Below, in pieces: positions 1 through 64,000 of a stretch of 64,000 bases of DNA. The stretch's first letter is position 1. Each line of letters begins with the position of its first letter. Source of the stretch: Watersipora subatra (Eukaryota > Bryozoa > Gymnolaemata > Cheilostomatida > Watersiporidae). The position numbers were made by a program, and so were the translations under genes. The notes beneath the pieces were generated by a model. That model was not told the origin of the DNA and made no database searches. It saw only the letters and a list, made by a program, of their open reading frames with translations. The stretch covers positions 74,843,019-74,907,018 of the forward strand of contig NC_088710.1 in the NCBI RefSeq assembly GCF_963576615.1, given 5' to 3'.

Positions 1-1660
1 GCTAGTACTAGTAACTGTTCATTATTCTTGCTTAGTCTGTTGAGCCCCTCTAGTCAACTAAATAATAAACACTTGATAGGTCTTATGGGAACTTATACTA
101 AAGATTTATAGCGATTGTACCGCCAACTCTTTAAATGTCAAAATATCTCTCATGGACTGGAGTATACGACAGCCATTCGTGTAGCTCCACACGTATCTAC
201 ATACTTTGTGTCATCCTTTACATGCTGCTTGCAGTGATGCGACTGACAGCAGTCACCCACAATCCAATCTAATAAAATCTTTTTGGAATGTACCCAATGC
301 TTTCGTTTATCATGGCCTTAAAACATTACAATATTTGTAAGGATCTCAAGCTACGATGTATTATTAATACTACAAGCTATTAATGGTACATCGCCCGTAT
401 GTACCTATAGTATATATCGTCAACAGCCCCTATTGACTCAGTTATCATACACTATCATCCACTCCAACCAAGGTAACAATTCTCATAATTCTCTACTTAT
501 CCGAAAACTAGAGGGTAAGTGAACGGAATTCGAGCACCTTATGTGTGCTCAATCACATTCCCCCTACGCTTGGGGAATCTGTAAACAAGCATAGCTTAAA
601 GCCTGCTATTATAGCGAAGTAATTGGTGACCAGCATCACCTCTCGCTGACCTACAATAGCCCCCTACCACGGCTGAAAGGATAACACTCCATACGATACT
701 CATCACGACTTGCAGCTGCAGAGCAGTGGATGTTTGATTGATATGTTTTGGCCAACCCTCCTCTCAGCTATTTCTGAGCTGACTGATTTGGTTTGCTTCA
801 TGCGCTGTGAGCTGTTGAGTTATCTATAAATGAGCTCTGGCTATTTGCTAACCATCTAGTGGCAAATGGTAGAGGAGATAGCCATGTGTTTACATTTAAT
901 CAGCTGTTACAATTACTGCAATGGCTTTAGAGTGTGGCTTTCAGCCAACTATTCCCTGTACTGTGGTGATAAAACTTGTACTCTTCATCTCTCTCCGCTT
1001 GTTTACAGGTGATAGAGAAGATGAATGTGTTTATAGAATCTCGTAAGTATGCCTCCGTATCTTCCCATCTTCCCATAGCGCAGCTGATTTGGAGATCCCT
1101 ATACGAGTTTAAGCCTGGGAGCCAGAAGGCTGCTATGATTTGTGCAGCTGATAGTTTCTATAATAGAGCTGTTGCATTTTCAAACCTTGGAAGTCTGGCT
1201 TCGATGACTGCCTCATTTAGTACTTCTTTCTTCCTAGCAGTTTTCTTTGCCTGTCTCAGGTTGCTGAGTTTGTTTTTCATCTCATTGTATGAGCTTAGCT
1301 CTCACTTTGCCATCTCTTGGCAGCACTCATGTTTAGTCCTAAAGCTATGTGTAATTCAATGTCATGGTTCGTTTCATTGCGCATTCGGTCAATGCTGACC
1401 AATAACTTTCAAGTTATTGAACAAGTTATTGTGAACAGTTATTTTTAACTTTACAAGGGGTAAATTTTTACATATCTCAATCTTTTGGTCGGCTAACAAA
1501 GACTTTTACTTCTGCACACGAGGCAGGCTGTTTGTCTCAGCGTTTATGAGTTAGGATGCTAGACAAAAGAGCGTGTCAATGTTTAGCCACCAGATACGCT
1601 TCTTGACATAACTAGCTAGATGGTAACCCTTGTTATGTCTCATTTCGTATATCGTTTTAG
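1..1660. other. Presumed LMBR1 intron; no coding exon recognised
   Basis: Sequence before the first visible LMBR1 exon. I looked for the N-terminal LMBR1 exon (charged start, first membrane segment, acidic D-E-D-A region) and did not find it. Short ORFs here show no family resemblance. Confidence 0.5.
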
Positions 1661-1800
1661 AGTGGCCATGTGTACATTCTCTCTCGCCTCCTCATTCGCC
1701 GCCATCCTATTACTGCCAGGTTCTGTCATTGGCAATGAAGTTATTCACCTGCATTCAGACAACTATTACTTCAAGTGGCTCACCAACTCCCTCGTCCAAG
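1661..1800 (+). CDS. LMBR1: LMBR1 exon (first visible)
   Basis: Acceptor TTTTAG before 1661, donor GTATGT after 1800. It encodes VAMCTFSLAS through NYYFKWLTNSLVQ, matching the family's second membrane segment and the NYY.QWLN.SL loop. The exon starts with the last base of a split codon and ends in phase 1. Confidence 0.92.
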
Positions 1801-4800
1801 GTATGTTGTCAGTTCACATCACCCGACTTTCCTCAACCAGCATCAACTTGACATCAACAGAAAGGGCCCTCTCTATCACTCTGAGCCCTTCTAGCAATGA
1901 AGCGCATACACTCGGCAGGCGGCTCTTGCATGCCCATGTTTTTGCCACTCGGTTTTCTACGCACCCACTATGTTTTAATAATGTATTTGGTTTCTGTACG
2001 TTGTACATTGGCAACATATGGCAAACAGGCAAATGAAGTTTCCTGTTTGCCGATCTTTTTTCAATTTGTCATAAAAGCCTTGAGACCACCAACTCATAAG
2101 CTGCCTCAGCCTTTGTAGCTCCACCTTAATTCTCTTGCTTAAAGGTTGACTTGCAACAAAATTCACATTACAGTTATTTGGTATCAAAAGATTCACTATG
2201 CCTTACTTTGCTGTGTTGTAGGTGCAAAATATGTGGAAATGTGATTACAAGCTTTTAAAAGCTAAAAAACGAACAGTTAATCGCTGCCACATGGGACCGC
2301 CGTAGTTTGGAATCTCTTTCCAAAACGGCTCAAATGGGACGTAGTTGTACAAGATGGCTTCTGTTTACATTTTCATGCAACCTCATTTGTCGAAATAGTT
2401 TCACAAATATACTTCACGCATTCAATAAAACCATGTCTATTGTTCTTACACGTCTGTTTTATTGTCATTGTAATGCTGTCATTTTCAGCACTGATATCCT
2501 AAAAAATTCATTTAAATTTTTAACCTTAGCTCGAAGAAGTACATTGTCTGATAAACATGACGAGCCTGTTGGTCACCTTTGATAATCAAAAAATGCTGCA
2601 AAAATTATTCGTGAAGTATGGGTCACATGATCAGATCACGACTAGACGATTAGACCAAGCCGAAACAACACTGTAAAGTAGCAAGCATCTATATTTGATA
2701 CTGGGTTTTCGGTAGAACCCGAAATGTTGGTCATAAACTAGTGTTACGAGAAGTTTTATATTGAGCCTTTTATTTGCCTTTCAATTCACGTGAGAACATC
2801 ACATGACAAAACAATAACCAAATATTTAATGACAACGTCAGAGAAATAAACTGATTCCAATCTACGGCAGCTTTTTGTTTTTGAGCTTTTAAGAGCTTGT
2901 AATCACATTCCCACATATTTTGCACCTACAACGCAGCAGAGTAGGGCATGGTGAATCTTTTGATACCAAATGACTGTAATGTGAATTTTGTTGCAAGTCA
3001 ACCTTTAAGTTGTACTGGCTGCCTTCTACCTCTGATATATGTACTTCGATATCATCAGTCCTTTTGGGAGGCTAGCGAGGCTGATCATGTCATTCTCCTT
3101 TGCAGGATTGTGGAACAAAGTATTTCTCTGCACCAATTTGTCTCTCTTCATCTTTTTACCTTTTACATATTTATTTATGGAGTCGTCAGGATTCTCAGGT
3201 TCTCGACAGGTAAGTAGTATATCTGGACATAGTGGTATATACATCAGGAGTAAGTAGTATAAACCTGTAGATTCTATAGATGGTTCTAGATGTTTTGCTT
3301 TTTCGCTTAAGGATGTTGTATTGTTTATATATCTGTATGATTAAAAGATTTACATAAGGATAGATACGTAGGTCACCTTACTCTGTTTGTACAATGTGCC
3401 TTTTCCAGTTTCACACTTTTAACAAATCTCTTGTAGCAGTGTTACTAGTCCGTATTTAATCAGTGTTACCAGTCAGTATTTAATCAGTGTTACCAGTCAG
3501 TATTTAATCAGTGTTACCAGTCAGTATTTAATCAGTGTTACCAGTCAGTACTTAGCAGTGTTACCAGTCAGTATTGAAGCAGTGTTACAAGTCAGTATTT
3601 AAGCAGTGTTACCAGTCAGTATTGAAGCAGTGTTACCAGTCAGTATTGAAGCAGTGTTACCAGTCAGTATTGAAGCAGTGTTACCAGTCAGTATTGAAGC
3701 AGTGTTACAAGTCAGTATTGAAGCAGTGTTACCAGTCAGCATTGAAGCAGTGTTACCAGTCAGTATTTAAGCAGTATTACCAGTCAGTATTGAAGCAGTG
3801 TTACAAGTCAGTATTGAAGCAGTGTTACAAGTCAGTATTGAAGCAGTGTTACAAGTCAGTATTGAAGCAGTGTTACAAGTCAGTATTGAAGCAGTGTTAC
3901 CAGTCAGTATTTAAGCAGTGTTACCAGTCAGTAATGAAGCAGTGTTACAAGTCAGTACTGAAGCAGTGTTACAAGTCAGTATTGAAGCAGTGTTACAAGT
4001 CAGTATTGAAGCAGTGTTACCAGTCAGTATTGAAGCAGTGTTACCAGTCAGTACTTAAGCAGTGTTACCAGTCAGTATTGAAGCAGTGTTAAATAGGTAG
4101 ACAAACCTCTTTGTTCATGTGCTGTTTGTTATTACCTTTACTCACATCCATGCTCCAAAGTCCTAGTATGCAATTTTTTGCTATAAACATGTCATACAAA
4201 CATTGACAAGTTCTAAAAACAAAACAGGTTTTACTCTCTTTTCAACAGAATGGGTGTCTGTTGGATTTACCTTGTGCGCTAATTGTTAGAAAACACTAAC
4301 AATTATTGAAGTTCAGTTTTGATCAACTTATTCCCAGCTGCAGCGTCAACTTTGTCCTCAAAATTTTTTTTTCTGTTCAAATAACACTGTTTTTGTATTA
4401 AACTTTTATGCTTGTGATTTATTAGTATCTGGTGACAGGCTGTGTCCAGTGGCTGTGTCCAGTGGCTGTGTCCAGTGGCTGTGTCCAGTGGCTGTGTCCA
4501 GTGGCTGTGTCCAGTGGCTGTGTCCAGTGGCTGTGTCCAGTGGCTGTGTCCAGTGGCTGTGTCCAGTGGCTGTGTCCAGTGGCTGTGTCCAGTGGCTGTG
4601 TCCAGTGGCTGTGTCCAGTGGCTGTGTCCAGTGGCTGTGTCCAGTGGCTGTGTCCAGTGGCTGTGTCCAGTGGCTGTGTCCAGTGGCTGTGTCCAGTGGC
4701 TGTGTCCAGTGGCTGTGTCCAGTGGCTGTGTCCAGTGGCTGTGTCCAGTGGCTGTGTCCAGTGGCTGTGTCCAGTGGCTGTGTCCAGTGGCTGTGTCCAG

Positions 4801-7800
4801 TGGCTGTGTCCAGTGGCTGTGTCCAGTGGCTGTGTCCAGTGGCTGTGTCCAGTGGCTGTGTCCAGTGGCTGTGTCCAGTGGCTGTGTCCAGTGGCTGTGT
4901 CCAGTGGCTGTGTCCAGTGGCTGTGTCCAGTGGCTGTGTCCAGTGGCTGTGTCCAGTGGCTGTGTCCAGTGGCTGTGTCCAGTGGCTGTGTCCAGTGGCT
5001 GTGTCCAGTGGCTGTGTCCAGTGGCTGTGTCCAGTGGCTGTGTCCAGTGGCTGTGTCCAGTGGCTGTGTCCAGTGGCTGTGTCCAGTGGCTGTGTCCAGT
5101 GGCTGTGTCCAGTGGCTGTGTCCAGTGGCTGTGTCCAGTGGCTGTGTCCAGTGGCTGTGTCCAGTGGCTGTGTCCAGTGGCTGTGTCCAGTGGCTGTGTC
5201 CAGTGGCTGTGTCCAGTGGCTGTGTCCAGTGGCTGTGTCCAGTGGCTGTGTCCAGTGGCTGTGTCCAGTGGCTGTGTCCAGTGGCTGTGTCCAGTGGCTG
5301 TGTCCAGTGGCTGTGTCCAGTGGCTGTGTCCAGTGGCTGTGTCCAGTGGCTGTGTCCAGTGGCTGTGTCCAGTGGCTGTGTCCAGTGGCTGTGTCCAGTG
5401 GCTGTGTCCAGTGGCTGTGTCCAGTGGCTGTGTCCAGTGGCTGTGTCCAGTGGCTGTGTCCAGTGGCTGTGTCCAGTGGCTGTGTCCAGTGGCTGTGTCC
5501 AGTGTCTGTGTCCAGTGTCTGTGTCCAGTGTCTGTGTCCAGTGTCTGTGTCCAGTGTCTGTGTCCAGTGTCTGTGTCCAGTGTCTGTGTCCAGTGTCTGT
5601 GTCCAGTGTCTGTGTCCAGTGTCTGTGTCCAGTGTGGGGGCAGGCCAGTCAACTTGTGAATGAGCTGAGGCAATGTCCTCAATGTCCTCAATGGCGCACT
5701 CAGCAAAGCCAATCCTTATTACCTACCTTTGTATTTAACAGTAATTTTGCTCTAACAAAGAGATCATTGCCCCTATGTTGCTCCCATGTATTTTACCGAC
5801 CTCTGATAGGCTCACAACTTATTTCATTCCTGGCCATTCTAGGTCATCTCTATTTCATTGAGGGAGTAATAACTCCTGTATTTGATAAGAACTGGTGTTC
5901 ATATTTTTAGGGCTTGATGTCGCGTATAAAAGAAACAGTTGTCATGCTGTTTCTGTTGGGGGTACTTGTCAACTGTCTCGCTTGGCTTTTCTCTTCCATG
6001 TTTGGGGATGGGCAGCGATTGAGTCAGCAGAATATATCAGGTCTGTCATCATTTCTATATTATTATTATCATTATTATTTCTGTATTATACTAGGATATA
6101 TCAGATACACTCTCCTTTCTATATTATATCAGAATATATCAGGTATTATATCATCTTTATATTATATCAGAATATATCAGGTATTATATTAATTTTATAT
6201 TATATCAGAATATATCAGATATTATATCATTTCTATATTATATCAGAATATATCAGATATTATATCATTTCTATATTATATCAGAATATATCAGGTATTA
6301 TATTATTTCTATAATATATCAGAATATATCAGGTATTATATCATTTCTATATTATATCAGAATATATCAGGTATTATATTATTTCTATATTATATCAGAA
6401 TATATCAGGTATTATATCATTTCTATATATCAGAATATATCAGGTATTATATTATTTCTATAGTATATCAGAATATATCAGGTATTATATTATTTCTATA
6501 TTATATCAGAGAATATCAGATATTATATCATTTCTATAGTATATCAGAATATATCAGATATTATATCATTTCTAAATTATATCAGAATATATCAGGTATT
6601 ATATCATTTCTATGTTATATCAGAATATATCAGGTATTATATTATTTCTATAGTATATCAGAATATATCAGGTATTATATTATTTCTATATTATATCAGA
6701 GAATATCAGATATTATATCATTTCTATAGTATATCAGAATATATCAGATATTATATCATTTCTAAATTATATCAGAATATATCAGGTATTATATCATTTC
6801 TATAATATATCAGAATATATCAGATATTATATCATTTCTATATTATATCAGAATATATCAGGTATTATATCATTTCTATATTATATCAGAATATATCAGG
6901 TATATCATTTTTATATTATATCAGAATATATCAGATATTATATCATTTCTAAATTATATCAGAATATATCAGATATTATATCATTTCTATAGTATATTAG
7001 AATATATCAGGTATTGTAATATTTCTATAGTATATCAGATTATATCAGGTATTATATCATTTCTATAGTATATCAGAATATATCAGGTATGCTATCAGTC
7101 CTGTAGTTTTTAGAGCTGCTAAATAAACCTACCTGCGATATTACAGTTAATGTATATGAATGAATAAAACCTCAATACAGATATTAATATCTATATCAGG
7201 TATAATACAGATGTTATTATCTATATCAGGTATAATACAGATGTTAATATCTATATCAGGTATAATACAGATGTTAATATCTATATCAGGTATAATACAG
7301 ATGTTAATATCTATATCAGGTATAATACAGATGTTATTATCTATATCAGGTATAATACAGATGTTAATATCTATATCAGGTATAATACAGATGTTAATAT
7401 CTATATCAGGTATAATACAGATGTTAATATCTATATCAGGTATAATACAGATGTTATTATCTATATCAGGTATAATACAGATATTATTATCTATATCAGG
7501 TATAATACAGATGTTAATATCTATATCAGGTATAATACAGATGTTAATATCTATATCAGGTATAATACAGATGTTAATATCTATATCAGGTATAATACAG
7601 ATGTTATTATCTATATCAGGTATAATACAGATGTTAATATCTATATCAGGTATAATACAGATGTTAATATCTATATCAGGTATAATACAGATGTTATTAT
7701 CTATATCAGGTATAATACAGATATTATTATCTATATCAGGTATAATACAGATGTTACTATCTATATCAGGTATAATACAGATGTTAATATCTATATCAGG

Positions 7801-10800
7801 TATAATACAAATGTTATTATCTATATCAGGTATAATACAGATATTATTATCTATATCAGGTATAATACAGATGTTAATATCTATATCAGGTATAATACAG
7901 ATATTATTATCTATATCAGGTATAATACAGATGTTAATATCTATATCAGGTATAATACAGATGTTATTATCTATATCAGGTATAATACAGATGTTAATAT
8001 CTATATCAGGTATAATACAGATGTTAATATCTATATCAGGTATAATACAGGTGTTAATATCTATATCAGGTATAATACAGATGTTATTATCTATATCAGG
8101 TATAATACAGATGTTAATATCTATATCAGGTATAATACAGATGTTAATATCTATATCAGGTATAATACAGATGTTAATATCTATATCAGGTATAATACAG
8201 ATGTTAATATCTATATCAGGTATAATACAGATGTTAATATCTATATCAGGTATAATACAGATGTTATTATCTATATCAGGTATAATACAGATGTTAATAT
8301 CTATATCAGGTATAATACAGATGTTATTATCTATATCAGGTATAATACAGATGTTAATATCTATATCAGGTATAATACAGATGTTATTATCTATATCAGG
8401 TATAATACAGATGTTATTATCTATATCAGGTATAATACAGATGTTAATATCTATATCAGGTATAATACAGATGTTAATATCTATATCAGTTATAATACAG
8501 ATGTTAATATCTATATCAGGTATAATACAGATGTTAATATCTATATCAGGTATAATACAGATATATCTATATCAAGAAGCTCATGTTCGAAGCCTTTTCA
8601 GAAGGTTACTCAACGTGACTTTCCACAAAGACACGATAATCATTGCATTGTCTTTGAATTGTAGATGCTTGGCATTTTTACTTGCCTTACATCTACTCCT
8701 TGATATCAATGTTTGGAGTGTCCATATTGTTGGGTAAGTGTTTTCATTGTTCGCAAAGGCAAGAAAGGTTTGTTGAAGGTTTACCGATTGCATGTTGGTG
8801 ACCGCCCTCAAAACAATTACTATGTATAGTTATGTCTACATTTAGTGTGATTGGAGTGGTCTTCTCTTGTCACACACCAATAGCCATTAGCAGGAAGCAG
8901 TCTCTTGCATGCAGCGTAACGATTCTTAGGGTTGTTTGCATTATCAAGTTTTGTAAAAATATATTGTGCATATTGGCATGTGATTTACCTATTTATAACC
9001 GTAATATGTGATCTTGTCACTGTTGAAATTTGTCTATAGACTTCATAATGAAACTGCTTATGATGATGTAACCCATGTAGCATAGTAATTATAGTATAGC
9101 AATTATCAAGGAACTGAAAACTACAAAAAATAAAAATTGTCAAACGATAGCGCTAATTAATAAATCCAACATCGCTAACAAGCATTCATAATCTGATAAT
9201 CAGCGCAAAACTGCTGACCAATGTGAGTCAGAGTTTCACTTGTGGCAGTAGACCGCTGCTCAGCCTGAATACATGTACTGATAAGTACTGCTGACCAATG
9301 TGAGTCAGAGTTTCACTTGTGGCAGTAGACCGCTGCTCAGCCTGAATACATGTACTGATAAGTACTGCTGACCAATGTGAGTCAGAGTTTCACTTGTGGC
9401 AGTAGACCGCTGCTCAGCCTGAATACATGTACTAATAAGTACTGCTGACCAATGTGAGTCAGAGTTTCACTTGTGGCAGTAGACCGCTGCTCAGCCTGAA
9501 TACATGTACTAATAAGTACTGCTGACCAATGTGAGTCAGAGTTTCACTTGTGGCAGTAGACCGCTGCTCAGCCTGAATACATGTACCAATAAGTATGTTT
9601 TCTTTAGTTCATCAAATCTCGCACATGAATTCCTTATTTGCCTGACACCGTCGCTCCTTTAGCAGGAGTTACACTCAGGCAGCTGATAATTGTAGAACAA
9701 TGTATTGAATGTTCCCATGTTTAACAACGGCTAGTAGTTCTTAGGACTTAACTCATTAGCGCAGTGTAAAAAGCGTGTCAGTCCAAGGATTTTCGATAGA
9801 TCGCTAAATCGACGTATTAGACCATCAGTTAAGGTTAGCGAGTTACCAAAATGCTCTCGTTAGTGTAAAGACCTGGTTAGCAAGAATAGATTTTGTGAAT
9901 AATTGCAAACAAATGAAATTGGTTTGCTTCTGTCACGGAGAACAGGAACAACTTTGTGGTAGGTTACAGTAGCTCTTGACAAAAACAGAGTCTAACCGCT
10001 CTATACCAACATTGGCTCCATGTTTACCTCAGCTCCCCTTTCATCTCCAGCTTGTCTTGCAGTCTTCACGCCAGTCGGATTCACAATCCTATTTACGGAA
10101 GTCGGACGATTCGTTATGAAACCTCAGGTGAGTTCAGTGATGCGGTTCCTGTCTATCGTATCTTGTAGGTAAGCCATACTACTGTATGGCTCTACGAGGT
10201 ATGGCTACTGGTGGGTTCATGTCAATCATCAGGTCTCGCATGCACCTCCTCTCCTTTCTACCAGTCAGACAAGCTTATAGCTTGCTTTGTTGTCAACTTC
10301 CATATCTTGAACCATAACTGCCACATACAACTTTTATTGTGTTTTCTAGGTAAATCAAACACGCTGATTCCGATCTTGCACTCAAAATAAAGATTGGTCC
10401 ACTAACTTTCAAAGTCATGAAGGTTTTTTACAGCATTTCAATATCCGTCTCGAAAACAACACAATCGACACAACAAGCTCCGCCCATAAATATGTGACAT
10501 ACGCTAGCTTTTCAGGAATGGAAGTTAGGGATGTTTAGTCCGATTTAGAATGATAGAGATGGGTGTCTTCAAACCCATTATTATCTAAATTCAGCCTTCA
10601 AAATCTTCTCAGTCTTTCATGAAAGATAGATAAACTATTTAAAATTGCATATTTAAAAATGAGCTCAAAAAAGCGCGATAACAATGCTAGCTTGTGATAA
10701 GGTCGCGCTTTTTTTAGCTCATTTTTCTCGGCGTTCAGCCTATTAAATATTCTGTAACAAACTACGAGCAATTTTAAATAGTTTATCTATCTTTCATGAA

Positions 10801-13800
10801 AGACTGAGAAGATTTTGAAGGCTGAATTTAGATAATAATGGGTTTCAAGACACCCATCTCTATCATTCTAAATCGGACTAAACATCCCTACCTTCCGTTC
10901 CTGAAAAGCTAGTGTATGTCACATATTTATGGGCGGAGCTTGTTGTGTTGATTGTGTTGTTTTCGAGACGGATATTGAAACGCTGTAAAAAACCTTCATG
11001 ACTTTGAAAGTTAATGGACCAATCTTTATTTTGAGTGCAAGATCGGAATCAGCGTGTTTGATTTACCTAGAAAATACGATAAAAGCTATATGTGGCAGTT
11101 ATGGTTTAATTAATTTGCTTATCAATTCACCCTCCATGTGCACTCAACACACTTGCAGGTTATATATCCTTGTGCTACACGCGCATGAGCCATCTGAGCT
11201 TACTTATATATATATATATATATATATTAAACATGTACTTATTGCATATGAGTGTACAATCACTGTACATGCATGTATATAGACTTGAAGGTCAACTGAC
11301 AGCTTGCAAAGCTTGCAAAATGAATGCATTATCAATAGCACATATATGTAACATTATAAATTTAGGTTTCAATAATATCTTTGCACAATTTCTATTGAAT
11401 ATTTAGTCTTTAGAAACATTTTCAACTATCAAAAATGGACACAAGAGTTTTAGCTAGAGTATTTAAAAATTGTCTGTACAAAATCCTTATTCAGGGAAGC
11501 AGAGCATGCATCGATAAGGTTTTTAAAAGATCGCATTTGAGAATAGCTAATTTTAATGTCCTGTACTGTTTAATTTCCAGTTTGTGTAAAGGAGGAATTT
11601 AATGCTAGCACAATTCACAAGCTGATGTGTGCAATGCTATAACCGCTCTATGAAAACCAATACATACAAGATTTATAAATACGATACGGAGTGTGTTCAG
11701 TATTTGTGTAATCTGTTTTGATCTTTCTCTTTGACCTTGCTCACTTGTGCAGAAGATTGTTTTATGAAGTGATAAGCTAATCATCAGTCTAACTAATGGT
11801 CGATACCTTATAACAGTAAGTATAGTAAGCTCGCTAAGTATTATTAGTGCTATTACTAACGGTCGATACCTTATAACAGTAAGTATAGTAAGCTCCCTAA
11901 GTATTATTAGTGCTATTACTAATGGTCGATACCTTATAACAGTAAGTATAGTAAGCTCGCTAAGTATTATTAGTACTATTACTAATGGTCGATACCTTAT
12001 AACAGTAAGTATAGTAAGCTTGCTAAGTATTATTAGTACTATTACTAATGGTCGATACCTTATAACAGTAAGTATAGTAAGCTTGCTAAGTATTATTAGT
12101 ACTATTACTAATGGTCGATACCTTATAACAGTAAGTATAGTAAGCTTGCTAAGTATTATTAGTACTATTACTAATGGTCGATACCTTATAACAGTAAGTA
12201 TAGTAAGCTCGCTAAGTATTATTAGTACTATTACTAATGGTCGATACCTTATAACAGTAAATATAGTAAGCTCGCTAAGTATTATTAGTACTATTACTAA
12301 TGGTCGATACCTTATAACAGTAAGTATAGTAAGCTCGCTAAGTATTATTAGTACTATTACTAATGGTCGATACCTTATAACAGTAAGTATAGTAAGCTCG
12401 CTAAGTATTATTAGTACTATTACTAATGGTCGATACCTTATAACAGTAAGTATAGTAAGCTCGCTAAGTATTATTAGTACTATTACTAATGGTCGATACC
12501 TTATAACAGTAAGTATAGTAAGCTCGCTAAGTATTATTAGTACTATTACTAATGGTCGATACCTTATAACAGTAAGTATAGTAAGCTTGCTAAGTATTAT
12601 TAGTACTATTACTAATGGTCGATACCTTATAACAGTAAGTATAGTAAGCTCGCTAAGTTTTATTAGTGCTATTACTATTGTTATTGTTTATTAATCTATT
12701 TATAAGCTATTGAAATGCTTGTTATGATGCGTTACAAGTAATTGGATAGTCTATGGCATTGACGCCGGCACTGTAGATGTCCGTACTTGCAGAAAAAAAT
12801 GACCTCTTTTCATCACATTCTAAAGCTTCCCTCGCAAGTGTTTTTTTTAAAACACTTGCGGGTTTCTGTTCTACTAACATCAAAATAATTGATGAAAAAT
12901 TTAAAATTATAATTATATTGCTGTAGCTTTTTGTATTTCTAAAATGCTTTCAGTTAGCCTTCAACGTATGTGTAGGTCATGAAGACACTTGTGTATCAAA
13001 CCTGCACTTTGAGCGTATGAGCACATGTATGTATAACCTACAGGCACATGAGCCATATATTATATGAAGTACTATGTATACGCGAGCAGGCAGTCTCTCA
13101 TACAAGGTCAAACAACTCCCAATATTATTCTCTATAGTTGATCAGCTAACTTTCTCTAAAAAAACTTATGCAATTTCTATAGTTTATATGTAGTTATTTT
13201 AGACTTATATTTAATAGTGAAATCTTTATTAGCGGGTACACATCTGTAGACTATTGTGTCTAGACTAGCTAGGTCTGTCAGTGACTGGTGACTCGTATAC
13301 ATCTATGGACTGTTGTGTCTAGACTAGCTAGGTCTGTCAGTGACTGGTGACTCATATACATCTATGGACTGTTGTGTCTAGACTAGCTAGGTCTGTCAGT
13401 GACTGGTGACTCGTATACATCTATGGACTCTTGTGTCTAGACTAGCTAGGTCTGTCAGTGACTGGTGACTCATATACATCTATGGACTGTTGTGTCTAGA
13501 TTAGCTAGGTCTGTCAGTGACTGGTGACTCGTATACATCTATGAACTGTTGTGTCTAGACTAGCTAGGTCTGTCAGTGACTGGTGACTCATATACATCTA
13601 TGGACTGTTGTGTCTAGACTAGCTAGGTCTGTCAGTGACTGGTGACTCATATACATCTATGGACTGTTGTGTCTAGACTAGCTAGGTCTGTCAGTGACTG
13701 GTGACTCGTATACATCTATGAACTGTTGTGTCTAGACTAGCTAGGTCTGTCAGTGACTGGTGACTCGTATACATCTATGGACTGTTGTGTCTAGACTAGC

Positions 13801-16800
13801 TAGGTCTGTCAGTGACTGGTGACTCATATACATCTGTAGACTATTGTGTCTAGACTAGCTAGGTCTGTCAGTGACTGGTGACTCATATACATCTATGGAC
13901 TGTTGTGTCTAGACTAGCTAGGTCTGTCAGTCACTGGTGACTCATAAACATCTATATACTGTTGTGTCTAGACTAGCTAGGATGTCAGTGACTGGTCACT
14001 CCTTATAGTCTGTGTTGCAGCTCTTCCGGAGCCTTGATGATGAGTTGTTGACAGCTCAGTTCGAAGAGGCAAATCTGCAACGAAAACTTCGAGGTGAGTC
14101 GACTTTGTAGAGGTGACAGACGATATAGTGTAGCACAGTGTAGCCTACACATACTCCTTGTTTTCTGTAATTATTTGGTTCAGATAAAATAATTTATTTA
14201 ACAGCTCACCTGCCTCCTGATGGCAATGGGCTATTACTAAATGGGGCAGTAGTCATTCACAGGAAGCTTGGAGAAGTTCAAAAAGACAAAGCCAAATTAG
14301 GTGAGTGACTAATATAACATGTCATAAATTCTATACAAAAGACTTCAGTTACTAATATAACATGTCATAAACTCCATACAAAAGACTTCAGTTACTAATA
14401 TAACATGTCATAAACTCCATACAAAATACTACAGTTACTAATATAACATGTCATAAATTCTATACAAGCGACTCATTAATTACCTTGTTGTTAATTGCAG
14501 AAGAAAAGAAGAGGACGTCTTCCATTATGAGAATTTTGAGTTATCCTCTCGTCATGTTGCTCCTTTCAGCTCTCACAGCCATGTCTATTATTATGGTCGG
14601 GCTCAATATTCTCGAGATTGTCTTTGATAGGAAGGCTCTTCCTGCCGAAAGCCATGTATGTGTTTACGTCTATAGACTGTGTATTTATGTGTATGGATGT
14701 GTGCTTAGCTTGCCGATGTTTGGGTCATGCTGTAGAGCCCAGCTCTTATTCTACAGCTAATCCTTGAGCTATAATCCTTGAGCTATAATCTTCTTTACCT
14801 CTGAATTTACAACTGGCAATGGGAAGTTTGAGCAAATAATTGTCTCACAAGAAGTATATGAGGTGCATTTGAAAGGTACATATGAGGTATATTTGAAGGT
14901 ACATATGAGGTATATTTTAAGGTACATATGAGGTATATTTGAAGGTACATATGAGGTATATTTGAAGGTACATATGAGATATATTTGAAGGTACATATGA
15001 GGTATATTTGAAGGTACATATGAGGTATATTTGAAGGTACATATGAGGTATATTTGAAGGTACATATGAGGTATATTTTAAGGTACATATGAGGTATATT
15101 TTAAGGTACATATGAGATATATTTGAAGGTACATATGAGGTATATTTTAAGGTACATATGAGATATATTTGAAGGTACATATGAGGTATATTTGAAGGTA
15201 CATATGAGGTATATTTGAAGGTACATATGAGGTATATTTGAAGGTACATATGAGGTATATTTGAAGGTACATATGAGGTATATTTGAAGGTACATATGAA
15301 GTATATTTGAAGGTACATATGAGGTATATTTGAAGGTACATATGAGGTATATTTGAAGGTACATTTGAGGTATATTTGAAGGTACATATGAGGTATATTT
15401 GAAGGTACATATGAGGTATATTTGAAGGTACATATGACATACTTTTCGGACTATAAACCGCACCCCTATATAAGCCACATCTGCTTTATTTCCAAAAAAC
15501 GATAATAAAACAATACATAGGCTGCATCTTTGTATAGGCCGCAGAACTCAGAAATGTGCTTTTTAACGCGGAAGCAACTTTGCTGTTTAAAACGGAACAG
15601 TGTCTAACGGTACGTTTCGTATTAACCGACGCTTTTTAACCTAGTGCCTAATGGAACAGTACCGTTAGGCATTGTTTCGTTGTTTTTCACAGCTAGAGGC
15701 GCACTAACCGGAGATTCTGGTTAATGTGCCTTAGCGGTCAATGAAAAAGCCACAGAATAGCCGCACCATTATATAAGCCGCATGGTTCAAACCATCAAAA
15801 AAATGTAGCGGCTAATAGTCCGAAAAGTACGGCATATTTGAAGGTACATACGAAGTATATACCCTACAGGATGAAAATATTCGTTGGTTATAAAAATTCA
15901 CGATTTCGTGAACAGTCAATTTTGCAAATTATTAAATTCCGTGAATACTTATTTCTATTTTTAATCACAAAGGAGAATAACTACTACATCAAATTAAAAA
16001 CTAGCCGTTAGGCTAGTTTTTAATTTGACTGTGTGCTGACTTTAGCATTAATCCTAGCCCGTGTGCTGACTTTAGCATTATTCCTAGCCTGTGTGCTGAC
16101 TTTAGCATTAATCTTAGCCTGTGTGCTGACTTTAGCATTAATCTTAGCCTGTGTGCTGACTTTAAACAAATCTCCCAAGCTAATCATTGTTGTATTTTCA
16201 ACATTTGTTCATTCTTGCATAATTTTTAATAGGAAGTGGTACTCGGCAAAACCTCTCTGTCAACGTTTGGGTTATACGGAGCTCTTTGGGAGATAGTGAT
16301 TATATTCTACATACTAATAGCTTCATTGGCTGGACTCTACTCCGTTTGTCCTTGTCTCCGGCCCCTTAAACAGGACACAGATATGACCAAAATCGTCTAC
16401 AATTGTGCAGTTCTACTCATCCTCAGCTCTGCACTGCCTGTTCTCTGCAGAATACTAGGCAAGTCTCTTCAATTCCTTAATTACTATTCTGTTCATTCTT
16501 TTCATTCCTTCACTCCTCACTCATGGGCCATAGTCTAGGTCACTAATGTAGGTCACTAATGTAGGTCACTTATGTAGGTCACTTATGTAGGTCACTAATG
16601 TAGGTCACTAATGTAGGTCGATGGCAACACCAAGTCACCAAGTGCTATCTTTATCTTAACTGTATCAACTTTTTCATCTACATGTACTTAGTAAAAACTT
16701 TATGCTTTGGACATGGCACTATTACCGTGTCATTTCCTGTTGTGTGAGACTTGAAAAAGTTTGTTTAAAGATAGTCTATTATTTCTTACAAAACAGATCT

Positions 16801-19800
16801 CATCATGAATATGATTATAGGTGCCATTCCAGCTAATTCTTGGTTCTAAGGAGTTGCTTCGGTGTTTAAGTCTATTGCTTGCTAATTCTAGTACTGTTAG
16901 GAGTATATCGCTACCACTGCTTTAACTTTTCTGTTGTTTTATCAAATTTATTTAAATATTTAAAACTATTACAGCTACATGTGTATAAGTATATACGAAC
17001 TATTACAGCTACATGTGTATAAGTATATACGAACTATTGCAGCTACATGTGTATAAGTATATACGAATTATTACAGCTACATGTGTATAAGTATATACGA
17101 ACTATTACAGCTACATGTGTATAAGTATATACGAACTATTACAGCTACATGTGTATAAGTATATACGAACTATTACAGCTACACGTGTATAAGTATATAC
17201 GAACTATTACAGCTACACGTGTATAAGTATATACGAACTATTACAGCTACATGTGTATAAGTATATACGAACTATTACAGCTACATGTGTATAAGTATAT
17301 ATGAACTATTACAGCTACATGTGTATAAGTATATACGAACTATTACAGCTACATGTGTATAAGTATATACGAACTATTACAGCTACGTGTGTAGTTATTA
17401 TGTGTGGTTAGTCATCAGCAGTTCAACATCTTACTACAAAGCACAGATCAAGGGAGGCAAATCTATAGTTGGTTTAAACGCAAATCCAATCATGAATAAG
17501 TTAGCGCTGTATATTACAATCGTTATATTAAATTTAATTTTCAGCGATGTCAAGGACACATAGCATCCTCAGTTTCTATGGAACCAAAGCTAGTATTTGT
17601 GTTTCATAATGCCTTCTATGTCACGCCCCCCTATGTTCTTCAGCCTTTGTTCCTTTAAACTAGAGATGCCCCGATTCTAAATTCACCAGCCGATTCAGAT
17701 ACCGATCCGATATACCGATCCTAATTGAAAAATAATCCGATTCAGATACCGATTCAGATCTTTCGTGTTGCATAGATAGTAGCTCATTTTATTATGCAAA
17801 TACAAACATAATGCAAAGAAAACATGAATATTATTGTATTTATTTGTTTGCATTTATGGAAAAAAATATATACATATTCACATACTGACATACCGTGCAT
17901 GTAGTAACAAAACAGTCCATGTTTCTTGTAATTTGTAAATAAAGGTAATTACTGTTAGTGGTACAGTTCTATCTGTGATAACGAAGTCCCTCTTCTATTG
18001 TTGGATGAACTGCTGTGCCTGTACAAGTTTAGAGCAAATCAATGTTTCTTTTAAAAACCGTTAGTGATTCAATTATCTCAGTAAGACGTCTCTTTTCTTC
18101 CATCATTATCAATGTAGCCGAGCGTACTGAAGGGGGATTCCCTTGCAACAGATGTTGGAGGACAGGCTACATACCAATACGCCACTGGGGTTACCGTTTT
18201 TTGTACAATACAAACGATCCATTGTATCGTCAGGATCAAGAGAGTGATGGATAACTTTATGCGTCGACTGTTTAAATTACTTTCGTAATGCTAGTAAATA
18301 GAAATATTACACTGCGTTCTTGTTTCCCACTTTTGTTATCTTGTTCGTGATTGCTTGCAATAAAACCTATCGCTGTAATTGGGAAATATCACACTTTTTG
18401 TTTACGTTCTGGCTAAAAAGTTTCCTTCGCTGTGTTGATCAGGTTATAGACATGAAATAAATTGTGTGGCAGGCCTGAAATTCATTAAGTAAAAGTAAGA
18501 AGCTTACAGCTGATGATTTTTTATTAGTATAGCAGGCTAAAATACAGTTTTCTGCTAAATGGTTGATCTGTAAAAAGTATCGGAAGGTTCAGATTTTTTA
18601 AGAAAAGATCGGCCGATACCGATTCAGATACTTGACACTCATATCGGCACCGATACCGATTCCGATTCCGATACCAAAATCGGGGCAACTCTACTTTAAA
18701 CTGCTGACACAAGCATTGCTTATCAAAAGGATTTGAAGCAAGCATTGGGAGGCAATTTTTGCTGAGTTTATAAGAACCATAAAGAAATTAAATCTTAACT
18801 CAAGTCTTAAGTTTTCCTTGACCCGCTCGTATTACAAGGGTAGCTGTTTATCAGACTAATTGCTTATTACTGACCATTAAATTATGAATTGCTTTTCCTT
18901 TCATCTTAGTTAAGATTAAGGAAAGAGTAGACAACCTTTCATATCTATGCGCTCTATTTTATTGTTCTTGGTTGCCCACACCTGAATGCTAGTTCACACA
19001 AACATTTTAACAATCAATTAGTATTAGCCCTCAGTCAGTTTGGTGCCTTCCTAAACAATGCAGTATTTCATTTCCATTCGTATCTATCAAATTACATTCA
19101 TTGATCTTTTAAATCAAGCTTTCTTTAGTTTACTGTTTCTGGATGTATCCATAATAGTAAAGCAGGTATTTCATTGTTTATCAAGTTGACTCATTGTAGT
19201 GATTAATAATGTGTACTTGTTAAGTTGCTGGGTCAAGTTTGCTGATATGAATCAGGAAACAATGAAAGGTCAAACATGCTGTCAGATATTCTACACAATA
19301 ACTACTTGTTTAGTCCTATGCATGTGTACAAACTTAGAATTATCCTTTATGTGCCACTTTTAATTGTATCTATTGTTAACTCTATTTTTGACTTATGAGC
19401 GATTTCTACAAAAACATTATTTGCACCGAATGCGTTTGTTATAAGGTATGGTTTGGTTTTTGATACGACAGGATATGAAATTTGGTTACATTTCATTAGT
19501 ATTATTTTTGTATATTTGTTATTTTGAACAAATGAAAATTGATTAACCATGTATTACATGTTTAGAGACCTTGGCTTGGCTCCCTGTACGTTAAAAAATT
19601 ATTTTGTATTTGCAAATTTATATATAAACACACATGTATTTGCGAAGCTGCACAAGTCAACAATTTTCAAGACTATTATTCAAGACGCAGATTATTTTAA
19701 TAGCACTCATATTGTGAGATATTGTTTCAGTTTTGACTGTTTACATATTTTTTATTATAATACTAGGTGCTTCCTTTTTTCTTGTAATAAGAAACTAGTA

Positions 19801-20105
19801 TTATATAGTCTCAAATAGCTAACCCTTTTACCACTACATACAACTATCAACCATTTTATGATCGTCTTTTGCTAGGTATTTCCAACTTTGACCTACTCGG
19901 AGAATTTGGAAGACAGAAGTGGTTAGCTAATTTTCATCTTATCCTCGTGTATAATGTAATATTCTCATTCGCGGCTACCGCTTGTCTTGTCAACAAGTTC
20001 TCCGCTTCAATGAGGCAAGCCATATACAAAAAGGTGGTGCAAGCTTTCAAAGGGGATCCACGCACATCTTCTCCTCCAATGTCAGACTCGAGATACTTTG
20101 ACTAA
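1661..20105 (+). CDS. LMBR1: LMBR1/LMBR1L-type membrane protein, 3' part of gene (10 exons, 5' partial)
   Basis: Multi-pass membrane protein of the LMBR1/LIMR (lipocalin-1-interacting receptor) family. Coding join: 1661-1800, 3106-3209, 5911-6040, 8665-8733, 10063-10127, 14021-14093, 14205-14300, 14501-14655, 16233-16458, 19876-20105 (about 429 codons). Codon phase is kept at every junction. Family landmarks are seen in order: ILLLPGSVIGNE, SLVQGLWN, DAWHFYLPYIYS, FTPVGF, a charged coiled-coil stretch (exons 7-8), YPLVMLLLSALTAMS, TSLSTFGLYGALWE, DMTKIVYNCAVLLILSSALP and SNFDLLGEFG. Hydrophobic segments recur in exons 2-6 and 9-11. Human paralogues are about 490 aa, so roughly 60 N-terminal residues are missing and should lie left of the window. 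One animal gene commonly corresponds to both vertebrate paralogues, so I do not choose between LMBR1 and LMBR1L. One intron (after 16458) is GC-AG. Introns 3, 4, 6, 7, 9 and 10 contain tandem arrays. Confidence 0.95.
2143..3004. mobile_element. TTAA-flanked inverted-repeat element, copy 1 (LMBR1 intron)
   Basis: An 862-bp element flanked by TTAA on both sides (2139-2142 and 3005-3008). It has inverted ends AGGTTGACTTGCAAC / GTTGCAAGTCAACCT that extend about 150 bp inward. TTAA target sites are typical of piggyBac-type insertion. No transposase ORF is present, so it is a nonautonomous element. A second copy is at 25351-26262. Confidence 0.7.
3106..3209 (+). CDS. LMBR1: LMBR1 exon
   Basis: Acceptor TTTGCAG, donor GTAAGT. 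The split GGA codon joins SLVQ to GLWNKVFLCTNL. It encodes a membrane segment ending FMESSGFSGSRQ (family: FLESEGFAG). Confidence 0.94.
3436..4090. repeat. 24-bp minisatellite (LMBR1 intron)
   Basis: About 27 copies of a unit like GCAGTGTTACCAGTCAGTAT plus TGAA, with AAGTCAGT / CAGTCAGT variants. Because 24 is a multiple of 3, one frame stays open and produces a KQCYQSVL repeat peptide that is not a gene. Confidence 0.95.
4438..5635. repeat. 13-bp minisatellite, very homogeneous (LMBR1 intron)
   Basis: About 92 copies of GTGTCCAGTGGCT. The first ~82 are essentially identical. From 5503 onward the last ~10 carry GTCT in place of GGCT. A 13-bp unit without stops keeps all three + frames and one - frame open, which explains the very long overlapping ORFs here. 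Confidence 0.97.
5911..6040 (+). CDS. LMBR1: LMBR1 exon ending inside a tandem repeat
   Basis: Acceptor ATTTTTAG, donor GTCTGT. It encodes GLMSRIKETVVMLFLLGVLV and ends LSQQNIS plus one base. The last bases, AATATATCAG, followed by GT are the core of the 38-bp unit that then fills the intron. Confidence 0.92.
6030..7090. repeat. 38-bp AT-rich minisatellite starting at LMBR1 exon 4 donor
   Basis: About 27 copies of a 38-bp unit built on CAGAATATATCAGGTATTAT then ATCATTTCTATATTAT. The first, diverged copy includes the last exon bases and the 5' splice site at 6040/6041. Single-base and short indel variants (for example AGAGAATATC) are shared by several units, so higher-order copying occurred. 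Confidence 0.93.
7177..8575. repeat. 30-bp minisatellite (same LMBR1 intron)
   Basis: About 46 near-perfect copies of TATATCAGGTATAATACAGA plus TGTTAATATC, with TTAATA/TTATTA alternation. It shares the TATATCAGGTAT core with the adjacent 38-bp array. Together the two arrays fill about 90% of the 2.6-kb intron. The 525-codon ORF here is a repeat product. Confidence 0.96.
8665..8733 (+). CDS. LMBR1: LMBR1 short exon
   Basis: Acceptor GAATTGTAG, donor GTAAGT. It encodes AWHFYLPYIYSLISMFG after a split GAT codon and matches the family's LWEFYLPYLYS. It is in a different frame from the long repeat-derived ORF that runs over it. Confidence 0.93.
9211..9592. repeat. 77-bp tandem repeat, 5 copies (LMBR1 intron)
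   Basis: Five near-identical 77-bp units beginning CTGCTGACCAATGTGAGTCA and ending ATGTACTGATAAGTA. Confidence 0.95.
10063..10127 (+). CDS. LMBR1: LMBR1 short exon
   Basis: Acceptor GTCTTGCAG, donor GTGAGT. It encodes FTPVGFTILFTEVGRFVMKP, matching the family's CTPVGLSRMF block. It ends in phase 0. Confidence 0.93.
10310..11106. mobile_element. Long foldback (inverted-repeat) element, LMBR1 intron
   Basis: Two arms of about 350 bp in inverted orientation, AACCATAACTGCCACATA at the left and TATGTGGCAGTTATGGTT at the right, around a short centre near 10670-10730. Arm identity is high (for example GGGCGGAGCTTGTTGTGTTG against its complement). No ORF with family resemblance and no clear target duplication were seen. 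It is a MITE or foldback element. Confidence 0.75.
11789..12685. repeat. 63-bp minisatellite (LMBR1 intron)
   Basis: About 14 copies of a 63-bp unit containing GGTCGATACCTTATAACAGT then AAGTATAGTAAGCTCGCTAAG. Each copy carries ACAGTAAGTAT and TACTAAT. The 63-bp period keeps a frame open. Confidence 0.95.
13236..13995. repeat. 59-bp minisatellite (LMBR1 intron, just before an exon)
   Basis: About 13 copies of a 59-bp unit with CATCTATGGACTGTTGTGTC and TAGACTAGCTAGGTCTGTCA. It ends about 25 bp before the exon at 14021. Confidence 0.95.
14021..14093 (+). CDS. LMBR1: LMBR1 exon (coiled-coil part 1)
   Basis: Acceptor GTGTTGCAG, donor GTGAGT. It encodes SLDDELLTAQFEEANLQRKL, matching the family's LDEQI..TLEEEALQRRL cytoplasmic coiled coil. 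Confidence 0.9.
14205..14300 (+). CDS. LMBR1: LMBR1 exon (coiled-coil part 2)
   Basis: Acceptor TTTAACAG, donor GTGAGT. It encodes a variable linker then HRKLGEVQKDKAKL, the second half of the cytoplasmic charged helix. The sequence is weakly conserved, but the phase fits both neighbours. Confidence 0.85.
14305..14470. repeat. Short tandem repeat filling a small LMBR1 intron
   Basis: About three and a half copies of a unit of roughly 50 bp containing CTAATATAACATGTCATAAA and CTCCATACAAAA. It begins a few bases after the donor at 14301. Confidence 0.85.
14501..14655 (+). CDS. LMBR1: LMBR1 exon
   Basis: Acceptor AATTGCAG, donor GTATGT. It encodes EEKKRTSSIMRILSYPLVML and a long hydrophobic stretch ending FDRKALPAESH. 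Confidence 0.93.
14870..15438. repeat. 23-bp minisatellite (LMBR1 intron)
   Basis: About 24 copies of GAGGTATATTTGAAGGTACA plus TAT. A further copy lies at about 15833-15855, beyond an inserted MITE. Confidence 0.95.
15442..15827. mobile_element. TA-flanked MITE inserted into the 23-bp array
   Basis: A 386-bp element with inverted ends CTTTTCGGACTATAA / TAATAGTCCGAAAAG and TA on both sides, typical of mariner-type insertion. The array unit continues on the other side (CATATTTGAAGGTACATAC). No coding capacity. Confidence 0.8.
16030..16160. repeat. 30-bp tandem repeat (LMBR1 intron)
   Basis: About 4.5 copies of GTGTGCTGACTTTAGCATTA plus ATCCTAGCCT, lying 70-200 bp before the exon at 16233. 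Confidence 0.9.
16233..16458 (+). CDS. LMBR1: LMBR1 exon followed by a GC donor
   Basis: Acceptor TTTTTAATAG. It encodes TSLSTFGLYGALWEIVIIFY through SSALPVLCRIL. The exon ends CTAG and is followed by GCAAGT, not GT. The reading frame joins cleanly to 19876 (L-G-I-S-N-F-D), so this looks like a GC-AG intron. Confidence 0.93.
16538..16620. repeat. 13-bp tandem repeat (LMBR1 intron)
   Basis: Six to seven copies of AGGTCACTAATGT, some with CTTATGT. Confidence 0.9.
16963..17395. repeat. 34-bp minisatellite (LMBR1 intron)
   Basis: About 12 copies of a 34-bp unit: GAACTATTACAGCTACATGT followed by GTATAAGTATATAC. Confidence 0.94.
17661..18693. mobile_element. hAT-like nonautonomous element with 8-bp target duplication
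   Basis: A 1033-bp element with ends TAGAGATGCCCCGATT / AATCGGGGCAACTCTA. The 8-bp sequence CTTTAAAC occurs at 17653-17660 and again at 18694-18701, the hallmark of hAT insertion. Both ends are rich in CCGATTCAGATACCGAT repeats in inverted orientation. No intact transposase was seen. Confidence 0.82.
18702..19875. other. LMBR1 intron sequence, nothing recognised
   Basis: AT-rich intron between the hAT-like element and the last LMBR1 exon. No repeat array, element ends or coding similarity seen. Confidence 0.5.
19876..20105 (+). CDS. LMBR1: LMBR1 last coding exon
   Basis: Acceptor TTTTGCTAG. It encodes ISNFDLLGEFGRQKWLANFH, the last membrane segment and a C-terminal tail ending SDSRYFD, stop TAA at 20103. 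Confidence 0.95.
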
Positions 20106-20696
20106 GTCTTCTTAGTCTCGTCTACACCGTATATGCACTCGTACATTAACGGAGGGTAGCTAGCGTGTAATGAAGCAAGCACTATATGGCAGCTGTCAGA
20201 GGTACTGTTGTTGCGGTTTATGGCTGCAACCAATTCTCAGTTTTATTCTATGCTATGCGCTATTCATATCATTTTCTCATTAGCAATCTACCTTCCTGCT
20301 CAAATAGTTGAAAGAAATATGGAGGCCAAGACATGTAATGTCTACCTCTTGCATTATTTGTTATGCTAGCGAGTACTGTAGACTAATATCATATTTATTT
20401 GTTGTACTATTCCTCCTGTTTGTGCATCAAACCTACCGCAAGTGTCTAAGTCATCTTGGCATCAACTGCCAATTTTGTAGTTTGATTATTTTAGAACAAC
20501 ATAGCTCATTAGTGTCGAGATACACATAGCATAATCAGTAAGTAATTTATTCTTTGTCTTTCTACATGTATATAAATTGTATCGATGTTGTAAATAACAG
20601 ATTGTACACTTCTCATATTTTGGTACTATCGTCATATTTATTCTCAGACTTGGCAAGCTTGCTCATGTAATGTCAGTCTTTTACTCAAGTGATACC

Positions 20697-20702
20697 AATA
20701 AA
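20697..20702 (+). promoter_or_regulatory. Candidate poly(A) signal of LMBR1
   Basis: AATAAA about 590 bases after the LMBR1 stop codon, and just before the first Helitron-like repeat at 20720. No other obvious signal was seen nearer. Confidence 0.5.
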
Positions 20703-20719
20703 TGTGAACTTGCTCCTTG

Positions 20720-21675
20720 TCTACATATATATATAAATCTCAAAGTTTGTCATTCCGGCTATAGCGCACACTGATTATTTTACCGATTTTATTTTTGCCA
20801 CGCGTCACGATGCCCCTGTTAAGAAATCTTTTTCGTAAGGCTCAATTACTATAGCTGGGGTTAAGGCCAATTCTTCTCATGCGGACAATTATATTGAAAT
20901 ATTTTGGGACCTAAGTATATGCAACACGATGCTTCATTTTTTTTCGTTAGGGCAAATTTGTTCGGCCCACGAAATCAACAATAATTTATCTTGTACTTGA
21001 AATTTGCTGATTAGTGTACCGATTATATACGTTATTAAAATATACACGTCGCTGAACTCGCCATGGCGAGTTATCCGGTATCTGTTATGATGAACACGAT
21101 TCACTAACGCAAATAATAAAATTTCTGTTTAAAAGTTTGAATTTTACTAAAATACATGCTAAAACTTCCTTCAAGTATGTTTTTAGTAAATTATATTCAT
21201 TTAAGTTAAATTCAGCGTTTAGGTTGCACGTCTGTCTCGAAGGTAAAAACTCTCCACATAGTACATTGTAATGTTATATCTTGAAGATCATAACCACAAA
21301 ATGCACTAAAGTCATTGTAGGTACCTATAGTTACCAAGGTTAACATAGTATTTTGATACTATTTTTAATGATTTTTACCAGGAGGTGATTGCCTTAGATA
21401 ATGACTATGAGTTTCTATACAACTCAACTGTACGTCTCTAACCTACAATATTTGTCCTGCACAAAACCTCATGATCTGAAGTTTGAAAGTTACAGTTGTT
21501 TGACAAAGTTTAAAAACCTTTACAGTTGCTTTTATTTTCTTGTAACTACACAAAACATTTCTCTCATGATATGTAGTTTGAAAGTTAGAATGGCAAATGA
21601 TGTTATATGTTAAATACGAATCAATTTTTTTGTGTAAAGACTTATTACCCGTGCAATGCTGGGTAGCGCAGCTAG
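20720..21675. mobile_element. Helitron-like repeat, copy 1
   Basis: Begins TCTACATATATATATAAATC and ends GGGTAGCGCAGCTAG followed by T. A TC start and a CTAG|T end after a short GC-rich stem are Helitron-like. The body shares about 180 bp (TAGTACATTGTAATGTTA through AAGGTTAACAT) with copies at 21676 and 50664. No Rep/helicase is present. It could instead be a tRNA-derived SINE-type composite. Confidence 0.5.
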
Positions 21676-22340
21676 TCTTCATATAAATCTAAACATTTGT
21701 CGAGATGTCTAGCTGTAACTATTAAAGTTTTGGAATTTAATTTTCGCTTTTTGTTGGATTTGAACTCATGGAGATTGCAACCACAATTTTCAAATCACGC
21801 GTTTCACCACTGAGCTATACAGTCCTTAGCATTTCTTTGCTCATATCGTATACCGTATCGCTTTGCTGACGTATTAATTGGAACTCCATGAACTTTATTA
21901 ACTCATTGAAACACGATGCTTTTTCGTCTTCGCCGTACTAGAGCAAATTTGTTTACTGCATAATGACATCAACAATAACTTCTCTCAAAATTAAAATTTG
22001 GCGATTATATTTCAGTTCAGCGTCATCTGTTATGGTAAAAACGGGTTTGCAAACAGATAAGTGATAGAATTTTAGTAAAGTTTACTAAAATGCATACTAA
22101 AACTTCCTTCAAGTATGTTTTTAGTAAGCTATATTCATATAAGTTAGATTCAGCGTTTATGTTACACATTTGTTTTGAAGGTAAGAACTCTGCACGTAGT
22201 ACAGTGTAATGTTACATTTTCTTGCAGATCATAATACCCACAAAATGCACTAAAGTTATTGTAGGTAACTATAGTTACTAAGGTTAACATTGTTTTGTTA
22301 CTCATTTTTTAATGAGTTGTTTGAAAAGGTTTGACAACCT
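21676..22340. mobile_element. Helitron-like repeat, copy 2, abutting copy 1
   Basis: Starts TCTTCATATAAATC exactly where copy 1 ends. The body is homologous to copy 1 up to about 22340; the right end is not clear. On the - strand 21756-21835 looks tRNA-like (TAGCTCAGTGGTGAAACG A-box type, GAGTTCAAATCC B-box type). Confidence 0.45.
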
Positions 22341-24050
22341 TGAATTACTCATGGAAATTTTTATAATCTGTTTCGCAGTCAAACGAAGAATGTTTTTGCA
22401 TGGTCTCTGTTGCGATTTTCTATTCTACTGTTTTGTGGTTCAATTAAATGCTTCGTCATTCGCTTCTTAACCAAAATGGATTAGGAGTATAATTATTTCA
22501 CTGCGTAGTCACTCTGTGCAATTGACACCGTATGTCTATTACCCCCTCAAAAACAAATGCATACACATAATTATGATGATGATATATAAGATATATATAA
22601 GATGTATATACATTTACATAAGGGTAAATAGGAATGTCAAAGCTGGAGCTCAATCATAGATATACAGTATCGATTGCATAGAGTGGTTACACTGAAAAAT
22701 AATTATATGAAAAGCTATGGTGTGTATCTACAAGCAACGTACGATGTAGCATATAATTAAAGTTTTTTTACAGCAAATGGCAGCATTAATTGAATCATGA
22801 AACAACAGAGCTGAGAATCGTAACATATACCGAGCAAAATTATTCTCCATTTGACTATGAAACTGATCTTTGCTCACATGTACACAAGTTTTTATTTTTC
22901 TAATATCCAATAGTCTACTACCAAATAGTGCCTCTTCAATTATTTGTTATTAGGTGTCACAAAATTTCAATGTTGAATTTTTGTGACCATTTCAGGTGTC
23001 ATGCCATCAAAATGTTTTACTGTACTAGCTTTGAGGGTTTTACGGTGTTCAGTATTGTTATTCTGATAAGCTACTTCAATCTAACCAGGATATTTTTATC
23101 GTTTCGCTGTACTGTAAGCGCATTATCATGAACCAATTTGTGCTAGGCGGATGTTTTGCTATAATACATTCGTGGAGATATCGACAGTTGACAATAGGTT
23201 AGTTGCTCATAATTATAAGACATCGCAAACTTTTCTATACATAATATTGTCCTTTCCTTAGATATCATGTTACCAAAAAATAGAGGAGTCAATCTAACAA
23301 ATCATTTTTCAATTTCTTGCACTTCAATTTGCACTGCAACACACAAATCACTCTGTACAGTCCAGTGGTTTGTATATTCCTGTGTCTTGGCATGACAAGG
23401 TTGTCAAACGGCAGCATTCAATGAAACGTGTACACAAGGCTTGTTGCTGGATGTCCTAAAAATAGGCCACTGGTAGCTAGCAACTAAATTGGGAGTTATC
23501 ATCTTTGAATCTTAGCAAATTTTGATCATATGTAGCTGGTATTGCAAGCAACCATAATTGGAGTTGTTGTTTCTATATATTTTCACTCTATCTAACATAC
23601 TTGGCTATTACTTGTGTTCTTTAAAGCTAAACTGAAATAACGATGCTGCCAATTAGCAATAAGTTATATTTTTAGGCTCTGAAACCATCCAATTTTTAGC
23701 ATTTTACAAATTTTCTTCAATTTAATGTAGGCTATGCAACCATTAAAATTACATTCCCATTTTACTACAACACCATGGGTAATGCAGCTAGTATGTTATA
23801 ACATTGTTTAGACGGGCTGTGTAAACAGCTGTTTCAATCCTAAACATCCTATCAATAACTGTTCCTGTATTAAATATTATATTAATAACTGTTCCTGTAC
23901 TAAATACCAACTGTTCCATTATGAATAGCTGTCAAGTATGTATCAGTTTCTGACTACCACTACGAGATTAGTCGTGGGATGCTCATCATCTGTGAGCTCA
24001 TCTTGGACAACATCATTCATGGCGGATGTGACCAGGCAGACATATTTGAA
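22341..24050. other. Intergenic AT-rich sequence, nothing recognised
   Basis: Lies between the converging LMBR1 and PSMD6 genes. Only short ORFs without family resemblance were seen. Confidence 0.5.
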
Positions 24051-24067
24051 TCTTTAGGTTTCAGGGA

Positions 24068-24158
24068 GCACATGCATAATGTGAGCAAATTATGCATGTG
24101 CTCACATTATGCATGTGCTCACATTATGCATGTGCTCACATTATGCATGTGGTCACAT
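24068..24158. repeat. 18-bp tandem repeat with palindromic start
   Basis: About four copies of CACATTATGCATGTGCTC. The left side (GCACATGCATAATGTGAGC) is the inverted form of the following units, so the stretch can fold into a hairpin. Confidence 0.85.
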
Positions 24159-24219
24159 ATTAGAGATTTTTATGATAATAGGAGCAGTGTCCGTCTGTCT
24201 GTCCAAATCCACGTTTATA

Positions 24220-24310
24220 AAGGTAGGGAAATAAGATTGCCCTGCACAGGGATGGAACCCAGTCTAGCATACTACCAGTACACCGTTCTGGCGTCTTACC
24301 ACACCAAAGG
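24220..24310 (-). repeat. tRNA-like (SINE-type) sequence downstream of PSMD6
   Basis: On the - strand the sequence shows a B-box-like GGTTCCATCCC and a TGGTAAGACGCCAG-like upstream box at SINE spacing. It does not fold as a clean tRNA by eye, so it is at most a tRNA-derived repeat. Confidence 0.3.
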
Positions 24311-24519
24311 ATAACTCTCCATATATATATCTCCGTATACTGACTACTGATGATGATCTCTCACAGTGCACGGGACTGAAAAGGATAATAGTTATAATAA
24401 TAACAGCATTCTTTGTTTACTTGGGCTCTAGCACTGCCCACAGACAATGATACAGACAAGAAAAGTTGGAGTGACATATATTTACTATTAACAAATCATA
24501 TTGAAATACAAGGAAGAAT

Positions 24520-24588
24520 TCAGATGTTTATAACACGGCTCAGCTTCTGTACACGATTAAGGAGTAAATCGCCTTGCTTAATAACGTC
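24520..24588 (-). CDS. PSMD6: PSMD6 last exon
   Basis: Acceptor CATTGCAG. Encodes [20 protein letters not shown] then NI and stop TGA (24522-24520). The human end is RVINM. Confidence 0.95.
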   Translation of the reverse strand, partial: DVIKQGDLLLNRVQKLSRVINI

Positions 24589-27500
24589 CTGCAATGAAAG
24601 GTACACATGGCATCAGTGAACTGCGCTAGAAAAGAAATGGTATGAAAAGAAAAGAGAGAAACCCACTAGATATAAAAAGGTTAAGAAATTTACCTGGTAC
24701 TGATAATTTTTAGAATCGGGACGATTGGTCTCCACGATGCCCCCAACTTTATCTATCTTCGCATGTAGCCTACCGGCAGCTATTAACCTGGAGAGCTCTC
24801 TGCAATAAGACACGTTAAATTTGAGGATTAGACATTAAAAATTTTCTTTTAAAATATTAGTCCTTGTGACAATATATTTTGTTGTATTTTACTTAGCGGT
24901 AGTTAAAATGCTACAGTCAAACCAGCCAACTTCTTATCAACAAAAAGCTGAAAGACAAAACAAACGAAGAATGAATCAATAGGAGCAAAGCATTAATTCA
25001 ACTAATACAAATGGTAGAGTTAACCAACTCCATCTCGACTGATACCCACATTCGTTCTATAGCACAATATGAAGTTTCCCCAAATATTGTTGTAAAATTG
25101 ATCTACTTGAAGGGTGTTAAAAATGTGATGAAATATACAATATTTAGCAAAGAATTGATTACAAGAAATTTAATATTAATAAATATATACTAGAAATATG
25201 CGAGAACCAATTAATCTTATATGGAGAAGTTCCTCTGTTTGTGCTGTATGAATTATACAGTTAGATGGTACACTTGATATGACCATATAACAGACCAAAA
25301 TGACTATGGCTGAAGTATACCTTAAACCATAGTCACAGCAATATTGTTAATGGTAGACTTGCAACAAAATTAACATTACAATTATTTGGTATTAAAATAT
25401 TCACCATGTCTTACGCTGCTGTGTTGTAGGTGCCAAATATGTGGGAATGTGATTACAAGCTCTTAAAAGCTCAAAAACAAACAGTTAATCGCAGCCATCA
25501 CGAAAACGCCTGTAGGTTGGAATCCCTATCAAAAACGGCTCAAATGGGATGTAGCTGAACACGATGTGCCTCTGTTACACTTTCATGCAACCTCATTCGT
25601 CAAAATATTTTCACAAATATACTTCACACATTCAATAAAACCATGTTTATTGTCCTTACGCGTCTATTTCATCATCATTGTAATGCTGTCACTTTGAGCA
25701 CTGATATCTCAAAACCTAGCCTAAAAATTAGTTTAATTTTTTAACCTTAGCTTGAAGGAGTGCATATCATCTTCTGATAAACACGAGGAGCGTGTTAGTC
25801 ACCTGTGATAGTGGAAAAATGCTGCAGAAATTGTTCACGCTGTTTGGCAGGAAGTATGGGTCACATGATCAGATTACGACTAGATGATTAGACCAAACTG
25901 AAACGAAACTGTAAAGTAGTGAGCATCTATATTAGATATGGGCTTTCCGGTAGAACCCGAAGTGTTTGTCATAAACTAGTGCTATGAGACGTTTTATATT
26001 GAGCCTTTTATTGGCCTTTCAATTCACGTGATAACATCACGTGACAAAACAATAACCACGTCGAATTGAGTACATCATCGAAATAAAGGGATTTCAACCT
26101 ACGGCATTTTCGTGATGGCTGCGATTAACTGTTTGTTTTCGAGCTTTTAAAAGCTTGTAATCACATTTCTACATATTTTGCACCTACAACACAGCAGAGT
26201 AAGACACGGTGAAGCCTTTGATACCAAATAACTATAATGTGAATTTTGTTGCAAATCTACCTTTAAATTTATAACAATTTCTAAATAGAGATGCTAATGG
26301 TACTCTCTAGGTGATATGTGTAGTATATTGCGTGCCCAAACTTAGCCTTACAATCCCAACATCCCGTCGCAGTTGATTGCATGGCAACACAAATACTAGT
26401 AAGTATGAACTATACTTCCTGCCGGTGCTCATACTAGTCAATAAGAAGGCTAGATAGGGGGGGGGGGGGCACCAGGGAAACACCCATATACATGTGTAGG
26501 GCAGTATATCAATCAGACAACACCCTTTATGAACCTTTTACTGTTAGCTCCTTTAGTTCTGGATAACTAATTGGTTGCTAACCCATTGTACCGATGACAC
26601 TTTTACAAAATATTCATACTTTCTGTTTTCTAAAGCATCCTACTCCGAGGCAGATCAACTATTATTCACATATCTGCTGTTGCAGTGCAGCTGCAGATCT
26701 CTTTTATATGAACCAATCAATTACATTTAACAACACATTTTAGGATACTGACAGTATCAGACACCTAACCTCATGAAACAATGTCTTGGAATCAAATATA
26801 AAATAATTGACTGAAGAGTTATTCAAGATTCCTCCTTACGAATACATGATCAAAGCTTAATAAAATTTTCCGTGTCAAACTTTTGACTAAATGTTAAAAC
26901 CTCTACTCTCTATAGAGTTACCTCTCCTAGAAATACACTCGAATCATGGTTTTAAAAAGAAAAACATTGAGCAACCTAATAAAAAGAAATTTAATGAACA
27001 GACCATTATTTCCGCAGGGTTATGGAAAAATCTTGGCATATACACATTTACTATATAGGTACATTTAGGAAGTCAAACAACAGCATAGTCATGAGCCACA
27101 GGACGTAAAGTTTTAGTAGAGAATTGAGAGCTGTAAGTGAAGTGATGATAACGAATGACTTACTGGTCTATGAAAGCGATTGTAACCCCAAAGGCTTTGG
27201 CCATGTACTCGAGTGTAAGACTATGATAGGACTGGAGGAGCTGGTTGTAAGCTAGAACCCTCATCTCCCTCACATAGTATCTGTAGTGCTTGTGCAGGTA
27301 TCTATCGTACCTTAGTTTCTGTTCTATGCTGGCTACAATTAAAAACAAAATCATCAGTTAACAGTACGTCCTTATGGACCACATGGTATGAAGACCAGTG
27401 TGCAAGTCTAACAAGAGAAGTGGCGAACAAAGTTGCTTAAGGTTAACTGACAGCACAAACTTTGATTACATTAACAGCAGCAGCTAACATTATAGGTTGA

Positions 27501-30500
27501 GGTTTTAATAACATTTTTGAGCAATTCCAACCAAATACCAGGTTGAATCAACATCTTTAAGTTGTGCAAATGGACAGAAAGATTCGTGATTTTTGCAAAA
27601 TATCGAATGGAAACAGCTTTGATAACATATAAATATACTAAAATCACTAATTATTTGAATCAGATTACCTACAAATTGCTGTTCAAAATCCTTATTAATG
27701 AAAGTAGAATCTGCATTGATAAACTTTAAACGATGATTTCCGAGAGTAGCTAATTTTTAGTGATTTTTTAAATTTTGTATTTGTGTGAACGAGGAATTTC
27801 TTGATAATTTCTTGCCACCGGTGTACCCACAAGCTGATCGGTGCAATTCTATAAGCAGTGCTCAAAAGTTAATGCGGGATGTATAAATACGGCGAAGACA
27901 TTTCCGGCATTTGTGTAAAGTGCTTTGACCTTGCATCACAATTGTCTGTCATATCAGGTAACCATAACAATGTAGCATGGTGACTACATGGGGGATTTTT
28001 AATGGCGGCCAACACAAGTACACTATTTTTGGGTTCACATGTTGGCTAATCATCAGCGGGGACATCATAATTCATAAGTCTATGTTTTGCTATATGTCAA
28101 GCTTGGTGATTGCATCGCGAGTCTTTTTGTTTTTAAAGTGCTTGTTCCTTCTACCAATGATATACAGCCCCCAAGGATAGCCGACGGCTCTCATATGGGC
28201 GGGGGGTTCAATGATGGAGCTCTGATGGGATGAACCCGAACACGGCACCCGAACAAACAAATATGCTGAATAAAGCCCCTTGTAAATTTACAGATATTAT
28301 GAACTATAGTGGTTATTTTACTTATTTGGTGAATTCACTTTGTTGTCAAATAAATATAGTATCCCAATATTGTCACCATTATGACCAGCCAGTTGCCATT
28401 CGCAAGCATTCGTGATATTAATAGTCACAATCGTAAAATAGCTCAAATTCGGTTTTGTATTTAGATTTTGAGTATGAAAACTACACTGCACAGCTTTGCC
28501 TGCTGTCCCATCTTATTGGTCAGGTAAAACAATGTGAAAACGATGAAAGACTTTGTCATTTTATATTAGGGGTGGCAAAATATTAATCACAAAATAGGAA
28601 AAAAGCCGTTGTTCGGGTAAATTATATTCAACTTTAAGCATATACTACAACCTTTACAAATTTTAAAATTACTAAAAGTAGGTAATTTGAAATGTCTTAT
28701 TTTGTATGGATGCATTATTTTGGTTAGGTATCACCCCTACATTGTAGAAATTCAAGGTTTGCTATTGTGAACCGCGGGTCTACTGACTGAATGAGCTAAT
28801 GAAACGATAACAGCTAGTCGTGTTTTTCAAAACCTAGCAAGGCAATGCGATCGCCCCGCGAGAGTTGTGTTAGCTCCGAAACCCAGGCTAGCATAATCCT
28901 AACAGAGCTCCATCATTAAACCCCGCCCATATGACAGCCATCGGCTATTCTTGGGGGGAGGGGGGGGCTGTATATCATTGCTTCTACCATCAAAACCATT
29001 GCTAAAAACGAAATATTATGATTATATCGGTATAACTACATGTAATTTTAAAATGCTCTCAATTAACCTTCAAACCTAATTGTGAAGACTTAGCTACACA
29101 CAGGGATGCCTTATAGCTCATCGATGCATAGCTCGTCGATGCATAGCTCGTCGATGCATAGCTAGTCGATGCATAGCTCGTAGCTACAAATATGGCTGAG
29201 AAGAGCATTGTATCATCAAACTATTTAGAGAAACTAACACAAAAGCTGCAATGAGAGTTATCAGAGAGTTATACTATACGTAGTTAAAGAGATAAATCAG
29301 GAGTTATCATAGTAATGAAGATGAATCCGGGAGTAAATTAAGTATAATTTTAGAAATGACTCGGTGATCTATTAGAATCTTGTTCTTCGACTGAAGATGG
29401 ATAAAGAGCTAGGTTGATGGATAGATAGCAGTAACGACGTCGCAGGAAAAACAACGATTAATTTATGTAATATTTGGTCTCTCACAAGCTATGACACCTA
29501 CACCGTCAACCATCGGTTGTGTTTTGATTAGCAGTTGTGTATGGCAATTTGTACATGAATATCTTGAGATACGATGGATACAGAATGTACACATATTTTA
29601 GTACAAAATGACATAAATTTAAATGCTTATTTCCAAAGGTGAAAGTGATAATTTGATAGCAACAAACTAATTATACATATATTTGAGCATGTCAAGACAA
29701 CGTCTGTATTTTTAGGTAGCATGGTTTGCTTAGACGATATCTAGGCCAATCTAGGTAAGAATAACTAATTGATGACATTATGGTCTAATCTGAACCAATG
29801 CCTGAACACAAATATCCCAAACAACAAAATTTAATGCCAGCACTACCCAGCAAATAAATATTAGATGCTACAGAGAAAGATAGCACATACCAAGACGTTT
29901 AAAAAACTCTGCGTATCTGCAGTTATACAAAGACATGAGGTATTCCTTCAAGTCAGGCTTTGAGTGTAAGACCTCAAGAATCTCTGCTCCTTGCACCACC
30001 TTGAAAATAAAACATGCAATTACCACTTTGGATTAATCCTCTGTTTAGTCCTATGATAGTTAATAATGATGGTCAACCAATCTTTCTGTCGAGGCAATTA
30101 CCGTAAAACCTCTAATTGAATGCCATGATGCTCTATTTTTCAACCCTTCCTATATATTAGCGGGCAATTGGAGGTAGCGGTCAATTGGAGATAGCGGTCA
30201 ATTAGAGGTAGCGGTCAATTGGAGGTAGCAGTCAATTGGAGGTGGCGGTAAAGTAGAGTCCTGCGTTGTATTTTTCAAATGACTTGTCAGAATTTTGAAA
30301 AAATAAATTTAGCCCTTTACGGGCGAAGTGAATTTCGTCTGTTTTGCCATGATTTATAATTATCTGATTTCTTTTTAAAAAAAGTTATAAGTGCGTTGTT
30401 ATATAACTATTATAATTTGTTGTAGTCATGAAAACTTTTGTTGTGGGAAACTTTATTGTGAGGGAGTTGGCGGACTCCTCGTTTGAGACTATATCAATAC

Positions 30501-33500
30501 CTGTTCTGACGTGGAGCGAGGCGTTACAATATATAACATCAGATTGGAAGGTTTCACGGTTCTATTATCTATGTTTATGTAGGGCCTGCAAAGTTTAGTA
30601 GGATTAATTATTCGGGTAGTTTAAAACAATGTAGGTTATATAGACCCAATAATGGTATTTTGGATGAGATAAATGACCCTTATAGGATACGGATGTTCAG
30701 AAATGACAATGAACGGGATACTAAGACGATTAGAGGGATGGCTGTGGTCGAGAACAGACTCATTGATTTCAATCTGGCTAGAAACATGGCAACCCCTTAT
30801 ATGCATAGGAGAATTTTCACTAAAAGGAACCACACATATAGATTCAGACCACAACTGTTGAGGGATGGTGTTCACCCAACGAGAGATATAACGAGAGATT
30901 GGGCCAGAGAAATAAGGAAAGTGAACGTAATTAATATGGAAAGATTAAGGAGGAGGTTCATCTAAATAGACGTGTACATATATGTATATAAAAAAATAAT
31001 ATAAAAAAAACAAAGTTACTGCTGGTTGTTTGTATTTATGTTGTAGAGAGGGTGTAAGGGCACCCCAGAAGGAGGCTTAAAGGGGAGGTGCAGGATATAG
31101 TAAGAACGGCATTGACCCTAACGGAAGGTACTGGTGAAGCTAGATGATAACTGACGGAGATATCGGAAAGGCCTTCTTGTCTAGGACGGTGAGCTTGCTG
31201 GACATGCTTTGGAAACTTATACAATACTTCTACCATTTAAGGTATAGCTTAATGTTAAGCATATACTACACTTTCCGGTGGAGCGATATTAGATTTTTTG
31301 GATACAATAAATCTGCTAACTTACCTCCAAATTGTCAAAGATCTCTTAATAAATATGTATTGAGAAACAGAGAAATATCTCTCTCTACCAGTTGATATCT
31401 ATTGCTTGCAATTAACCTGGTATGATATTATAGCCTGTGTCCTTCTTTGCAATTTGTTGGTGCTTTCAATTTTTATTTCAATCTAAACTTGAAGAAATAT
31501 TTATATTTTAGATCTATATTTACCAATGTTGCATAAAAGCTCATTGCACTCATTGATAGGTTTGCTAGTTTGCAGCGAGAACTGGCTTTTTATGTGCAAT
31601 AGAAAAATGTTACGAACGTCGATCCAATGTAAGTCACGTTAAGATAACCACTATCAAATAATATGCAATTTTATAAGTTATATACAGTGCACCCTCAGGA
31701 TACAATTTTAGTCCGTTCCGGGTTTGCATCGTATGGTGAAAAAATCACCCAGAGGGGTATAGAAACCATAGTAATTACATACTGCAAACATCCCCTGGTG
31801 AAAAACATCAAAATTTTATACAAGTACTGTACATATTAAAAATTAGTAACAAAATAGTATGTTAACCTTAGTAACTATAGCTGCCTACAGTAACTTGAAT
31901 ATATTAGTGTATTTATTGGTTATGATCTGCATTAATAGGTAACGTTGCAATGTGCTATGTGCATTACATACCGCTGAGAGTTCTTATCTTCAAGACAGAC
32001 GTACATATACCCTAGGACACTTTTATTTCGCTAGAATTTAGTTTCGTGAGTAGTACACAGAGTAAAATTTAGCTGCAACTTAATTTCGCGGCTCTGATGG
32101 GTGCGAAAATATAGTGATGTGAAAATAAATGCAGTGGAACAAACAGATTAGATTCCTCAGGTCTAGTTCGCTAGTAAAAAAAAATTTTCAATTTGGGACT
32201 AGTTTGTATTTGTAAACCGCAGGTAGAAATGTGTGGGTGAGATCGATAATTCAATTTGATCGCTTGCTGCCAATTGTTTCTTGGACTATCAATGAAGTCT
32301 ATGTCACTCCCGCCGTGACTTTCACACTCAAGTCCCAAGAAGAAGAAAATAGATAACAACCAACTTTACAACCAGAACTGTATAACATGGTTGGACCTGG
32401 TGAGGGTTGTTATTGTTTTTGGTTGGTAATAAAATTCATCACTATAATAATTATTACACAATTTTATGACTTTCCCTACCAGACTTTCATCCTCATCAAT
32501 TACAAATTCGGTGACTAAACTGATATCATCATCTTCTTCATTTGTCTGTTCCAAAAAAACTTGTTATCTTAATTTGCTTTGCCATGCTGCTCAGTCGGTG
32601 TGTTAGTTATAACGAGTTTATCAGAAATTTCCCAATGAGCCCAGCCACACACAAAAATTACCTGCATTTCTAATATGACGATTTTATTGTGGACATCAAT
32701 GTACAAAGCTATTTAATTTCGCATTTCCGCTCATTCGTTATGATAGTTTAGTTTCGCTCATGAAATTTTCGCGAGAGGATGACTCCGCGAAAATGCGAAA
32801 GTTAGATGACGCAAATACATTAGTGTCCTAGGGTAACATAAGCTTTGAAATTGACTTTAAAAAAGTTAGCTTACTAAACACACACACTTAAGGCTATGGT
32901 TTAGTACGGTATGTATTATCAACTATTTTACTGAATTCCAACTTTTTATCACTAAAATAATATCACCTATTAGTTTCGGGCTTCGATTTCAACATAATTT
33001 TAGCCGAAATCAGTAAAACCTTTTTAACCTAACTTAGCAAGAAATATAAAAGCTTGACCGATGCTGTTGTCGTAATGAAGTGGATTTTTGTTAGCAGGTT
33101 AAGAGAAGTTGTCTGACCATCGACTTTCTGTTTGATGAGATTGCAAAATCTAACAACTATAAATTGAGTGGGACTAGCCTTCGATTGAAATATCAACCAG
33201 TAATCAACATTTTCATCTTCATCGGTTTCAAAACAAAAATATTTCAATCTATAGAATGATCAATCTATAGAATGATCATTGTCAAACAATGAAGCAAAAC
33301 TTAATCTTGTAAGCTGTTTAACCTCTTCAAACGCAATAGTGATGACAATTTAATCTCTTAAAAGTATTACAACAGCTTTCAGTTTAAAATATTATTAACA
33401 TTAGGAGAGGTTTAAGAGAGTTTACACCCTTGAACACTAGGCATCGCTAGTCTTGGTAAGTTTCAAGGGCCTCTATCAGACAAAAATACAACAGTTGGCG

Positions 33501-36500
33501 AGCCAGAAGAGACAAGCCTACCTTTTCTCTGAGGACTGGTCGGGTAAGAGCCTCCATACCCAGTATAATAGTATAGACAATGAACTCTGAGTAGTCCATC
33601 AGCTCATATGAAGTGAATGTAGCGACAGCATCTAGACAGTACTCTGTAGCCTCCTACAACAGAAAGACAGCATCGAGACAGTACTCTGTGGCCTCCTACA
33701 ACAGTAAGACAGCATCTAGACAGTACTCTGTAGCCTCCTACAACAGAAAGACAGCATCTAGACAGTACTCTGTAGCCTCGAACAACAGAAAGACAGCATC
33801 TAGACAGTACTCTGTGGCCTCCTACAACAGAAAGACAGCATCGAGACAGTACTCTGTAGCCTCCTACAACAGAAAGACAGCATCTAGACAGTACTCTGTA
33901 GCCTCCTACAACAGAAAGACAGCATCGAGACAGTACTCTGTAGCCTCATACAACAGAGAGACAGCATCGAGACAATACTCTCTAGACATTGAGTCATAGA
34001 GGGTCAATGATGTCAACGACAGTGTTGATATATAATCACCCCATTTAGGGCTGTTTAGTCAATTGCATAATACAGGAGTTACGGGATCACAAAGATTATT
34101 TGATATAGTCGGTACCCAAGACCTAACATCACAAATGGTGTTAAAAAGGTGTTTTACTGGTATTAGTTGAACATTTGATGTAAGGAGAATAAATCACCAC
34201 ACCTTGAACTGTCGATTAGCCATACAATTTACAGCCTTGTAGACTTTGAGTCGGTTTCTTCTGTCCCAATCTCCACCCTCATCTATCAGCCTATTATCAG
34301 AACAGGTATAAACTGCATGGTAGTCTCAGATGCAGCTATATTAAGTTAAGCTTAACATACTTGAACAAATCAAGGTAACTTGAGACGGAACACTGGAATA
34401 TCATACGTTTGAGCTCGATCAATGTTCCTAGAAGTAAGATCGTGGTCAAAGTAGAAAAGACCGAGACGAATGAGATGAAACACTGTATCAAGCTTGCAGC
34501 CGATTGTGTGAATCTTTTCCTCTGCTTTACGAAATGCTTCCAAGCAAGCCTCCTGCAAACCACAACAAGGCTTGATCTAGAGATATTGTCAAAAGGTGCA
34601 TTACCAACGGAAATGGAAAAATCATGATTTTTTCCGATTTTCACAATATGATTTTTTCGCTCATTTTTGCACATGCAAACGATCTGTGAATTACATTATA
34701 CATTGAAACGCTGGTGAAGCCACTTGTCAGTATTAGTGACTTACATTTTTTAGTTTGAAAACTTCTTATATTTCTTGCATTCAAAAGCCATATGTGAATG
34801 CTTGCACTTAAGCTGATTGCAGTAAAGAGTTTGATGTCGCAATGTCATTTATTAAACAAAGCAATGAGGGAAAACTGTACTAGTTACGGTTACCACCTCA
34901 CAATTAATCCTGCTTTGAGGATTGCTAAATAAACTCCTAACTTCAAAGGTCTTTCTGTAGCATTATAATAGACATGCAGTCAATTATCTCCATCACACTT
35001 GCTAATTCATGACAGTGATTGTTTACAGAATTGTTACACACACATCAACACAAGATTGTTTGCCAAGAAACACCAATTTTAAAAATTATTAAAAAGAAAG
35101 CAAAAAATAATTTAAAAAAAAAAAATCATGATTTATGTGACGATTTAAATTAAATTTGAGTTTTTGATCCAACCCTGATTACTACCAACATAAATAAATT
35201 TAGGTTCAATTGCAATAATACCTTGTCACCTATTCTTGAAAAATGTTCAGCTTTTTTTATCAACAAATCTCGAACTTCCGTTTCGCCTAAACTCTCCTCT
35301 GCATCCTTGATTGATTCTTCTATAGATGCTAGCGCAGTTGCATTTTGTTGTTTCATGCCCTCTAGCATTTTGGTATCTGCTGTCCAATCAAGGTCTGCAC
35401 AAAGCTCCTCATAAAAAGGTGCCATGTCTACAAGACAACAGTAAGTGTGGCATGCAGGACTAAATTACTTACCGAGCAACTAAAAAATTTCTAGAAAACT
35501 TAACAGACAAAAATGTTTCCTTAAGACGAAGCTTCAAATGTATAGTCAAGCATATAGGCTACAAAATGGCACAATGTTGTACTAGCCTTTACAGGGATTT
35601 TAGACAAGTTCATGATTGATAATACGGATACAGACATGATATTTTCATGAATGACTGTTAGTGTGGGTGGAGTGATTGCAGCAAATGGTTAGTGGTAAAT
35701 AAACAATTGTTTTCTGGTTCGAAACATGTTCACATTCATAAGAAGCTACCAGTATTTCTTTTAATCTTGAGAGTTTTAACGAACTATTTCTGTGACCTAT
35801 TTCTGTTTCAAAATTACAAAGATCCATAAATTAATTGATGACTCATTAGTATACAATATCATTGCTCCACTAGTCTATGAGTGAATTCACCAGGTACTCT
35901 TACTCTTGTAAGTACAAGATAGCAAACAAGCATTTTATAGGTTCATTGGATTCAGTTAGCTATAAATTTGCAAAACATCTTGCTCCCGTTTTCCTTTGGT
36001 TACAAAACAAAATGGTGATGCACACTGCTCAAATACTTTAACACAGTTTATGTTTATTTAAGTTATAGATCTGTGAATTCAATATAGCAATCAATGACAT
36101 GGTCATTTGCTCCCTTTAAACTATTCATCGTCACACCTACATCCAACTACAGAGATATCATATTGGAAACACAATTGCCATTATCATCTCCCAACTCTTC
36201 TTCTATCAATTAGCATCTCTATTCAACTACTTATTTTGATAATTTTTAGTAGCCAAAAATGTTATGTTTCAATTGTTTTTTAACGATGGTAAATAGCTAT
36301 TTCTGATTCCCAGTCCAACTGCTGCCTTCCATTCCTACTGTCTTCTCTTGACATGTTTACAGCATTCAATACATATTTCATATAGTTTGTAAGCAACATA
36401 TTCCAGTGTTCTGTCTGTTCCTACGCTAATTACAATTATGAATATGTTTTGTTTTGGTTACTAAACGTATTAAGCTGCCTATGTATACATCCTTAGTCAT

Positions 36501-39500
36501 AGTAAGAAATTCCTAAACTTTTCTTAAAGAATGCTAAATGCGTATTCTCATGACATGTTATAATAAAACAGGTTCTGCGCTTGATTTCCTATTTGTGGCC
36601 ATACTGATTCGCATTAATCTTCGCTATTTTTCTCCTCAACTACTCAATTACATTGCCGAACAATTTTGCATTAGGGTATATTAAATAATTGCAGAAACAA
36701 TTTTATTTGAGCAACATATTATCAGAACATACAAATTTAAAATATATTGGAAAATATGGCACTTATGTAATCTAAGCCATTGACTAAATCAAGTTAACTA
36801 AACAAGTTTAGGTAGATAGGTTAGGGTTTAGGTCTGTTTTTTAACTGGGAGTTATCCCATCTTTGAATCCCGGGGTCATGGAGATGAAAACTTTAAATGA
36901 GTGTGCTGTTGCAAGTTGGAGAGCACTAGTTCCAAATCCTGCTATGCTACAGTGTATGTGGATATGACCGGAGGGACAAAACTGTCCAGCAGGTGCACTA
37001 TAAAAGATTACCAATCATCTTAAGATTGTTTCCAAGTTAGAAAGCTTCAAGCTTTCAATCTGGTATTACGCACATAAATGAATAGTTACTACATCTACTT
37101 GTATGCACAGTGGAAGAGGTCGAGAATGTAAAAACTAGATGTATTTGCTAAATAAAATGCATAGCCCTGCCCAAGCAAAATACAGTCTATATTGTAATAA
37201 GCAGATAAAAACCTTTTTCAACATACAGTATCACAATTATTATACATTGTGATACTTGAGAGTTACCTTTATCTTTCATCTCCCCAAACTTCTACAAACT
37301 TACTTCTCACAGTGAAGCTAATTAAACACTAACATGAATATTCAGACGACAGTCAAGAATAAGTGCACTCCCAGATTTAAAACACTAACACTGAATTTGA
37401 AAAATAAATGGAAAGTCGATGTACAAAACTTCAATTCATCTACTAACTTATAAAACTCACATGATATGAACAAAACAATGTATGAAAGCAGAGCGCACAG
37501 TCTATTCATATGAAAGCCCTGTAAGAAAAAGTTGGTTGATGTCAGCAATACAACCAGAATCTCTTCCAACAATAGCTCGAAAAAAATTTTCAACTATAGA
37601 ATGGAATCTGACCATCCTCATTCGTCTACAGAGACTTATCAATAAGTGCTTTCCGTCATTTTGCTATCCTGACACTAACTGATTCAAGAATATTTTGCGA
37701 TGCCTTTACCTATTTGATTCTAGACCAATCATGCTTCACTGTTCAATTCTTGTTAATCTCTTACAGATTTCAGTATCGTATACAACATATTATGCAAGTA
37801 CAAGGAATGTCGTATGTACGTAGAGACATGTATATAATTTACATGTATAACAATTATGAAAGTTTAGATGTTCCTAAGTATTAAAATCATGGCTCAGACT
37901 TGAATAAGCTATTCTTTTCAGAACACTTTCTGGTTTAAATATTTTTGTTTATTCTGTGATGTTCTAGAAATTCTGCTTTTTTCAATATCTGACACTTACA
38001 TCGCGCCTTTCTTATGATTTATAAATATTGTTGGAGTTACATATTGTGGATATTGCCACAATCCATGTGCTCTCTAAACCAGTGGTTCTTAACCAGGGAG
38101 AAATTTTGGGATTTTAGGGGGAATTTGGCAGTTTGCCAAAGGGGATTTCCGTGGCACCAATTTTTCTTATATAAAGGGCAGCTAGGAGTGAATGAATTTC
38201 AGTAGTTTTAACAAAGCCAAGATCTAAAACTGTGGAAAAGGTAAGGATTGCTACACTACGTGCATATACATACCTGCAATATTAATTGTTCAGCTACCGA
38301 TTTGGTTTGCATAAACGTATAACATTTTGACAATTTGCTCTGTAGCCTAACATATGTATGATGTTTTGCTCATGTAGATATTGAACGTATTCAAATATTT
38401 CGATTGCATATCCCATATTGTAGGTGTTAGAAATGTCAAAGACAAAAGGACGAACATATGATGATTCTTACCTTAACTATAGATTCACTTGTATGATTAA
38501 AAGCGGCATCGAAGTACCACAATGTGTTTTGTGCATGAAAGTGCTCGCTAACGACTCTATGAAACCACATCAACTTAAGCAACACTTAAGAAATAAACAT
38601 GCAAAACACATGGATAAATCAAAGCCGTTCTTTGAAGCTAAAGAGAGAGGACTCAAGCGGGCAAAACTGGATTCCACTGGCAGCTTTCATATCCAGGCAC
38701 AGGCCATTACCGAGGCATCCTATGCTCTGTCTTACCGTATCGCCAGAGACAAGAAGCCACACACCATTGGTGAAACATTAGTTAAACCTTGTCTGCTGGA
38801 GTGTACTAAGATTATTCTCGGAGACACAGCCGCTCAAAAGATAGCTGATTTATCCCTCTCAGACAGCACAGTGAAATCGAGGATCGATGATATGTTTGCG
38901 GACATAAAGAGGCAAGTAATTGAAAAGATCAAATCATCTCCCATATTCGCCATTCAACTTGATGAGTCCACTGATGTTGCTAGCATTTCACAGCTGATGG
39001 TGTTTGCACGCTATGTACACAGAGACAATTGAGGAAGAATTTCTGTTCTGCAGTCCTCTAACAGAGATCACCACAGCTGCTGATGTTATGAACCTGGTTT
39101 CCGACTTCTTCAGCAAAGAACATCTGGCCTGGGGCAAACTAATTGGAGTTTGCACTGATGGTGCTCCAGCTATGCTTTGCTGTCATGCTGGATTTGCACA
39201 GTTGGTAAAAGAAAAGAATCCTTTAGTGGTGAGTACCCATTGCTTCATTCACAGGCAAGCGCTAGCAGCAAAAACTCTTCCCAAAAGATTGCAGGAACAC
39301 CTTTCTTCAGTGATTAAAGTAGTAAACTTTATCAAAGGCTCTGCCTTGCAAACACGTCTCTTCCACAAGTTATGCCATGATATGGATGCTGTGCACTCAT
39401 CACTATTGTTCCACACCGAAGTTTGATGGTTATCAAAGGGTAACATGCTTTGCGTTTCTTCAATCTACGAGCAGAGGTCAATGAGTTCTTGAAAACTCAT

Positions 39501-42500
39501 AACAAACCCAAACTACTGGCTTCAATGCAGGTAGAAGGCTTCCATCAGTGTCTTGCTTACCTGGTTGACATATTTGGTTCAATCAATGAAGAGAACACGA
39601 AGATGCAAGGTAGAGACAGAAATGTATTAAATGTAACTGATAGTATCAATGCATTCAAGGACAAGCTCAAACTCTGGGTGGAAAGACTGGCTACTGGGAA
39701 TGTAAGAGTTTCATTTCCAGTTCTGCCTTCATTAGTTGACAAGAAAGCTCCTTCCGCTTCTTTGCTAACCGACAAAGCATCACTTGAACAGCTTGATAGC
39801 AGAGTTTGAGAGATATTTTCCAAAGTTAGATCCTAGGACAGAGCAATTGATGAGCCTGACCCAAGACCCTTTCAGGCGCAATATCCACGAGATTCCAGAA
39901 CAGCTTCAGGAGTTTTTATAGCTGACAAACAACTCTGCATTAAAAGATGATTTCAAGGAGCTATCAATAGAGCACTTTTGGGTTCAGGCCCAAAGATTAT
40001 GTCCCAACATAAGCCTGGCCGCTTTCAAGATGCTCATACCATTTGCTTCCACATATCTTTGCGAGTCAGAATTTCCAGCAATGCTAACCATAAAGAGCAA
40101 ATCTAGAAACCGTCTGGAAGTAGAAGCTGACCTACGGTGTGCCCTATCTACAACTCCTAGCATCAAAATTCTGGTCAGCTCCAAACAAACACAGAAATTG
40201 CACTAGTCTGCTGACTGTCTTACAATGATAGATATATTGAGTTTCAATTTACATTTATTTTTAATATTCCATGTAAATATGACTGTAACAAATGCATATA
40301 TACATGTCTATATATGTATATAAGTTATATATGTAAATAAAGTTCACTATCTAGTTGCAGTGCATTATTTGAAGGAGTTGGGAGGGGGAATTTCTGTCTT
40401 TAGGTTTGGAAAAGGGGAAATGGGACAAAAAAGGTTAAGAACCACTGCTCTAAACCAAACAAGCCTTTGGCTACCTAGTGCATTTGAGTTCTGAGCTAAT
40501 TTCGCCTTCGTGATTTGATATTGCAGAATATTGAACATCTCAACAACCAGTAAAACCTATAACTAATCAGTTGGTTATTATTTTAATAAAATTAATTGGG
40601 ATATATCATACATTACAAGAAAGTTCAACGCCTCCAATTTTGGTTAAACCAAAAACTATTCTTTTGTTATGTGGGCACAACAACGGCACCACTTTACAAT
40701 TACACACGGTAAAACGTTGGTCAAGGCTAGTCTTAATAGGTAAATGCACTAGGACCTACTATTAAGAAGTCAAGACCTTCATTGTTTCTTAATAAGATAT
40801 AACCTCGTCGCAGTTATCTTCGCACTAGACCACTTAATGTGGAAGTGGTGTGCCTCATATGATTTAATTTATTTCATCAGTGGTCTTCAATGTTCGAGTA
40901 ATTGAGTTGAATTAGTCAGTAAGGCAAACTTAACTTGCTATATAAGTTTATAGTGCTTTTGCTGAGTGGTTATTTGTAGGATTTTTAATGTCTCTTATGG
41001 TTCTAAGTAAAAAGCTGTTAAATTACTTTTAGTGGCATGCACGGATGATGGTAATCCTTTACTGTTTGCTCGAGTTTGGTGTGAAGCTCGGATTGGTTAA
41101 TCTAATCTAAAATTTTCCCACTACACCCTTCTAGAAAGAAGGAAAGGGGTGGGAACTCTTTTATTACAAAAGTTCTTTACTAAAAACCTCTCAGGTCTCG
41201 AGTTGTTCTTGGCCAAAAAGAATTAAAAAACGCATTTGTCCGGATTGTTGGCACAAACAGACCTGCTTTCTGTCGAGTGTTGTGGTGCTTGATAGTATTT
41301 TTAAAATCAGGGACCGTAAAGTTCCTTTCCACTGCTTTTAAATCAAATGTACACCTAATATCTTTTCGCCGTTTAGCTAAACTCTCGATCCCTGTATTTG
41401 CTCTTATTTCTGTAAAACTGACTTGCCCCTTTAGTTTAAAAATGAACCTTAAAGCGGTGTTCTGTATTTTCTCAAATCGTTTGATATCTTTTTCATAAAC
41501 GGGTCCCATACCGTGCAACCGTACTCTAAAAGTGGCCTCACCAAAGAAAAATAAGCAATCTGCCGAGTTTTTGTGTCAGCATGCTTTAAAACTCTCCTTA
41601 GCATATGTAATGTTCTATTAGCTTTGCTTATTATTTTTACATAGTGAATTTCCCATTTCAGGTTATTTTGCAACTCAATGCCAAGATATGGATGTGAATC
41701 AACATTGTCTAAACGTTGGTCACATAAAAAATAACTTGCTTTTGAATTCGACTCTCCAACTGAAACAGCACATTTAGAAACATTAAAAGTCAATTGCCAC
41801 TCATTAGAATAGTTTTGGAGTACCCTAAGGTCTTGTTGCAATACCGCTTTGTTGACGCGGAAATTAAATAAAAGAGTATCGTCAGCAAACAGTCGGCATT
41901 CTGACACCATAAGGTCTGGCAAGTCATTAACGTACAATAAAAAAAGAAGGGGTCCCATAACTGACCCTTGGGGCACTCCTGAGTTAATTGGACAAAATGG
42001 AGAGTTGGCATCTTCCACGGAAACAAATTGCCTTCGGTTCGATAAAAAATCCTCTATCCAAAAAATAAGATTTTCATTTATACCGTAATAGTTGAGTTTG
42101 AGTAAAAGTTTACGATGATTCACAGTATTAAATGCCTTAGAAAAATCTAATATGATTACATCTGTAATAATTCTATTATCCAGATTAGAAGCAAGATCGT
42201 TAATTGTATAAACAAGCTGGGAATCGCAAGATCTTCCATTTCTAAATCCATGCTGACTATCGTGCAAAATGTTATATGTGTTTAGATGATCATGAATTTT
42301 AGAAGATACAATATGTTCGAGAAGTTTACAAGTAATGCAAGTCAAAGACACTGGTCTGTAGTTAGTGGGTAATTCTTTACTTCCTTTTTTTATAAATAGG
42401 TATGACCCTAGCAACTTTCCAGATTGATGGTATTGTGTAACTGTCTAACGAGTATTGAAAAATCTCCGTAAGACATGGAGCTATAATGCGAGAAAACAGT

Positions 42501-45192
42501 TTTAAGACTTTACTAGACAAATAATCAGGTCCCCTAGTTTTACTTTCCTCTAGATTTCGCAACAGGTCAAATACTCCTTCTCTAGAAATTATCAAGTCAG
42601 TTTTATCTTTAGGTATATCCACTAATTTCATTTCAGGTGATTGGCCATCATCTTTGACAAAGACAGACTCAAAAAAGGAACCCAGAAACATAGCTTTCTC
42701 AGCTGGTGTTTGAGCCAAATTATCATCATATTTAAGATCTGGAATGATGTTGCTTGCATTGATTCTACTCTCTTTTAGGTAGTTGAAAAAAGGTTTACTA
42801 TTGCCAGTGAGTAGTGGTTTGTATAGTCGTGTATGTAAATATGATCTCTTAGCTTGTTGCACTAACTTTTTATTGGATTTTTTCATACCTTTGTATTTTT
42901 TTATAGCATAGTATGTATTTTTACGTTTAATTTTTCTGTGAAGCATTTTTTGCTTATTCATATTTTTTTTATATTTGCAGTCATCCATTTTGGATCATTT
43001 TGCTGTGTTTTCAATTTTTTGGTAGGTATACATTTGTTTCTCAGCTCGTTGATACCGTTAATAAACAGGTCGTAGATATTACTTATGCTCTGTTTGTTTT
43101 TTATCATAGAAGAAAATTGTTCTTGATACTTGGGAAAAATTGATTCTACTTCTTCCATATTTGTTTTTAAATACAACCAAATAATATCTGTTTCTGATTT
43201 ATAAATATCTGGAGTAAAATCAAGTTCCATAGAGATAATACTATGGTCACTATACAGTGGATCTGATACCTCAACCCTAAATACAAAAAGTGTTTGTAAG
43301 GACTAAATCTAAAATGTTTCCTTTAATGTGGGTAGACTGGTGACCATGTTGTTGCAAATTTAACTCTGTTAATTTATATAAGAATGGGTTACAGAGTGAG
43401 AAATTGCTATTACTCTTGTAATGATCCCAATCAATTTGGGGAAGGTTAAAGTCTCCGCAAATACAAAGTGGATCTTTCTTGCTACTCATTGCTTTCCCTA
43501 TTTCTTCGAGTAAGCTTGGAATAAGCAATAAATCTTTATTATTAGGTGGTCTATAGACAACTGAAAAATAAAAAACCAATTTTGCCACCTTGCATTTCAA
43601 CAAAAGAACCTCTGAAAGAGATTCCAAAGGAATAACCTCTACACGCACATCTGATCTTACATAAATAGCTACTCCTCCCCCTCTAACATCTCTATCTTTT
43701 CGAAACAAATTGAAACCATTAATTCTGACTTCTCCTGAGTTTATTTCAGATCCCAAAAAAGTTTCTGTAACACCAAAAACCAAAACGTTACAATGTTGTC
43801 CAATCTCCCATTCAATATATGGTACCTTGTTCCTAAGTGAATGTATATTGGTATATAGTATCATAGACCTACCATCTTGCTCATTTAGAAATTGTGGCTG
43901 ATTAGCCCCATTTGCACACTTGTTTAGTTCCTATTTTTTCCTAATGACCACAGCCCCCTTCTTAATAATAACATCTTCCCCAAGTTGCTTTCTTGCTCTT
44001 AACTCTTTCCTAAGTTTGTACTGGTGATCCCTTTCTTGTTTAGTGAGGTCTGGGTTCACATAAATTCCTTTAAACCCCTCATCGGACATACATATGCCTC
44101 TTGCCTTAGCCACTAAATGCTATTTATCACTTGTCGATTCGAAAGTAGCAATGTAAATTTTATTCTCTGGCTTGCCAACTTTCACAACTTTTGAGGGTTG
44201 CTCAATACCAGCTTTGTCTACTATGATTTTTATTTGTGCCTCCGACACGTCTCCTGTGAAAACAGCACTAGCAGCCCTTTTCTCTCTCTCCCTTAACTCA
44301 TTAGTCACAGTTAATAAGTTAGGTTAATAAGTTAATAGGTTAATAAGTTGTCGTATGAACTGTTCAGTGCTGAATGCTTATCCTTTTCACTAAGTATCCT
44401 CATTAAAAGTGTAGTCTGATGTCACGACGTCTCTTTTGTAGTAGCTAAAAACCAAACTTTTCTTTCGCTTCACTACTACTTTCTCGTCCTTTATGGTGGC
44501 TCATAAAACGTACAGCTTGATTTTGAATAGTTTCTATATCTGCTGTGTTTTTTTTAAATGGATCCCATATTGATGCAGCATATTCAAAATGTGGGCGACA
44601 AAGTGACTTGTATGCCAGCAACCGAGCAGATTGTGGAGCCCAGTATAAGGCTATTTTTAAAATGCCTAGTTGTCGCTTTGTAACTACTGTTTTTTTTAGA
44701 AATACGCTTGTCAAATCTTAAGTTAGATTGTAACTGGACACCAAGATAACGCGTATCTTCCACATGGTCTAGAACTTGATCACCAAGAGCGTATTTTGGT
44801 ATTCATCTACTGCTGTTAAAGCCGATGACGTGACACTTAATTGCATTGAAGTTCATTTTCCATTTATCTGTCCATTGTTTTATTTGGTAATTTTATTTGG
44901 TACAGTACTGATAAATGTCAGCAGCTACAAGTGGAGCCATGTTATGCGCATTAATCCTGTCAATCAGGCCAAAAAGATTTTATATTGTGATATGGGAATA
45001 TAAGAAATTCAACGACAAACCGTAGCTAGACGTGTATTTGTACTTACTGTCTGCTGTTATCGATGCCATAATCTGGCTCTTTATTTCTTTATCGTTCTTG
45101 TACTTTTTCGTGGTAAGCATAAACTTCCATTGTGCAAGTTGCAAATTGGGATTTTTCTCAAGACCTTCTTCTGCCATATTCTCTATAGGCAT
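24520..45192 (-). CDS. PSMD6: 26S proteasome regulatory subunit Rpn7/PSMD6, complete (9 exons)
   Basis: Non-ATPase subunit of the 19S lid, a helical-repeat plus PCI-domain scaffold protein. Coding join on the - strand, 5' to 3': 45192-45048, 35427-35222, 34552-34407, 34290-34203, 33653-33522, 29999-29891, 27332-27164, 24799-24694, 24588-24520. The sum is 1170 nt, i.e. 389 aa plus stop, the same length as human PSMD6, and every junction keeps phase. Seen in order: start [97 protein letters not shown], then the PCI-domain end [31 protein letters not shown] and [15 protein letters not shown]. It is head-to-head with MORN3. Intron 1 is about 9.6 kb and carries a hAT element and LINE debris. Confidence 0.97.
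24694..24799 (-). CDS. PSMD6: PSMD6 exon 8
   Basis: Acceptor TATTGCAG, donor GTAAAT. Encodes [20 protein letters not shown] and [15 protein letters not shown] (PCI winged-helix part). Confidence 0.96.
25351..26262. mobile_element. TTAA-flanked inverted-repeat element, copy 2 (PSMD6 intron 8)
   Basis: A 912-bp relative of the element at 2143-3004, again with TTAA at both ends (25347-25350 and 26263-26266) and ends TGGTAGACTTGCAAC / GTTGCAAATCTACCT. Most of the interior aligns by eye with copy 1. No transposase. Confidence 0.7.
26267..27163. other. PSMD6 intron 8 remainder
   Basis: No exon or element ends recognised. A run of G (26457-26469) is the only low-complexity feature. Confidence 0.4.
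27164..27332 (-). CDS. PSMD6: PSMD6 exon 7
   Basis: Acceptor TAATTGTAG, donor GTAAGT. Encodes [20 protein letters not shown] then [20 protein letters not shown], ending GVTIAFID in the PCI domain. Confidence 0.96.
28155..28980. mobile_element. Inverted-repeat element in PSMD6 intron 6
   Basis: An 826-bp element with ends CAATGATATACAGCCCCC / GGGGGCTGTATATCATTG. The inverted similarity continues through GATGGAGCTCTG. CTTCTAC lies directly outside both ends (28148-28154 and 28981-28987), a 7-8 bp target duplication compatible with a hAT-type element. No coding capacity. Confidence 0.7.
29112..29190. repeat. 15-bp tandem repeat
   Basis: About five copies of GATGCATAGCTCGTC in PSMD6 intron 6. 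Confidence 0.85.
29891..29999 (-). CDS. PSMD6: PSMD6 exon 6
   Basis: Acceptor TTTTCAAG, donor GTATGT. Encodes [20 protein letters not shown] and ends RYAEFFKRL. Confidence 0.94.
30101..31684. mobile_element. Interspersed element A with SGNH-like coding remnant (PSMD6 intron 5)
   Basis: Left end after TA: CCGTAAAACCTCTAATTG, then a 17-bp tandem repeat (GAGGTAGCGGTCAATTG, 30170-30250). The parts at 30300-30335 and 31268-31660 match 53386-53800, so both are copies of one family. The roughly 0.9 kb in between is absent from the other copy and carries a decayed ORF. The right end is cut off by the next element at 31685. Confidence 0.5.
30428..30965 (+). pseudogene. Decayed element-borne ORF, possibly SGNH-hydrolase-like
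   Basis: From ATG at 30428 the frame reads [13 protein letters not shown] then [13 protein letters not shown] single frameshift near 30555-30570 leads into [15 protein letters not shown], and the second frame stays open through [20 protein letters not shown] to [20 protein letters not shown] and a stop at 30963. The pattern VVG..IVREL, a hydrophobic strand ending in G, and a final DGVHPT block recall SGNH/GDSL-type hydrolases. The canonical GDS serine is not evident. I do not recognise the exact family. It lies antisense within a PSMD6 intron. Confidence 0.35.
31685..33200. mobile_element. TA-flanked element family, copy A, interrupted by a nested MITE
   Basis: Starts CAGTGCACCCTCAGGATACA after TA. 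The body aligns with 55243-56122 and 59923-60572 (TATGGTGAAAAAATC, GGGTATAGAAACCATAGTAA, GAGAAGTTGTCTGACCA). The body is split by an 824-bp insertion at 32010-32833. The right end is not resolved. Confidence 0.6.
32010..32833. mobile_element. Nested TA-flanked MITE
   Basis: Ends CCCTAGGACACTTTTATTTC / AGTGTCCTAGGG with TA on both sides (32008-32009, 32834-32835). It interrupts the copy A element; the related copy at 55.2 kb continues uninterrupted over the insertion point. No coding capacity. Confidence 0.75.
33522..33653 (-). CDS. PSMD6: PSMD6 exon 5, whose 5' end is tandemly copied
   Basis: Acceptor CTGTTGTAG, donor GTAGGC. Encodes [20 protein letters not shown] through VLREK. The acceptor plus the first ten codons recur upstream as a 42-bp array (33624-33990). 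Only the copy nearest the exon body gives an open frame. Confidence 0.95.
33624..33990. repeat. 42-bp tandem array made from the PSMD6 exon 5 splice acceptor
   Basis: Eight full units and a partial ninth. On the - strand each reads GAGGCTACAGAGTACTGTCT then AGATGCTGTC, followed by TTTCTGTTGTAG. That is the acceptor plus the first ten exon codons, then a linker with an in-frame TAG. The unit nearest 33653 is the functional junction. In the fourth unit the acceptor AG is changed (CTCGAACAAC on +). Confidence 0.93.
34203..34290 (-). CDS. PSMD6: PSMD6 exon 4
   Basis: Acceptor GATAATAG, donor GTGTGG. Encodes [20 protein letters not shown] and ends NRQFK. Confidence 0.95.
34407..34552 (-). CDS. 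PSMD6: PSMD6 exon 3
   Basis: Acceptor GGTTTGCAG, donor GTATGA. Encodes [13 protein letters not shown] through [14 protein letters not shown]; the split ACG codon continues into exon 4. Confidence 0.95.
35222..35427 (-). CDS. PSMD6: PSMD6 exon 2
   Basis: Acceptor TCTTGTAG, donor GTATTA. The split AAC codon precedes [14 protein letters not shown]; the exon ends [10 protein letters not shown]. Confidence 0.95.
35428..37440. other. PSMD6 intron 1, left part, nothing recognised
   Basis: AT-rich intron sequence with no coding similarity, arrays or element ends that I could support. Confidence 0.45.
37450..37920. repeat. Interspersed repeat shared with CDC27 intron
   Basis: The stretch CACAGTCTATTCATATGAAA through CAACTATAGAATGGAATCTG and on to about 37920 aligns by eye with 51960-52390 in the CDC27 intron. 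No ends or ORF recognised. Confidence 0.6.
38080..40447 (+). mobile_element. hAT transposon with perfect target duplication (PSMD6 intron 1)
   Basis: A 2368-bp element with ends CAGTGGTTCTTAACC / GGTTAAGAACCACTG. It is flanked by the identical 8-bp CTCTAAAC at 38072-38079 and 40448-40455. It carries a broken transposase gene (38433-40206). Transcription of the element opposes PSMD6. Confidence 0.93.
38433..40206 (+). pseudogene. Broken hAT transposase (BED zinc finger, ZBED/SCAND3-like)
   Basis: Starts [18 protein letters not shown] and has a BED-type zinc finger (CVLC ... HLRNKH). It then has the hAT core: [65 protein letters not shown], and a C-terminal dimerisation region with [12 protein letters not shown]. 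The gene is broken by frame changes near 39010-39030, 39426-39450 and 39809 and by an in-frame TAG near 39918, so it is not functional. Most of the family length is present. Confidence 0.88.
41180..43864 (-). pseudogene. LINE ORF2 remnant: endonuclease plus reverse transcriptase
   Basis: The endonuclease part shows [40 protein letters not shown] and NILDLVLTN. The reverse transcriptase part shows [76 protein letters not shown] and [11 protein letters not shown]. The reading frame is broken in at least four places (around 43250, 42970, 42400 and 41480). The catalytic FADD is preserved, but the gene cannot be translated as one protein. Confidence 0.85.
43931..44308 (-). pseudogene. LINE ORF1-like fragments
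   Basis: Two short open stretches, [20 protein letters not shown] and [20 protein letters not shown] with a lysine-rich end [10 protein letters not shown], lie just upstream of the endonuclease. They resemble the C-terminal part of ORF1 of CR1-like LINEs. Function not assigned. Confidence 0.5.
44430..44920 (-). pseudogene. Second, separate LINE reverse-transcriptase fragment
   Basis: C-terminal RT/thumb pieces: [56 protein letters not shown] and [14 protein letters not shown]. They repeat motifs already present in the LINE at 41180-43864, so this is a different truncated copy. It lies about 130 bp from PSMD6 exon 1. Confidence 0.8.
45048..45192 (-). CDS. PSMD6: PSMD6 exon 1 (start codon)
   Basis: ATG at 45192-45190. 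Encodes [20 protein letters not shown] through [10 protein letters not shown], donor GTAAGT. The human protein starts MPLENLEEEGLPKNPDL, so this start is well supported. Confidence 0.96.
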
Positions 45193-45647
45193 TTTGGAAT
45201 TCTTAACGTTATAAAAGCATGAGAAAAGATTTTCAACGGTCTCTCATTAACGACCCCGCAACAATTTCTTCTAAACTGCCCAATCTTGCCGATTCATCGT
45301 CATTCAGATGAGAAAAACTAGCATTTTGATTTTGTTTAATTATCAATAATTTTAAACAAACTTAAAAAAAATTAAAATTTTGTGTTTTTTACTTTTTATA
45401 AAACGTTTTTGGTGTGTCATCTGTATCACCGGAAGCATTATTTTCCATAGATACCGAAATAAACCATTTGAGTAATTTTCATAGTCACGCAAAGCAGATT
45501 AAGCATTAGCTAGTTCGTCGAACACGTCGTACAAAAAGTAAGCTAGATATTTTTATTCAAAGTTTATACATTTAGTGAATCAAACAAAATTCGTTGTTTC
45601 GAATCTAAACACGGTTGTATTATAGCTTTTACAACTATAAGGTAACG
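45193..45647. promoter_or_regulatory. Head-to-head promoter region of PSMD6 and MORN3
   Basis: Only 455 bp separate the two start codons. It contains an ETS/GABP-type core (CACCGGAAGC, 45427-45436) of the kind common in bidirectional housekeeping promoters. No TATA box at a convincing place. Confidence 0.6.
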
Positions 45648-46065
45648 ATGTCATATGAAAAACCGATACAGCCGCAGTGGGTGAAAAAACCACGTGAGAA
45701 GCAACCACTGTGGAAAGAATGGGATTACAATGCAAACAAACGAGGAGTCAGACACACTGTGTATTCAGTAAATGGTGATGAGTACACTGGAGAATGGCTA
45801 GACAACCTCAAGCATGGAAAAGGAACATATACTTGGAAAGCAAATAAAGCCATGTATGATGGTGATTGGGCCAAAGGGAAAAGAAATGGATTTGGAACAT
45901 ACAGCTTGCCTAAAGGAACTAGTTATCGGAAAGTGTATGCAGGTGGATGGAAAAATGACAAGCGGCATGGGTATGGCACAAACTTTTACACAGATGAGGA
46001 GTACTATGAGGGTGAATGGTATGCTGGTAATCGAAGTGGTTGGGGTCGGATGTATTACGAAGACG
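45648..46065 (+). CDS. MORN3: MORN3 exon 1
   Basis: From ATG to the split codon after RSGWGRMYYED. Contains four MORN repeats. Confidence 0.94.
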
Positions 46066-46569
46066 GTAAGCATACCACAGCTACAATAGTTGATAATTAT
46101 CAAAATTTCTGAGTTTTTACGCTATGATAATTAAATGATAGTGTAAATTAGAAATTATTCATTGTTCAAAGATCTTGTCACATGGCTCATTGTACTGAAT
46201 GATAGTTATGAATGAGATGGTGAATAAATGTCTTTTTGTGTACTTTATGCAGGTACAATATATGAAGGAGAATGGTATGATGACAACCGTAGTGGACAAG
46301 GAATGCTACGTTTGCCTAATGAAAACAGGTATGAAGGATCCTTTAAAAATGACAAGAAAAATGGAGCAGGAAAGTTCTTCTATCTTGATAAGGGTCAGCT
46401 ATACGAAGGGGTGTGGGTAGATGATATTGCCAAATGCGGTGAAATGAGAGATTTTGGTCGGGATACTGCCTCCGCCCCAACTCAATTTGAAATACCTCAA
46501 GTAGAACTTTATAACTCTAAGGCCGTTTTGGAAGAAGCTGAAAATACATTCTTACCTGAACAAGACTGA
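45648..46569 (+). CDS. MORN3: MORN repeat-containing protein 3, complete (2 exons)
   Basis: Coding join 45648-46065 and 46253-46569 gives 244 aa (human 240). Donor GTAAGC, acceptor TTTATGCAG, split GGT codon. The product starts MSYEKPIQPQWVKKPREKQP and LWKEWDYNANKRGVRHTVYS, matching the family's LWKGWD.KAQRNGLR..VY. Seven MORN repeats follow (YTGEWLDNLKHGKG, YDGDWAKGKRNGFG, YAGGWKNDKRHGYG, YEGEWYAGNRSGWG, YEGEWYDDNRSGQG, YEGSFKNDKKNGAG, YEGVWVDDIAKCG), then DFGRD.A..PTQF.IP and a short acidic tail. MORN3 is associated with sperm and ciliary function in vertebrates. An in-frame TTG lies upstream at 45615, but the ATG at 45648 fits the family start. Confidence 0.95.
46253..46569 (+). CDS. MORN3: MORN3 exon 2
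   Basis: Begins TIYEGEWYDDNRSGQG and ends NTFLPEQD, stop TGA. Contains three MORN repeats and the conserved DFGRD tail. Confidence 0.94.
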
Positions 46570-46714
46570 TAGCGTTTCTGTTTACAGCCTGTTTTTAACA
46601 TAATATTGTATTAAGCACATTTTGTAGTATCTTTACAATTTTCAGCATTAGGAAATTAAACTGGTATGAGATAAAGTGGATGAAGAGATCTTTGATGTCA
46701 TACATGTATTGGCA

Positions 46715-46720
46715 AATAAA
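46715..46720 (+). promoter_or_regulatory. Candidate poly(A) signal of MORN3
   Basis: AATAAA about 145 bases after the MORN3 stop, before the converging CDC27 3' end. Confidence 0.55.
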
Positions 46721-47035
46721 AAAGTAAGCGCAACGCAGTGTTCGAGCTGGACATTACGAGTACAAGCAGTACGACATGATAACACAACCATGATGGTAAG
46801 CGTGCAACTTATGCACATGTAAAATAAAAACTATATATCGCAGAAAAAGTCTCTGACAAACCTTCAAATACATTACAGGTTTTCCCCGATTATATAAACA
46901 TATATGACAAAGGTTCATCCAAAACATAGCTCTACTGCATGATGAAATTAAAATAGACTGGTGAGTTAGTCAGGCACACTGAAAATGAAGGCGAGGCAAA
47001 TGCCGGGCCACTCTATGTAGCCTGCAACCTCATCG

Positions 47036-47145
47036 TCATAAGCTATCATCGCTCTCATTGGCATGAAGCTGCTGCTGGGCCTCGTCCGAGTCCATGATAG
47101 ATGCATCGGTACTGAGCGAGCCAGAGAGGGGTGTGTCCATTAATA
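47036..47145 (-). CDS. CDC27: CDC27 last exon
   Basis: Acceptor ACTTGTAG. Encodes LMDTPLSGSLSTDASIMDSD then EAQQQLHANESDDSL, stop TGA at 47038-47036. Confidence 0.92.
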
Positions 47146-50100
47146 CTACAAGTAAAATATATGTAGAATATACATAGTGTATAGAGCGGGTAAAAAATTG
47201 ACTAGCCAAGCCTAAACATATGTTAAAAAGTTTGACCTCTTGTTGAGTGCATCATCGCTAAAGCCAATCTTTTGAGCACCTCTTCAGTCTAACTACTCCA
47301 ACTATCGATCGTCACTAAATTCTAACACTGATACACAAATATTCTAAGCACCTGCTACACAAGCACCTGCTACACAAATATTCTAAGCACCTGATACACA
47401 AGCACCTGATACACAAGCACCTGCTACACAAGCACCTGCTACACAAGCACCTGCTACACAAATATTCTAAGCGCCTGATACACAAGCACCTGATACAATA
47501 GCTGTGCAACTACAGCAAAAACATACATAGGCTGGAATCTGCTGATGGATCTTCATCTTCATCAGTGACGTAACGCCTATCGATGGCATCCTTTATGTGA
47601 TTGTTAGCTCCCTTAGGGTCAAGGTCGGTGGCCCAAGAGAAGTTCAGCATAGAAAGGTGAGCATTGCCTAATTTTTTGTGTACCTAACCAACAATAAATA
47701 GAAATTAAAGAGCATGAACAGATAGGAGGGATATTTTGCACCCGACATACAGGTAGATATGAGAACTTAGTCTACACTGAGCAAACTTCCAGCACTATAT
47801 TATTTACAAACCCTTTCGAAGTATTTCCTCATTTATCCTTCATATATGTATGTGTCTATTAGTAGTCTAACAATCCACTACACGTGTAGCCTCAGACTCT
47901 ATAGAGGAGAAAAGGGGTGACTAAAAACCCACCTTTCCGATTAAAAAATAGACGAGACTCTCCTTAGGAGTAAGCGCTTTTAGCTCGTCAAGTTCCTTGA
48001 GGGCATCATTTAGCTTATCATTCGCTACAAGCATGGATGCTCTGTGAAAAAGACACATGGGATTCCGTGGGCTAAGTTCGACTGCCTGATTTAATGTCTT
48101 CAAGGCTAAACTGTTTTTATGTAGGGCCAGTTGAACCTGCAGAAAAAAAGCAGAGTATGACTACAGGTGGATATATACAGCTAAATAGATATCTTCGAGT
48201 AGATATAGTTTTACTAACATAGAAAGTAATCCTAATCACATAGACATCGATGAATAGAGGTAATTAAGCTGCTATAGCTACATATCTATATATATATAAA
48301 TCACATAGACATCGATGAATAGAGGTAATTAAGCTGCTATAGCTACATATCTATATATATAAATCACATAGACATCGATGAATATAGGTAATTAAGCTGC
48401 TATAGCTACATATCTATATATATAAATCACATAGACATCGATGAATAGAGGTAATCAAGCTGCTATAGCTACATATCTATATATATAAATCACATAGACA
48501 TCGATGAATAGAGGTAATTAAGCTGCTATAGCTACATATCTATATATATATAAATCACATAGACATCGATGAATAGAGGTAATTAAGCTGCTATAGTTAC
48601 ATATCTATATATATAAATCACATAGACATCGATGAATAGAGGTAATTAAGCTGCTATAGTTACATATCTATATATATAAATCACATAGACATCGATGAAT
48701 AGAGGTAATTAAGCTGCTATAGTTACATATCTATATATATAAATCACATAGACATCGATGAATAGAGGTAATTAAGCTGCTATAGTTACATATCTATATA
48801 TATAAATCACATAGACATCGATGAATAGAGGTAATTAAGCTGCTATAGTTACATATCTATATATATAAATCACATAGACATCGATGAATAGAGGTAATTA
48901 AGCTGCTATAGTTACATATCTATATATATAAATCACATAGACATCGATGAATAGAGGTAATTAAGCTGCTATAGTTACATATCTATATATATAAATCACA
49001 TAGACATCGATGAATAGAGGTAATTAAGCTGCTATAGTTACATATCTATATATATAAATCACATAGACATCGATGAATAGAGGTAATTAAGCTGCTATAG
49101 TTACATATCTATATATATAAATCACATAGACATCGATGAATAGAGGTAATTAAGCTGCTATAGCTACATATCTATATATATAAATCACATAGACATCGAT
49201 GAATAGAGGTAATTAAGCTGCTATAGTTACATATCTATATATATAAATCACATAGACATCGATGAATAGAGGTAATTAAGCTGCTATAGCTACATATCTA
49301 TATATATAAATCACATAGACATCGATGAATAGAGGTAATTAAGCTGCTATAGTTACATATCTATATATATAAATCACATAGACATCGATGAATAGAGGTA
49401 ATTAAGCTGCTATAGTTACATATCTATATATATAAATCACATAGACATCGATGAATAGAGGTAATTAAGCTGCTATAGTTACATATCTATATATATAAAT
49501 CACATAGACATCGATGAATAGAGGTAATTAAGCTGCTATAGTTACATATCTATATATATAAATCACATAGACATCGATGAATAGAGGTAATTAAGCTGCT
49601 ATAGCTACATATCTATATATATAAATCACATAGACATCGATGAATAGAGGTAATTAAGCTGCTATAGTTACATATCTATATATATAAATCACATAGACAT
49701 CGATGAATAGAGGTAATTAAGCTGCTATAGTTACATATCTATATATATAAATCACATAGACATCGATGAATAGAGGTAATTAAGCTGCTATAGTTACATA
49801 TCTATAATAAATCTCAAAGTTTGTTGTCTGTAAGGATGTCTGCCTGCCCAGGTAGCCGTCCTGTATACCCTTTTCTCGATTGTACAAGCTGAATGGCGTG
49901 ACGTATCAATTGAAACTCTATTAACTTTAGGAAACGCGATGCCTTTTCGTGTTTTCATGAACTTTTATTTCCCGTTTTTTATAAAATTCAAATGCTAAAC
50001 CGCGATTAAGGCTGATACTTTTCACACAAACAATAATTGTGTTATCTCGAGTAGGAATAGCCTCTTCATTCTCTGATTTCTCTCCCTGTTCAGTCAGACA

Positions 50101-53100
50101 AAGTACCAGACAAAGACAGTTCGATGTTTTATTTTTACACTTGTACCATAAGGTACCAGTATCGTCGTATTCAAAGTTTTGATGGATAACTTCTGCTGGA
50201 ACAGCAACCTTTTTTTATACACACACACACACACTCCTATGCAAGAATTGCTACTATTAATTCAACATAATCAGGATTTTTATTTTGTTTTCTCAGTTCG
50301 TATTAATTGTATCATTACTGAATCATCTTTTATTGTAATCGTACTTTGCTTGCTAATTATTATCGTAATTACTTGCTAATTATTTCACATATTAACAAAT
50401 TTATAGTTGTTTTATTTTGTTTCTTAATTTATTTGACTTGCACAAAACATTTTCCTCGTGATATGAAGTTTGAAAGTTACAGTTGTTTGACAATGTTTGA
50501 AAACCTTTACAGTTGTTTTATGTTTTCTCTTGATTTATTTAAACTGCACAAAACATGTTTCTCATAGGAAGTTTGAAAGATAGAATGGTAACTGTTATAT
50601 GTTAAATAAAAATAGATTTTCTGTGCAAAGACTTTTATTAGCCAGGCATTCACCTAGTATATATCTACATGTATATGAAAATCTCAAAGTTTGTCTGTAT
50701 GTATGTCTGTACTTCAGCACGTCCAGCTAAAGCTATTAAAATTTTGCAATTAAATCTCCGTTTCATGCTGGATTTGAACTCACGGATATTGCAACCTTAA
50801 CTTCCTACCATTACAGTCCTTACCACTTTATCGCTCCGATCATATACCGTACACCCTTTTCTCAATTGTCTACGCTAAATAACATATTAATTGAAACTCT
50901 ATTAACTCTATGAAACACGATGCTTTTTCTTCCTCGCTGTACTAGGGCTAATTTCTCTCACAATTAAAATTTGACGATTATACCCCAGTTCAGCATTATC
51001 CATTATGATGAAAACGGGTTCGCAAACAGATAAGTGATAAAATTTTGGTTAAAAGTTTACGAAAATGCATACTAAAGCTTTGTTGAAGTATGTTTTTAGT
51101 AAGCTAAAATCATATAAGTTACATTCAGAATATATGGTACACGTCTGTCTTGAAAGTAAGAACTCTGCAAGTAGTACATTGTAATGTTACATTTTCTTGC
51201 AGATCATAACCACAAAATGCACTAAAGTTATTGTAGGTAACTATAGTTACTAAGTTTTGTTACTAATTTTTAATAATGATGATTTCGATGATTTTTAACA
51301 GGCAGTGATTGCATTAGATAATTACTATGGGTTTCTATACCATTCTATACATCTATACGATATCATGCCAACACTGAAACATATATATATGTGTGTGTAG
51401 GCTACATGTATAATATCATCATAGCAGTCTCCCAAGGCGACATTGACTGTTTTTATTTTGATCTAACCCAACCTCTCTAACCTGCTCATTTCCTGCCATC
51501 ATTTGCCATTCATTACTGTATACATGCATATCCATTTCTTCTTTCCCCCTGAACTGTGTATTTAAATCTTAGTCCAGGCTTCACCTGGTTGCATTTTCCC
51601 TGCTTCATCTGGCAGTAAAACAGTTCTCAGAGAATGCAAAATTGATGCATTTCCTCACTTGCATGCCCACACCTCAGATTCTTTTGAACAAGGACAGTTT
51701 AAAGCAAAGTAATGCGACTCTCAGTACAGTAATCCCTCCTACACAGCTGCAATTGTCACATCTTCGCTATATCGACGGTTTTCAAAGATTGCGACTACTC
51801 GAGTGTCTTCATTCTGATCTCACAATGATGACTTATGTTTACAAGTCATGGTCTTGTTTTCAAACTAAACTTTATTGCCCCTATGTGACTCTAGGGTGTA
51901 CCCTCTGCCGTCAGAGGCCTTAATTTGGATATGGATAGCAGTAAACTATCATTATCATTATTAAAGCATGAATGGGGAGAGCACAGTCTATTGATATGAA
52001 AGTTCTCTAGTAATAAGCTGGTTGTTGTCAGCGATCAAAAAAGAATCTCTTCCTAGATTAGCTCGAGGCAAGTTTTCAACTACATATTGAATGGAATTTG
52101 ACCATCTCTTGTTTTTTCCATCTACAGAGCAACACTTTACATCGTTCTGCTATACTAACCCTGATCGTCTTTAAGAACATTTATCACTGACCTTGGCTCT
52201 TGAATCTGACCCCAGTCATGCTTCGACATTCACTTCTCAGTAATCACTTACGGATTTTAGTATATACAATGTATGATGTATACAAAATATATACAACGTA
52301 CAGCTGTACTATACGAGTATGTACATGCAGAAAGAACTTTAAGTATTCTGAAATGTTAAAATTATGGCTCATACTTAAAAAAAATTTAGTTTCTACTTCT
52401 TGAAAATCCCCATTTCAAGGGTGGGCTATGGGTAGGTCTGGAACGTAATAGTGATTTTATCCCTCCATGAGACACCCATGGTGGATCATAGATGTCTTAT
52501 CCTAATGCTCTTGAAGTCTGTCTGTTTGCATGCTGCAGACAGCCCATATCTTAGCATCTATATGTATATTTCTCAAAGTATGTGGATCTGTCTGTCTGCA
52601 TCCCGGCTATAGCAATTAAAATCTTGGACTAAAGATTCCGTACCAAAGAAGATTTGAACTTGGACCCTCCCATTTGCCAGTTCAACACCTTATCAATTAG
52701 GCCACAGAGATTGATTTGTTAGCTAGCCGATTTATGTCGCTATACGGGAGCAAATACCCAACGGCTTAGCGTACTGCGCAGGGTGATTGCGTAACGCCAC
52801 TGAGACGAATAGCTCTCATTAGTAAGCATACTCAATTTTTTCATAGGTATTGTGCAAGGCCAATAGCAAGTGGCAGGCAACTCTCATTACTTCTAATTGT
52901 TTATAAGCCGATTTTTATTACCCAGGCAGTGCCGGGTAACACCGCTAGTCATACAGTAAAGCTGCCTGTACTGAGGACTGATATATTTGATTGTAACCTT
53001 GCAGTTGCTCCAGACCCTAATTCTCTAGTTTCCTTAGACTATACTAGCATTCCTCATCCTCAATACAATTCATTGTTCAGCCTCTAATAATCCAGTAATA

Positions 53101-56100
53101 GACCAATAGATGTAGTCACAAAGTCCTTACTCAATGTACGTGGTTGTAATGGCATAGACATAGGCTAGGTGGCTAAATAATACGGTAGATTACAACTAGT
53201 TGCAATAGCAAAGACTCGATAAATGGAGTATTAAGTGTGAAGCGGACAACCGCGCATTTCGAGGTATATAAAAATGATGTGAACAAGTAAACACATTTCT
53301 TTCAAATGCTGACTGCCTAAAATGTAGGGTTAATGTCTTATGTAGGTCGTAGGTATGCTATAATAGCAGAAACACAATTTTGGGAAGACAAATTTAGCCC
53401 TATTATGGGCAACGCGAATGTTGCCTATATTTTGCTCTCTTTTTTTGGTGGAGCAATATTAAACCTTTTTTCTATGCAATAAATCTGCTAACTTACCTCC
53501 ACCTTGCCAAAGATCTCTTAATAAATATGCATCGAAAAACCAAGAAATATCTCTACCAGTTGATATCTATTGCTTGCAATTGACCTGCGATGATATTATA
53601 GCCTGTGTCCTTCTTTGCAATCTTGTGGCATTTTCAATTTCCATTTCATTCTAAATTTGAAGACATATTTGTATTTTATATCTATATTTAGTTATTTACC
53701 AATGGTGTATAAAACCTCATTGCAATCATGATATGTTTGCTACAGTTTGCAGCCAAAACTAGCTCTTTATGTGCAATAGAAGTGAAGTTATGAGCATCGA
53801 TCCATTGTAAGCCGTGTTAAGATAGCCACAAGGATGCTATTAAATAACATGCTATAAATCTGCATATTTAAAAGGTAAATAATGATAATCCATCAAATGA
53901 TACAAATATATATTCATGAACAAGTGACATACATGGATGTAAATGAACCATACTTATGTTACATGCAGAAACAAAAAATGAACGTTTTTAAAACAAAAAT
54001 ATTTCCATCGTTTGCTCGGATAGCTGTGTTCTGATTGTTGCTTTTGATGGAACGAACACTTTCTAGTTGCCCAATACCTTCCACAATATCTTCTGGCCTC
54101 AAATATTTTTCTGCACTGCCGAACTAGTCGAGAATAGCGTCCAAACAATTTTTTGGCACAGCAAAACCTTTACGCGGTGCTTTTAATACAAATGCCATGC
54201 GTAAAAGTTTGTTCGCTAAATGTAACTTTTGGTCAAATAAGGCAAACCGTTTTTATATGCTCTTCGAAGTATTAAGACCGCGTTTAACAAGGAACTACTA
54301 TTAGCCTGGGACAGTTAGTAATTACATGTATTTCTACGGTGTTGCTTTCAAAGTTCATCTACCAACATAATTTTAAATCGTTTTTTATATATAGGTACAT
54401 GTACTTCGAAGTATCAAAACCGTATTAAACAAGGAACTACTATTAGTCTGAGACCGTTATAGATTATTTCTATGGTGTTGCCTTCAAAGTTTTAACGAAA
54501 AAAAAGCGCAAAGCTTTGGAGTTGGACAATGAGAGAATTGATTGTTAATAATGTAAATGATTTATTATTAATACGATTTTGTGGGCACTTTTTACTTATT
54601 ACTTGATATTATGGGTTCATAAAAATCAGTCAAGGTGGCGTTCAAATAGAAGGTGGCGCTCTAGTTTTCAACCCTTTTCTCGTAGTGGAGGTCAAATAGA
54701 GGTGATGGTCACATTGAGGTGGCGGTCAAATAAAGGTGGGCGTTCAATTAGAAGTTTTACGGTGTATTTGATTAATTTAAATGGGTGGTCCTCTTTGGTC
54801 CAATTATAGTTTCCTAATTTGCTAATTGTAATTCCTTCTATCTGAAATCAGCTTCATTTGAGATTCGGTAAAGAGGACTCACAGATTCTAAGTTAAATAA
54901 AGGCGACCTTAGAATCAATGATATTGTCAGAAATAATAAAGCGCAGTGGAGATGTCAAAGCCTTTTATTTTTGTGTTACCATAGCAGTCGTTTTAAATGT
55001 GCCATCCTTCAAGAAATCTCGCAAGATTCTGTACACACAATTAATGATAGGACTAAAATGCTGGTCAATAGAGGCTCAAACCCTTGACATTCACCTTATT
55101 AGGCTGATGCTCTAACCAACTGAGCTGATTGGCAACCTTAAAGTGGCCAATTGACCACTGTAAGGAGATCAATTAGCTCAAAGGTCGAAGGTCAATTGGC
55201 CAAAGGTGGGTCCAAATATCTCCAAAGCCTCCTAATAACGTGAATCATCAGAATACGATTTTAAACCGCTCCAGGGTTGGCAAAGTATGGTGAAAAAAAT
55301 CGTATGGAGGGGTATAAAAACCATAGTAATCATATAATGCAAACGTCCCCTGGTACAAATCATCAAAATTTTATATATAAGTGCTGTTCATGTTAAAAAT
55401 TAGTAATAAAATAGTATGTTAACTTGAGCAACTATAGTTACTTACAATAACTTTAGTATATTAAGTGTATTTATTGGTTATGATCTGCATTGAAATGTAA
55501 CGCTGCAATGTGCTATGTGCAGTACGTACCATAGAACGTTCTTATCTTCAAGACAGGCGTACACACGTAGAGCATAAACGTTGAATACAACTTGAATGAA
55601 TTTAGTTTACTAAACACACACTTGAAGCTAAGTTTGACTTAGTATTTTTAACTATTTTACGGAATTACAACTTTTTATCACTAAAACTTTATCACTTTAG
55701 TTTCTGGCTTGTTTTCACTATAATTTTAGCTGATCTCATTAAAATCTTTTGCAAAATAAGTTGGCTCAAATGAACCAGTTTCGAGAAGTGGATTTTTGTT
55801 AGAAAATTAAGAGAAGTTGTCTGACCACTAATTTTCTGTTTCAAGAGATCGCAACTCTAACTTTGCTACTGGTTTTCGAGAGAAATGTTACTGTTGAACT
55901 GAGAGAAATCGGTCATCATGTCTCTTTCAGGCGTTGTGAAAATGTTTTCAGCCAACAGCATTTCGGCGTCTTTGTTATTTTGACGTATGTAATAAGCCCA
56001 CCGAATGACAAATTTGTATAGTGAAATAAGATTCCTATGGTGAGGTGAAAAAATTTTTCATGTTCCCCTTTGACAGGTGCAAAAATCGTATAACAGGGTA

Positions 56101-59100
56101 AGCATATCCTGAAGGGCCACTGTAATTGTGCAAATCAAAAAAAATTGTTTTGTGACAGAAAAAGTGAACAGATAGGCATATGGACACCACCTAATAATAT
56201 TATAAAGAGATTGGGAGCAAATAGGTATAAACAAGACATGAGAGCAATTAGTCGATGACTCACCAGACCAACATGGCACAAGAGAACAGCGCTTTGGGGG
56301 TTTATGTCTAACGCTCTTTTGAAATGAGTCTCAGCTAGCGCAAACTTCTCTTTTTTGTAGAATATCATTCCCAAGCCATACCTGTCAGAAAACACCATAA
56401 CTGACATTATAGATGACGCACAGCAGATCATAATTGACATCATAGCTGTCACACAACTGATCATAACTGACACTGTAGCTGTCACACAACTGATCATAAT
56501 TGACATCATAGCTGTCACACAACTGATCATAACTGACACTGTAGCTGTCACACAACTGATCATAACTGACACCATAGCGGTCACACAACTGATCATAACT
56601 GACACCATAGCTGTCACACAACTGATCATAACTGACACCTTAGCGGTCACACAACTGATCATAACTGACACCTTAGCGGTCACACAACTGATCATAATTG
56701 ACACCATAGCTGTCACACAACTAACTGAAATGAGAAATGATGCAGCTGTAGGAACTGACCAAGCATTGTAGTGGCGAGTGTCAACTCTGAGAGCATTGCG
56801 AAAGGCAGCCATTGCCTTGTCATAGTCTTCTATGAGAGTGTACTCGTGACCTAGAAGGGTGTAGGCATATGCAAAGGTAGGGTCTAACTGGATGGCTCGT
56901 TGGAGGAACTTTATGGCAGTTGTGTGTTCTTTCTGAAGACTAAAGCAGTTGCCATTCACACACCATGTCTACAATACGAGGATACAGTAATACTTCAACT
57001 TACGAGTGCTCCAACGTACGAGAAACTTGAGATATGAGCCAGCTTTTAAGCAAGTTTTAGCACTAACATATGAGCCATGTTTGAGATACGAGCGTGTGAG
57101 TCAGTTGCCAATTATGTCGGAGGTGTTTTATGAGAACAGCGTCACTCTGTATTTTTCAACTGCTCAGGTTATACTTTTGTACCATGATTTTTTGTGCGCG
57201 ATTTCCAGTGCAGAATTATGTGAATTAAAAGTACTGTGCGTAGACCGAAAGTTTGCCAGTAAAATGAAAGATAAAGCAAAGACAAAGCAAATGATAACAA
57301 TTGATATTAAACGGAAAATTATTGAAAAATATGTGAAATGTGTATGCGTGATTGAGCCAGCTCACAATATGACAGAAATACATCCACAATTATCAAACAG
57401 AAGGATTATATTCAGGGCATTTAGTTTGCAAAAGGACTAACCATAGTTTCTAAACGGCGCAGCGATTTTCACGACTGCTGATGAGAGACTGCTCAGGCAT
57501 TGAATAAAAGATAAACAATTGGCCGGTGACAGCGTAACTGAAACGATGCTATGTGAAAAGGCCGGTGCTATCTATCAAAACTATAAAAATTAGACATTTG
57601 GACAAGCTAGCTAGTGGTCTTGCATTAACCCTTTGTGACGACACCTATGTTCGTCCTAAACGCAACATGTTGAAAGGGCAACAAAGGCAAACGCCCTTAG
57701 ATAGGTTTTTCTTAAAACGGCCGGCTGGTTGTGAGAGGGAAACAAAGGATTAGCTAACCAGCGAGAAACTTCAAACTATGAACGCCGAAGAAATTTTAAT
57801 TGAAAATGAAAGTTTGCTTTTAGGTTTGCTTTTAAGTTTGTCTTTTAAGACTTTGATAAAATCCAAATTTGTCAAAGTCAACTGTGGTAATGAAGGATAG
57901 CTTATATCTCCCTCCCTGGCAAATGCTAGCGTTAGCTGCTATTGTATGTATGTAATTTTACATTTTAATTAATCACATTTTCTTGCATTATTTTTTATTT
58001 GATGCTTTTTGAAAGCATGTGGTAAGTTAGGACAATAACCAACATGTTCTTTCTGTTACAATATCTTGTTTTGAGTGTTTTATTTGAATTTTTTAGAGTA
58101 TGGAAACCAATCAAGATATATTTAATTGTTCTATATATAAATAAATTGCACCAACATGCGAGTAAATTGACATACGAGCTCAGTCTCGGAACGCATTAAG
58201 CTCGTAAGTCGAAGTATGACTGTACCAACTAAGTTAGCCCGAGTTAGCTCTAGTTATCAGGTAATTACAGCAACACAATGGACGTAACTAATGGACGTAA
58301 CTAATGAACGTAACTAATGGGTGTAACTACGGACGTAACTGATGGATGTAATTAATGGACGTAACTAATGGGAGTAACTAATGGGAGTAACTAATGAACG
58401 TAACAATGGGTGTAACTAATGGGTGTAACTAATGAACGTAACTAATGGGTGTAACCAATGAACGTAAGTAATGGGTGTAACTAATGAACGTAACTAAATG
58501 CAAAGCTATACCTGAGCACTCGATTTGTCTATATCGACCATATCTTGTGCGAGCGTGGATAAGGCTACTTCCTTTTGTAGGTGAAATAATACTGTACTAT
58601 AGGTTTCCATTCCATGAACTTGGTGTGGCTCGAGCATACGCAGTTCTTTGAAAGCTTCCTCTGCCTACAATGGATGCAAAAAGGCCACTGCAGTCGATGC
58701 ATCGATAGAGCAAGAAACAACTAGCCGGCAGTTTGTCATCGATAAATCCAATAGGGAGTAAGATGGACCAGCAAGTGCTTAGATAACAGAGACTAATATA
58801 ATGGAGACTAACATAACGGAGACCAACGTAACGGAGACCAACGTAACGGAGACAAACGTAACGGAGACCAACGTAATGGAGACCAACGCAACGGAGACCA
58901 ACGCAACAGAGACCAACGTAACGGAGACTAACGTAACGGAGACTAACATACCAGAGACTAACATAGCAGAGACTAACATAGCAAAGACTAACATAATAGA
59001 GTCTAACATAGCAGAAACTAACATAACAGAGACTAACATAGCAAAGACTAACATAGAAAAGACTAACATAACAGACACTAACATAACGGAGACTAACATA

Positions 59101-62100
59101 ACAGAGACTAACATAATGGAGACTAACATAACGGAGACTAACATAACGAAGACTAACATAACAGACACTAACATAACAGAGTCTAACATAACAGAGACTA
59201 ACATAACAGAGACTAACATAACAGAGACTAACATAATGGAAACTAACATCACAGAGACTAGCTGACAGTCATATAAAACAGTGGCTGACCTTTTGGTACT
59301 CGGAAAGCTCCAAGTAGGCCTTGCCAACTTCTGCCAACACCCAACCAGTCCTGTACTGGTGGTAGGGAATATTCTCATATATTTTCACTGCCCGTCTCAC
59401 GTTGAAAGTCTGCGAAGCGAGGTAAGCAGAACCAAGGTCTCGCAGTAAAGATAAAAATGCATCTACAAACAGAATAACAGGCCGCGATCAAATATCCATA
59501 TTTTATGTTGAAAATTATTGAGTCGTGTAACAAAAATTGCAAGAGCAGACAGCTTTCAAATGCAAAGAGGTCGGTGGAGTATGAGGTCACCCTATGGCGC
59601 ACACGCATCGCAAACTGCTATATAAAAACCACCAAATACTAGTGCTGTGTTTAAAGTGGACTTTCTAGGGCTTTGATATCGATAAGTAGTTTCTATGCTT
59701 CCCCCAGGTATTCTGAATGGTGTAAAATAACTAACGAGGGCATACCTGAAATAGGCACTGCTGACCTCTCAAAGTTCTACACATCTGCATGCTAATCTAT
59801 ACAGCCGCATGGTACTCTGGCTTCAAGTCTGTGCACTACAGTGCAGCCACCACCCTTGCCCAGCTACAGTTCGCATGCCCAGTCAGTTTTGCACCATTTT
59901 ATAAAACTACCGATATTGAATACAGTGGACCTCGTCATACGACATTAATTCATTTTGGTGTTGGGTTCGTAAGATGAAAATACCATATGGAGGAGTATAT
60001 GAACCTATAGTAATTATCTAATGCAAACCCCTGGTAAAATCATCAAAGTTTTATATAAGCGCTGTACATATTAACAATTAGTAACAAAATAGTATGTTAA
60101 CCTTAGTAACTATAGTTACCTATCCAGTGGCCAAGATCTGCAATAAAGTGAAACATTATTATGTAAAGCACTGTTCGGTACCGTTCGGTACACTAAACTT
60201 TTGTGATGCATAAACTTTGAATTTATCTTAAACGAATTTAGCTTATTAAACAAACACTTGAAGCTAAGTTTTAATATTTCACAAAAATTAATTTTAATTT
60301 TGTCAGTCTTAATTTTTTCTTACCCATTTTCGGCTTGACGCATTTTGCTTCGCGTTCACTATAACTTTTTAGCCAACCTTAGTAAAACTTTTTTCAAACT
60401 AGTTCGACAAAAAAGACCGAGCGATGCTGTTGTAAACTGGATTTTCAGATAGACACGTTGATGTCATATGGTGGGGGAAACGCCGAAATGAGGGGCCAGA
60501 AAAACGTCATGTTCCACATCGTAACACTAGAGAACCGGAAGGTGGGGGACGCTGTAACCCAGGGGTCCACTGTACAATAATTGACAAATACACCCGCAAC
60601 CACAGACTCTGTATGTGTTCAAAGCTAATATAATGAACAATTTCTAGAAAGCAATAGGTCTATGCTTATATAAAATACCAAAAAGGTTCCAGGTAGGTAC
60701 TGGCGCCGTATGAATGTACCTCAAGGTTGCTGTTAGTGGGCATAGGAAGGGAAAAGGCAGTTGCTATGGCAACCATTAGTGACTAACTTAATAAAGGTGC
60801 TAGTAATAACAAGCAAAGCAATTGACTGACTGGCAGACTGCTTCTGCTTGAAATCGAGAGTCTCCGAAGGAACAACACTCGGGTGCTGGATTGTATTGTA
60901 AGAGTTCTTTGTATTGACTTCTTGCTCTAACTTCTGTGAGGATCTCATCTTGCGAGCACTGGTTCTCGGACTCGTCTGCTTTCTCATCTGCACCTTGTTA
61001 TTCTCCTAGCGCATAACACCAACATGAACTCTTTAGCACAAATATCAAGCTCACTGTCTAACACAATTCACATATTCTGAAATAGATCAGCGCAATGAAA
61101 TTACACTTCATTATAGCAAACCCTTACATTCTCAGCCAAGCTGCCCGTCACATCTTATCTGCATAGATGGATGACAGTGACTGATACAGACACATGGTAC
61201 TACTCATAGATAGGTGACAGTGGCTGATACAGACACATGGTACTACTCATAGATAGATGACAGTGGCTGATACAGACACATGGTACCACTCATAGATAGA
61301 TGACAGTGGCTGATACAGACACATGGTACTACTCATAGATAGATGACAGTGACTGATACAGACACATGGTACTACTCATAGATAGATGACAGTGACTGAT
61401 ACAGACACATGGTACTACTAATAGATAGATGACAGCGGCTGATACAGACACATGGTACTACTCATAGATAGATGACAGTGACTGATACAGACACATGGTA
61501 CTACTAATAGATAGATGACAGCGGCTGATACAGACACATAGTACTACTCATAAAAAAGAGGGACTTGACCATGACAGGGGATAGTTTAAGAGCCTACGAG
61601 TGAGAGTATACCCATAGTTCCTTACCTTAACATTAGAGGAGTTTTGGCTGTCTAAAATACGCTTGCTTCGACGTCGAGGTAGTGAGGTTCGGTAGGTGAT
61701 CGGAGGAGGAAGTATGACCTCAGACTTGGTGTTTGATGTACTCGACTGACCAAAGACCAGTTTTCCAACTGGTGCTGATGCACGTATAGTCTGCAGTTTG
61801 GACACCTGCAAACCCCCAAGAATATCAACCTTAAATGTGTGAAAGACTATGACAATGACAAGGATTTCTGATAAGCAAAAACACTCATAACATGATTTAA
61901 ACAAGTTCAGAGCAGAGAAAAAGAACTGACCTTGTCTCTTTTTATAGGGGCTGCTGGCATATCACAGAGCATGGAAGTAGGTGTGTCTAGATCACATGAG
62001 CCTGGCAAAGGACTGTCCAATGGCAGCAGCCCAAAGCTTAAATCAACATCATCTTAATTAAAAAGATTTTTAAAGTATTAGGGTAGTAGGCCACTAGTAT

Positions 62101-63376
62101 TAGTACATATATCAGCTACACTTATAACTAGTATTAGTACATATATCAGCTACACTTATAACTAGTATTAGTACATATATCAGCTACACTTATAACTAGT
62201 ATTAGTACATATATCAGCTACACTTATAACTAGTATTAGTACATATATCAGCTACACTTATAACTAGTATTAGTACATATATCAGCTACACTTATAACTT
62301 GTATGAGATATATCAGCTACACTTATAACTTGTATGAGATATATCAGCTACACTTATAACTTGTATAAGATATATCAGCTACACTTATAACTTGAATGAG
62401 ATATATTAGATGTTGCTGTTTATAATACACCAAAACGGCAAGACTTGTTTTGAGATAATCTTACCTCGGAGTTGCTCTACTAGAGTTATTGGCTGACATT
62501 AACTTCTTGCCAACAGGGGGCGTGTCCTGTGTTTGGTTGACATTAGATGGGGTTTCAAAGTTGATGGAGTCAAGATTGCTGGCTAAATCTGACTCGGTGA
62601 GTAAACTAGGAGAGTATATAGAGGTTGACAGTGGCCCAGATTTTCCCTGTCAATAAACATTGCCTGCAGATATATTGTAGGTAGGTATTGTAGGTAGGTA
62701 TTGTAGGTAAGTATTGTAGGTACGTATTGTAGGTAGGTATTGTAGGTAGGTTTTGTAGGTAGGTATTGTAGGTAGGTATTGTAGGTAGGTATTGTAGGTA
62801 AGTATTGTAGGTAGGTCTTGTAGGTAGGTATTGTAGGTAGGTATTGTAGGTATATTGACAAATTATAAAAAATCAGATTGCATTTGAAAAGACATTAATG
62901 CAAAGAGGTCTCAGGCAACGCTCGTTTTGATAACAAATGAATCAGGTAGGGGGTATAGATATTTTGCGGGTCATTTTGGGCAGGCAAGAGTGGTGGTGAG
63001 CGTGTATTAACAAGGTAAGTACTTTGGTTAATTATCCAAAAGTTCCTTGTACAGTCTACAGATTTAGGGTTACAAGTCGGAAAATGTTATGGCTTCAAGG
63101 AATGCCAACCAAAATACTATCTGACAAATCAAAAAATGGATAATCATGAAAAAACTTGTAAAAGAAGTTGCTCGCAAATGCAACTGGAACAACTCAGCTG
63201 CATAGTGAAAGCAGATTTTACCAAGTTATGCGGAGTACTGATATTGGTATGTTCACCCGTAGGTGTGTCCATATGGAGGGCAGTGACTTGAGGTGAGAAC
63301 AGAACTGACTTCACACTGTTCATGGCCTGCTGTACCTGTTCAGCTTGAAAGAGCTTCTCAGGGTTTGGTTGACCTC
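47036..63376 (-). CDS. CDC27: Anaphase-promoting complex subunit CDC27/APC3, 3' part (13 exons, 5' partial)
   Basis: TPR scaffold subunit of the APC/C ubiquitin ligase. Coding join on the - strand: 63376-63222, 62646-62465, 62036-61931, 61805-61626, 61005-60811, 59776-59746, 59462-59290, 58664-58512, 56968-56760, 56381-56264, 48136-47933, 47683-47527, 47145-47036. Landmarks: TPSFGLLPLDSPLPG and LPRRRSKRI in the low-complexity linker, then the C-terminal TPR superhelix: TGWVLAEVGKAYLELSEY, GNCFSLQKEHTTAIKFLQRA, AYAYTLLGHEYTL, YGLGMIFYKKEKFALAETHF, DINPQSAVLLCHVGL, NPMCLFHRASM, KESLVYFLIGKVHKKLG, LNFSWATDLDPKGANNHIKD, and an acidic end ESDDSL (human AAESDEF). The N-terminal TPR dimerisation region is to the right of the window. 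The exon 60811 donor (CTT|GTTATT) and the 63222 donor are less certain; the rest are firm. Confidence 0.95.
47332..47505. repeat. 15-bp tandem repeat (CDC27 last intron)
   Basis: About ten copies of AAGCACCTGCTACAC, with AAATATTCT interruptions. Confidence 0.9.
47527..47683 (-). CDS. CDC27: CDC27 exon (last TPR)
   Basis: Acceptor TTGGTTAG, donor GTATGT. Encodes VHKKLGNAHLSMLNFSWATD through DRRYVTDEDEDPSADSSL. Confidence 0.94.
47933..48136 (-). CDS. CDC27: CDC27 exon (TPR)
   Basis: Acceptor TTCTGCAG, donor GTGGGT. Encodes VQLALHKNSLALKTLNQAVE through KESLVYFLIGK. It follows an 8.1-kb intron. Confidence 0.95.
48184..49800. repeat. 63-bp minisatellite (large CDC27 intron)
   Basis: About 25 copies of a 63-bp unit: TCACATAGACATCGATGAAT, AGAGGTAATTAAGCTGCTAT, AGTTACATATCTATATATAT plus AAA. 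It starts about 50 bp upstream of the exon at 47933-48136 and is very homogeneous. Confidence 0.96.
49801..50657. mobile_element. Helitron-like repeat, copy 3
   Basis: Begins TCTATAATAAATCTCAAAG at the end of the 63-bp array and ends GGCATTCACCTAG followed by T. Its 3' half resembles 21450-21675 (GAAGTTTGAAAGTTACAGTT, then a CTAG end). Confidence 0.45.
50664..51345. mobile_element. Helitron-like repeat, copy 4
   Basis: Begins TCTACATGTATATGAAAATC. The body aligns with copy 2 (21676-22340), including a tRNA-like stretch on the - strand near 50770-50840 and the shared TAGTACATTGTAATGTTACA module. The right end is unclear. Confidence 0.45.
51960..52390. repeat. Interspersed repeat shared with PSMD6 intron 1
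   Basis: Aligns by eye with 37450-37920 (CACAGTCTATTGATATGAAA, AGCTGGTTGTTGTCAGC). Confidence 0.6.
52557..52948. mobile_element. Short Helitron-like / tRNA-derived element
   Basis: A 392-bp element starting TCTATATGTATATTTCTC and ending GCCGGGTAACACCGCTAG followed by T. On the - strand 52651-52707 has a tRNA-like A box (TGGCCTAATTGATAAGG) and B box (AGTTCAAATC). Confidence 0.5.
53386..54764. mobile_element. Interspersed element B (shorter relative of 30101-31684)
   Basis: 53386-53800 aligns with parts of the element at 30.3-31.6 kb but lacks the roughly 0.9-kb coding segment. The right end at 54764 (CAATTAGAAGTTTTACGG then TG and TA) is the inverted form of the left end of element A. Confidence 0.45.
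55063..55137 (-). other. tRNA-Ile-like pseudogene or SINE head
   Basis: On the - strand: TCAGCTCAGTTGGTTAGAGC (A box), anticodon-type loop CTAATAA (AAT) and GGGTTTGAGCC (B box). Stems are imperfect and the acceptor stem does not pair well, so it is probably a pseudogene. Confidence 0.5.
55243..56122. mobile_element. TA-flanked element family, copy B
   Basis: The body aligns with 31685-33200 without the nested MITE. The right end is GGGCCACTG followed by TA. The left end is degraded. Confidence 0.6.
56264..56381 (-). CDS. CDC27: CDC27 exon (TPR)
   Basis: Acceptor TTCTGACAG, donor GTGAGT. Encodes YGLGMIFYKKEKFALAETHF through DINPQSAVLLCHVGL. Confidence 0.96.
56398..56723. repeat. 33-bp array filling a small CDC27 intron
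   Basis: About ten copies of CACACAACTGATCATAACTG plus ACACTGTAGCTGT. The array occupies about 86% of the 378-bp intron 56382-56759. On the gene's strand each unit holds TGACAG and GTCAGT, the hexamers at the intron's own 3' and 5' splice sites. Confidence 0.95.
56760..56968 (-). CDS. CDC27: CDC27 exon (TPR)
   Basis: Acceptor TATTGTAG, donor GTCAGT. Encodes TWCVNGNCFSLQKEHTTAIK through RNALRVDTRHYNA plus TG. A Tigger-like element sits 17 nt upstream of its 3' splice site. Confidence 0.95.
56985..58222 (+). mobile_element. Tigger/pogo-like element, internally deleted
   Basis: A 1238-bp element flanked by TA, with ends CAGTAATACTTCAACTTACG and its inverted counterpart CGTAAGTCGAAGTATGACTG. 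It carries two transposase pieces but no catalytic domain. Confidence 0.8.
57270..57753 (+). pseudogene. Tigger-like transposase fragments (HTH and C-terminus only)
   Basis: KTKQMITIDIKRKIIEKY is the N-terminal helix-turn-helix of pogo/Tigger (CENP-B-like) transposases. QRQTPLDRFFLKRP near 57690-57725 resembles their C-terminal tail. The DDE catalytic core between them is missing, and stops occur after 57440. Confidence 0.65.
58275..58498. repeat. 13-bp tandem repeat (CDC27 intron)
   Basis: About 16 diverged copies of TAATGGACGTAAC / TAATGGGTGTAAC. It ends about 14 bp from the donor of exon 58512-58664. Confidence 0.9.
58512..58664 (-). CDS. CDC27: CDC27 exon (TPR)
   Basis: Acceptor CATTGTAG, donor GTATAG. 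Encodes AEEAFKELRMLEPHQVHGME then TYSTVLFHLQKEVALSTLAQ and DMVDIDKSSAQ. Confidence 0.94.
58790..59262. repeat. 15-bp minisatellite (CDC27 intron)
   Basis: About 31 copies of GAGACTAACATAACG with variants (CCAACGTAACG at the left). The period divides by 3, so ORFs stay open on both strands. Confidence 0.95.
59290..59462 (-). CDS. CDC27: CDC27 exon (TPR)
   Basis: Acceptor GTTTGTAG, donor GTCAGC. Encodes AFLSLLRDLGSAYLASQTFN through YRTGWVLAEVGKAYLELSEY then QK. Confidence 0.93.
59746..59776 (-). CDS. CDC27: CDC27 31-nt microexon
   Basis: Acceptor TGTGTAG, donor GTATGC. Encodes NFERSAVPIS plus one base. It joins to DAFLSLLRDLG and matches human FNLQKAAAAGLMSLLREMG. Confidence 0.78.
59923..60572. 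mobile_element. TA-flanked element family, copy C
   Basis: A 650-bp copy with complete ends CAGTGGACCTCG / AGGGGTCCACTG and TA on both sides. The body aligns with copies at 31685 and 55243. Confidence 0.7.
60760..60773. promoter_or_regulatory. Near-perfect RFX X-box-like palindrome
   Basis: GTTGCTATGGCAAC fits the RFX consensus GTTGCCATGGCAAC with one change. It lies in a CDC27 intron about 40 bp after an exon. Function is inferred from the motif alone. Confidence 0.35.
60811..61005 (-). CDS. CDC27: CDC27 exon (linker, 3' end uncertain)
   Basis: Acceptor GCGCTAG. Encodes ENNKVQMRKQTSPRTSARKM through KQKQSASQSIALL. The end is set at CTT|GTTATT because it keeps phase 0 with the next exon and gives QSIALLNFE (human QIQAFNLQ), but the donor is weak. 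Confidence 0.65.
61160..61548. repeat. 43-bp minisatellite (CDC27 intron)
   Basis: About nine copies of GATAGATGACAGTGGCTGAT then ACAGACACATGGTACTACTC and ATA. Confidence 0.95.
61626..61805 (-). CDS. CDC27: CDC27 exon (linker)
   Basis: Acceptor GTTTGCAG, donor GTAAGG. Encodes VSKLQTIRASAPVGKLVFGQ through YRTSLPRRRSKRILDSQNSS, matching the conserved LPRRSSRLF block. Confidence 0.9.
61931..62036 (-). CDS. CDC27: CDC27 exon (linker)
   Basis: Acceptor GATTTAAG, donor GTCAGT. The join gives TPSFGLLPLDSPLPG, matching human TPSFGILPLETPSPG. Confidence 0.88.
62090..62400. repeat. 34-bp minisatellite (CDC27 intron)
   Basis: About six copies of CTAGTATTAGTACATATATC plus AGCTACACTTATAA, followed by four shorter variants with CTTGTATGAGATATATC. 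Confidence 0.94.
62465..62646 (-). CDS. CDC27: CDC27 exon (linker)
   Basis: Acceptor ATTGACAG, donor GTAAGA. Encodes GKSGPLSTSIYSPSLLTESD through TPPVGKKLMSANNSSRATP. Low conservation, but open only in the frame that joins to SFGLLPL. An alternative acceptor TCTCCTAG lies inside the exon. Confidence 0.75.
62674..62853. repeat. 13-bp tandem repeat (CDC27 intron)
   Basis: About 14 copies of TATTGTAGGTAGG, starting about 28 bp upstream (on the gene's strand) of the acceptor at 62646. Confidence 0.94.
63222..63376 (-). CDS. CDC27: CDC27 exon (most 5' visible)
   Basis: Acceptor ATTTTAG. Encodes GQPNPEKLFQAEQVQQAMNS and continues ALHMDTPTGEHTNISTPHNL to donor GTAAAA, chosen because it is the one that keeps phase with the next exon. 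The family has GEKPDPDQ.F at this place. Confidence 0.75.
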
Positions 63377-64000
63377 CTAAAATATGAGGTAAAGGTGGAA
63401 TGAACTATTGAAGCAATCAGTGAACTAAGTTGGGCTGTTGGTGACAGACTATGCGCATATACAGAGGAACCTTTACATACATGCTAATAAAAATTCAAGA
63501 TATGAGAATGTGAGGTATGAGAGAACTTGGATGTTTCACAAGGTGGTTGAGCAATCAAGACCGTCAGTGCCAATGCGAGCAATTTAAACACCAAACTCAA
63601 AGTTAAAGAATAAATCAGCTCATTAAAGCAACTTAGTTCATTCATTATCATCTCCAGTCTCTTGTGTTCACCTGCTCTGCCACTATGAATACACCTCTGT
63701 TGGCCATAAAATATTTACATTCTATTTGGCTGATATTATATTATTCATTTGATTTTTGAATTTTTGCGTTCAATTAATATGTGAATGTGTTTTCAGTAAT
63801 TAGAAATATCTGTCTTATAGTCTTTAAGAGTTGGTCCTCAACTCTTTGAATGGTTTTGAAAGGTCGACAATGAATTAATTAGTGTTCAGTTATTCCTTAT
63901 GGACAAAATGGGTACTAGATATGAGCAGGAGTTGGGAATGAATGGATCTCATATGTTGAAGTTGCACTGTAGTCATTTATTGTAGTCATACACTTTAGTC
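63377..64000. other. CDC27 intron; possible degraded Tigger-like MITE
   Basis: No CDC27 exon recognised. CAGAGGAACCTTTACATACA near 63460 and AACATATG...TTGCACTG near 63950-63972 (inverted) recall degraded Tigger-type ends with TA flanks. Weak. Confidence 0.3.

Follow-up and report, generated by a model that had tools for sequence, protein, structure and literature searches.

In lancelets, tandem duplications of a minisatellite-like kind that span an intron/exon boundary have been described and are known as mirages (PMC3087553, PMC3902484). They were found in the genes Adh3, TnC and PGBD5 and in the globin genes BflGb6 and BflGb9, and in the BflGb6 mirage an intron's 3' end is repeated together with the 5' part of an exon. 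As characterized in these reports, mirages occur at both 5' and 3' boundaries, the splice signal is kept in many copies, not in all, and the copies of a cluster evolve in concert, the interior units being homogenised and the cluster edges excluded (PMC3087553, PMC3902484). Length instability between alleles is a further trait of the class. Regular splicing is reportedly left undisturbed (PMC3087553, PMC3902484), and the Adh and TnC mirages are said to generate no aberrant mRNAs (PMC3902484). In intron 7 of human factor VII 37-bp repeats are present, and according to the description of that gene splicing normally uses just the 5' splice site lying furthest upstream (PMC6627357). Furthermore, the model of Rogers, as cited in PMC3087553, explains intron gain by tandem duplication.

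The window analyzed here is a stretch of 64,000 nucleotides of Watersipora subatra, which carries a tandem array at the 3' splice site of exon 5 of PSMD6. The array has three structural features of a mirage. It is a minisatellite-like tandem array (42 bp x 8.6, 94% match), its unit spans the intron/exon boundary with the authentic boundary being one of the copies, and the acceptor AG is kept before six of eight copies and lost before two. The unit of 42 bp compares with sizes of 150-160 for BflGb6, 157 for BflGb9 and 10-72 for Adh3 as given in the lancelet reports. The factor VII repeats, as described, copy a 5' splice site downstream of the exon, whereas the PSMD6 unit copies a 3' splice site upstream of it plus the exon start; a closer counterpart in our region is a 65-bp donor array of the Calx-beta gene treated below. 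With the model of Rogers, as outlined in the source cited above, the array shares a tandem duplication that involves an exon boundary. It is unlike that model in that no new intron between the copies is indicated and an intact frame requires the exon-adjacent copy.

The structure of PSMD6 (window positions) is as follows:

24520..45192, - strand: coding region, nine exons (tblastn, splice sites, joined translation, Pfam RPN7 on exons 2-5)
45192-45048, - strand: exon 1
35427-35222, - strand: exon 2
34552-34407, - strand: exon 3
34290-34203, - strand: exon 4
33654..34202, - strand: intron 4, 549 nt, of which the array takes up about 332 nt (exon ends and TRF)
33653-33522, - strand: exon 5, 132 nt, acceptor TTGTAG/GAGGCT, donor GAAAAG/GTAGGC
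29999-29891, - strand: exon 6
27332-27164, - strand: exon 7
24799-24694, - strand: exon 8
24588-24520, - strand: exon 9

The exons were located by tblastn with a human PSMD6 query. When the nine of them are joined at the exon-adjacent copy, the frame is open from the ATG to the stop codon and encodes 389 residues, and each of the eight introns begins with GT and ends with AG. Exon 4 ends with QFK and joins exon 5 in phase 0. Four exon ORFs, that of exon 5 included, matched Pfam RPN7. The protein encoded by exons 2-6 matched solved structures of human PSMD6 (residues 1-226 of 227, E about 4e-85). A 24-residue stretch at the start of exon 5 aligned to human PSMD6 without gaps, its first ten residues standing opposite human QAAELFLDTV. 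When exons 2-6 were scored singly against the 784-Mb assembly, the five matches among the best candidates all fell on this locus and none elsewhere. Since the nine-exon frame is open and no other locus was matched in this search, PSMD6 is presumably functional here, and in a working gene the copy at 33653 must be used.

The following features were found within and around the array:

33624..33985, - strand: 42-bp array, 8.6 copies (TRF)
33947, 33905, 33863, 33821, 33779, 33737, 33695 and 33653, - strand: first bases of the eight intact exon-start copies (unit listing)
33960..33989, - strand: leftmost, degenerate exon-start copy, the ninth (unit listing)
33948..33959, - strand: AG-less linker ending TAT (unit listing)
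33906..33917, - strand: decoy acceptor linker TTTCTGTTGTAG before copy 33905, score 10.0, equal to the real acceptor
33864..33875, - strand: decoy acceptor linker before copy 33863, score 10.0
33822..33833, - strand: decoy acceptor linker before copy 33821, score 10.0
33780..33791, - strand: AG-less linker ending TTC (unit listing)
33738..33749, - strand: decoy acceptor linker before copy 33737, score 10.0
33696..33707, - strand: weaker decoy acceptor linker TTACTGTTGTAG before copy 33695, score 5.5

Read on the - strand, the unit consists of a 12-nt acceptor linker, most commonly TTTCTGTTGTAG, followed by 30 nt of the exon 5 start, GAGGCTACAGAGTACTGTCTAGATGCTGTC. With a TRF score of 633 we judge that the array is not a chance pattern. 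An earlier note on this DNA, made from the letters alone, had described about eight tandem copies of the acceptor and the first ten codons of exon 5 in units of 42 bp, and this description was confirmed: eight intact exon-start copies including the real one, each encoding ten residues, are accompanied by the degenerate ninth. The extent given there, 33522 to 33990, likewise fits the exon and the leftmost copy. The real exon start is 33653, with the acceptor between 33654 and 33653.

Three of the eight compared units, the second, the sixth and the eighth, are identical over 42 bp. The eighth contains the real exon start, and thus the unit at the exon-side edge is the same as two interior units, while the far edge is degenerate. 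Several units carry private variants. Within the copied exon starts two sites are variable, both of them synonymous (chance about 0.054, ~5%), which is at most a weak hint that translation of the copies took place in the past or takes place at times. A search of the assembly revealed no second copy of the array locus. The only other genomic match to the array stretch, on contig C9 with 69% identity, was considered as a second gene copy and rejected, because its sequence is that of a minisatellite whose unit, 39 bp long, is a different one; no gene was recognised there by eye. Opposite the array an ORF of 134 codons is present on the + strand (33595-33999), as expected when a stop-free unit is repeated.

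The linker ends with TAG before six of the eight copies (33905, 33863, 33821, 33737, 33695 and 33653); TAT is found at 33947 and TTC at 33779. Two units instead of one have therefore lost their AG, and the number of possible 3' splice sites, put at up to eight before, is reduced to six, the real acceptor and five decoys. Acceptors were scored with a simple weight matrix trained on 16 PSMD6 and CDC27 acceptors, which did not include that of PSMD6 exon 5 and of which one (68174) is one base off. The real acceptor reached 10.0 and took the joint first rank among 42 scored AGs, tied by four decoys, and the fifth decoy reached 5.5.

Translation from each of the five decoys ran into an in-frame stop. 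The earlier note expected the same 17 residues plus stop from any upstream copy; the stop held for all five decoys, the exact peptide for three of them (33905, 33863 and 33695). From 33737 an LLL-stop variant of the insert is obtained, and from 33821 the frame continues across the TTC copy to a stop one unit further on. Together with the open frame of the joined gene this bears out the statement that only the exon-adjacent copy is productive. Such a stop arises automatically when the intron is in phase 0, the acceptor reads TAG and the unit length is divisible by three.

To place the array in its surroundings, a block of 294 kb (C3:74708019-75002018, 36% GC) was read. The window ends ~1.0 Mb before the end of the 75.9-Mb contig. 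At a TRF score of at least 100 and a period of at least 7 the block contains 136 arrays with a median period of 31 bp, which cover 32.4% of it and range in density from 6% to 60% per 21-kb stretch. Besides PSMD6 the block holds CDC27, CPSF4 and a large Calx-beta-repeat gene. The latter has a sub-threshold EPTP match and resembles ADGRV1. Two of its large exons reached 77.2 and 36.1 bits against a Pfam cut-off of 27; its segments came from a home-made profile grown on that same gene.

For each exon segment, the same strand was scanned up to 3 kb away for near-copies of the coding sequence. An exon edge copied into an adjoining array was found for 5 of 80 segments, a lower bound set by sensitivity and not a genome rate, as copies are detected only where a segment reaches the exon edge. 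The control with reversed sequences yielded none (0/80). Positive segments were found in PSMD6 (1/9) and the Calx-beta gene (4/55) and not in CDC27 (0/11) or CPSF4 (0/5, one of these segments being weak with E 0.16). A sixth, sub-threshold case was found by eye. Apart from PSMD6 the boundary arrays, all in the Calx-beta gene, are:

C3:74775145-74776408: acceptor array, 55 bp x 22.9 (TRF), CTCTTACAG acceptor plus exon start
Acceptor array, 48 bp x 4, exon frame open through all copies, no stop
C3:74815705-74817012: donor array, 65 bp x 20, last codons plus 5' splice site of a Calx-beta exon, GT kept in 19/20
Donor array, 81 bp x 3, candidate flagged by the scan
Donor array, 35 bp x 1.9, sub-threshold, found by eye

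Three of the six units (42, 55, 48, 81, 65 and 35 bp) are multiples of three, and three of the five arrays outside PSMD6 are located at donors. The exons of the 48-bp, 65-bp and 35-bp arrays join a neighbour exon in phase, as judged by eye. A further 48-bp array is located at C3:74791484-74791976, and its last unit leads into an open frame (LDGTGPLFISYNDDAL...) that may be coding. The exon of the 55-bp array follows a detected exon without a visible join; this array is probably a genuine boundary array. The 81-bp array may be regarded as a candidate. A Pfam Calx-beta search gave no match for the segments at the 55-bp and 48-bp arrays and matches below the curated cut-off for those at the 65-bp, 81-bp and 35-bp arrays (E 0.035, 0.0029 and 0.00038). 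Since these neighbouring arrays have no stop, have units that are not multiples of three or are located at donors, the built-in stop at PSMD6 is a by-product and no design common to boundary arrays.

Based on these data we would rather read the PSMD6 array as a tolerated mirage, with a probability of about 0.83. A minisatellite would have formed by chance across the boundary in a minisatellite-dense region, and splicing is predicted to occur at the exon-adjacent copy. A 42-bp stretch with the 3' splice site and the exon start was probably duplicated in tandem, and the identical units and the degenerate far edge suggest that the array then expanded and was partly homogenised by ordinary repeat turnover. 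Splicing would most likely take place at the copy adjoining the exon body, because only this copy gives the intact, conserved PSMD6 frame. As four decoys tie with the real acceptor, the motif itself cannot explain such a choice, and the selection probably comes from the exon side. Exon definition, acting across an exon 5 of normal length, would be the likely reason. Transcripts from upstream copies would be truncated, probably NMD-prone and probably rare. Against a tolerated mirage it counts that a decoy would be selected if the first AG were strictly taken from a branch point that precedes the array; the two synonymous variable sites weigh weakly in the same direction.

The decoys carry full acceptor motifs, and the array might therefore be tolerated and yet leaky. 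Without any regulation, a small and steady fraction of the transcripts would then be spliced to decoys and destroyed, and PSMD6 output would be slightly lowered according to copy number. This is unlikely in view of the Adh and TnC mirages, for which the lancelet report speaks of no aberrant mRNAs (PMC3902484).

Still less probable, and unsupported by the data, is the splicing or NMD switch suggested in the earlier note, by which regulated use of decoys would tune the level of a proteasome subunit. Five decoy acceptors, four of them equal in score to the real one, an in-frame stop behind all five and the lack of a second locus with PSMD6 exons 2-6 among the matches would suit such a switch. However, any phase-0 TAG acceptor with a unit divisible by three brings such a stop with it, comparable arrays nearby lack the stop or such a unit or are located at donors, and the units hardly differ from each other, as would be expected of a young array. 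In addition, 32% of the region is minisatellite, and the arrays of lancelets are reportedly harmless to splicing. By the same evidence the alternative offered in that note, that the array is simply tolerated, appears to be the better reading. That the assembly gives a wrong copy number, as the identical units would permit, or an array absent in most individuals is very improbable given the private variants of several units, the intact gene sequence that continues on both sides and the similar arrays throughout the block.

The array at PSMD6 would by itself be a curiosity in a housekeeping gene, and it is of more interest how many such arrays the 294-kb block contains. Taken together, they suggest that in some chromosome regions of animals short tandem expansions often extend across splice sites and are tolerated there. 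Six spanned boundaries were seen against 0.8-1.3 expected when units are placed at random (at least 10 nt on each side, 100-160 boundaries assumed). Without PSMD6 five arrays stand against 0.9-1.1 expected (P about 0.002-0.006). Both expectations assume a uniform density, which is false here (6-60%). Pure chance may thus not be the whole story, and the excess is a lead only, because of this assumption and because five of the arrays belong to one gene in an array-dense part.

Outside the block, four chaperonin (CCT) loci had no boundary array in 23 exon segments. These represent 23 of 72 family matches in the assembly, with searched flanks that end where the stretches end, and for one segment a single match of 18 nt was found at a distance of about 2.5 kb. 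The chaperonin loci are poor in arrays (two in 33.5 kb). So far, boundary arrays track the local array density, and the block is atypical of the whole genome.

It is therefore a tentative proposal, somewhat short of an even chance, that in minisatellite-dense regions boundary arrays occur at several percent of exon ends, at donors and acceptors alike, with 20 or more near-identical sites among which the exon-touching copy is still picked. If this were true, the genome would be a large natural experiment on the choice of splice sites among identical neighbours, and mirages would be common and perhaps not confined to lancelets. Such arrays would bear on exon recognition among competing identical sites and on the lengthening of introns, as well as on automated gene prediction, where the wrong copy could be chosen.

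The introns of CDC27 contain arrays as well. The exon positions were derived from a human sequence. The arrays are:

56396-56722: 33-bp array, fills most of a CDC27 intron
58277-58497: CDC27 array
58783-59260: CDC27 array
68706-68794: CDC27 array in the flank (window numbering continued)
69563-70284: CDC27 array in the flank (window numbering continued)

All five start 8 to 41 nt into the intron from the donor. The unit of the 33-bp array (GTGACAG CTATGG) is partly like the real acceptor TCTGACAG/GTATGG at 56381, which the array may include; the boundary scan did not flag it. Among the 32 examined exon ends of PSMD6 and CDC27, 7, six of them in CDC27, have an array no more than 50 nt into the intron, and these counts are unchanged by one-base donor offsets (PSMD6 exon 5, CDC27 exon 2). 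Random points gave 17.6%, and random points outside arrays 2.2%. A general seeding of minisatellites at splice sites was rejected as unproven, since the outcome hinges on the fair null and six of the seven cases are from CDC27. It is kept as a lead.

Several further elements were present in and around PSMD6. At 38424-40203 (+ strand) adjoining ORFs appear by eye to be a hAT/ZBED-type transposase, the first ORF being without a Pfam match. A run of ORFs in PSMD6 intron 1 (41183-43930, - strand) looks by eye like a non-LTR element, and one ORF of this run (41452-42444) is a reverse transcriptase (Pfam RVT_1). A MORN-repeat gene (45609-46566, + strand) is located head to head with PSMD6 exon 1.
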